A stretch of DNA of 64,000 nucleotides from contig NC_134033.1 of assembly GCF_964204645.1 (NCBI RefSeq), forward strand, positions 15,874,155 through 15,938,154, written 5' to 3'. Both the position numbers and the translations under genes were made by a program. How positions within the stretch are numbered: position 1 is the first letter of the stretch; each line of letters starts with the position of its first letter. The notes beneath the pieces were generated by a model, which had not been told where the DNA came from, did not search any database, and saw only the letters and a list, made by a program, of their open reading frames with translations. Origin of the DNA: Tubulanus polymorphus (taxonomy: Eukaryota; Nemertea; Palaeonemertea; Tubulaniformes; Tubulanidae). This document shows positions 1 through 64,000 of this stretch, piece by piece.

Positions 1-237
1 GAATTGTTTCGATATTAATTACATAATTGCATCGAATGTTAATTGATACGAATGGAACGTCTCTATTTCGAACGCTGCTCTAGGAAGTAAGTAAAGCTGA
101 TATTCGGTATTCGTTTGGCGTCGAAAGAGGTTTCGCTTTCCGCTCGAAGATGGCGAAACAAACATGAAATATTCGAAAGATCCGCGAATGATTTGAAAAA
201 AAATCTGAAAATAATTATCAAAATTAATTGTTTGTAG

Positions 238-7219
<6,982 letters not shown>

Positions 7220-7465
7220 ATAATAACAACAGATGGTAGCTTCTTGGCAAATGGGTGATCGCTCCACAGCAGATGGTTGGCAGAGACTGATGGTGGCATT
7301 AGTACGAATGGATCCCATGAACTAGTTTTCCTCTGGACCCTTTGCTATCTCCTCAGACACTTCGTTACTAAGGCAAACCCAAGGGCTCCGTAGTTCCTAG
7401 AGTGGATCCGTTCAGTTGGTTCTAAAGCTGGTGCTGCCTCATATTGTATTGTATGCAATGATTCA

Positions 7466-7471
7466 AATAAA
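7466..7471 (+). terminator. polyadenylation signal AATAAA of otoferlin exon 2 version
   Basis: First canonical AATAAA on the plus strand after the stop at 7219, about 245 bp downstream. It would give a compact 3'UTR. Confidence 0.55.
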
Positions 7472-8046
7472 TATCCCACCTATAAGAACAATAATGGCTA
7501 ACGAATAACTTTCATTCGTAAATACGTACTTAATGTGATAATAATGACTTGTAAATATTATATTCTACACAAGTTCTATGCAAAATATTTACAACTTTGT
7601 AACATCTAAAGGTTTATTTAGTTTTTACTATATCGAACATCATTGGTCGACCATGTTTTGCTATTATGCTGTATATGTCTTATCACTGCATGTCTAGTCA
7701 CGAAATTTTCCAACTTCAAACGACTTTGTAACATCTAAAATCGAAGCTATTATGTCCAACTGTGATATCTGTAATTGATTAGTTTATATCTCTTATCGTT
7801 TTAACTTCATCAAAGGTTTTGGGAAATTTCATACATTTATTTTGTATTCTATGTGAAATCTTACATGTATAAGATATATATTTGTTCTCTTAAGTTCAAT
7901 TTGGATGATTGATTAATTTTGACTTTTGACTTTGATTAAATGTACTTAAATTGTAAAATCCAAATGGCAATGAATTACGAAAGGTTAAACAACATTCTAA
8001 TGTCTTTAGTAACTGCAATCAAAGTTTGAAATATGTCATAAAAAAG

Positions 8047-8089
8047 CATGGACTCTAAAACGGTTAATCCATTCGTTTTGGAGTCCATG
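8047..8089. repeat. perfect-stem hairpin CATGGACTCTAAAACG
   Basis: The arm CATGGACTCTAAAACG is followed after 11 bases by CGTTTTGGAGTCCATG. The 16-bp stem has one G-T wobble. A near-identical hairpin lies at 49081-49115 in unrelated surroundings. Confidence 0.75.
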
Positions 8090-11000
8090 TCATAAACCAA
8101 CATTCTGTGATGTTCCTTTGTGCGAGTTTTAATCAAAATTACTGTTAATCAAAATACATATCACTGGGTACCTCTGATACTAATATCATTGTCTGGCTCC
8201 TCTTGCTTCGTTTTTCTTTGGATGATTTCTGTTGATGTCGGGATGATTTATGAAGATGGCTGACCCAGGAGAGATATAAGCCAGGTCAGAGTGATGTTGA
8301 TGGCTAACCCAGGACAGAGCTATGAGGATAGTTGGCCCAGGACAGAGATATGAGGATGACGGACCCAGGGCTAAGCCATATACCATAGGTGTCTAGTCAG
8401 TTGCAACAGAGAAACACTGAAGGTGCTCAGAAGTGGTCCTGATGCATCCATGATCAATAGGAATGGTCTTGATCAAAACCCGTTATTATGTCCCAGAACC
8501 AATATTAGAATAGTGTATAGGATATAATATAAGCATATCTCCATTAGCATTTAATTAGTTTACAGAAGCAACACGAGAGGGCGCATGCATCGTAAACCAA
8601 CGACTGTTCAATGAATACGATCGATTCACATTTATTTGAATAACAAAATACGGTCGTTTCTAAATAAGTTCAATAACGTTAGGCAACTAATTACGTCGCC
8701 AAAACAAAAGGTTTATTCGTAATTTGAAAAGGTTTTGAAATCATAGATGTTTCAAAAGAGCTATCTACTTTAATTTCGGGGGGTTCTGGTCATTTTTACA
8801 GTTTTCTAAAGGGTATTTTGATGCCATACCCCCTCTGGTGGATTTTCAGTGAACTAAAATCACAAAAGATCTATTGTGAAAATTTCATATAGATTTGTAC
8901 GTCGATGTTAGACACTTAATAGTTCGATGATTATCTTTTAGTTCCAAGTTCTCACCTTTTGAAATATCTCATTGATAGAAAACCCTCCCGAAACAACGAT
9001 ACTGAAACCAGTTCGATAGCAACTGATTTTAAACGGGTTAATTAGACAACGTAAAAATTCGGACAATGGAAAGCAGTAACGACTGCATGACTTCTCATTA
9101 AAGACACTTCAATGACATTTCATTTATTTTTGTGACAAATAAACAACATTCTTTTGTTTCCTTTGTTTTTGTGATATTTGCCCCCTACGATGATGTTGCC
9201 GTCCTTCTGTCCTGGGTCATACCCCTGGGCTCATGCATATATAGAGCACTGTCCTAGGTCAGACATCCTCATATCTATTTATATGAAATATAGCAAGGAA
9301 CCCAGTTGCCAAAGATGCCCAGCCAGATGCCAAAGGTGCAGCCCAGTCAGTTACAAACGGTACCCAGTCAATTGCACGAGGTGACCCAGTGAGACACGTT
9401 AAAGGGGCCCAGTGGCGCCAACGGTGTCCATTCAATCATCAAAGGTAGGTGCCCAATGCCACAGGAGGTCAACAGTAAGATACCAAAGGAATCCTGTTAT
9501 TTTCCAAAGATGCCCAGCAATTTTCAGAGTTTTCATCTGGACTATTCCGTTAACTGTGACAAATCGCTTTCATTAAGGGTTTTATAACATCGCAATCTAG
9601 ATCCTAGGATGCAGGTGGACAGATGAACAAGTGAAGTATCCACAGTTTGAATGACACCAGTAATCAATCATACTGATCCTGAGTGGTCCTGATGCTGTAT
9701 CCAAGATGAACAGGGATGGTCTGTATCCAAACCCGTTATTAATGCCCCAATGAAAGCGGTTCAACCAATATTTGAAAGATATCTAATTAGCATATTACAT
9801 TTCATAAGCATTTAATTAGTTTACAGAAGCAACACGAGAGGGCGCATGCATCGTTAACCAACGACTGTTCAATGAATACGATCGATTCACATTTATATGA
9901 ATAACAAAATACAATCGTTTCTAGATAAGTTCAATAACGTTAGGCAACTAATTACGTCGCCAAAACAAAAGGTTTACTGGTAATATGAAAAGGTTTTGAA
10001 ATCATAGATGTTTTAAAAAGGCTATCCACTTTAATTTCGGGGGGTTTTGCTCATTTTTACAGTTTTCCAAAGGGTACTTTGATGCCTTACCCCCTCTGGT
10101 GGATTTTCAGTGAACTAAAAACACAAAAGATCTATTGTGAAAATTTCTTGCCCTGGATCAAAGATCCTCATATACTTGTAATCCAAACACCATGTCACTC
10201 CAGCAATCAAAAACAATAAAATGTCAAGTGACGAACTTATATCTTTATTTCCGCATTTATAAAACTGATGATAAGAAAAATACATGTACCAATACATGTA
10301 CCATTCAATATCAACATACTAGGGTTTATCCCAGGTTTGAGCCCAGTAGTTACCGACTCGTTGTGCGAGTGAACAAGACGCCGAATGTAGTCCTGAAGCT
10401 GAATAAAGGATGAACTCGATGGAGGTGCTGATGAATAGAGAATTAGAAGGGTGTTTCTTGTGTTTTGTCATTGTTTTATTGATTCGAAAATCAAAAGTGA
10501 AAAGCAAAGAAGTAGGCCTACCAGCCCCACAGTCGAACCCAAGCCAACCGTGATGAAGTCAACGAGTTTACCTCTGGGCTATTGCATTAAGTATCTGTGA
10601 CAAATCGTTATCATTGAGGGTTTTACCATCGACATCTATGAACCGTGACGCTCACTGGGAGATATAGTAAGGCGGATGGGGCAACAGTGGGAATGGTTGC
10701 AATCAACTGCTGATTAGGGAGTCTAGGTATCGCAACGGCAGGCTGCTTTAGGTGTCTGATAAGGCGCCTTGAAGGTTGCCTTATTTGCCCCTATGCACGG
10801 TGCTTAGTTGCCAAAGATGCCCAGTCAGACGCCAACGGTGCCCAGTCAATTCCCCGATGTACCCAGTGAGATGCAAAAGGGGCCAGCGGTACCTACGGTG
10901 TCCATTCAGATGTCAAAGGAGCCCAAGATGCCAAAGGAGGTCACCAGTAATTAGATGCCAAAGGTGTTCATCCAATTATCAAAGGTGCCCGGTTAAGATA

Positions 11001-11605
11001 CCAAAGGAATCCTGTTATTTCCAAAGATGCCCAGGAATTTCCAAAGAGTTTACAACCAGGCTATTCCGTAAATTATCTGTGATAAATTGCTACCAATGAA
11101 GGTTTTATACCATCGCAATCTAGGTCCTAGGATGCAGGTGAACAGATGAACAAGTGAAGTATCCACAGTTTGAATGACACCAGAAATAGACGATACTGAT
11201 CCTGAGTGGTGCTGATGCTGTATCCAAGATGAACAGGGACGGTCTGTATCCAAACCCGTTATTAATGCCCCGATGCCTATGAAAGCGGTTTGAATGTGTA
11301 GTGTATTTTACATCTAATTAGCATATTACATTTTATTAGCATTTAATTAGTTTACAGAAGCAACACGAGAGGGCGCAGGCATCGTCAACGGACGACTGTT
11401 CAATGAATACGATCGATTCACCTTTATTTGAATGACAAAATACAATCGTTTCTAAATAAGTTCAATAACGTTAGGCAACTAATTACGTTGCCAAAACAAA
11501 AGGTTTACTAATGATTTGAAAAAGTTTTAAAATCATAGATGTTTTAAAAAGGCTATCCACTTTAATTTCGGGGGGTTTTGGTCATTTTTACAGTTTCCCA
11601 AAGGG

Positions 11606-12148
11606 AATACGAATACGAATACGAATACGAATATTTATTACACTCCAACCATTTCCATGGTATATGGAGGAAAAGAAACAGTATTTACAATTATTTACAA
11701 AAACAGTAGATAAAAGCACTTTGAAACATAACAAACGTTATATACAACATACTATTTACACACACTACCGGAGGGATCTATATACATCCAGACCTAATTT
11801 GATAAATTTAGCAAGTTTAAAAGTTGGATTTTTTAAAACATCAAGATTCCGAAAGGTATTTGAATTTAGGTTGCTTTCACGGAATACGGTAAGTAATTTA
11901 CAGTCAAAAATGAAATGTAGTTCGTCGCCTAAAACGTTACAGGTGGGGCATAATCTATCGGTTCTCGGTAGATGGAGATTTGACAATTTATTTACAGGTA
12001 GGAGATAAGACCCAATCCTGAACTGGAATAAGCTGGTCACTAAGTCGTCATCAAGCCGATTTATATAGTTTTCAAATTTGATATCTTTCTTATATTGTCT
12101 AAAATTAATGTATAACGGGTTATTATTTAGCCTAAATTCTGTCTCTTG
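11606..12148 (-). mobile_element. 5'-truncated non-LTR retrotransposon (LINE) 3' end
   Basis: The insertion interrupts the third copy of the 8.3-13.5 kb repeat and is flanked by AAGGG on both sides (11601-11605 and 12149-12153); copies 1 and 2 read through the site without it. The minus strand carries a fragment at 12040-11765 ending in DVYRSLR. It has a CPTC..DELHFIFDC Cys/His motif of the kind seen after reverse transcriptase in many LINEs (family knowledge). The 3' end is a (ATTCGT)n tail at 11606-11633, preceded by a GTAATAAATATTCG end. The 5' part is missing, so it is inactive. Confidence 0.82.
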
Positions 12149-12670
12149 AAGGGTACTTTGATGCCGTACCCCCTCTGGTGGATTTTGAGTGAACTAAAAA
12201 CACAAAAGATCTATTGTGAAAATTTCACTTAGATTTGTACGTCGATGTTAGATACTGGATGATTATCTTTTAGTTCCAAGTTTTCACACTAGGGTTACAG
12301 ATTGCCAGTTCTTACCTTTTGAAATATCTCATTGATATAAAAACCTCCCGAAATGTTATGAAACGATACTTTAACCGGTTCGATCGCATCTAGTTATAGT
12401 GAAATTGATTTGAAACGGGTTAATTAGACAACGTAAATATTAGGACAATAGAAAGCAGTAACGACTGCGTGACTTCTTCTTATTCAAAGCACTTCAAGGC
12501 ATATGATTCAGATAGATTTTATTTGACAAATAAACAACTCTTTTTACTCCTTTGTTTTTTTTAAATATTTGATTCACTACGACGATGTTGTCCTCCAGTT
12601 CAACCCACTATCCCTCCAACCGCAACTTAAACATCTCGTCCTGGGTCATAAATCCCTTGGTACATTATAT

Positions 12671-13019
12671 ATAGTCTTGTCCTGGGTCAGACATCCTCAT
12701 ATCTCTATACGAAAAAGCCCTGTCCTGGGTAAGACATCCTCATATCTATATGAAATAGCCCTGTCCTGGGTCAAACATCCTCATATCTATATGAAATAGC
12801 CCTGTCCTGGGTCAAACATCCTCATATCTATATGAAATAGCCCTGTCCTGGGTCAAACATCCTCATATCTATATGAAATAGCCCTGTCCTGGGTCAAACA
12901 TCCTCATATCTATATGAAATAGCCTTGTCCTGGGTCAGACATCCTCATGGAAATAGCCCTGTCCTAGGTTATAGACATCCTCATATCTATATGAAATAGC
13001 CCTGTCCTGGGTCAGACGT
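12671..13019. repeat. 41-bp satellite (CCTGTCCTGGGTCAAACATC)
   Basis: About eight copies of a 41-bp monomer containing CCTGTCCTGGGTCAAACATC and CTCATATCTATATGAAATAG; starts at 12758 and 12799 show the period. One more copy follows the foldback element (13337-13380). Single monomers occur near 9210-9295 and, in inverted orientation, at 8262-8370. Confidence 0.85.
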
Positions 13020-13157
13020 ATTCAGCATCGGGACCACTCTGAACCAGTATCAGTAATTACTTGGTTCGAACCCGGGACACCCCTGTACATCCTCTATTCA
13101 GCATCGGGACCACTCTGAATCAGTTATCAGTAATTATTTTTAAGATATCTACATTTC

Positions 13158-13335
13158 ACCGTACGGTGCTGCCTCTATGCTCGTCGGTAGCGGGATTTTC
13201 ATACACTAACGTTAGTGAACTCTGGCAAGCAAGGGTTACGGAGTATAACTGGACAGCACGACGATTGCCAGAGTTGACTTTAGTTAGTGTATGGAAATCC
13301 CGCTAACGATGAGCATAGCGGCAGCACCGTACGGT
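13158..13335. mobile_element. 178-bp foldback / palindromic element
   Basis: About 70-bp inverted arms (ACCGTACGGTGCTGCC... TAGCGGGATTT(T/C)CATACACTAAC... AACTCTGGCAA) flank a ~36-bp loop. The terminal 10 bases are themselves palindromic. It sits inside the 41-bp satellite, next to a duplicated TTCAGCATCGGGACCACTCTG segment (13020 and 13100). No target-site duplication is clear. Confidence 0.75.
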
Positions 13336-14034
13336 CGACAGACATCCTCATATCTATATGAAATAGCCTTGTCCTGGGTCAAACATCTTCACATACTTGT
13401 AATCAAAACACCATGTCACTCCAGCAATCAAAAACAATAAAATGTCAAGTGACGAACTTATATCTTTATATCCGTATTTATAAAACTGATGATACAATGT
13501 TATCTATATTAGTTGAGTTGAACATATGGATAATTTTGAATAAAAAAAATATATGTACCATTCTTGATAAGAGGATCGAATGATAAACATTAACATACTA
13601 ACAAACAAACTACTTCAAAATGGAATCGATTCTCTCCATGACTAACAAAGACAGGTTTGGTTAAAATTTGACTCATCGGTTAAAACATTTGAAACGAACT
13701 AATCGTAACGGCTTAGTCAAATTTAACTGGTAATTATGCAACTATGTCTGTTGGTCTGTCGATAAAAATCAAATCAAATCTTCTTATAAACCTTGGAAGT
13801 GTTGTGCTAGATGTGAACAAATAAATCACCCCTCTTCATGTCCCCTCCTTCGAAATATGCCTTTAAGGGAATAGTATTCATTAAGTAAAAGTGACTCTGA
13901 CCTTCAAATGAAGGTCGAATTAGTGAAGGTCGAATTGATTAATCCACCAATCAGCACCGAAAGAAATGCATGATTACAACAATACATCTAGATTATTAGA
14001 ATTGCACCAAGAATTATTATAAACATCACAAGCA

Positions 14035-14315
14035 TCCAACACATACCCAGCACCGACATACCCCCGGACTGACATACCCTAGACTGACACACCTAGCACC
14101 GACATACTCCCAGACTGACATACCCAGCACCGACATACCCCCGGACTGACATACCCTAGACTGACACACCCAGCACCGACATACCCTAGACTGACACACC
14201 CAGCACCGACATACCCCCGGACTGACATACCCTAGACTGACACACCCAGCAACGACATACTCCCAGACTGACATACCCCTGGACTGACATACCCCAGGAC
14301 TGGCACACCCCGAGT
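14035..14315. repeat. GACTGACATACCC minisatellite
   Basis: Tandem ~15-bp subunits (GACTGACATACCCT, CAGCACCGACATACCC) arranged in ~45-bp higher-order units. Open frames across it are artefacts. Confidence 0.85.
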
Positions 14316-14902
14316 GACAGTCAAAATACTTTCACACATACATATAAAATTTAGCCTAGAGATCATTCATTATTTTTCAAAGACTTCAAGAATACGATTT
14401 AAGTAAATAGAATATTTCAAAAACATGATCACGATCACAACCTAAACGTACGAACACTCCTTTCGTCGCGAGAGCCAGCAGCACCACCGGTGGCAACGTA
14501 GTTAACTAATTCAACCAGAAAACTGGTTTGACAAAATAGCGCGTCCATAGAAGGAATCTTCCAGTTGCAGTTTCAGAAAAATAAACTTCAATTTAAAACC
14601 GGAAATGCACAATTGAACGCACAAAATTTTGCCACAGACTTCCAGATAATCAACCATTAATTAAAGCATCGATTATCAGAATGATGAATTATGTACCGAA
14701 AAGGAAATTCCTTCCTTCAACAATTGGCAATGATACTGGAGAATACAAACCGAATAGCGACTCATTTGAAGCCATTTTCTCATCATCAACAATCAGTCAC
14801 AAATCAGATACTTTTATATTTCTACTGGTCCCCGAAGTTCTGGTTGGACACATGCATATTCACTTACAACGTATATAATCTTGTAAAATTAAAGTACACT
14901 TG

Positions 14903-15033
<131 letters not shown>

Positions 15034-15205
15034 CACTTACGCTACATAAATAGTTAATACAATACAAATTACAATGTAGAAATTAAGAATAAAGTAATGA
15101 AACAGCTCAGATTATCTATTTGAGTTCTGCACGCGTATTCATCTGGCCCAACGTTTTTCCTTTATACATGTATAGGTTATCGCTTGTCTTATTACAGTAG
15201 ATTCT

Positions 15206-15453
15206 AGCCGCGATCACACCAAATTGGCACGGGTCAGGCTCGGGCCATATTTGACCCGTGCCTAATTAGAGAGCGCGTTCGCACGTGAACCATTCACTCG
15301 ATACTAAACAATGCTCAAACAAAGCGAAGTGGATCATTTCCGGTGCCAGTTGCAATTCAAACGCTATCATTTGTCTGGTGCTCGGGCCTGGTCCGACGTT
15401 TTTGGCCCGTACCAAATTTGGCCCGGGTCAAAAATGCTCGTGTGATCACGGCT
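15206..15453. mobile_element. MITE with CGCGATCACAC ends, copy 1
   Basis: Ends AGCCGCGATCACAC and GTGTGATCACGGCT are inverted repeats. The interior is rich in GGCCCGGGTCAAA and GGGCCAAATTTG. Two more copies lie at 56408-56728 and 59553-59888. Confidence 0.75.
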
Positions 15454-16369
15454 TTAGTTTACCCCGGAATGGACAGCTTCAGGTAATCGCATGAAAATAT
15501 TACAAATTTTCACACTCATGATTTATCGTCAAAACATCGCGGCTCCGTCTGCCTCAAAATTTGCGTACCACGTAATTCGTTGGTCCCGTCGGATCCGCGA
15601 GCAAAGCAAAGTCTACCGCGTGTAGGTACCGTTTTACTGGTACTGACCCACCGCGATAACTAGAATGAGTCCAGATATACCGGTACAGCCGATAAATACA
15701 GATATAGCCACAATCAATTATTGATTTTATGATATCCCTGATTTCATAAAATGAACACAATAAATCAACATGCAAATAAAGTCCAATGACGTAGTACAAT
15801 AGATCAGAGTCCTACATACGAAATGTAGATAATCAAATTTCTATTAAAGTCTATTAAAATGTCACAACTAAAAAGGCGAATTAAGTCTAGAAATCTCTTT
15901 AAAAACACCGCATATAAACCCTATATTTGGTCGCATTATCAATTACTAATAATCGTGAAAAAACACATGGTTGAATCACAGGATTGCACAATTTTCTGGA
16001 TTAATATTTGACGCTTAAGGTCAAAACACTTAAAATGAATTGAACGAGCGCCGAACTCAACCACCAACTATGAAACAAGATCCAGTACCTTCAGTTAAGC
16101 CTTAAGTACATTTCAATCGTAATCTTCATTGTACGAATAATATATACAAACAACAAGAAATGATAATATTAATAATACACTGAATGTGGGAAAGAAAATA
16201 TTCAGACATCTATTAAAACACTCGTATATCTTTCGACACATAAAGCAATATTCATTCATTTCTAAAATTCCTAATATAGGAATAACTTCTCATAAGGCAA
16301 TATCCAACATGACGAATCATAAAGAACGTTACTGATCGGACATATTCATTCCTCTTGGGCTTATTCTGG

Positions 16370-16790
16370 CATCGAGACCTTTAAGTTGTCCAACAACATT
16401 GAGAAAACAAAGAGTTTGCAGTTCTGACCTTAGTCTAAAAGTGGTCTTAAATCACAACACTGGTCTTTCGTTAATAGATTATTGGTTATCAGAGAACCAA
16501 AATGAAGCTCAGACTGGTCTTAAGTTTACTCCTTAGATTGACTATAGAACTAAAATGAGCTTAGACTGGTCTTAAGTTGTTAGATTGGTTATAGAACGTA
16601 GCATGTAGCATGATTTTGCAATTCATTGCTCCTGGTGCTGGTGTTGCGGTTGGGACTTGAGTCCAAAAATCTTTAGACTGGTCTCGAGTTGTTAGATTGG
16701 CTGTAGAGCAAAAACGAGCTTAGACTGGTTCGACTATAATTGAACCAATTGTTAGACTAGTCTTAAATCTGAGCTTTGACTTTAAAACTG
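16370..16790. repeat. degenerate GGTCTTAAGTTGTTAGATTGG repeats
   Basis: About six imperfect copies of the ~47-bp unit described for the array at 25860-26235, less regular here, just downstream (minus-strand sense) of the SLC16 gene. Confidence 0.6.
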
Positions 16791-17226
16791 AAGACAATCT
16801 TGCCTGAGGAACTCATGCCCTGAGAATATACAACACACAAACTCTCTTCTGCCGGTCAGAGTTTTCAGTCTAAACACGCGAATTAATGTGCACCCCAAGA
16901 GTTTTCTTCCTCCAATTCGGGGAATTGATTCCTGACCGAGCGTACGGTCCGTTAAACCTCGACTCATCATACCTTCATAATCACCGAACAATGAAAAACA
17001 TATGTAGCGATATAATTCAACAGCGCGCGACGCTGCGGGAGGGCTCCGCGATATCTCCTGAGCGCGGGGGACTGCGGGAAGCTCGAAAGTTTCAAAACCT
17101 CCATCTTTCATCGCTAACAACAACCGTTCAGTATTAAACGCTAAATAAGAAAAATATCTCAAGTTTTTTTTTCAGTCGGGCTGTTACTGGACTCAGATGG
17201 ATGGATTAAACGAAGGCACTGATGTT

Positions 17227-20200
17227 TTAGGAGGTCGCGATCTCGATCTCTTCGGGCGTGTTGCAGGGCGTCGTTAAACCGTTATCGGCGAGTTTGTCCG
17301 ATTTATCGGCGCCTCGCTCGCAGTCCGCGGATTCGCCGTCCGCCGCCGGGATGATCGTGTTCTTGATGCACGGCGCGAAATACACGAACAACATGGCGCC
17401 GCTGATCGCGATCATAAATCCGATGATATAGAACGAAAAATCGTAACTTCCGGTTCCGTCGTACAACCAACCTGCAAAATATAAAATCATTAAGCTATGA
17501 TCATAAGGCGTGTAAAGATAATGAGGGCAGTTACAACTTATAGGATTAAGCATTTCCCCTTGCCAAAAGCCATTTTGAGTTTCCTCCTTAGTCCAGCACG
17601 ACTAGTTGCACAGTCTTGGCTAAGATTGAGGACTGGTCTCTATAATCAGTCTTAGAACTTAACACCAGGATCTAACCTATTACTGTAGGTCCAGGGGCCA
17701 GTTGCATAGTCATGGCTTAGACTTAAGACCAGGGCCCAGTTGCACAGTCATGACTTAAGTCTAAAAGTGGTCTTAAATCTTAAGGCTGGTCTTAATTTGT
17801 TAAGAGTCTAAGTTGGACTTAGACTGGTCTTAAGTCTAAGCCACGACTATGCAACTGGCCCCAGGTTACGACCAACTTAGTTCTATAGCCACACTAACAA
17901 CTTAAGACCAGTCTTAAGATTTAAGACCACTTTTGGTCTCGTCACGGTTGTGTTACTGGGCCCCGACTACAATTAGATTTCACACAAAAATGAGAGAAAA
18001 TTGACGCAGAAGAAATGCACTAGAAATTATTTTGATTTTGAGAGTACTTTTTAAGATATTTTTTTTTAGAATATTTGAGCCCATAAACAGATTAGAAACT
18101 ACTCTCAAATAGTAGTCATTATCAGGTCTAACCTAGTAGCGGCAAGAGATGGCAGCACCAATTCTCTATACCGCAGTTGACCTTAAGAGGTCTAATGATA
18201 TACCGGTACAAGGGGACTGTATCATATCATCTAGAGTGAATGGAACGTTATGAAATATCCTTAAAATTTTTCATATCTTATGCCAGACATTTCTGGTACA
18301 TATTCGTGGACTTTTAAGGACAAATTTATAAGAGCTCTTTATCATACAGTGAATATTGGTCGCCTCATTACCGCAACGGTCGACAGCCATATAGAAACTA
18401 CTTCAACAAACTACTTCAATCTCACATAAAATCACTTACGACACACTTAGATAATGGTAGCAATGAAGGAGGCTAAGAGTCGAGTAAGAGCTCTTTTAGA
18501 TGTTTGTCCTCAAACGTACGGAACTTTTTCTGATTTTTGAAGAGGTTACGCAATCATATGATCCGAGTGGGTTCTACGTGAACACCCTTACCGCAGTAAC
18601 CATAGACTGGACTGAAGATTTAGATTACATACCGGCAATAGGAGGACCGATAAATGTGGCAATTCCTTGGAACAGCAGTAAAAGTCCGAACGAACTCGTT
18701 AAACGATCCAAACCGATTAAATCCACTAAAACTACAGCAGTTAATGTAACGTACGTGCCTGGAATATAAAACACAAATTCATCATAGACAGATTCGAACT
18801 AATGCATACATTTCGGTTTTTTGGACCCTGCACACCGTCACATGTGTTCAAAATTCTAATCGTGACTTTCTTGAATTGAAAATGAACTAAAAACGCCAGA
18901 CATTCTATGAACAAACTTTCTAAAAATGGTTGTCACAACGTTGCATGCGTTCAGAACTTCACACGGGACATTTTCAATTGAAAATAAACTGCAAACACCA
19001 GACATTACACATTTTATTTGCGCACTTTCAAAAACTGATTGTCCACACTTCACACGTGTTCAGGACTTCACAGGAGACATTTTCAATTGAAAAATTAACT
19101 ACAAACATCAGACATTAGATATCAGCGCAATTTCAAAAACTCTTCACACTAAAATGGTTGATGTCTGAAGAGGTGCAGGGTCCGGGCTGATATCCGTAGA
19201 AACATTCCAGTTTTGAGTTTAAATACGAACAAACCAAACTCACCGACTAAAATCCCGTAGCTGGCCGCGTACGCTACGAGCAGACTATAGTTCGTCGACC
19301 ACGGACTCAGACAGGTGGCGACGCCGCACAGCGTCAACGCGGCCGAGTAGATCGTCAGCCGGCCGAGTTTCCCCGACTGCCACGCGCGAACCTTCGGAAT
19401 ATCGGAGATATATCCGAAGAATACGCGACCGAAAGTGTTACCGATTCCGATCACCGAAATCAAAAACGAAGCCTTCTCCTTCTCGATGCCTTTGATGCGC
19501 GCCATGTCGGGCAGGTAGATATATGGCGCGTTGAAACCGATACTCGTGCAGAAGTTCGAAACTGCGAACAACATAAAAACGACGTTGCTCAACAACGCGA
19601 AATCGGTAAGCTGATTGAACGCTTCCGACAGCGCCCCCTTGCAGCCTTGTTTGTCTTTATTCTCGTCGGCGCCGGGAATGTTCGTCAACGACACGAAATG
19701 CAGCATGTGATTCGACTTGTACGTGTTGAATATCTCCTGTTTGAGTTCCTGTTGACTGCGCGAGAAGTCGGCGCCACTCGCGATCGGACCCGACGAGAAC
19801 ACGTTTCGCGTGGCCGATCGTCGACGGATCTGATTCACCTCCGGACACGACGTGATCATTTTATCGTTGATTCTGACGTCGTCGTTTTGTCGTTGTTTCG
19901 ATTGCGCGGCGGCGCGGCGTAGTTTCTCGAACAGAACCTCGTTGTCGACGGCGCGAGAACCGAGTAGTTGTCGTTTCTCCGAGTTGTCGCCGTTCTCCGC
20001 GGTCGCCGTCGTCGTCGGTTTCGCGGCGGACGGAATCTGAATCGGACGGAACAACGCGCCGAAACACATACAATTCAACGCGAGTCCAGCCATGATCAGC
20101 GTCGCGCCCTTCCAACTGTATTCGTCGACGAGTTTTTGGATTAACGGCGCGAACGCGAACGTACCGACGCCCGAACCGCAGACGGCGAGACCGGTCGCGA

Positions 20201-22361
20201 ACGAACGCTTCTTCTCGAAGTACTGCCCGACGCTGACGATAGCCGGCAAATAAATCAATCCCAGTCCGAGACCTGAAGATAAAATCATGAATTTAGTAAC
20301 CAGTACCTGAGGTCCTCGATTAACAGGGTTCTTACAAATTAGGGAAACCTTAATTCCCTGATTTTCCTGACCCTTGACCATAAATTCCCCGATTGAATTA
20401 TAAGATTAGATGGAGGCTGTTGATTATCAAATTGATTTGATAATTAAGTCAAGTTCCTAAAGTCTTAGTTCCTTGTGCCACTCATCACCAGCAAGAACAA
20501 CATTGAAGAGACCAAAAATTCAAATTCCCTGATTAATTTAATTGTAAGATCCCTCACTGAGGGCTGTTTCTTATCAAGAGGTTCCTTGTGCCACTCATCA
20601 CTAGCAAGAACAACAAGATATCAAAAGCTCACAAATTCCCTGAATTTCAAGAAATGAGCAAGAATTCCCTGGGGCCGGTTCCATAGTCGAGACTTACAAC
20701 ATAAAGCAGTCTTAAATCTTAAGTCTGTGCGTAAGTTGTTAGATTGCCAATAGAACCAAGATGGTCTTACACTGGTCATTAGTCTAAGCCCTGTCTATGG
20801 AACCGGCCCCTGATTTTCCCGGCAGGGAGTAAATAAATGTGGAATACCCTTAATTTCCCAGATTTCAGACCCTGCCGAATCATAAAACGGATTACATGTA
20901 ATTTACATCAATCCGAACAAATCTGGAATAAGTGGGTCTGACGTCAAACCTTTGACAGTTTGAACCAACAAGATAAGATTTAAAAGTTCAAAGATTTCAA
21001 ATTTGAAGTTTTAGAACTAGGGTTGCCTGACATTTCAAGGTTGTTTGATTAAACGTACGATGATTATCAGATGAAGACAGGGGCTTACCTCCGAGAATTC
21101 CGAACGAGAAATACAGGAAATACAAGTTAGGAGCGAAAATACTGAGTATGAATCCGATCGACGTTACGATGGCGCCGATTATTGTCGTTACCCGGCAACC
21201 GTAAACGTTCGTGAACGTACTGGCGATTGGTCCTGAAATAAAATTGAAATCAAATATCATTACGGTAAATTTTAAAATGTGTAAACCTACTCATTATATC
21301 TGTGGACATTGAATTTGACTTTGTAAAACTATTACCAAGCTCCAAAACAATAGATTATTATTTCTCAAAAAAATTGGATAAAAAATCTAAAATTTTGTTC
21401 GAAACCTATCTGGTCTCAATTCTAAAGATCTGATTAGAGATTTGTCTGTTGTTTCTTTATCACCACAGCTCGATGGTCTAGTGGATGGACTGGACTGACA
21501 AGTCAGAGGCCCAGGCTCAAATCCCGGCAGGGGCTGGTATTTTTTTATCTTAGAATAGGGATTGGCCCTGTTATTTATTTGATTGGTAGATTTCGTTTTG
21601 ATTTTTTGTGATTTGGTCAAACCCACCACACCTGCCGGGAGCGAAACAAGGGGTTTGATTTTGAAAGTCGTCTGTGGAACTAGATCCAGTAACTGTGGAA
21701 CTTGGCCCTGAATTGTTGAACTGGAATCACGTACTGTGTAACTGAACAAAGAACTGTGGTACTGGATCTAGAACTGTGGAACTGGGTCCAAAGCTGTGGA
21801 ACAGGGTTCAGAACTGCGGGACTGGATCCAGAACTGCGGGACTGGATCTAGAACTGTGGAATGGAACTGAGTTCAGAACTGTGGAACTGAGTTCAGAACT
21901 GTGGAACTGGATCCAGAACTGTGGAACTGAGTTCAGAACCGCGGAACCGAACACCCCTCGGTCACTCACTACTCACCTGAAGCGAACGTAATTCCGATCA
22001 TCAATGAAGCGACCCACGACGTTTCACCTTTCCCTGTTCCGAAGTATCGTGTTAACTCGAGTATAATAATACCGAACGCGTACGCGATTCCGTCTGCTAT
22101 AACGTGTATCATAAACGAGCCGAACACGACGACCCAACCCCATCCGCCGTCGATATCGGGATCGTTCTCGCGAGCTATCAGCCAATCGGGTTTCGCGTCT
22201 TTCTTCTTCGCCGGTTCGTCGCGATCGCCCGCGGCGACCAGATCGCCGTTCGTTTTTGCGTCCCCATTCGGAATCGGTTCCGCAAGTTGCGGATCGGAAT
22301 CTTTCGGGGAGAATATGTCCAATTCGACCGGTTCCATTTCTGCGTTCGATTCTTTAGTCAT
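17227..22361 (-). CDS. SLC16 (monocarboxylate transporter) family protein, complete
   Basis: A 12-helix major-facilitator protein of the plasma membrane; SLC16 members carry monocarboxylates, aromatic amino acids or creatine, and the substrate here is unknown. Exons on the minus strand: 22361-21977, 21232-21089, 20272-19244, 18758-18633, 17471-17227. Every intron is phase 1 and the sum is 642 aa. Residues 71-80 (DGGWGWVVVF) are the SLC16 signature of helix 1, and YFEKKRSFATGLAVCGSG near residues 194-211 is the helix-5 signature. A long hydrophilic loop (about residues 245-400) separates the two six-helix halves. The 126-bp fourth exon supplies VDLIGLDRLTSSFGLLLLFQ and FIGPPIAG, joining to WLYDGTGSYD. 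N- and C-termini are acidic and cytosolic. The start is the first Met of the open exon. Confidence 0.92.
17694..17862. mobile_element. palindromic MITE, GGGGCCAGTTGCATAG ends
   Basis: Begins GGGGCCAGTTGCATAGTC and ends with the inverted form GACTATGCAACTGGCCCC. The interior is a further near-palindrome of (T)TAAGACCAG / CTGGTCTTAA. It lies in the intron between SLC16 exons 4 and 5; a related copy is at 20671-20810. Confidence 0.8.
18800..19145. repeat. three ~105-bp tandem repeats, SLC16 intron
   Basis: Three units each contain CGTGTTCA(G/A)(A/G)ACTT, ATTTTCAATTGAAAAT, ACTACAAACACCAGACATT and TTTCAAAAACT. The ATTTTCAATTGAAAAT core is itself palindromic. It lies between SLC16 exons 3 and 4. 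Confidence 0.75.
20330..20875. mobile_element. MITE-like CAGGG element with a second MITE nested in it
   Basis: Starts around CAGGGTTCTTACAAATTAGG and ends near CCCAGATTTCAGACCCTG. The interior repeats CCTTGTGCCACTCATCAC twice, as the inverse of the 2238-2575 element. Bases 20671-20810 are a separate palindromic element inserted after AATTCCCT; removing it rejoins the CCCTGATTTTCC motif typical of this family. Confidence 0.65.
20671..20810. mobile_element. palindromic MITE, GGGGCCGGTTCCATAG ends (nested)
   Basis: Ends GGGGCCGGTTCCATAG and CTATGGAACCGGCCCC are exact inverted repeats of 16 bp. The interior carries the TTAGATTG(C/G)C(A/T)ATAGAACCAA sequence that is tandemly amplified at 25860-26235 and 60580-60880. 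Confidence 0.85.
21468..21660 (+). mobile_element. tRNA-derived SINE, SLC16 intron
   Basis: The head resembles a tRNA: an A-box-like TGGTCTAGTGGA at 21474-21485 and a B-box-like GGCTCAAATCC at 21514-21524, the usual internal RNA polymerase III promoter. It is followed by a non-tRNA body (TTAGAATAGGGATTGGCCC). The acceptor stem does not close, so it is not a working tRNA gene. A relative starts at 63880. Confidence 0.65.
21670..21955. repeat. GAACTGTGGAACTGGATCCA minisatellite, SLC16 intron
   Basis: About 13 imperfect copies of a ~20-bp unit directly after the SINE, ending close to the donor of SLC16 exon 1. Same motif as 490-672. Confidence 0.8.
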
Positions 22362-22478
22362 TTCGTAAGTTTTTTTTAAAACTGTTGTTCTATATATTAA
22401 AAGGCACGGTCATCACTGACGTCTGAAATTATAATGAGAACATCAGATAATTTTCAAAGCAATTAAAATAATTCTTAA

Positions 22479-22740
22479 CCCTTTCAGTGTCGACTAATTA
22501 ATACCCTATAGTGCTGCAGATAATTTGAAAATTTTTAAAAATTCCACCCTAGTGTGTTGAATAACGGGAATACCACTGTAGTGCGTCTACACTGCGGTGC
22601 GGTGTATCGTTAGTTACTAGTATTTCACTGTTTGACAGGTGCTGCCATCTTCCGATAGATAACAAAAAATCAACACCGCACCGCAACAAAACCCATCATC
22701 GATTTATACACCGCACTGCGGTGTAGACGTACTGAAAGGG
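22479..22740. mobile_element. piggyBac-like MITE, TTAA-CCCTTTCAGTG ends
   Basis: Left end TTAA then CCCTTTCAGTG; right end (T)ACTGAAAGGG. The interior includes CACTGCGGTG(C/T)GGTGTA near both ends. CCC-starting inverted ends next to TTAA are the hallmark of piggyBac-type elements (family knowledge). The right flank reads TCAA, so that target copy is imperfect. Another copy lies at 58876-59146. Lies just upstream of the SLC16 start. Confidence 0.7.
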
Positions 22741-25700
22741 TCAAAGTCCGAAATGCTTCCATTAGCTAACGGTTTATTTGACTTTTCTGTTCGATTTTGC
22801 GCGAGATCTATAGCAACCTCAAATGTCACCCGACTTTTACCTGATTTGCAGGTAAGTGGCGCCACCTGTATAACCGCGCACGATTTTTCATTCAGAGCTA
22901 ATGATATATAAAGCAAGACATCGTTTTTCCTCCCGCTAAATCTGCGGTAGTAAGTACAGTCAAAATCTTAATCCGGACTTCAGTCTAATCCCAATGATAT
23001 TTACAGTCCATTTGTTCATTAATAAACAAGAAAATGACTTTTAATCCGAATTTCTCGTAAACCGGAATTTAGTTGGAAACAAATAATCCGAATTAAGCGC
23101 ATTCTATACCATAAATAGAATACTATGAACCAGTAAAGCGCGATGGTATCGGATCAGTGGCAGTCGTAGCTAACGCCTGGGAAAGACTAACAACTCCGCG
23201 AAAAATGTATCAGCATAAAAAAATAATTTATCACTAAAGCGTTTCATCCACTCGTCGTCAGTTACAGAATAGAAACCTGTTATTTTTTATGAATGAACGA
23301 GGGATAATGCGACGTCCGGACACGCTCGTTGTCAAGCAACTACCCGTCCGTCGTCGACGCCACCGCGATCTGATTGTCATTCATTATTAATCATTCATAT
23401 TCTGATCATAGTCGGCTTATACTGGGGAAAAAAACAGGCTTTACAGACTGAGAGATCCTGGGGACATTTATTACATGATTACATCCATACATATATCTAC
23501 AGTCGGGTTTGTAGCTGCCAGCACACTTTAACGCTTTTTAAAATAGAAATTCGACACTATTTCCCAAGAATCCAAAAACCAGGAGCCAGCTCCGGATTCC
23601 TGACTGAAGAAATTGTCTTAAATCTTAAGGCTGTGCCCTAAGTTGTCAGTCTTATAAGTCTTGTCAAGCCTTGTCTAAGGAACCGGGCCCTAGGGTCCTA
23701 ACAAATCGGTCATTCATGGATATAAGTTTCCAGGGGTTTTAAAGGAGAAAATTTTGAAATTTCTAGGAAGCGTCTGCATCACTTTCATATCCCAATTACA
23801 GTCGACTCCTCCTAAATCGGTAATTCTCATCTCAATAAACTCTATTCATTCTGTGGTTTTGTAAGCAAAATTTCAACTAACTCTCAATGATTTTTACACT
23901 ACCTTAACTCAGCTTCTAAATTGGTACCTGCCTAAATGGGCAAAAAATATCCTGTTCGAAACTGTACCGATTTAGGTGTAGTCTGATAAAAATGTCTCAT
24001 AGCTTATTTCTCAAAATTGAACTCGAGTTTAAAAGGAATTTCAGGAATCTGAAAAATTGGGACTTGTTTGCCAATTAACAGTTGTCTAAACTAGCTCATC
24101 TCATAAGATATAAATATTCACAGAATGAAACCGTAAACAGTTACGAAATTGCAGGGTCCATGTTTGTAATAGGCAACTTTTCCAAACCAAGAATAAAAGC
24201 TGATCTCAATCTGGAAAGACGTCGTATTGGTTTTTGGATTTAATTCCCGACTAGTTCCCCGAATAGCGTTGTTATAAACCCCTATATAGCGACTCGCAAA
24301 GCCACGTCTAAAAAACAAGTTACATAGAAGTTGAATCGAAATAGTTCCAATACGCGACTCTTGACACGGATTAGAAATCTTTGACATCGTTTCGGCTTTT
24401 CGATATCGTAAAAAACACTCGAGAAATTCCTGGAAACGATCGTGATTTCGATTCGTTTCTAACTCTACACGCCTAAACGCGCTTTAAATGGATAATTTTT
24501 TCGACGGCTGTTTTGCAACATTTGCAGATGACACTGCCAGCCTTCAGACATCGACACACAGCGAATACAATACAATACCGATTACTCATCAAATACAATA
24601 CCCTGAACAATAACGATAAACAATGATAAACCCTAGTAATTTAATCAATCTTATCACGCGACCTCTCTCCGAATAATAGTATTATGCGCTCATATGTATA
24701 ATATACTAAAGGTTGAAGATTGACAGATGGATAGAACGCGATTGAATTCGTGTTTGAATTTTGCTCATAAACAATGCCATTCAATTCACCACGGTGTCCA
24801 AAGAATAACGCGAAAACGACGGCATTTCAAAGTTTCCAGCTGCGACATTTTTAACGAGATTTATCCAAATGTCGTCGTTACGGAACAAGTGATGAACGAT
24901 AAATTCCGTCTCCGTCCAAATAATTATTGTTATCTCATTAAAAATAAACATTAAATCAAGACTCGTCCTTCGGAAGATGCGATTTAGATCGATCTAAAAT
25001 TTGAAATCGTCAGAAAAATAATATCATCTTCGTCGGATCAGTTGAAATCCATCATTTGTCATGATTTGAAAATAGGAATTTTAAAAACATCTAATCTTCT
25101 AGCGTCTAATTTTCAAAATAGACATTCTTTCAAAAGTTTAACATCTCTTCATTTCATTTCACTAAACAGCGCTTCCACAAAACAATTCATAAAAAACAAA
25201 CACCACATGATGATTCCCTCATGACTGATGATCTAATTCCGGATACGTTTTTTTTAGACCGATTCTGAATTGTTCGAAAAACAAAAAAATTCCACCAAAC
25301 AAACCTAACAGACATAACTATCAACGATAGGGGCCTGCTACACACCGGATGACATCTAAAAACAAAACCACAGTCTAATAAATGCTCCTTTGTGACATTT
25401 CAATTATTACTCATCTTTTTTTAAAAACAATGGATGAATCATTTTTTATAAGAACTTTACCTCTCTCGATAAAACGGTTTAATCCTAATCGCGATGATTT
25501 AGCCGGCGTCAGTTGCCGGCGTCGAGGTCGTGGCTGGTGGTTGGTATCGACGACTAACGTACGTGAATCACATGTCTCCTGATGACTTCATATGAATACA
25601 ATGAGCTCTCATTTATACTGGAAATCGCTACGCACTGTCGTGACCTAATCACAGAACTTTGATCCTGCAAACAAACGTAGCGCGCTGTGTGTCATCGGTC

Positions 25701-25859
25701 TGATAATGTATTATATTCAGATCACTCTCGGCAGAGAGCATTCGCACACTGCCAACTCGGTCCCCGGGATTCAAAATGGTCCTTAATCATAAGACTTGTC
25801 TTAAATTATTAAATTGATTAGCCTGGACATATAGACCCGAAATAACATATAGATCATTG

Positions 25860-26235
25860 GTAATAAGGAATAGAACTAAAATGAGCTTAAGACTGGTCTT
25901 AAGTTGTTTGATTGGTTATAGAACCTCCAGAATGAACTTAGACTGGTCTTAAGTTGCTAGATTGGTTATAGAACCAAAACGAGCTTAGACTGGTCTTAGG
26001 TTGTTAGATTGGCTATAGAACTAGAATGAACTTAAGACTGGTCTTAAGTTGTTAGATTGGTTATAGAACTAAAATGAGTTGAGACTGGTCTTAAGTTGTT
26101 AGATTGGCTATAGAACTAGAATGAACTTAGACTGGTCTTAAGTTGTTAGATTGGCTTTAGAACTAGAATGAACTTAGACTGGTCTTTAGTTGTTAGATTG
26201 GTTATAGAACCAAAATGAGCTTAGACCGGTCCAGA
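25860..26235. repeat. ~47-bp satellite (ACTGGTCTTAAGTTGTTAGA)
   Basis: Roughly eight tandem copies of a 47-bp unit containing ACTGGTCTTAAGTTGTTAGA and TTGG(T/C)TATAGAAC(C/T)AAAATGAG. The unit is an internal piece of the GGGGCC-ended MITEs. Confidence 0.85.
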
Positions 26236-27423
26236 GAAAGTTCATTTTGATTCTAAAGCCACGCAATCTATCAACTTACAACCGGTCGTCTTTAAGATCT
26301 AAACAAAGACCATATTTTTGGACAGGTACACTAACGACTATGTTTAGTTAGCTAACAAAACTTCGACGCAAAATTGAATTGCACCAATACTAACTAATGC
26401 CAAGGTGGTAATGATCAGAAACAGGTTCTGTGTCTATTTTTGGGGTGAGCCCTATAAGGCAGCGTGCATACTAACAAAAGGGGTACGGTAATTTAAAAGT
26501 AGAAATGATATTTAGTATGAAATGGTCGATGACCTTGAGTTTATAGAAGACTTATATAGGCCTATGCACTTGAATGACTTCGTGAACTCAAGTTATTTAC
26601 GGCATGTTTTTGTTTGGCCCATTTCTTTACCGGGTGCGTACATTTATAAATACGAATTCTCACTAACGAGGTTATATTCCATTGTGATACTTATTGTAGC
26701 ACGTAGGCAGCGGACCATCTTTACTAGTCCTATACCTCGTAAATTTAGTGTGGACTAGTTGCGTGGACAACTTGTCCCTGCTGTTCTCCTTACCTAGGCT
26801 ACTTCATTTTATGAAAAACTGATTTTACCTATTCAACATTGAATTAAGGATTTACTATTCCTGTTTGATATCAGAGTAAAAATATGAATATTCCCTTTGT
26901 GACGTCAGCCTACAGGCCAACAAATAGAACATATACAGGCCAGGATTCATAGGGGGTTTCAGGGGCCCCGTGACCCCCCCTGCTCAGCTACCAAAACATT
27001 TTTCTATCGTTTTCTTGAAGGAATGTACTCAAGATAAAGCAGGCGGACAGTAGCAGATAATCGGTACCATATCATCTTATGTTAACATTAACATTCTTTA
27101 TGAACCCCCCCTAGAAAAAATCCTAGATCCGCACCTGGGTAGACTAAAAAGATCCGAAATCATTTTATCGGGGTTTTAAGCATCGCATTAGGCTAGAAAG
27201 AGTTAAAAGGCGGCACTAGTATACTACAAAAAAAATTTGACTTTTAGACCGGACCTGCCAGCAAAGAAGAAAGGAAAGAAAGAAAACGAGTGGTTGGCTC
27301 TTTTGGAAGTTTACTATACAGGCAGGCGATGTGGCATCGTTTTAACTGAGGTGAATGATGTTAGTTCAAAACCTGTGAATTTACAACTCAGAACAGCGTA
27401 AAAATGACAAAAACAACTTACAT

Positions 27424-27448
27424 CAGCAGCAGCAGCAGCAGCAGCAGC
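27424..27448. repeat. CAG trinucleotide run
   Basis: Eight CAG units in a row in intergenic DNA; no surrounding open exon supports a polyglutamine tract. Confidence 0.85.
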
Positions 27449-29183
27449 AAGCAACAGTAGCACTCATCAATCAGCTGATTATTACCGAGTCAAAATAAAT
27501 AAAAACAAACGCACGCAGCCGAAACGACGTCAAGCAATATACCGTTAGTTGAATTGTATTTACTATTCACATGCCATAGTCGACTATTCACTTGCCACGG
27601 TAACTTTATACACGCGGTAAATAGTTTTATTGAATTGCATTTATTCTTCGCATGCCGTAGATAACTCCTCACCTGCCATACTTGTTCAATTAAACTTTAT
27701 TGAGCAACGATAGCACGCGGCGATCTGGGCACCAACCGCGGTGCAGAATTTATCATATCCATATCATTTGTCAGTCTCCGTCTCATAGCTAGCAGACGGC
27801 AGCGGCAGGTCTTCCCATTGGCTATTTCTCATCGAACACGACTCGCAGCGGATGTAAGAGCAGGTGCTTTTTAAATCCATTATCTAAGTAATTTCCCCCG
27901 AGTGCCGGGAGGCTGATAGATCCAGCCGCACTTTTAGGGAGCAGTGTGACGTATACTGAGCGGAACGTGCGCAGGCCAGACCTTGATGACGGGAAATTAT
28001 AGGAAATCAACCCGGGATAGCGTCTCTTTAAAAAATTGCGAGAAATCTGTATCAGTGCCACGATATAAACTACATCAAGCTTCCATGCTACGTCGCAGTT
28101 ATAAGTGTTTTGCTAGAAGGTGTGAATAGCAGCCTAACTCAAGGTTTAACTTCTCAGTCTTCCCGCACGTATTCATGCTCATTTATGAACCCAATCCATC
28201 AACTAGCGTTAATACGATTAGTTTATTTTCATATACAGTCAAATCTTAGTTAACCCGGTCCTGGACAAGAAATCATGAAGCCACCAAGTCAATGTTAAAT
28301 CTGGTTATAGATTTATATTTAGAATTATTCCACAAAAAGCATTTAAACAAAATACGTCATTTATTACGATGGTTTACTTATATTCACAAAGGGCGGATTC
28401 AAGATTTTATTTTTGATTCGTAGATTTGAAAATTAAGCGATTGATTCAAGCCGCCTGACAATTCTTCCAATTTTTTTCAATTCTTCCACAATTTACAAAA
28501 CAATCCATACAAAAAAAATATAAAACATGATTTAATTTCAAGATCGTTTCAAAGATTTATGATATATTTTACATTTCCCGGTAACCGCGAGCACTAATGG
28601 CGAAAAGGCGCCGAGTCCGAGTTGTTAAGATAATTGGAAATGCCACGATATGTGAAATAGAGTCACGAATGTTTCATCTGAGCTAACATCAATTATTCGA
28701 CGTTTTGAATATATCCTAATATTCGACTTCAGGAACTTTTGAGGTTAATGCACCATCCAACAGTGTTAGTCTTGGGAAACCAAGATCTGGGACGTCGTAA
28801 AGCAAAACAAACCAAAAACAAAACTAGTATTCCCGAAGATGGCTTAGATATTAGACTAAAATGATAACTTTTTCATCTCTGCTGAGTTTAAAAGATGACC
28901 CGACCGGCCACTATCTACCCTTAAAAAAACAACATGATCAAGCTAATTACAGACCCGGCAGCTTTAGAAATGAGCTGATTATAAATGTCATTGCGGTTTA
29001 CACACGATGACCCAACCGCTGCGGAGAAACAAGGTTTCATTTCATCTTAGCCTTAGTATACAGTCGAAACCTGCAATAAACATAAGACCAAGGAAACATT
29101 TCAGGACTCTTTTCATTCTGAGTGTACAGGGATTTTCTATATCGTGATCTAAATCGATCGTGGTATTGTTTTTACTGTTTGAT

Positions 29184-32100
29184 TCAGCCAGCATATATTG
29201 TAGAAAGGTCTGCGGAAGTAGATACCACCTCAGCCGTCGCTGGTCGCGGCGGGGCTGGATTAGCGCTACCCCTTGCCGTGTGCGGGTTCGACGAACCGGA
29301 GCCCGTGGGTCCGACTGATACGAGCGGACCCGGGTAGCCGCTAGGCGGCGCCGTTTGTGGCTGTATGGAGCTGTCGGGTCGGTTGAATTTCACTTTCTGG
29401 TTCGCCGTTTCTACGTACAACACCGCGTATATCTTCGGCAAGAAGAGAAACACTAATGTGACCGTTCCGTTGAATATCAGAGCCAGAGATAAGAGTATTA
29501 TCTGATAATAAGCCTTAGTAGTGGTGAAATAAGTAGATATGAACGCCAGCCAGATTACTAGCGTCGTATACACGCAAAGAGCTATGAATCGCGACTCGTT
29601 GAAATTGTCGGGTACCTTTCGAGTTTTGAACGCGTAGAACGAACACATCGTGACCAGTATCAAGTTGTATAACAGAAACGCGCAGAGACCTTCAAACGGG
29701 ATCGCGCACGACATCTCGACGTAGTTTATTACCGATACGGGCATGCGCAGTATCACATCCGGTGGCGTAATGGCCGTACTGATTACGCTGATGATAATCT
29801 GAAAAAATGGAAAAAGGAAATTGTCAAAATTTTGCTTATGAAATCGACGATATCAAAATCAGATTCAAGAAATGCCTATTCACAATTCCTCCTATGACAT
29901 CATCAGAGACTGCAGTCTGCTATAGCATAATATTCATATTCGAAACTGACCATCAGTGAAGTCATATAATATGCTAATAGAGACATTTTTGTTCAAATGG
30001 TTTAAAATTGTCGCTTTTCAAGACATAATCTTATGTAAAGAGTTTTGACAATGTGTTTACGTCAAGCGCTTCTCGGGAACAAATAGAGCTTTAGTAGTAA
30101 TTTACGATTGGTCTTGCGGCAAATTATCTTGGTGTGATATCATGGAGGGGGTATTCATCGTGATGGGGGTATTCATTGGGCGACACGAAGATGCTAGAAG
30201 TGAAAAAAAGGAACGATCTTTGATTTGAAGTTTTGAGTATTACCTGAATAGTAATAATGAAACTGGCGATGAAAACCTGAAATTTCTGCCCGACTAAAGG
30301 TGGCGCTTTCATCGCCTTTTTACTGTACTCGAATATGATATAAATGCGGCTGGTTTTCGTCAGCAGCGGCGCGTAGACCCAGGTAAACCCGAGACTAAAC
30401 CCGAAATAAGCGGCTCTACACGATATAACTGTCGGTTTTACGACCAATAGAAATACAGTTACGTATCCGATGAAAACCCCGATCAACATCAAATGGCTGA
30501 GTTCCCGACTCGAAGCCATGATCAGTTTCTCTTTGCGTTTCAGTATGTACACGATCGTGGTTACCAGGGTCAGAATGATTCCTACAACCGCCGACATTGC
30601 CAACGTGTAGAAAGCTGCATCGTCGGTTTCCATGAAATATGGCTCGATCGGTTGGCATTCTAGGAAACTGGTTTGATTGGGCCAATGCAATTTCGCGCAC
30701 GGTTCGCATGTACTTTCGTTGACTACGATTTCGTTAACGGCGCATGCGCGACACTCCCAACAACAGGACAGTTCGCGGGGCAGGTAGAAATGGCCCGGTT
30801 CGCACGGCTTCGAACAAACAGATTCCGGAATAAGGACGTCGTTTTCATCACCGCCAGGGGGAGTTATTGGTCGGAATGGCTTCCATTTGACCTCGGAACC
30901 GTTCCAGTACATGGTATTCTCACGCGCGTACCACAGCGCTACTTTCTGTTTATGATATAGTGCACCGGCGCGTAGTGATTCGCCGCGGACGAACTGTTCG
31001 ATCGCGTATGTACCCATTAAATCGGATTCTTCGTTGAATAATATGTCACCGGTCAAACCACGAAATGTCGTATTCTTTAGATATTCCAACAAACTAGGAC
31101 CGTCGATACACGCTACTAACGCCGCCCTATCGGTGGTATTCGCGCAGCGGTCCCGGATTAACGAATCTAACGCGCGGGCGAATGTTTCCACCGAGTCGAT
31201 AACAGGTGCTATTGACGTCATCGGTCGCACGTGACCCGGCAGTAGTGGTCCCGTCTCGTTACACGGGGGTCGCTCTCCGCCGCCCACTATCCACGAGCAC
31301 CCGAACTGCATCTCCCAGAATTCTCGGAACCACGGGTTCGACATCCTGTTCGTCGGATTTAACGTCAGAAAATAACGATTGAAATCCGGTACGTTTACGG
31401 ATATGGGTAAGACGTGTAAAGCGCCGTGGATGGCTTCTTCTAGGCCGGACATCTGATTTACCCGAGCTGACCACGCGTCGCTGCCAATCCATATAAAATG
31501 CCCCGTAACGTTTTTCCTCAACACGGCCGCGAACAGACCTTTGGCGTTCGTCGGTCCAGCGAACACGATCACAGCTCGCGCCGCTTTCACCTCCAGTAAC
31601 CTATCGACGATCGTATCGTATTGTTTAACGGTCGTATCTTCGTAAACCCGCGCCGAATAAGCGATACAGCTGCCCCTTAAGTCGGTCAGGTCTGATAGAG
31701 ATTTAAACGCATTTTCGCCGTACGTTCCGGCCGTGTAGACCACCGATACGTAGGTCCAATTAAACCGCGTTAATATATCCATCATGGCGCGTACCTGGAA
31801 TTTATCGGGAGGAACTAATCGAAGAAAATACGGATATTCATCTTTACGGCTCAGTTCGTCCGCCGTGCTCGAATAGCTAATTTGAGGCACGTGAAATTGG
31901 CCGAGAAGTTTCGCTACCAGGGAACTGCTGCTACTCTTCATAGCGCCTACGACTCCTTTGACCGGGAAGTAATGTCGCGTTCCGTCCGACTGACCGGTAG
32001 TAGTTGCATTAGCGCCATCTCGCGGTACGAAATGTAACGCCTGACCCATAGCGGTCATATCTTTGATACAACTATCCAAAATGATGAATCCCAGCGTTAC

Positions 32101-32370
32101 GTTGGGCAGAATATCAGTTCTGTTATTCATTAGCTCTACGGCGTAAACCATCGCTTCAATGTACTGCATGATAGCTGTGTTTCTCAACGCATCCCCGCAC
32201 GGTTTACTAGAACTGTAGCCTTGGATCGGGAATATTCCGCCCAAGTTTATATCGCCCAGTCTAGCGTACTGTTTATCCGGTAGTCCCGGCACCCGTATCG
32301 ACCAGACCACACCGAGCATCGCCATAGATACGAACGCAACAATCGACCGTAGTGACGTCATAGCGGGCAA
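29184..32370 (-). CDS. class C GPCR, metabotropic-glutamate-receptor-like, complete, ligand site altered
   Basis: Two exons, 32370-30244 and 29798-29184, phase 0, 913 aa. Signal peptide residues 1-24; Venus-flytrap ligand domain about 38-510; nine-cysteine domain 519-572 (the mGluR number); seven helices from about 587, with the exon junction at residue 709 inside the 7TM region. FKTRKVPDNFNESRF and VIWLAF are typical of mGluRs. Aligned from memory to mGluR1, residues that grip the alpha-amino-acid part are kept (S147, S167, T169, D189, Y217, D298). Both basic residues that hold the glutamate side-chain carboxylate are lost: R78 is L98 (FIILDSC) and K409 is A420 (VACIDG). That pattern recalls arthropod mGluR group X receptors such as mangetout. 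Ligand unknown. The Met at 32361 is an alternative start. Confidence 0.9.
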
Positions 32371-34669
32371 AATTAAACGTACAACAGACTTGACGGTAGA
32401 CTAAATGTCGTTCTTCTCCAAAGAATTCCGCAATTTATTTTCTAACGGTTTTGGTATTCTGCCTTGTTGCCACTTTGTGATAATGGAGTTTAGAACGTAA
32501 AGTTTTCCTCAATTTGGGATTTTTGATTATCTATATCGCGTCCTTGACCTTTATATGAAACTAAAACTCGATCCGACATCAGCTCCAGCGAACGAACGTC
32601 GACAGTTTTCCATTAAGTTGCTTCCAGATAGAAACTTATTTAAAAGTGCCTGCAGATCGCATTACGACCGATATGATGTAAATTGTAATGATTCAATTAT
32701 TTTTGAACGCCTGGTTTTAATGCACCGTCCTTCGCGTGTGTTCGTTTTCCGTCGCCGTTCGCTTGGCGTCGAGTTCTTTTTTTTTGACGAAATGTATTCC
32801 CTTCTCGCGGAGGTTTCGTGTGATCGCGACGAATCTTAATTAAAATCTGAAACGATGTGGAAAGATAACATTTCAGAAAGGATTGGCTGACAAAAAGGGA
32901 TATCCGTAAATACATTTTTATATAGACCTGATTATCCCGAGGGTGAGACCTGTCTAATCGGAAATTACCATTCCGTTTTCGACGCGAGATGTATAATTAC
33001 GGATATTTTTGCGTGGTATTAAAATTGACATATTGTCATTATTCATTTCATAACGTATTCGTTTGCTGTAACAAATTTCAGGTTGCTAGGAACACACACG
33101 AGTGGAGCTAATTGAGTTGTTTTTGGTGATATTTTTGATACAATTACCATCGGGCATTTATCGTTTCACTTGAAAATGGCTGTCAGAAAACTTTTCAAAT
33201 AATCCTTATTTTCAGTTAATCCGTATGGATTTTACCAGGTCCCGCAATCTCTTTTGTGAAAATGGATTCTGTTATCAATTTAAATCTACACTCACCTTTG
33301 TTTGTGACAAGCAGTTTCGCAAGCAATTTTGCTATCTTCCTCCAAAAACTTTTTTTCGGATTTTATCTCTGTTTTTTAATAGTACCTTTTTCTATCTTGC
33401 CCGTAAAACTTTCGAATCTCGCGGCTGCGCAAGCCGATCAGCTACTGTCGAATCGAGCACTCCACGTATCCAGACCGGGTACATCCGAGTAATCAACCTC
33501 CCTCCCTCCCTCGTCAAAACAAATCTTAACATCCATCATCTGGTTACCATGGAGACCAGAAATGAGAACTGCGGTTATGGTTTTTATCTGTATATAATTG
33601 GAGAAGTTAAAAATCCCGTTTATATATCATCGCACGATTGCGCTTTTAAGAAGGTTTGCAAAACCCGGCGCAGCACCCGACCCCCGCTGTGAGCGCGTTA
33701 GCGCGTCATTTACAGGCAGCCGCTAATGACCCGGTAATCGGCGAATGAAACTACTCAGAAATAACACCTATCCTTACGAGATGACATCTCCATTTATTCG
33801 GTTATAAGTCGAGAACGCAACCGCGGCGTCGTCTCCTTTCACGGTCACGGCCGTGAGGCAACTGTATATACAGATTCAAAAGTTTAAAACCAAGAATTCA
33901 TTCAACCAAAAGTTGAAATCACACGACATTTCGAACTGTCCCGTCACCGATGATGATTCCTCTAGTGAGATGTCAAAATGCCGTATGCCATTCAAATTTT
34001 TGGTTGAATGAATTCTATATTTCAACCACACTTATTTCGATAATGGTTGTTAGTTGGAAAACACATTCGCTGTTTCGGATCTTTCAGCTTTTTCCCCATT
34101 TCTGGTTTGATGACACTCTAGTGTGTGCTAATTAAACCAGTAAAAACACGTCTGTTTTAAATCGATACTTGCGTTTTGCTGTTGAGAGGTCGTTCAGATA
34201 TTCGAGTTGAGAGGAGTTCGAAAGTACTTTTATTACAAAAAATAGTTCGAGCTGAACGCGATTATTCGAGTGAATTTAAAAAAGCATGGTTTAAAACATT
34301 AGGAGACGGATAACAGATTTCAACATATGCCGAGTTGAGAAGATTTTTGACTTGATCGGATCCGAGTTGAGAGGAGTCTTCTGTATTCATTATGTACATG
34401 TACATGTATGTTAAATGTGTGTTTGTATATCTGTATGCATGTGTAATGGGTGTATGTCAGCATGTATATCAAATAAATCAAATAATTTATAACAACTTTG
34501 ACGTGGATATTCCTGCTGAGGTTCTTCAGGGAAAATGGGAGGTAGGGGGTTTTTGGTTAGTGGATTCCCGCGAGTAATTCACAACACAAACAGAAACGAC
34601 AGCAACGACACAAGCACCAGCAGCAGCAGCAGCTGCTCAGCACCAGCGGATCAAAAAGCGTGGAAGTTA
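32371..34669. other. intergenic region, no gene recognised
   Basis: AT-rich, mostly single-copy DNA between the GPCR start and the putative 3' end of the long glycine-rich gene. Short open frames (for example 33225-33692) show no recognisable domain. Contains an AGC run near 34613-34635. Confidence 0.5.
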
Positions 34670-34693
34670 AGATCAACAAACGATGATTTTCCT

Positions 34694-34699
34694 TTTATT
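34694..34699 (-). terminator. candidate polyadenylation signal of the long glycine-rich gene
   Basis: Minus-strand AATAAA. A strong donor (GTAAGT, minus strand, 35388-35383) follows the stop codon by only three bases, and a good acceptor (TTTGTTTCAG ending at 34775) lies 600 bp on. This suggests a 3'UTR intron and a last non-coding exon of about 34774-34670 carrying the signal. Confidence 0.45.
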
Positions 34700-35391
34700 C
34701 AAGCATCACATTCAGTTTCTTACAAAGCAGTTCGATAAACGATGAGAGAAGACAGGCGCACCGGGTTTTGTTACCTGAAACAAATAGAACAGAAATCAGA
34801 AATGTATTCAGATCCACCTTTTTGTCTCAATTCAATTCAATACTTAATTTCACGGATAAGCGGAACAATAAGAACAGAGGAGATTTAAAGAAAAGAAAAA
34901 AAAACAAATTTACAAATATTGTCTCGCTAGGTGGCGCTATGTGAAGTCAGTCTCGCGCCACGAATGTAATCACGCGGGAAAGCAGTCCGCTTGGTGTTAT
35001 TAGAATGTGGCCGATTCTGAATTTTTGTTTGACTTTATTATGTGTTTTCGTAGTTGACTGACTTACGAACGAGCATGATAGACTTGAAGTTACACCATCT
35101 AGCGGAATAGTGCAGTTCATCGATTGCCCTATATCTATGAATGTCTACTCTACGAAAATTCTACGTGACTTCAAACTTCCTGACGTTTTCGTAATGGATA
35201 GTTGATTATGGGGAAAAACGATCACCGGAATTTAGTAAGCGATTAGCGTCACCGAATACACCATCAATTACTTAGTTTTTTGTAAACTTTCTAATTTTGA
35301 TTGTAAGATTTCGTACGTCAGTAAACTGTACTTTAGACGCTATAAATGACAAATAATCTTGATGTGACAAATGAATTGATTAACTTACATT

Positions 35392-38300
35392 TTAATGAAA
35401 GTCTTCGTGAACTTCGTGTTTATCTTCGTGCGTATCTGTATGTAAATCTTCGTATATTTCATTCAATCCGTCGCCGTGTACGACTTCACCGACATCTTCG
35501 TGTACCTCGTGCGCATCCTCGTGAACTTCGGGAATGTTCGGTTTGACCGGGTGCACCTCTTCGTGAACCTCCTGATGATCCTCGTGCGAGTCTGAATGCA
35601 CGTCGTTGTGTATCTCATCGAGTCCGTCGCCGTGCACAATTTCGTGCTTGTCCTCGAATACCTCGTCTACATCCTGATGTACCTCTGGATGCTCCTTCGA
35701 GGGTTCTATCACGACCTCGACTCCTTCCCCAGTGTGCGGTGGTTCTTCTATCACAACAACGACTCCTTCCTCCGTGTGCGGTGGTTCTTCTATCACAACC
35801 ACGACTCCTTCCTCAGTGTGCGGTGGTTCTTCTATCACAACCACAACTCCTTCCTCCGTGTGCGTTGGTTCATCAACAATGATGTAATCTTCAGTAATGA
35901 CGTCACTGCGCCCGATTGCCGGCATATATTCGTCGATGATATGATCATCTCCTTCATCCATCAAAACGGGACCGTGTTTACAACCTTTATGTCCAACAGG
36001 ACCATATCCTCCTCCAGCACCTCCAACCCCATAAACTGCTCCTCCTGTTATATAACTTTTTCCATATGCACCTTCAGAACCTGCATACGCTCCACCTCCG
36101 GCACCTCCTCCATACGCACCTGCTTCTCCGGCACCTCCTCCGTATGCACCACCTCCTCCAGCGCCTAATCCGTACGCACCACCTCCAGCACTTCCTCCAT
36201 ACCCACTTGCAGCACCTGAGCCGTAATTATCTGCTGGACCTCTTCCAGTTCCATATCCACTTATTCTATCTCCTTTGTAACTACTACCCCCGCCAGAACC
36301 TGCACCATAATCTCCAACACCTCCATACGCACCACCTCCTCCAGCATTACCTCCATAGGTAGCACCTCCTGTAGCACCTCCTCCATATGCACCTCCTCCA
36401 GCATTACCTCCATACGCACCACCTCCTCCAACATTTCCTCCATAGGCAGCACCTCCTCCTGCACCTTCTCCATAGGCACCACGTCCAGAATTTCCTCCAT
36501 ACAAAACACCTCCTCCAGCATTTCCATACGCACCATCTCCTCCAGCACCTCCTTTATAGGCACCGCCTCCTCCATAAGCAGCACCTCCTCCAGCACCTCC
36601 TCCATAGGCACCACCTCCTCCAACATTTCCTCCATAGGCACCACCTCCTCCATAAGCACCTCCTCCAGCACCTCCTCCATAGGCACCACCTCCAGAATTA
36701 CCTCCATACGTACCAGCTCCTCCAGCATTACCTTCATACACTCCTCCTCCTCCAGCACCTCCTTTATAGGCACCACCTCCTCCATACAAACCACCTCCAG
36801 CACCTCCTCCGTAAGCACCACCTCCTCTTGCGCCATATCCACCTCCCGAATTACCTCCGTGGCCACCTCCAAATCCGCCTCCATGACCACCTCCAACTCC
36901 GCCTCCGTGGCCACCTCCAACTCCGCCTCCGTGGCCACCTCCAAATCCGCCTCCATGACCACCTCCAACTCCACCTCCATGGCCTCCTCCAAATCCGCCT
37001 CCAACTCCGCCTCCGTGGCCACCTCCATGACCACCTCCAACTCCACCTCCGTGGCCACCTCCAAATCCGCCTCCATGACCACCTCCAACTCCACCTCCAT
37101 GGCCTCCTCCAAATCCGCCTCCAACTCCGCCTCCGTGGCCTCCTCCATGACCACCTCCAAATCCGCCTCCATGGCCACCTCCAAATCCGCCTCCATGGCC
37201 ACCTCCAACTCCGCCTCCATGACCACCTCTTACTCCGCCTCCATGCCCACCTCCAACTCCGCCTCCATGACCACCTCCAACTCCACCTCCGTGGCCACCT
37301 CCAAATCCGCCTCCATGCCCACCTCCGTGGCCTCCTCCAAATCCGCTTCCATGGCCACCTCCAAATCCGCCTCCATGGCCACCTCCAAATCCGCCTCCAT
37401 GGCCACCTCCAACTCCGCCTCCATGCCCACCTCCAAATCCGCCTACATGGCCACCTCCAAATCCGCCTCCATGGCCACCTCCAACTCCGCCTCCATGCCC
37501 ACCTCCAAATCCGCCTCCATGGCCACCTCCAACTCCGCCTCCATGACCACCTCCGTAGCCTCCTCCAAATCCGCCTCCATGGCCACCTCCAAATCCGCCT
37601 CCATGACCACCTCCGTGGCCTCCTCCAAATCCGCTTCCATGGCCACCTCCAAATCCGCCTCCATGGCCACCTCCAACTCCGCCTCCGTGGCCACCTCCAA
37701 ATCCGCCTCCATGCCCACCTCCAAATCCGCCTCCATGACCACCTCCAACTCCACCTCCGTGGCCACCTCCAAATCCGCCTCCATGCCCACCTCCAAATCC
37801 GCCTCCATGACCACCTCCAAATCCGCCTCCATGCCCACCTCCGTGGCCTCCTCCAAATCCGCCTCCATGCCCACCTCCAGATCCACCTCCATGACCACCT
37901 CCAACTCCACCTCCATGGCCACCTCCAAATCCGCCTCCATGACCACCTCCAAATCCGCCTCCATGCCCACCTCCGTGGCCTCCTCCAAATCCGCCTCCAT
38001 GCCCACCTCCAGATCCACCTCCATGACCACCTCCAACTCCACCTCCATGGCCACCTCCAAATCCGCCTCCATGACCACCTCCAAATCCGCCTCCATGCCC
38101 ACCTCCGTGGCCTCCTCCAAATCCGCCTCCATGGCCACCTCCGTGGCCTCCTCCAAATCCGCCTCCATGCCCACCTCCAGATCCACCTCCATGGCCACCT
38201 CCAAATCCGCCTCCATGGCCACCTCCAAATCCGCCTCCATGGCCACCTACATGGTCACCTCCAAATTCGCCTCCATGACCACCTCCGACATCGTCCAATC

Positions 38301-39858
38301 CTCCGATATGATCTGGTCCTCCCATGTGATCTGGTCCTCCCATGTGGTCGAGTCCTCCCATGTGATCTGGTCCTCCCATGTGATCTGGTCCTCCCATATG
38401 ATCTGGTCCTCCCATGTGATCTGGTCCTCCCATGTGGTCGAGTCCTCCCATATGATCTGGTCCTCCCATGTGGTCTGGTCCTCCCATATGAGCTGTTCCT
38501 CCCATATGATCTGGTCCTCCCATGTGGTCGAATCCTCCCATATGATCTGGTCCTCCCATATGATCTGGTCCACCCATGTGGTCGAGTCCTCCCATATGAT
38601 CTGGTCCTCCCATGTGGTCGAGTCCTCCCATATGATCTGGTCCTCCCATGTGGTCGAGTCCTCTCATATGATCTGGTCCTCCCATGTGGTCGAGTCCTCC
38701 CATATGATCTGGTCCTCCCATATGATCTGGTCCTCCCATATGATCTGGTCCTCCTATATGACCTGGTCCTCCCATGTGGTCGAGTCCTCCCATATGATCT
38801 GGTCCTCCCATATGGTCTGGTCCTCTCATATGATCTGGTCCTCCCATATGATCTGGTCCTCCCATATGATCTGGTCCTCCCATGTGGTCGAGTCCTCTCA
38901 TATGATCTGGTCCTCCCATATGATCTGGTCCTCCCATGTGGTCGAGTCCTCTCATATGATCTGGTCCTCCCATATGATCTGGTCCTCCCATATGATCTGG
39001 TCCTCCCATGTGGTCTGGTCCTCCCATATGAGCTGGTCCTCCCATATGATCTGGTCCTCCCATGTGGTCGAATCCTCCCATATGATCTGGTCCTCCCATA
39101 TGATCTGGTCCACCCATGTGGTCGAGTCCTCCCATATGATCTGGTCCTCCCATATGATCTGGTCCTCCCATGTGGTCGAGTCCTCTCATATGATCTGGTC
39201 CTCCCATGTGGTCGAGTCCTCCCATATGATCTGGTCCTCCCATATGATCTGGTCCTCCTATATGACCTGGTCCTCCAATGGGGTCTAGTCCCCCGATATG
39301 CGGTCCACCGTGACCGTGAAGTCCTCCATGATCAAGTGGCCCACCAGGGCCGTGTGGTCCAGCAGGTCCGTGAGGTCCCTCAGGGCCATCAAAACCTCCT
39401 AGAGGTCCTCCTGGACCGTGTGGTCCTTCAGGACCGCGTGGTCTTCGAGGGCCTTTACGATCCCGTCGACCGAGAGGTCCTCCTGGACCGTGTGGTCTGC
39501 GAGGGCCTTTTGGTCCCCTGGGACCGAGAGATGCTCCAGGGCCGCGTGGTCTACCAAAAGGTCCTAAATAGAAAACAATATTTCAAGTCATTTTAGTGAA
39601 ATACATGTTGAATGATGTTCATTGAATACTCTTTGACAGTAATGTAATATGTTTATTTCTACAGCACGTTCCATAGGAAGGTGGCTGCATCCATTCTTGA
39701 TTCCCCCTATGACGTTGTCATTATAATCGTCATAAGGGGTTTAACGGATGGTGCCGTCTTTTTTGGATAGCTCTACCTACACGTATACTAACACCTATAT
39801 ACATACCCCCTGAACAAGCTACGAATCCTACAAACACCAGTAACACGAATATCTTCAT
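35392..39858 (-). CDS. secreted mosaic Gly/His-rich structural protein, 1407 aa
   Basis: Family not recognised. Exons 39858-39807 (52 nt) and 39563-35392 join in phase 1. Residues 1-16 ([16 protein letters not shown]) are a signal peptide. Then: interrupted collagen-like Gly-X-Y (about 18-100, [19 protein letters not shown]); about 50 copies of the hexapeptide GG(P/L)DHM (about 105-440); an octapeptide GGGHGGGF block (about 441-925); GGGAYGG(N/G)AG Tyr/Ala blocks (about 926-1205); then an acidic tail with four ~14-residue [14 protein letters not shown] units and a His/Glu/Asp-rich end ([12 protein letters not shown]). No Cys follows the signal region. Alternating His-rich, Tyr-rich and acidic blocks resemble metal-hardened or quinone-tanned extracellular materials (jaw, tube, byssus, shell matrix); that is inference. 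A paralogue lies at 45129-47462. A 5'UTR exon ends at 40116 and is spliced to 39861. Confidence 0.85.
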
Positions 39859-40202
39859 GATCTGATGAAATATTGAACATTGAATTTAGTTTTTTTTTTC
39901 ATGCGATATTGAGAGAACAATTCTGATAATTTGTAATTCCAGCCTCCATAAAACCCCAAATACATCAGTAATTACCGAACTGCATGAGACATCTGATAAA
40001 ATGAACTATTCACAGATGCTTTAGCTAAATGCAATGAACGCAGTACGGTTATTCGATGATGTCATTGGAGGATTTATGGAGGACGTCATCATTTTAGAGA
40101 GTTGATGAAACTTACCGGAGTTCTGTGAATGGTGCGCACTATTCGACGTAACTCCAATGAATTAAGGAAATTTTCTGTCAAACTGAACTATAAATAGCGG
40201 AA

Positions 40203-40210
40203 CTTATATG
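40203..40210 (-). promoter_or_regulatory. TATA box of the long glycine-rich gene
   Basis: Minus strand CATATAAG, followed by TTCCGCTATTTATAG, then a 5'UTR exon that ends with CACAGAACTCCG at 40116 before GTAAGT. The same TATAAGTTCCGCTAT and ACAGAACTCCG|GTAAGT are kept in the paralogue (47753-47764, 47674), which supports both as functional. Confidence 0.65.
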
Positions 40211-40496
40211 CTCACGTGTGTCAGACAAAAGTGGCTAAAAATCCATTCATTCTAGTCGGTAACATTTGTCGAGACGCCGGCGGCCCCCTCACCTGAGGTT
40301 CTGCTGTCCGACGGCTTATTTACTTTTGTCATAGATCGGTTTTGTTTTACAGTTTTGTTTTATCGTTTTTGCGCCTCTGCAATTCGGTAACGATAGAAAC
40401 TATTGACACGGGATTCCGTAACAGATGTCAGCAGACTATACACAACACGTCGCCTGCTTTCAGTTTAACACAGTTCCCGGTTTAGTTTAAAACTCT

Positions 40497-40606
40497 GGGT
40501 CCAGTTCCACAGTTCCGAGTTGAGATTTGACTTTGAGTTAAATCATTGAAAATGATCGAACTTTAACTCAGAGTTACCGCTAACTCACAACAGTGGAACC
40601 GGGTCC
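40497..40606. mobile_element. MITE with GGTCCAGTTCCACAG ends
   Basis: Ends GGGTCCAGTTCCACAGTT and ACAGTGGAACCGGGTCC are inverted; the interior is GAGTTAAATC / GAACTTTAACTC palindromic DNA. Related copies sit at 61462-61572, 61623-61700 and 61828-61905. Confidence 0.65.
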
Positions 40607-43398
40607 TGAAGAGTTAAAACCAAGTAGTTTCCAATATTTTCTTTAAATATATAGTCAGATTTCAACCGAGAATCTTGGATTCCCCACGACCATCGACCGA
40701 AGAAAAATGTGATTAGGTGGATCGAGAGATTTAGCTATAGGGATCACATCTTCATTTGGCTTTTTTGGCACTTTGATGTGTATCTATTGGTTTATGATTA
40801 TAGGCAGTGTTTTAAAGTTCACGAAAAATACTTGATGACTAATAGAACTTAATAAAATAGTCTACCTTATAAACAGTACATGTACGGTACTCTCATAATG
40901 GCGTACAGTGCTACTGTGGTAATCGAGGATTCCACGTGTGGCAGGCGAGGATCCGCCAGGTTCGCTAGTGGTCATCCGCGTTCGATATCTTCAATATTTC
41001 AATTAAATCTAAATGAACGTTTCTCTTAAATGAATCAATTATCTATGAAAACTATACCGATATCCGAGTAGAAAAATGAAAGTATTGTACATTTTGGGTG
41101 CTGTGATAGATGCGGGAGTCTGAAAATCTTTGGTAATGAACTGATTTTGACGACAGACGACCTATCACTCGTCACACCATCTGGTAATTTTGCGGGTTCC
41201 CCATTGCGTAAACTATGTATAAGTGGGTAGCTAAACTTAAACAACGAGTTATTGAATTTTTTTTCCATGTACGTCAATCCCGGATTTTTACGCAGGTATT
41301 TTTAGGGATCGGGTTCATTGGCAACTCCCCTGGATCCACCCCTGATGGTGTAAATCATGGGGCGGGGAGGGGGGTTGGTCAGATAGACTAAGAAATATAT
41401 CACAGGACAATATTTGATAATAATGACATATTTCACACTAGCACACCTGGTGGATCCCCGATTGCCAGTGTTAGTTCTCTTTTGCCTCAGCAGTTGACGT
41501 CTCCTCACAGAGCAACTCGAAGGAAAGGAAAATATGCCCAAAGAAGCCGAAAAGGAAAGCACCGAAAGCAAACCAGGGGCAGGGGAATAAGGTGACGAAA
41601 CTGGTGCCTCACTTGCCATTAATGTCGACTTGTTATCTCTTGCTCCACCCATTGTTCAAACACCCCTCCGCAAAAAGTCACAAGATTCTAAAATAACCAA
41701 TGAAATGCAAAATGATATATACATTTTAGATCTTACCTGTTAACAATCATACTTACATGAATACCGAGTACGTACATTCCTTAGCTTGAACTAATATCTT
41801 CCGAAATTGTACCCTCGAGTACAGCAAGGTCGATAACGCGCATTTTTAAATACGGCACTTGTTGTGTTGGATGCTTGGGTGTTTTTAAAATATGAATACC
41901 AGATGTAAGAATCAATAGGGAAGCAGTGTCTCGAGACACAGCTGTTCTATTGTGACAGTCATGTCAAGTCGCTACAAGGCCCACCACGCAAACAACTGAT
42001 AGATCAGTTATCGGCTGGTGGTTTTTTCAATTTTTCATTTCATAATTTCATTGAAACACTTTTATAGATAGAACCTGAAGGGACCATGGAACCACTGACT
42101 TCCTATGAGAAATGGGTCTATTTTTATACTAGCACAACTGGTGGATCCCCGCTCGCCAGTGGTTAATTCTCATTTGCCAGATCATGCAGTTGCTGTTCAT
42201 TTCCATGTTGTTGTTTTCTTTCTATTTTGACCATGGAACCACTGACTTCCAATGAGAAACGCATCTATTTTGACCATGGAACCACTGACTTTCAATAAAT
42301 CACGGGTTATATTGCCATTTCGACCATGGAGCTACATGCAGTTGTAGGTTAGATTCAAAATCTGCGTGCATCAAGCTGACATATTATCAGTGTTGTCTAA
42401 TCTATGAATGATAATCCCCAGTTCAGTGCCTAGCCTAACGAACCGCTTAAATACGTTTTCATGCAGTTTTGTCTTTACCGGTTCGAGGGGTATCTATCAG
42501 CTGTCTGCACTCTCTGTCTGGACGCTGCAGCCCCTCAGTCTGTTTACCCCGCGCCCACTCAATGTAGACCCGTCGTACTCTCAATCTGGACGAACCCTCT
42601 CACAGTACGTCATACTTTCAACGTCAAAATATCAAATCGGAAATGTCTCAATCTCCTGAACTATCAAAGAACTGTTGCATATCCCATTACTCTCCTCAAG
42701 ACTGTGGTTAGATTTAGTACATTTCAAAAATCCTAATAATCAGATGGTTTATTGGAATAGATCAGAATCCTCTTCAAAGTGATCGCAAAAATCAACAACC
42801 CAAAAACTCCAAAGTCGAATTGCAAAAAAAGTTGCATTAGCTTTATTTCTAACATGGTAACAATATTGAATACCTGAAAACATTGTAAACATTGGATTAT
42901 TAATAGTTATACAATTATATAATGAAAAAGCCGACGCAGATTTGGAAACCAGAGGCTTTTTTTCTTCCAAGCCATCATACTCAGCCATCCATGGAGCAAA
43001 TTCAACAAACAATAGCTCATTTGAAATAAAAACGTTGTACTTTCAACCTGGAATAAGATTAAGTCTATAAGAGATTTATCATCAATGAAACCAGGGACAA
43101 CTTAAGTTGGTAAATACTTTTTTTCTGGTACGGGCTGCGTGAACCATGTATATATGCGTCTCGCATAATTAATTCGAATTGTCAGCTAAGTCGAGTTAAA
43201 AGTTAACCCCCGTTCGTGAAACCGGGCCCTGGCACTCTAACATTCGCATCCGATTCAGATACATAGACTGGTGGCCGCTAAGCGACAACCAAACTGTCCG
43301 CCCAAGAAATCTTTGGAAATGTTAAGACGGCAATGTTTGTGTTGACTTTGGCGGGTAGTAAGCAAACCCAGGCCACGCATTTGTTAGCAAACAGTTTA

Positions 43399-43618
43399 GG
43401 TAAAAGTGTAGATCCGCACCTCTCGTGGTTGACGCAATCTGCTGAATGCCAGAATCCTGGCTAAAATCTTTCTACTCTCTAGTGAAGATATCTTAAAATT
43501 AGCCAATGCCCAATGGCAATGTACTGAATTGCTGATGACATTTTGAATCTGAAACAATGATATTTCATGTAATTGATTGAACTGTTTATGCGGAGAGGTG
43601 CGGATCTGCACTTTTACC
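43399..43618. mobile_element. 220-bp MITE with 26-bp inverted ends and 9-bp target duplication
   Basis: The left end GGTAAAAGTGTAGATCCGCA continues CCTCTC; the right end is its inverse with a single mismatch. The element is bracketed by AACAGTTTA on both sides (43390-43398 and 43619-43627). A 9-bp duplication suggests a Mutator-type origin; reading it as 8 bp would suggest hAT. It lies between the two segmental copies. Confidence 0.85.
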
Positions 43619-44121
43619 AACAGTTTATAATATTGTGTCCCAAAACGAGCCGTAGTTAAAGCGAAAAGTCGTATTGAGTCCGCAGCTACCGGTGGAAAAG
43701 TGCTCCGCCATATTGGAAAAGTCGGTTTGATGTCGTAAACCGTTCGCCGAACGGTTTACCGTAAACAAAGACGCCGGTTTATCAAAACCGGGTTGTAAAC
43801 CGGTATGAACAAAGACGATTTTCCTACAAACCGAAACGATGCAAACCGATTCTTCGAAAATGCGCCTTTGGATTCAGTGATGGGTAGGGTGAGGATTGCT
43901 CCGCAGCTGCCGGAGTTACTCCTCGCATCTATCAACATAAGTTCTTTGAAACGACAACGGAATTTAGGCAAAATATATTTGATATACATAGCGCACGTGT
44001 AGTTATATTTTGGTTGCGCTTATATTTGTCAAATTAGTTCGTTGTGACTCCACGCGTTAAAATGTCGTTGATGTCGCCATCATTCCGGGTTTATCCTAGG
44101 AGGCGCTGTATACGCGGCCTC

Positions 44122-44430
44122 CTACATTTCATTTTTGACTGTAAATTACTTACCGAATTCCGTGAAAGCTACCTAAATTCAAATACCTTTCGGAATCTCG
44201 ATGTTTTTAAAAATCCAACTTTTAAACTTGCTAAATTTATCAAATTTGGTCTAGATGTATATAGATCCCTCCGGTAGTGTGTGTAAATAGTATGTTGTAT
44301 ATAACGTTTGTTATGTTTCAAAGTGCTTTTATCTACTATTTTTGTAAATAATTGTAAATACTGTTTTTTCCTCCATATACCATGGAAATGGTTGGAGTGT
44401 AATAAATATTCGTATTCCTATTCGCATTCC
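44122..44430 (+). mobile_element. 5'-truncated LINE 3' end, second copy
   Basis: Reads LHFIFDCKLLTEFRESYLNS and on to DVYRSLR with stop at 44275-44277, then the same 3' region as the 11606-12148 element (TTTTCCTCCATATACCATGG, AATAAATATTCGTATTC) with a decayed ATTCGT-type tail. It shares the family but is shorter and more diverged. Confidence 0.8.
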
Positions 44431-45128
44431 AGTGTTTCGAAGGCTTTGTTTTACCTATTTGAGCGTCCATGAAGAAGCGATAGAAGATAATCATTGTAGT
44501 AATCAGCGACAATAAATTACCAAAACAAATCGTCTTTTCCAAATTTATTGCCGTCGTCATTTTTTTTATCTCCGTGTGTTTGATCCGTTTTGTGAAAGCA
44601 CGTGTACAGGCTGATTAACTTGGGCAGGACCCACAGGCCGCACCCTGCACATCATCGTATTAACAATCTATTGCCAATGACAAATAGCTGTGTCTTCGAT
44701 ATTGACAAATCTGTATTAGCGAATGACGTTAAAACAATTCTACCAGCGAAATTCATGTTAACTGAATATTTTGTTTTATTCTTAGCAAATATACAATTTC
44801 TATTGGGCGATTATAAATACTTTCGTTTTTTTATCATTGTGAAAACCGTGTAAAATACATGTATTTCTTTTTCAACTCAAAAAAAATATTTAAAAATCTT
44901 ATTCGATATATCATCATATGGGATATATAATTCAATATGTTATTTATGAAAATGACTAACAACCCGAACACAATTTCGTATAAACTCATAAAGATATGGG
45001 ATTCGAACTTATTACGACAAAATCCGAACCACGACGATATCCTTGTAATTAACAGACTGCGCCTGAATCGAACATACGGTGCATTGAACCGAATCGCTTC
45101 AGAGTGAACACACACGAGTGTTCTAGAT

Positions 45129-47462
45129 CTAGTACCCACCTCCTCCAGCATTTCCTCCGTATGCACCACCTCCTCCAGCATTTCCTCCGTATGCACCACC
45201 TCCTCCAGCATTTCCTCCATACGCACCACCTCCTCCAGTATTTCCTCCATACGCACCACCTCCTCCAGTATTTCCTCCATACGCACCACCTCCTCCAGCA
45301 TTTCCTCCGTATGCACCACCTCCTCCAGCATTTCCTCCATACGCACCACCTCCTCCAGTATTTCCTCCATACGCACCACCTCCTCCAGTATTTCCTCCAT
45401 ACGCACCACCTCCTCCAGTATTTCCTCCATACGCACCACCTCCTCCAGCATTTCCTCCGTATGCACCACCTCCTCCAGCATTTCCTCCATACGCACCACC
45501 TCCTCCAGTATTTCCTCCATACGCACCACCTCCTCCAGCATTTCCTCCGTATGCACCACCTCCTCCAGCATTTCCTCCGTATGCACCACCACCTCCAGCA
45601 TTTCCTCCGTACATACCACCTCCAGCACCTCCTCCATACATACCACCTCCAGCACCTCCTCCATACGCACCACCTCCTCCAGCATTTCCTCCGTACATAC
45701 CACCTCCTCCAGCATTTCCTCCGTACATACCACCTCCAGCACCTCCTCCATACATACCACCTCCTCCAGCACCTCCTCCATACGCACCGCCTCCTCCAGC
45801 ACCTCCTCCATACGCACCGCCTCCTCCAGCACCTCCTCCATACGCACCACCTCCTCCAGCACCTCCTCCATACGCACCTCCTCCAGCATTTCCTCCGTAC
45901 ATACCACCTCCAGCACCTCCTCCATACGCACCACCTCCTCCAGTATTTCCTCCATACGCACCACCTCCTCCAGCATTTCCTCCGTATGCACCACCTCCTC
46001 CAGCATTTCCTCCGTATGCACCACCACCTCCAGCATTTCCTCCGTACATACCACCTCCAGCACCTCCTCCATACATACCACCTCCAGCACCTCCTCCATA
46101 CGCACCACCTCCTCCAGCATTTCCTCCGTACATACCACCTCCTCCAGCATTTCCTCCGTACATACCACCTCCAGCACCTCCTCCATACATACCACCTCCT
46201 CCAGCACCTCCTCCATACGCACCACCTCCTCCAGCACCTCCTCCATACGCACCTCCTCCAGCACCTCCTCCATATGCACCACCTCCTCCATCACCTCCTC
46301 CATACGCATCACCTCCTCCAGCACCTCCTCCATACGCACCTCCTCCAGCACCTCCTCCATAACCACTTTCAGCATCTGGTCCATATTTATCTCCTGGACC
46401 TCTTCCAGTTCCATATCCACTTATTCTATCTCCATTATAACTGCTTCCCCCGCCAGAACCTGCACCATATCCATTACCTCCTCCAGCACCTCCATAGGCA
46501 CCACCTCCTCCAGCACCTCCATAGGCACCACCTCCTCCAGCACCTCCATAGGCACCACCTCCTCCAGCATTCCTTCCATATGCACCACCTCCTGCAGCCC
46601 CTCCTCCATACCCACCACCTCCTGTTACTCCATATCCACCCCCTGCATTTCCTCCATAGCCACCTCCAAATCTTCCTCCTCCATGGCCTCCTCCAAATCC
46701 ACCTGCATAATTACCTCTTTGACCGAATCCACCTCCGAAACCACGTCCAAATCCAGCCCCAATGCCTTTTCCAAATCTGCCTCCAGGGCCTCCTCCAAGT
46801 CCACCTGCATAACTACCTCTTTGACCTCCGAATCTTCCATACCCACCACCTCCTCTTACTCCGTATCCACCCCCTGCATTTCCTCCATAGCCACCTCCAA
46901 ATCTTCCTCCTCCATGGGCTCCTCCAAATCCACCTGCATAATTACCTCTTTGACCGAATCCACCTCCAAAACCACGTCCAAATCCAGCCCCAAGGCCTTT
47001 TCCTAATCCAGCCCCATAACCGCCTTTAAATCCGCCTCCCATGTGACCTGGCCCTCCTATATAACCTGGTCCTCCCATATGACCTGGTCCTCCCATGTGG
47101 CCTGGTCCTCCCATGTGGCCTGGTCCTCCCATATGGCCTGGTCCTCCGAGCGGTCCACCAATAGGTCCTATAAGGAAAACAACATTATAATTGAATTATT
47201 TCAGTGAAGTACATGTTGATGTTCAACTCTGTGATAGTAATATATTAATAACGTTATCTTTACAGCGTGTTCCTTAGGAAGAACGTTACATCCGTTCAAC
47301 GCTCTATGATGCTATCATTTCGATCGTCATAAGGGGTTTAACGGATGGTGCCGTCTTTTCTGGATGGCTCTACGTACACGTATACTAACACCTATACATA
47401 CCACGAAGGAAACCTGAGCCAGCTACGAATCCTACGAATGCCAGCAACACGAGTGTCTTCAT
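45129..47462 (-). CDS. secreted glycine-rich structural protein, 699 aa, paralogue of 35392-39858
   Basis: Exons 47462-47402 and 47167-45129 join in phase 1 as in the paralogue. Signal peptide MKTLVLLAFVGFVAGSG. Then a short GGPGHM repeat (six units), two ~75-residue Gly/Arg/Phe repeats (GFGRGFGGGFGQRGNYAGGF each time), and a long [12 protein letters not shown] domain to the C-terminus GGGGY. It lacks the Gly-His block and the acidic tail of its neighbour and is half as long. A 145-residue higher-order repeat (435-bp offset, for example 45581 and 46016) shows recent internal duplication. Probable extracellular, tyrosine-rich fibrous or matrix protein (inference from composition). AATAAA (minus strand) at 44780-44775 is a candidate polyadenylation signal. 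Confidence 0.85.
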
Positions 47463-47752
47463 GATCTGATGAAATAATGAACATTGAATTTAGTTTTCTG
47501 GTCATTCGATTTTGAGGTTGCTATTTCAACGAGATCTTAATCATTTGTAACTGCAGCCCCCATTTTATCCAAAATACATCAATAATCAGTAACTATGTAA
47601 TGAATGCAGTACGGTTATTCATTGCAGAATTCATGGAGGAAGTCATCATTTTAGAGAGTCGATGAAACTTACCGGAGTTCTGTGAATGCTGCGCACTTTT
47701 CGATGTTACTCCAAAAGAAATGTTCTGTCAAAATGAGCTATAGATAGCGGAA

Positions 47753-47764
47753 CTTATATATATG
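47753..47764 (-). promoter_or_regulatory. TATA box of the 699-aa glycine-rich gene
   Basis: Minus strand CATATATATAAG, then TTCCGCTATCTATAG. A 5'UTR exon ends at 47674 (ACAGAACTCCG before GTAAGT) and is spliced to 47465, just before the start codon. Confidence 0.65.
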
Positions 47765-48269
47765 CACAGGTGTGCCAGACACAGATGTGCCAGACAAAAA
47801 TGTCAAATATCATTCGTTTCAATCGGTAACATTTGCTGCAACGCCTGCGGTTCCCTCAACTGAACATCTGTTCTTCTACGGCTAATGTACTTTTGTCATA
47901 GATCGGTTTTGTTTATAGTTTTGTTTTATCGTTTTTGCGCCTCTGCAATTCGGTAACGATAGAAAATACTAACATAAGTTTCGTAACAGGTGGCTTCAAA
48001 CTACAAAACGTCACCACTTAAACACAGTTGTCGGTTTTTGTTTGACTCATTACTCCATTTCTAATATTTAATGACTCTAGAACTGTTGAACCGGGTTCCA
48101 CCATCGAGTTATCAACGAACCACCAAAAATGCGATTAAATTGTGTAAATCCTAGGAATCTAGATAAACTGATATCGTTGGAAATTATTTGATATAATATA
48201 CTTCACTCTAGCAGGCCTGGTGGATCCTCGCTTGCCATTGGTGAATCCCTTTTACCACAGCAGTTTTCT

Positions 48270-48910
48270 TCACGGCGAAATTAAAAGAAAATGAAAATGA
48301 ACTCAAAGAAGCTATAAAGGAAAGTGCCGTAGGAAGGTCAGGGGCTATGGAAAAAGTTGACGAAGCTAAAAAGAGATCAGCAAGGACAAGAAAGAATTCG
48401 AAAAATGATTATTTGAGAAAAAAGTCGTATTTCACACTAGCACATCTGGTGGATCCTCGCTTGCCACTGGTGAATTCTCTTTTGCCACAGCAGTTGATGT
48501 TTTCTTCACAGAGACTTGAAAAACTCAAAAGAAGCTGAAAAGGAAAGCACCAAGGGAAAAAAGTTGACGAAGCTAAAAAAAAGAATTCAGCGAGGACAAG
48601 AAAAATAGTCAAAGAGGCCGTCTAAGATGAAAAGACGGAAGGAAAGAAAGTGGACGAAGCCAAAAAGAAAGTAGAAACCGGCGCCCCAGCTCCAGCCAGA
48701 GAGGGAGCCGCATAAGAAGTCATAAGAGAGGAAAAAGGAAGATACAGAAAAAGCCAAGAAAAAAGTAGAAGAGAAAACTAAGAAACTCAAAGAAAAGGAA
48801 AATAAACTCAAAGAAGCTGAAAAGGAAAGCGTCGAAGGAAAGCAGAGGGCTAAGGAAAAAGTTGAACCTGGTTGTGCTCCGGCCTCACTTGCCATTCTTG
48901 TAGACGTGTT
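48270..48910 (+). pseudogene. decayed Lys/Glu-rich coiled-coil sequence
   Basis: The plus strand reads short Lys/Glu-rich stretches broken by stops and frameshifts, such as KKVDEAKKKVETGAPAPARE and KLKEAEKESVEGKQRAKEKV, with repeated KVDEAKK units. The left duplication copy keeps only a stub (KEAEKESTESK near 41540). No start, splice sites or intact frame. It could be an old repeat gene or simply A-rich repeat DNA. Confidence 0.35.
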
Positions 48911-49080
48911 ATCTTGCTCCACCCATTGTTCAACTAACACCCCTCCGCAAAAAGTCACAAGACCAGTAAAATACAAAATAGTGTATTTTAGACCTTATGC
49001 TTTACTTACACCAATAGTCAGTCCTTTTACTTGAGGTTGAATTTGTATCTACGATGCTTTACCCTTCCACTGCCTTTGAC

Positions 49081-49115
49081 CATGGATTCTAAAACGATTC
49101 GTTTTAGAGTCCATG
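49081..49115. repeat. hairpin CATGGATTCTAAAACG, second copy
   Basis: CATGGATTCTAAAACGATTC followed by GTTTTAGAGTCCATG. Same stem sequence as 8047-8089 with a shorter loop. Confidence 0.7.
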
Positions 49116-49567
49116 CTTTGACTTTCAAAGCAGGGCCAAGAATGCGCATTCTTGATGAACACCGCACTATTAATGACGTAATATTTAATTCTTCGGTGCT
49201 TTTAAATACCCAAAGCAGAGTTATCATTTACCAGATGAAGGGAATCAATAGGATATGTCTCAGACAGCTGTTGTGACTGTCCCCGCCTGCATAAGTCGCT
49301 ACACGACCACAGATAGATCAGTAACCAGCTAGTTTTGTTAATTCTTCATTTCACAATTTTATTGAACACTTTATTAGATCGAAGAGAAACTATTTGACCA
49401 TGGAACCTCCCAATAAATAACGGGTTTCGTGGCTGTTTCGGCCATGGAGCCACTTCAGTAGCAAAATTTCAAAATGGCGTCAAGCTGTAAAATTGTAATC
49501 CACAATAAACAGAAGTGTGTCCTCCACAAACCCATTTTGGTCGTTCCAGATCTCGTTTTGTTGTACA

Positions 49568-49963
49568 TTATTGCCATTGTGCTTTTTGTTCTGCGGCATC
49601 TCTGACCCGGTTCAAATGAGACAGAGTTTTCGCATCCTCCATCTTTCTTTTGTCGACGCCTCTTTCGTCGCGCTGAAAAGAACTATCGCTGCTGCCTCTA
49701 ATCTGTTGCGACGACCGTTTTAAGCGAAGCGACCTTTTACGACGACTAACGCTCCTATCGAAATCCTCATCGTGTATTTCTATATCCGCGAATTCAGGCT
49801 TGTCCGGCACCGCTGGTAACGGGTCGGCGTATCTGCGGTCAAGCGCTACTTCTTCCAGCACATCACCGCCAACTTCGTCTCTAGCTCTGAGTTCGAATCG
49901 GTCATATCCCATAACTAATCCTGACATCGGTACCAACAACAAGCAAAAAATCACGCCTTTCAT
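49568..49963 (-). CDS. small secreted precursor with furin-type sites, 131 aa
   Basis: Family not recognised. Residues 1-19 are a signal peptide (MKGVIFCLLLVPMSGLVMG). The middle is acidic (EFADIEIHDEDFDR). A strong furin-type site RRKR lies at 74-77, with further basic sites at 81-83 (LKR) and 104-107 (DKRK). The only Cys is in the signal peptide, so no disulphide-stabilised peptide is expected. The C-terminal HLNRVRDAAEQKAQWQ could form a helix. Upstream, an acceptor (GTTGTAG, about 49975) and a donor (CGCAG then GTAAGAG, exon end 50120) predict a 5'UTR intron. The gene sits in the part of the segmental duplication missing from the other copy. A neuropeptide-like or matrix precursor is possible; function unknown. 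Confidence 0.65.
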   Translation of the reverse strand: MKGVIFCLLLVPMSGLVMGYDRFELRARDEVGGDVLEEVALDRRYADPLPAVPDKPEFADIEIHDEDFDRSVSRRKRSLRLKRSSQQIRGSSDSSFQRDERGVDKRKMEDAKTLSHLNRVRDAAEQKAQWQ

Positions 49964-51987
49964 TTTTGAAACCTACAACATGAAATGTTTCATCAGAAAA
50001 TCAACCAATCTAGATGACAATGTTACCACACAGCTGAAGAACTGGATCCAGATCTATGAATCTTTTACGTAGAAGGATAGGGTCCCAGCTATAACGCTTC
50101 AGTTAGCTAGCTCTCTTACCTGCGACACAAGAAGATAATAGCATGAAGAAAACGAGACTACAGGTGAAGAAAACATTCTATTATTTGCTCTTTGCGCAGA
50201 AATAGAGAGGCTTACGTGGGAAATACGTTAATACTGACGTCTTTGTGATAAACGAATAAAAATTTTTTTAAAAAGTTACACACATCGGCAATGATGAATT
50301 ACATAATTGTTATGATGTAAGAGTACGAAAAATACATAGGAAGCAATGCTTGCAATCATCACACTTACATGTTACTAAACAAAGAAAAAGAATGAAAATG
50401 AAAAGAATGAAATAGTAGACTTGCAACAATCCATCATGAAATTATGGCACCTATTGCTCTTCCTCTGAGTAGAGAATTGCACTTTGCACGCAGATCACAA
50501 CGATTTTCTTGACCGAGGAAATTTGATCGCAATTATTAAAGTACGGATAGAAATTTCAGCTCTGAACGCTGACGATTGAAACATCTTCGAGCTTAGCTTT
50601 TGAATCCCGTTTGGGTCCTCGCTGTATTTTATATTACAGATGTTTTGTCTGGTCATATTCCCGATGATTCCGTGGGCTTTGTTTCTTCGCAAACAATCGT
50701 CTCGTATATGGTATCATGCTCAAGACAAGATCATTTATTTCAATAGAAACGTGACCTAATACAGAACATATGGAAATGATTTGCAAAGAATTATTCTGAA
50801 CTAGACACACAGCCTTAGACTTTGTATTCTCACAAATAGCAACAATGTAAGAGAGGTTGCACGTATGAATGTGAAAGATAATCACCGGGAGTCCAGTTTC
50901 GCAAAAAAAGTTAAAAACAAATTTCTGATCTAGTTACTACTGGTTGCTTCATGTTTTCAACGAGGATTAGAACTGAAAACTTAACCGTTTTACACTTAAA
51001 ACGTTTTCGTGAATCCGGGCCCAGGAAAAATCTGATTTCCTCGATCCTTGAAGTACGGGTCACTACTACCGTCCTTCTGGGTTCCTTCAAGATTTACAGT
51101 ATCAATCGGCTGTCTGAACCCAAGGAAGCCTCTCAATCTAGATCCTGCACCTCCCAGTCCCGACCCTGCACCAGTTATTCGATAGGTCAAGATAACACAC
51201 ATCGAAAATTTAGTAATCTATTAAATTCCGAGCCAAATTGTGTAACTGTCTCAATCTCCTAATAGAACTGTCGCATATTCCATTCCTCTCGATTTAGATT
51301 CGCATCATCGAACTATTTGACAAATTCTCTGCAGCAGTGAACAGATGTTCATTTGAATAGGTCAGAATCTTCTTCAGAGTGGTCATAAAAATCAATAACC
51401 AATACAACAGAATCGAATGAGTCGCATTAGCTTTATTTTTGAACATTTTTGTTACATAGTAACAAATTAAATAACAAACATACTTGAAAACGTTAAAAAA
51501 AGCTGTATTGTAGATTCATAATAAATCATCGTTTTCATTACTTGAAACATTTATGAGCCGTATGCGGTTGAAATCACAGAATAATTGAAGCAATTGATTT
51601 TTTCTTTCGATAACTTTGATAAAGTTCAAAATGCATTTTGCTTTGACACACACAAGAACTAGAACAGACAGCGCTTGGCAATATGGTAACACTGGCTATT
51701 CCGCTAAATGGCGTACACTCAAATCTTAATTAGTTCATTATTATCAACTTTGAACTGAACTTTTAGGCTCGTTGTCCATGCACTATCACAGGAACAGTCG
51801 TCGTACACAAAAACAGTCGTACATAGTTTTTACAGGTCTCAGTTGAGCTGACTACTATCGAACCAGACAGCATAGTAGCGAAGCCATCACCTCAGTCCAA
51901 TTAAAGTGGCGCTAAATCTGAATACTGGTATTAAGTTTGTTAGCTTGGCTATGAAACTAATCCACTGTGGTGAATCTGCCCTCCCGC

Positions 51988-53175
51988 TTATTCCTGATTC
52001 ACTGACGACGAAATAGAACAGATTTGTAATAACGATTGACAGTTATCCGGTACGTAGCTCTCGGCGCGATGACCCTTTTTATCTTTGACCAGTTTCAGTT
52101 GAGGCGACTGTTCGACCAGTATTCGAGCGACGTCAACGCGACCTCGTTCTACAGCCTGAAATTATATCAACACTTCAGAATGAACCGCGGTCGAACTTAT
52201 CATCGTAGCTAGTGGTTGATTACATCGATGACTTATCCAACCCCTCCCCCGTCCTTGTCCACAAGTCCAAAAAATCTAAAACACCCCTCTACAGCGTGGA
52301 TGTCTTTTATGGACGGCCCCTTATGACATTTGAGTGAATATTTGATTCTCAATGAAAACATTTTGAAAATATACCGATTTTGATTCGAAAGTCAGAGATA
52401 TGGAACTGGGTGCTGAGTTCCGTGAAGCAGACCTTACTAAACTCACTTTATGTAAAGCCGTTTTACCATCATTGTCTTGTAGCAATGGATTTGATTTGTA
52501 AGCGATCAGTAAGCGAATGATATCTACATGTCCGCAGTAAGCCGCACGTTGTAGAGACGTGACGCCTCCGGACCGAGTCCGCGCGTCGACTTCAGCACCG
52601 TTCATTAGTAACACTTTACATACTTCAATCATTCCATGACGACTGGCGTAGTGCTGAAATACAATACAATATCCAATACAATACAATACGCAATACAATA
52701 TCCAATACAATACAATACGCAATACAATATCCAATACAATACAATTGAGGGGGGACTTATGAGACAGGAAAGTAGCCTACCCCTCTCATGGTAAAAGTGC
52801 CTTTTTTCTTGAAAAAGAACAGCCCTTACCATAACCTTATATTCATACCATAACCCGTAACCTTACCCATACCCCTGGACCCTAAGTCCTGATTTTCTGC
52901 GTTTGAAAAAGCCGCCATTTTCGTTCAAGATGGAGACCCTCACTTACCAGTGCGGTATAACCCGACGTATCTTCGCTATCGACGTGAATTCCTTTACGAA
53001 TGAATTTCTCAACTCTAGTCACATCACCGTCAATCGCCGCGTTCCAGATTCCGCGTTCGAATTGCATCTCGTCGATAGTCTGAACCAGTGATGGGTACGG
53101 CGACGGTAAACTGCATCCTCCGGCACCATGTCCACAGCCGCCGGCGCCACCGCAGTTTCTCTGCTCTTTGGACAT
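51988..53175 (-). CDS. ANKRD39: ankyrin repeat domain protein 39, complete
   Basis: Exons 53175-52948, 52653-52447 and 52155-51988, all phase 0, give 200 aa (human ANKRD39 is about 183). The diagnostic start is [20 protein letters not shown]. Ankyrin repeats follow: GYTAL+[36 protein letters not shown] and [20 protein letters not shown]. The N-terminus is Cys/Gly-rich ([15 protein letters not shown]). A small, conserved, probably cytosolic adaptor of poorly known function. Its start faces ZDHHC24 across 485 bp. The intron between exons 1 and 2 holds an AATACAATATCC minisatellite. Confidence 0.92.
52657..52746. repeat. CAATACAATATC minisatellite, ANKRD39 intron
   Basis: Nearly three copies of a ~35-bp unit (CAATATCCAATACAATACAA and TACG) abut the acceptor of ANKRD39 exon 2. 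On the minus strand it supplies a T-rich tract leading into that acceptor. Confidence 0.8.
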
Positions 53176-53660
53176 TTCAGTTCAGTCGTGAAAAACGATA
53201 TTTACGCGAAAGATTATTTCATTTTGCCTCCAGTTTAAACTACGACATTTTACACGAAGAATTCGTCAATAAATCCCCATAAATCACGTAAAACAGAAAC
53301 TACACGTCGAACAGCCGCCATTTTGATTAGTAACAATAATTGACGGCTGACGGACTTTAACACTAAATTACGGAACTGGACTTTTGTTTAATACTAATAC
53401 AATTCAATTAATACTTTATTTATATACTTTATAATCACGCTCGGTATTCCTATTTTTTGTCGTAAATCGTGAAAGTAAGTGATAGAAAAATAAATGACAA
53501 TAGGCGACCTTTTGAGGAATTCCATAAAATAGCTTATATTTACCGATAGAATTTATCTATAAGCTAATCGGACGGGTTTTGAACAAAATCTACTTTTCAT
53601 TGACATTGTTCTTTCTAATGTTCTTTTTTTAAATCAACAATAAATGTTTTTTTTTAGATA
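53176..53660. promoter_or_regulatory. probable bidirectional promoter of ANKRD39 and ZDHHC24
   Basis: The two start codons face away from each other over 485 bp. An acceptor-like tract (TTTTTTTTTAG at 53647-53657) directly precedes the ZDHHC24 start, so part of the interval is probably 5'UTR or intron. No TATA box stands out; precise start sites cannot be read from sequence. Confidence 0.5.
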
Positions 53661-54515
53661 ATGGATTTATTGAAAAGACGGCCTCTGAACGCTTGTTGTT
53701 TCCCTCGGACTCCGCGAGATCGGATTACATTCCTCATTTTCCTCGGCGGCGGCCCGTTTCTCATCTGGTACGAACTATTTCACGTACGGCCTCGAATCGA
53801 CCACGACCCTGATTTATTGTGGCACCACCTGGTGGCCACTGCCTTCATATTCGTAGGGGTCTACACGAACTTATACAAGATGGTTTCTACAGACATTTCA
53901 ACCGGATTTTTGTCGAAGCGGGATGTCGGTGATAAATCCAAACCGGGCGATCGATACTGCGATATTTGTAAACGCCGGACTCCAGTCCGGACTCATCACT
54001 GTAAACTATGCAACGTGTGTATTTTAAAACGTGACCACCATTGTTGGTTCGCCGGATACTGCGTTGGTTACGGTAACCAACGATATTACGTCATGGCGAT
54101 CGCGTATTGTTGGATCGCGGGATTTTACGCACAAGCTTACTACATCGAATTCGTCAAGGCAGTGTTAGGGTCATCGCTATGGCAACTCGGTAGTTTACTG
54201 GCCCCGCACGTCCCGTTCATGTTAGGATATTATACGGCGTACGAATTCGTTATAGCTGCTTTAACATCCATCGGTATATTCCTGCAAATAGTGTTAACCT
54301 GGCTGCTGCAGATACAGTTGGTGCAGATCGTCGGCGGTCAAACGCGCCACGAGCGCGCCAAAAATATCACCAAATACAACCTGGGTTTGGTAGCGAACGT
54401 GCGAGAAGTTTTCGGCGATCGTTGGTATCTAGTCTGGTTGAGCGCGTTCATACCGTCACGGTTGCCCGGCGACGGCGTCCATTTTGTCGAAGCGGAGAAA
54501 ACGAAAATTAAATGA
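53661..54515 (+). CDS. ZDHHC24: palmitoyltransferase ZDHHC24, complete single coding exon
   Basis: A DHHC-type S-acyltransferase of internal membranes, 284 aa, the same length as the human protein. Two hydrophobic segments (about 22-39 and 57-71) precede the zinc-binding Cys-rich domain (YCDICKRRTPVRTHHCKLCN, residues 99-118) with the catalytic DHHC at 125-128. Further helices span about 138-155 and 185-225. The C-terminal block DRWYLVWLSAFI then LPGDGVHF matches ZDHHC24 rather than other ZDHHC families. Start at the first Met after an acceptor-like TTTTTTTTTAG. Two AATAAA signals follow at 54622 and 54635. Confidence 0.93.
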   Translation: MDLLKRRPLNACCFPRTPRDRITFLIFLGGGPFLIWYELFHVRPRIDHDPDLLWHHLVATAFIFVGVYTNLYKMVSTDISTGFLSKRDVGDKSKPGDRYCDICKRRTPVRTHHCKLCNVCILKRDHHCWFAGYCVGYGNQRYYVMAIAYCWIAGFYAQAYYIEFVKAVLGSSLWQLGSLLAPHVPFMLGYYTAYEFVIAALTSIGIFLQIVLTWLLQIQLVQIVGGQTRHERAKNITKYNLGLVANVREVFGDRWYLVWLSAFIPSRLPGDGVHFVEAEKTKIK

Positions 54516-54621
54516 TTTCTTTCAACCGTAATTTACGAGACTTTTTTCTATTTTTGTCCATTCTAGAAAACTTTGTATTATTATCTATTTTATATCCAAG
54601 GGTTCTTTTCAATATCCCATA

Positions 54622-54640
54622 AATAAATCTTATAAATAAA
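54622..54640 (+). terminator. tandem polyadenylation signals of ZDHHC24
   Basis: AATAAA at 54622-54627 and again at 54635-54640, about 110 bp after the stop. Confidence 0.65.
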
Positions 54641-55277
54641 TCTAACAGTTTTAAGTGATTCTTTTTCTCATTTATGAAAATCCATTTTTGAAGAGTTATG
54701 GACTAAAAAGTGGCTATTTTTGACGAGTGATGGAAGAAAGGATAACATTTATAGCCAGTGAACAGACGGAAAAGGCAGGGACGCTGGAGGTTCAGATTGT
54801 GATTCTAGACTGTTTCACTGAAGAATGGGAATATCAATTCATTTCAAGAGTTTGAACCTTGAACTCAAATCATGTCATGTATTAAGCCAATCAGAGTCGG
54901 CAGATTCACTATCAGTACATACAATGCATCTGGATTGGCAAGGCTAGAAATATAGACTAGTGGCCGCAGAGCGACAACCATGGTGTGTTGGTGTGAGCTC
55001 CTTCTATTGTATGAAACAGGAACTCCTTCTATTGTATGAAACAGCTATTCAGGGTCTGTCAGCCCGTCCATGAAGTACGCGCTGATTTCAACCCACAACC
55101 TGTAATTACTTCACGTGAAACTGTTGAATATTTGAAAAAAAAAAACAAACATTTCATATTATATATAATTCATACTCAATTTATTATTGTTATTCTGCAT
55201 CATAATAATCTCTTAAAAACAAATTACATCATCATTATCATCATCATTATAGTAAATAACATGAATATACTTATCAT

Positions 55278-55280
<3 letters not shown>

Positions 55281-55311
<31 letters not shown>
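55281..55311. repeat. (TA)n microsatellite
   Basis: Thirty bases of TA repeats within an ATCATTATC-rich tract. Confidence 0.9.
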
Positions 55312-55313
<2 letters not shown>

Positions 55314-56407
55314 GTATAATACATTTAGTTTCTATAATTTATAATATCGTTCGTTTAACTACAAGAGTATTTGTGGGACCCAATTTACACAAGATCGGAC
55401 CCTAGCCTATCGAGTTAAACCTCGGTTTTAAGTCATTCGTCTATAAAACTGGGTCCTCATTTTTTACTCTGTCGACCAAAATAAACGACAATTTACACTG
55501 TTTAAAATAGGTGAGGAATCCGGTGATAATCCGTACAGTTGGTAAATCATTTATAGTGCTGTAAAGGTAAGCCAGATCAACGAAGGGCTAGTTGCACCAG
55601 ACTACACTTAGATTTAAGCTCAGTCCACGTTCGCACCGGTTAGAAAGAACAATTGCGTGGTGGATCTAGGGAAATTGGAAGGCCGGGATCCAGAAGAAAA
55701 GGTAAAGGCATTTCAGACATGTCAATGAACTTAAGTGGGGTCCCTTCATCTATAGGGTTAGATAGATTTTTGAAGAAATCGACCGTAAAAGATGCAATTT
55801 CCCGAGAGGATGAGTTTCGAATTTACAGGTTTCAACATCTCCGTCTTTGCAAAGAAGGCAATCTCGATGAGAAGGCAGAAGTCCGGACCCCCGAGACCAC
55901 CCCCTCGATCCACCCCTGCAACTAAGACCAGTTTTAAGTCCATTCATGACTGCTAAAAATGGGCCTTGGATCCAGTTCCACGGCTTTGTCGACATTGAAA
56001 TTTTTTTCAATTCATCGCTCAATATTACTAGATTACCAGTTCTAATCAGGGGTTACTGGCACAATGGCGTCTTCAGTCGAAATGTAGTTTTTAACTGATC
56101 GGACTGGTGCGAAGTTGTTAGATTCACTAACAGACTGGTCTCAAATCTAAGCCATGACACGGCGCTGATCTGCCCAGATCCAAATAATAGCTATATAAAT
56201 ACAGGCTGTGTGTAAGGAGACTGACACTAACATTCTAGTCATAATAAGGCATTGTAAAGTTGATGGTTTACGACAGTAGAGATAATGAGGGGAGTGAGTG
56301 ACCTGAGATTTAAAACTTAAAGCATTTCATTGAGCAAAATAAACGATAGATAGATACAGTTAGTAGTAGTACAGACGTCATCATTATCACGCTCAAATTC
56401 TCTCTAT

Positions 56408-56728
56408 AGTCGCGATCACACGAGCGTTTTTGGCCTGTGCCAAATTTGGCCCGGGACAACTGTTCACACGGGTGCCAAATGGGCCCGAGCCTGTTTAGCA
56501 CGGGCCAAATTTGGCCAGACCAAAAACGTCGGATCAGGCCCGAGCCAAATTTTAGCACGGGACAAAAGATTGCGTTTGAATTGCCACTGGAACTGGCCCA
56601 CTTCGCTTTGTTTGAGCATTGTTTAGTATCGAGTGAGTGGATCTCTAATTAGGCATGGGCCAAATTCGGATCGAGTCTGATCCGTGCAACTTTGGCCCGG
56701 GCCAAATCGTCTCCGTGTGATCGCGACT
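56408..56728. mobile_element. MITE with CGCGATCACAC ends, copy 2
   Basis: Ends AGTCGCGATCACACG and CGTGTGATCGCGACT are exact inverses. The interior repeats GGGCCAAATTTGGCC; relative to 15206-15453 it runs in the opposite orientation. Confidence 0.85.
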
Positions 56729-57373
56729 TATCTCTCCTTTTTTGCAATTTCAAATAAACCATTTATGACTCCGCGTTATAAAAGAAGATCAGATGCCACG
56801 CGTTCGAAAGTTCGTTCGAATCCGCGCTAGATACCGGTATATCCAAATCCGTCATTACAAAGTAGATTTGATTGTCATTACGTCGACCGCCGGTCGTCAA
56901 AACTCTTTATCGCCGACGCGCCCTCGCTTGAACCAACTTTCGAGCGTATATGGTTCCCGATCTAGATTTAAGAAAGTTACTTCGGTGAAGCTAACTTTAA
57001 AATCGGATCTTCTTAGAACATAGTGGAAAACCGGGAGCGGATCCAGGTGTGACGACAGACTACAGCACCGATACTAAAAGGGGATTCGTTCTCGCTAACC
57101 CCGAACCTCCCCCTCGGCACAGACCTGAAACTGACTTTGTTATCGAGTTATGGCGTCGGACACCCACGCATACGAAGTTGAAATAGACATTACACTTTTA
57201 AAAAAAGTTAGCAAACACCGTCTATCTAGAGATGAATCGTAACTGGTCTCACACCGAACACATTCGAAACTTACAGCTTTTTAGTTTTATGTTTATTATT
57301 TCAGTAAGTTACGCTTCGTATTTTTCACTTTTAAATAATAATCACCTATAATTCACTGTATAGCGCACAGGGA

Positions 57374-57374
<1 letters not shown>

Positions 57375-57411
<37 letters not shown>
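57375..57411. repeat. (TA)n microsatellite
   Basis: TA repeats grading into TATATAAATA and TATATACACA imperfect repeats to about 57470. Confidence 0.85.
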
Positions 57412-57415
<4 letters not shown>

Positions 57416-58182
57416 ATATATATAAATATATATAAATACATATATACACACATGTATATATATATATAATATTTACAATAATAATAATAATTATTATTAA
57501 TATTAATATTATTAACACATTCATTATGAAACTCCATCTCGTTCGATAATAATCATTATTTTATTTTTTGTTTGTTTTTTCTATAATGAAACATGCATGA
57601 TGAGAATAAGATCATTGTTCTCTATATATACAAACACGCGCGCGAACTCACGTGATAACAAATTGCATCCATGATAAAGGCATCGTTCATTCTCGAAATG
57701 TGAAATATCAGAAATTCTCATCGAAATATCATAAATAAATTACACGCGCAACAGAATTTTTAACATTCATTCGATATATATATATATATATTCTACTAGA
57801 AAGATAAACCCATTTTTTCTAAGCGTAGCTTGCATTTTCGGCGTTAAATTCTAACAAATACAATATTGAACTGTATCCTGGGTCCAGATTACAACTCAAT
57901 TGCGGGGTTTCATTGGTATATTTGCAACTTTCTGTTCGCAATTTCGGCACCAATTCAACCTTAACCGTTTTATGCTTCAAGAAACAAACAGATTATGGTG
58001 AATGGATAAATCGAATTGAAATTGAACCCCGGCGTATAAACGCCATAGTGACAATAGAAATTGCATTGTGACCACGTTATTTGTCAAATGGTTAACGCGC
58101 TACCCAGTCCCGTGCGCGCACTCATCAATCATCTATATAAACATTTACAAAACGCTCGTTTTATGAAAACGAAAATAATAAT

Positions 58183-58185
<3 letters not shown>

Positions 58186-58220
<35 letters not shown>
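58186..58220. repeat. (AAT)n microsatellite
   Basis: Eleven to twelve AAT units. Confidence 0.9.
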
Positions 58221-58224
<4 letters not shown>

Positions 58225-58875
58225 TTCTTGCTAATCGTCAATACGTTGTATGCATTTTCCAGACAATGAACGAAGCACCATATTTATTTATTTCTTGTGT
58301 ATGAAAAAAAAAGAAAAAACTCGGATAAAATACCTCCGCGCGATTCGTGCGATTTTTTTTAACACTATAAATATTTACGTTATTTTTTTTCTCCTAATAT
58401 TAGGCGCAGCTCGGCGGATTCTAACTGTGGCAGGTGAGGCGACGTTCTGAAGCTAGCTGAATATAAACACACTGACTAATAACACACGTGACTGACACAC
58501 TTGATATTTACACAAAAATACCCGGAAGCACCCCCCCCCCCGCCGATAGAAAGCCCTTTTATACACTCTCAAATCTCTGCTGACAGTTGAACTGCCATTT
58601 TTCGAAATTTCAAAATTTTACCCCACAAAAATGCGAGGGGACGTTTTTTTCGAATTATGTTTTATATACCGAAGGGTATGAGTAAAATGAGGTCTCGATC
58701 GAGATTTAAATTTTCAGTTTTAAACTTTCAATTTTACAATTTCTTGATGTTCTGATTTACAAGTGACTCAACTACCAACAAACTACAGACCCTGACTGAA
58801 GAGTGCTGTCAATATTATACACCGTCACAATGGTAACGCTACAGACCCTCCTCAGTGCTACAGCAACGAGTTTAA

Positions 58876-59146
58876 CCCTTTCAGTGCGGTGTATATAAAT
58901 CAGTGAAGGACTTCGTTAGTACACCGCATCGCAGTGTATTGATGAAATTGGTAATTTGTTTCTATCTCTAATGAAAGATGGCAGCACCTGTAGAACAGTT
59001 GAATATTTGTAACTAACGATACATTGCACTGTGGCGTAGCACTAAAGCGGTACGTGTGTTATTCAACACACTGAGCCTTGGAATTTTTTCAGATTTTCAA
59101 ATTATCACCAGCATTTTCGGGTATAAACTAGTCAGCGCTGAAAGGG
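58876..59146. mobile_element. piggyBac-like MITE, copy 2
   Basis: TTAA (58872-58875) then CCCTTTCAGTGCGGTGTA; right end GCGCTGAAAGGG followed by TTTTAA. It shares AAGATGGCAGCACCTGT, in inverted orientation, with 22479-22740. Confidence 0.75.
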
Positions 59147-59552
59147 TTTTAATTTAACACAACACACTGGATTCTTTCTACAAGAAACGAAATGAAAAGA
59201 TCCATTTACAATAATGACGCGATGATAATCAATCAGACAGATGGACAGCGATGGACAGCGAATCTTTAACCGCCATTGAAATGACACGAAATAAGCACCG
59301 AAATGCGAAGCCGAAGAATTAAAAGTTAATTCTTCATTCACGGTCGCTGCTAGGTTTCCCGATTAATCTCATTCAATATTTCATTATTACATCAATGATG
59401 CGAATCTATTACACGGAAACAAACAAACAGCAGTCTGTATTAAATAAGTGTGTGAGTGTGATGTATTAAACAAAGCCGCCTGGTCCCACTAAATACTGAA
59501 TACAATACGTGCGTACCCCTCCGCTGGAGTCAGTAACACGTCTCAGTTGTGT

Positions 59553-59888
59553 CTCCGCGATCACACGCGCGTTTTTGCCCCCCCCCCCCCGACCGAAATT
59601 TCAGCACAGGTCAAATTATTACGTGTGAATGCTAACTGGTTCTGGAAATGACTTAAGTCATTTGCGACAGATGTAAGTTTATCGAGTGAGTTATTTACAA
59701 TGCGAATGTGCACTCAAATGAAGCATGGGCCAAATTTCTATTCAGGTCTGGGGCCAGTCGCTCAAAACGTGGTTAAAGATAACCGTCAGATGAATACCAT
59801 AAAGTAACAACAAACTTTTAATGTCAACTATCCACTGGTTAAATCTTAACAATTTTCAAGCAACTGGGCCCCGGGTGTGATCGCGGAG
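59553..59888. mobile_element. MITE with CGCGATCACAC ends, copy 3, carrying a nested MITE
   Basis: Ends CTCCGCGATCACAC and GTGTGATCGCGGAG. The interior has a run of 14 C and the family motif GAGCATGGGCCAAATT-like sequence. Bases 59750-59872 are a different inverted-repeat element inserted near its right end. Confidence 0.8.
59750..59872. mobile_element. MITE with GGGGCCAGT(T/C)GCTCAAAA ends, nested
   Basis: GGGGCCAGTCGCTCAAAACG at the left, TTTTCAAGCAACTGGGCCCC at the right; the interior contains GGTTAAAGATAAC and TATCCACTGGTTAA. Same family as 63262-63392. Confidence 0.8.
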
Positions 59889-60276
59889 CTTCGGGAATCA
59901 ACTTATTCGAAACTAACTCATTCACTGCCAAATTGGGTCAAGGTGGAACTAAGCGCGATGTTAAATTGAACCCAAATTAAGTCTGGAATCGAATTTAACC
60001 CATACAACCGCAGAACTGGTTCCTGAGGGGTGACACGTGACCTATTACGGCCGGGTTTCGAAAACTAACATAACATTAAATGATTATAAAAAAAAATTGT
60101 TTCCTTTTTTTTTACCGCATAGCGCGTTCTCTGAGAGACCGAGACTGAACACCGTGCAAAAATACCATCGACAACGATAAAATATTCCCGTCGCATTGTC
60201 GTCATCGTCGCTATCGGCAACCAACACATCGACGATCGGGCGTTGAATATCTGATAACTACGTTCAGCAGCGTGTA

Positions 60277-63200
60277 TCACCAATTCTGTAGTCCCGGTTT
60301 GTTTAAAGTCATGAAATAAATCTGGCAAGACGAGCCCGAGCGTATAGACGAGAAAAACACCTGAAAATAACGCGGAAAATACAGACGTTTAACTACGAGC
60401 ACGAACACAGAATTTCAAAACTAACGATTACTTTAGAAGCGAGTTTGATTTCAGTTACTTGGAAGCACTGTTTAAGAGCGCAGATGCATTGAATCTAAAT
60501 TACATCTTGAATTAAATCTAAAACTAGACTTAGATCTTAAGACTACCAGTAGTCATAAGTTGTCAGATTGGTTATAGAGCCAAAATGAGCTTAGACTGGT
60601 CTCAAGTTGTTAGATCAGCTATAGAACTAAGATTGTTTAGACTGGTCTTAAGTTGTTAGATTGGTTATAGAACCAAAATGAGCTGAGACTGGTCTTAGTT
60701 AGATTGGTTATAGAACTAAAATGAGCTTAGACTGGTCTTAAGTTGTTAGATTGGTTATAGAACTAAAATGAGTTTAGATTGGTCTTAAGTTGTTAGATCA
60801 GCTATAGAACTAAGATTGTTTAGACTGGTCTTAAGTTGTTAGATTGGTTATAGAACTAAAATGAGCTGAGACCGGTCTCAAGTCGCTATAGATGTAAGAC
60901 TGATATCAAATCTAAGTCGCGACTGTACAACCGCAGCTCGCCAGGGGTTCCTAATTTCAAAACGTACCTTATCATTGCGTTCGCAGAGAAACTTCAATTT
61001 CTGCGCTTTTTTATGCATGAAAACGCCGTCGAGGTGACCGGTCTCCGCAGCTCGGATCTCGATCGCCTTGTTTCCCCAACCCATGATCTGGCCGGTGCCG
61101 ATGAACGCGACCGACGTCGGCATTTCCCCCCACTGGAGCACGACGTTTTTCGTAATTTTGCCCATCGTGTCGACGTAAACTCCTTCATCTACAACGACAG
61201 ACGTTAAACGACAATCAATCAAACACGACGACGAAACACGACAGGTTTTTCAAAATTTAAATTCAATTGTTTGGTCGTAACTTACTGTCGTAACAGAGTA
61301 GAAGATGCATTCCGTTACTGCTCGGTAAAATAACAATCGTATGAGGACAAATTGTTTGATTCGTCTGAAAATAAATAAACAAATATACTCATTATATATA
61401 CTCATTATATATACTCATTATATAGGTACTCATTTAGGTACTCGGTGAGTAGAAGCAGCGGGAACCAGTTCCACAGCTGAGAGTTATGATTTGACTCGGA
61501 ATTAACTCGTTAAAATTAACTAATTCTAAGTCAGAGTTTATTTCTAACACATAACTGTGGAACTGGATCCAGTTCATTGTATCTCCGGTTCTCGTAAAGA
61601 GACGATTCGAATGAATCGAATCAGGTTCAGTTCCACAGTTGTGAGTTAAGGGTTAACTTTGAGTCAAAACTGAACTCACAATTGTGCGTTATTGGTTAGG
61701 CCTACTCATTGAGTAGTCGAGCCGCAGTCTAATGTATCTCGTTCCAGAGCTTGAATGCAGACAAAGTGAATGAAATGTTTCCTAGTTCACAGTTAGAAAT
61801 CTGACCGTAGAACAATGGAACCATCAAGTCCAGTTCCACAGTTGTGTGAGTTAAAATTAACTCCGAGTCAAATCTGAACTCAGTAAAACTGTAAAACTGG
61901 ATCCTGGTCCCGTATCACAGTCGTGAAGTCAAATTACTTAGAACTGAACTAATCGACAATTCGAACCTAGAATTGCGCAACTAATCTAAAGTCTACACGA
62001 CGAATCTATAGAATGAAATTCAGATTTAAAATGCGCCGATTTATCTACAGAACGAGAGAGAGAGACCGATGTTGAATAATTCTGGCGATTCGAAATTAAA
62101 GAAACGCAAGTTATTTTTAGTAGAAAGAAGCAAAATTTTCGCATAACTTCAAGAAAGTATATAATAATACGATTTCTTATTAATTTACGTAAAAATTCAA
62201 CACAAATTTTTACCGGCGGGATAAAATAGGACCATGCTATGAGAATCTGGGCTTTGGGAAAATTCGACTTCAATTTCGACGATCGGCGAGTCGTTTTTCA
62301 GCCGGTTAGTTATCGCTTAGTTTCGGGGTGAACCGGAATTCAGCAGCGGGGTTCGAGTAAACCGTGATGAGTAGAAACGAAGGGTGACGATGACGATGAT
62401 GATAATAAGAATGATGATAGAAGTGGTGGCGATGAGGCAGGCTAAATAGGAAACGTTTAACCTATACCTGATCACGGTACTGACGTAGGTAAAATAGAGA
62501 GGAAAGAGAGAAATATCACCATCAAAACTTCACTAACATTCAACAGTATTTTTACGAACAACCTTTTAAAAACTAATCTTTTGAAATTCTGCTTTTCATT
62601 AAATGAGACGCCTGCATTGTTACTGCGGCAAGCGAGGAATGCGTGAGGATCCACCTGGTGTCAATAGTGGGTGCTCAGTTAGCGCGCTTCAGTTTCTTCT
62701 ACAGGGTGGCGCCACTTTCCGGCCATTTACAAATCCCCTCAGTTTTCCCCGATTTTGCCACAAAACTCCCTCTGGGTGGATATGAGAAATTTCTAGGTTT
62801 AAGATGTTTAAATTCATTCATTTTTCATAGAATCACGAACTGATAAAGAAACACGTGGTCAATAGCTTTATCAATCTTCAAATAATTCAGTCCCCCCAGA
62901 CCCTGAGCAAGATCAAGCCCCGGATCCTGAGTAAGATAATAATTGTATAACTTACATGAGAAGGAATGTAAAGGTCGAACACTGTGTTTGTATCTAAATC
63001 AATCGCGTGGAAACCATTCTGAGATCCATAGACGACCTTCAAACGCTGACCTTCTTCAACCGTCAGATCGCACTGTAGAGGCTTGTGATGCAGATCTGTG
63101 AATGACTGTTTACGAGAAATACAGACAAAACATTAATCAGTCGATGACCAGTAGATTTAAACTACTCAGTATATTATTACTTTTGTAGGTGCTTCTTTGA

Positions 63201-63717
63201 GGTAAAAGCTAATTACTAATAACATCAATACACCGCGATGCCGTGTACTAGCAAAATAACTGGGGCCAGTTGCTCAAAAGTTGGTTAAAGATAACAGGCG
63301 GATAAATACCATAGTAACAATGAACTTATAATTGTCACTATGTCAACTATCCACTGGTTAACTATTACCAACTTTCGAGCAACTGCAGCCCCAGATCTAT
63401 ACACCGCACTGCGGCGTAGATACGCTCGCACGACAATTCGTAGTTAATTCCGATGAAATACGACGTACCTTAAATGCCATGAATTTATGGTAAGGTTTCG
63501 GAGCCCAGGCATAGATTTCGACGCTATCCTTCAACGCTATCACAAGAAACTTGATTCGTTCAAATTTCACTGAAATAACAAACAAACGCGTCGTATCATA
63601 GCAACAGCGACGACTACCGTATAACCGACGCAAACATAGCTTTCGATACGTACCAATTTTAAAGTGCACGCAACCTTCTAAATCTCCTACGTTGATCCAA
63701 CCGTGGCGTTTATCATT
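60277..63717 (-). CDS. MAP4K4/TNIK/MINK1: MAP4K4/TNIK/MINK1 (Misshapen) kinase, last six exons: CNH domain
   Basis: Germinal-centre kinases of group IV act upstream of JNK and on the cytoskeleton; their C-terminal citron-homology (CNH) domain binds small GTPases such as Rap2. Exons on the minus strand: 63717-63654, 63569-63469, 63105-62956, 61364-61286, 61188-60968, 60360-60277, ending at TGA 60279-60277. Phases close and give 232 residues. Conserved pieces: [88 protein letters not shown] and the C-terminus [15 protein letters not shown]. The kinase domain, linker and start of CNH lie beyond base 64000. The large introns are packed with the 47-bp satellite and palindromic MITEs. Which vertebrate paralogue is closest cannot be said; invertebrates usually have one gene. 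Confidence 0.93.
60560..60880. repeat. ~47-bp satellite (ACTGGTCTTAAGTTGTTAGA), second array
   Basis: Six to seven copies of the same unit as 25860-26235, in the intron before the last kinase exon. Ends fade into MITE-like sequence (CTAAGTCGCGACTGTACAAC). Confidence 0.85.
61440..61905. repeat. cluster of GGTCCAGTTCCACAG inverted-repeat elements
   Basis: Three partial to full copies of the 40497-40606 family sit head to tail in the intron between CNH exons 62956-63105 and 61286-61364; ends read CCAGTTCCACAG and CTGTGGAACTGGATCC. Confidence 0.6.
63262..63392. mobile_element. MITE with GGGGCCAGTTGCTCAAAA ends
   Basis: GGGGCCAGTTGCTCAAAAGT at the left and TTTCGAGCAACTGCAGCCCC at the right. It is inserted inside a decayed piggyBac-like MITE: ACACCGCGATGCCGTGTA lies on its left and TACACCGCACTGCGGCGTAG on its right. 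Confidence 0.8.
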
Positions 63718-63879
63718 CTAAAATATAACAGTAACATTAATTCTCACAACTTGAGATTTATGAGATTCTTTGTGAAATTGTTCTAATTCGAGCTGAAATA
63801 CATAGTTAGCAGGACCCAGTTCAACGGTTGTCTGTACAACACTAGGCCTAGTTCATTTTCAATGTCTCTCGATCAGCAG

Positions 63880-64000
63880 AGCTCGGTGATCTAGAGGTAG
63901 ATTTGAATACCAGGGGCTCACGTTCAAATCCCGGTGGAGGCTGGCATCAGGGTTATGGGCAACCTAGGGTTACAGTTAAATGGCATCAGCAGACATGAAA
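63880..64000 (+). mobile_element. tRNA-derived SINE, cut by the window edge
   Basis: A-box-like TGATCTAGAGGTAGA and B-box GTTCAAATCCC at 63922-63932, followed by GGAGGCTGGCAT. The head matches the SINE at 21468-21660. Relative to the kinase gene it is antisense. Confidence 0.6.

Follow-up and report, generated by a model that had tools for sequence, protein, structure and literature searches.

What is encoded on the minus strand between positions 35,392 and 39,858 of the window (the whole stretch of 64,000 nucleotides that was analysed), and what might such a protein be used for? An earlier note had described, at this position, a secreted protein of 1407 residues built from five low-complexity blocks. 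Of the explanations considered, we favour, with some reserve, one where this gene (gene 1) and a tandem duplicate, probably expressed together, encode secreted silk-like proteins which would contribute to one extracellular material.

On the minus strand, the coding sequence of gene 1 joins 39858..39807 to 39563..35392 across a GT-AG intron of phase 1. Its translation returns exactly the 1407 residues, coordinates and five blocks that had been described, with a single terminal stop. The view that a single exon encodes the protein is correct for the mature chain but not for the signal peptide, which has its own exon (39807..39861, with the start codon at 39858), identical to its counterpart in the paralogue, gene 2, at 46/55 positions. 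The phase-1 GT-AG intron (39564..39806) resembles that of gene 2 in its first 87 bp (76/87 identical). Upstream, on the same strand, the sequence contains a TATA-box-like TATAAG (40203..40208), an initiator-like TCAGTTTG starting at 40186, and a predicted 5'UTR exon (40116..40184) that ends in CTCCG before GTAAGT; this donor is conserved in both genes, and the start of the exon was set from the initiator-like site. By position and sequence, AATAAA at 35034..35039 (minus strand) is a poly(A)-signal-like site.

The product has a computed mass of 125 kDa when mature and an acidic pI of 5.8, contains 47% Gly and 11% His, and has its repeats arranged as tandem arrays. All blocks are read from the minus strand. 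The first (residues 17-113; 39277..39563) is rich in Gly, Pro and Arg. It had been called collagen-like, which we do not uphold, as no more than 7 Gly-X-Y triplets follow one another without a break in the first 125 residues and there is no Pfam match. The second (residues 114-437; 38305..39276) consists mainly of GG(P/L)DHM and, when cut at a fixed period, gives 54 hexamers (34 GGPDHM, 8 GGLDHM, 4 RGLDHM and 8 others) with 54 His, 51 Met and 50 Asp. Asp-His-Met occurs in 49 of the 54. The third block (residues 438-919; 36859..38304) is a Gly-His domain of 482 residues with 63 His, so that the described length of about 480 stands, but its unit is the tetrapeptide GGGX and not an octapeptide. 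In the 463 residues that follow an irregular start, 98-100% of units have Gly at three of the four positions; X is mostly His, Phe or Val, and the His spacing is mostly 8 residues.

The remaining two blocks were likewise found as described. The Gly-Ala-Tyr block (residues 920-1207; 35995..36858) has 33 Tyr and includes a non-repetitive core (36154..36309) that is common to both genes. The acidic His/Glu/Val tail (residues 1208-1407; 35392..35994 with the stop codon) is confined to gene 1, has no second match in the genome, and comprises 200 residues with 26 His, a net charge of -54 and a pI of 4.4. When the tail was compared to solved structures, the best matches were C-type lectin domain family 4 member M (E 0.0062) and a hemin storage protein (E 0.068), both of which we judge to be due to chance.

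Gene 1 is almost certainly a real gene, as its reading frame has the lowest nonsynonymous/synonymous ratio (pN/pS) and is accompanied by splice sites and by sites resembling a TATA box and a poly(A) signal. For the pN/pS comparison, repeat blocks were cut at a fixed period and evaluated in six frames, skipping stop-containing codon pairs, which were found in the other frames only. The values for the gene 1 frame, 0.18 for the hexamers and 0.33 for the Gly-His block, are the minimum of the six frames in both arrays; the copies being tandem and homogenised by duplication, these values support the reading frame more than they gauge selection. On the plus strand, two long frames of 1022 and 1073 codons lack stops as well, but we reject coding there, as plus-strand frames have a higher pN/pS in both arrays. 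Over 46 codons of the core, the paralogues differ by 8 silent changes, for 34.7 silent sites, and by 7 changes of amino acid, for 103.3 sites, and the ratio derived from these small counts is again lowest of the six in the coding frame. The intron of gene 2 matches that of gene 1 in position and phase. Long repeats expand through slippage and unequal exchange even when no selection acts, and a decaying gene or a runaway repeat devoid of function might therefore be considered. We regard this as scarcely credible in view of 1407 stop-free codons, splice and upstream signals common to both genes, and the bias towards silent sites.

The product of gene 1 is very probably a secreted structural protein, a judgement based on its sequence. 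Silk-like structural proteins have been defined by a signal peptide, the absence of transmembrane segments, and a Gly content of 25% or more within a window of 80 residues (PMC4944945); they are described there as a functional kind with many origins rather than a homologous family. By these sequence criteria, the products of both genes fit the definition. Their highest hydropathy windows begin at residues 1-5, in keeping with the signal peptide that had been claimed for gene 1, and inspection by eye reveals a Lys at position 2, a hydrophobic stretch of 12 residues and an A-x-S cleavage context. Beyond the signal peptide, the top 19-residue Kyte-Doolittle mean is 1.11 (gene 1) and 0.38 (gene 2), and no transmembrane segment is indicated. 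The window maximum for Gly is 0.75 in gene 1 and 0.675 in gene 2, with 88% and 100% of windows, respectively, passing the threshold.

No known family with this order of blocks had been recognised, and our searches agree: neither protein matches a Pfam family at E 0.001, five exact repeat strings were absent from the papers searched, and searches of these papers for the block architecture gave no match of use. Six DHSxM-type copper motifs yielded one match in the papers searched, which is unrelated, and a likeness to bacterial copper proteins is not counted here as evidence. The arthropod RR cuticle domain (Chitin_bind_4) is absent from both proteins; none was detected in the genome, in a search where no control genome gave a positive, and this absence argues against an arthropod. 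COX1, the mollusc haemocyanin domain and the annelid erythrocruorin linker gave no match in the genome either; for the last two, again with no positive among control genomes, the result weakly excludes the groups concerned. Animal domains can be detected here by this search, as a tyrosinase domain was.

Gene 2 (45129-47462), the upstream block that it shares with gene 1, and the reciprocal expansion of His and Tyr in the two genes, all described below, were absent from the earlier note. The coding sequence of gene 2 (47462..47402 + 47167..45129, minus strand) encodes 699 residues and has the same gene layout and block order as gene 1. The coding part of its signal-peptide exon (47402..47462) translates as MKTLVLLAFVGFVAGSGFLRG, while the large exon (45129..47167) encodes 6 GGPGHM-type hexamers, a Gly/Phe/His segment and a long Gly-Ala-Tyr block. 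On the same strand, TATAAG is found at 47758, an initiator-like TCATTTTG at 47736, and an AATAAA poly(A)-signal-like site, assigned by position and sequence, at 44775..44780. The product is computed to be 55 kDa when mature and basic (pI 9.3), and has 7 His and 62 Tyr, compared to 151 His and 37 Tyr in gene 1. We interpret the two sequences as the result of a reciprocal expansion, where the His blocks grew in gene 1 and the Tyr block in gene 2.

The aligned 5' regions of the two genes are identical in 677 of 965 columns (70%). Within them lies a conserved block of 80 bp (40320..40399 in gene 1; 47887..47965 in gene 2, with ends set by eye on the alignment; both minus strand) where 77/80 positions are identical, the maximum among 2000 column shuffles being 71. 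This block is a putative shared cis-regulatory element. Since its conservation is well above the 70% overall, and since TATA-like, initiator-like and UTR donor sites are common to both genes, the two are likely to be co-expressed, as far as upstream sequence can indicate; uneven mutation or gene conversion could also account for the conservation of the block.

As far as our searches reach, the pair stands alone in the 268-Mb genome. Full-length copies of the 965-column 5' region were found at just two places; the core likewise has two matches (100% and 85%), in gene 1 and gene 2, and all 28 genome matches to a Gly-Ala-Tyr pattern fall inside these genes. A DNA pattern for GGGHGGG had 79 matches, with 55 in gene 1, 1 in gene 2 and 23 elsewhere (9 for a reversed-pattern control). 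One of the places elsewhere, when translated, proved to be a different Gly/Tyr/His repeat. In viral contigs, 225 stretches fitted a pattern made to find relatives of the core, and none of them was confirmed.

The occurrence of just two such genes also bears on a possible role as a secreted Gly/His-rich immune effector, for which the sea urchin SpTransformer family serves as comparison. Its proteins, as described, have a leader, a Gly-rich, a His-rich and a C-terminal region in this order (PMC5427130), loosely as seen here, and silk-like prediction has picked up, as false positives, members of a sea urchin family that is linked to immunity and has a Gly-rich region (PMC4944945). However, SpTransformer proteins are reported as 4-55 kDa in size, with up to 260 kinds per animal and with RGD within their Gly-rich part (PMC5427130), whereas the two proteins found here have mature masses of 125 and 55 kDa, lack RGD and carry long Gly-Ala-Tyr blocks, which are not among the features in that description. 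We consider an immune role improbable.

Under the explanation that we favour, a material formed by the pair, both chains would be secreted from one gland or epithelium and would condense to form a single extracellular material. Histidines of gene 1 (in the 49 Asp-His-Met hexamers, 63 in the GGGX block and 26 in the tail) would provide reversible, pH-switched cross-links by coordination of Zn or Cu, while covalent Tyr cross-links (DOPA or dityrosine) would come from gene 2 and from the block of gene 1 that corresponds to it. The Gly repeats would serve as a flexible matrix, and the acidic tail may keep the chain soluble prior to assembly, or bind cations. Whether Tyr cross-linking takes place we regard as evenly balanced; a tyrosinase domain is found at one locus in the genome, as two adjacent stretches, one with an internal stop, and this is silent on the site of action. 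More tentatively, the duplication may have split an ancestral block protein into a metal partner, with the new array of 54 hexamers and the Gly-Gly-Gly-His domain, and a Tyr partner, both under one 80-bp switch, and the material would be tuned by gain or loss of repeats in either partner.

Histidine, Met and Asp are metal ligands, and Asp-His-Met recurs in 49 of 54 evenly spaced hexamers. One might thus envisage a secreted store or scavenger of Cu or Zn, for detoxification or transport, with the hexamer array as the working part and the remainder as a carrier. This we rate slightly below even an immune role, as it leaves unexplained both the Gly-Ala-Tyr block and the existence of a sister gene that is poor in His and carries the same upstream block. 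The analogy to metal-binding and tanned proteins which had been drawn for gene 1 is reasonable, as precedents for stiffening by His-metal bonds are described for the jaws of polychaetes, with Zn- or Cu-binding His (PMC13120676, PMC6477608), and for the preCols of mussel threads, with Zn-binding His domains (PMC6477608). A metal-binding role of gene 1 may as readily prove right as wrong: His in Gly repeats need not mean metal binding, and for the cement of Sabellaria metal binding by His proteins has been raised, those metals not being detected there (PMC12621633).

Histidine might act instead as a pH switch in a coacervating adhesive or matrix protein, which would be soluble in acid granules and condense at the pH of seawater or tissue, the phase being held together by stacking of Tyr and Phe. 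The repeats of Gly, His and aromatic residues, with His alternating with Phe or Val in the X slot of GGGX, agree with this, and deprotonation of His is described to start phase separation of squid GHGxY repeats (PMC6884462). Nevertheless, GHGxY occurs in neither protein, His and Tyr reside in separate blocks, and the hexamer carries Met and Asp, which are superfluous for a pH switch, so that we consider this rather unlikely, if the strongest of the alternatives to a cross-linked material made by the pair. Should the latter be correct, one 13-kb locus would hold both cross-linking chemistries as duplicated sisters under a common switch, the evolution of such materials would be open to direct test (one block gaining repeats, the other losing them), and the short, regular Asp-His-Met hexamer would offer materials design a new candidate for a repeat that binds metal.

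Several known systems resemble parts of this pair. The nereid jaw proteins Nvjp-1 and Nai11527 are secreted and rich in Gly and His (29% and 16% in Nai11527, which has paralogous transcripts; PMC13120676); compared by description, gene 1 differs in that its 47% Gly and 11% His are arranged regularly, as repeats of GGGX and GGPDHM. In nereid jaw proteins, a region is described as His-rich if it has 10 or more His in a row, or 8 within 20 residues (PMC13120676). Gene 1 reaches a maximum of 6 His in 20 residues, without adjacent His, and gene 2 a maximum of 4, which speaks against metal binding by the repeats. Mussel byssal preCols are also block copolymers with Gly-rich and His-rich parts and metal cross-links, but are described with a collagen domain at the centre, which takes up about half of the chain, and with His domains of 20-100 residues at the ends (PMC6477608), whereas gene 1 has long central His blocks and no collagen domain. 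The squid histidine-rich beak proteins (HBPs) share modular repeats of Gly, His and aromatic residues in one secreted chain (PMC6884462). His-rich and Tyr-rich blocks do occur in one chain in gene 1, as had been pointed out, but the novelty implied is weakened, as HBPs of the squid beak combine Gly, His and Tyr; the distinction lies in the GHGxY repeat of the squid proteins and in the separation of His from Tyr by block seen here. In sabellariid cement, a Gly-rich, DOPA-bearing component and a His-rich one (Pc-1/Pc-2 and Pc-4/Pc-5) are likewise combined in one secretion (PMC12621633), but its proteins are described as basic, while here an acidic (5.8) and a basic (9.3) protein are tandem paralogues. 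Set against the members described for the silk-like class as a whole (PMC4944945), the GG(P/L)DHM array, the order of blocks and the tandem partner are features of the present pair.

Gene 1, on the minus strand, joins 39858..39807 to 39563..35392 across a phase 1 GT-AG intron, giving 1407 codons and a protein that is 47% Gly and 11% His. Its signal peptide is followed by a Gly/Pro/Arg segment (residues 17–113), 54 hexamers, mainly GG(P/L)DHM and in 49 cases containing Asp-His-Met (114–437), a Gly-His block of 482 residues (438–919), a Gly-Ala-Tyr block (920–1207) and an acidic His/Glu/Val tail (1208–1407), at the beginning of which lies the single Cys outside the signal peptide (residue 1212). 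The Gly-His block is an array of GGGX tetrapeptides, with Gly at three of the four positions in 98–100% of units (463 residues), and the usual interval between successive His is 8 residues (50 of 62 intervals, the others being 4 residues in 9 cases and 12 in 3). The earlier note had described the first segment as collagen-like, but the longest uninterrupted Gly-X-Y stretch in the first 125 residues is just 7 triplets and no collagen model matched, so that we read it as Gly/Pro-rich.

As Gly-rich repeats keep several frames open, including two of more than 1000 codons on the plus strand, the frame was tested by cutting each array at its own period, comparing all units and computing the nonsynonymous/synonymous ratio in six frames. 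That of gene 1 gave the lowest ratio both in the hexamers (0.18, other frames 0.59–5.2) and in the Gly-His block (0.33, other frames 0.52–7.3), which supports it, although the ratios are no clean measure of selection because duplication homogenises tandem copies.

About 5 kb upstream, on the same strand, lies gene 2 (47462..47402 joined to 47167..45129, 699 aa), with an identical exon layout and the same order of blocks: signal peptide, 6 GGPGHM-type hexamers, a Gly/Phe/His segment and a Gly-Ala-Tyr block. When the genome was searched (267.8 Mb, 77 contigs), the non-repetitive core common to both proteins (36154..36309, minus strand, in gene 1) matched at two places, genes 1 and 2. All 28 matches to the Gly-Ala-Tyr DNA pattern fall within the pair (6 in gene 1, 22 in gene 2) and all 34 to the GGPDHM pattern within gene 1 (reversed-pattern control, 1), while the acidic tail had no genome match besides itself. 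The Gly-His DNA pattern gave 79 matches, 23 of them outside the pair (reversed-pattern control, 9), and eight of these 23 fall on contig C6, in two clusters separated by 6 kb. The sole outside place read, locus L052 (C6:20686600-20689200), carries a plus-strand ORF (20687388-20688572) with a different repeat, of Gly/Tyr/His/Glu, followed by DTSDYAPPG repeats; together with the second cluster (20694064-20694611), 6 kb further on, it is perhaps another tandem pair.

The 5' regions of the two genes align over 965 columns with 70% identity. Over its full length, an 841-bp query from this region matches two genomic sites, and 20 more among the matches listed (40–63 bp) all belong to a single dispersed element, which lies in intron 1. 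This element occupies 40037-40106 in gene 1, and several copies occur at C8:778568-779350. An 80-bp block (40399-40320) is identical at 77 of 80 positions, while 2000 column shuffles of the alignment gave at most 71 identities per 80-column stretch. Common to both genes are a TATA-like site, an initiator-like site, a 5'UTR splice donor and an AATAAA about 350 bp past the stop. From these sequences we infer that the genes are under common regulation, with the 80-bp block as a putative element. The first 87 bp of the intron after the signal-peptide exon (39806-39720 in gene 1) are as well conserved as that exon (76/87 and 46/55 identities with gene 2). Further upstream, 41379-42855 and 48171-51446 are homologous (64–78% identical). 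The duplication therefore probably took in more than the genes themselves, and these stretches are perhaps remnants of that larger unit. They are partly Lys/Glu-rich on the plus strand.

Neighbours in the window include an MFS transporter (19149-20405), a class C GPCR (29184-32400), ankyrin repeats (52321-52776) and a DHHC acyltransferase (53658-54515). An open frame on the minus strand (49568-49972), lying between gene 2 and the ankyrin gene, contains MKGVIFCLLLVPMSGLVMG and a furin-like SRRKRS site, and possibly encodes a small secreted proprotein. A near-identical 47-bp tandem repeat forms two arrays (25870-26231 and 60552-60883).

Neither protein matched a Pfam family at E 0.001. By sequence, both fit the definition of silk-like structural proteins in PMC4944945, which asks for a signal peptide and a Gly content of 25% or more; the pipeline there is described as removing proteins with transmembrane segments and applying an 80-residue window, and hydropathy here stood in for SignalP and TMHMM. 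Since such proteins are reported to have arisen independently many times (PMC4944945), this is a functional kind and not a family. Gene 1 is very probably real, encoding a secreted protein of structural type, and a member of a tandem pair. GGPDHM and related repeat strings, searched for as exact terms, were not found in 5.39 million open-access papers, a set without most subscription journals. Both the combination of blocks and the pairing of the genes are unusual and open to test, yet lineage-specific Gly-rich structural proteins are common.

The two chains differ in His and Tyr content (151 and 37 residues in gene 1, 7 and 62 in gene 2) and in the computed pI of the mature forms (5.8 vs 9.3), so that an acidic gene 1 chain and a basic gene 2 chain could attract each other. 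The best supported reading, by analogy, is that the pair encodes a two-component extracellular material, to which gene 1 would contribute His-metal cross-links through putative metal binding and gene 2 Tyr cross-links. Against a metal role, the His density of the two proteins falls below the rule applied in a nereid jaw paper (PMC13120676), and a study of sabellariid cement failed to detect the metals covered in its own discussion (PMC12621633). The main rival is that the His residues serve as a pH switch instead of forming metal cross-links, as described for the Gly/His/Tyr repeats of the squid beak proteins (HBPs; PMC6884462). A Gly/His-rich secreted protein can also be an immune effector, for which the sea urchin SpTransformer proteins serve as a warning precedent (PMC5427130). 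For the reading as a cross-linked material there are precedents in the His domains of mussel preCols, which form His-metal cross-links (PMC6477608), in polychaete jaws, where His binds Zn and Cu (PMC13120676; PMC6477608), and in sabellariid cement, which holds Gly-rich DOPA proteins together with His-rich proteins (PMC12621633).
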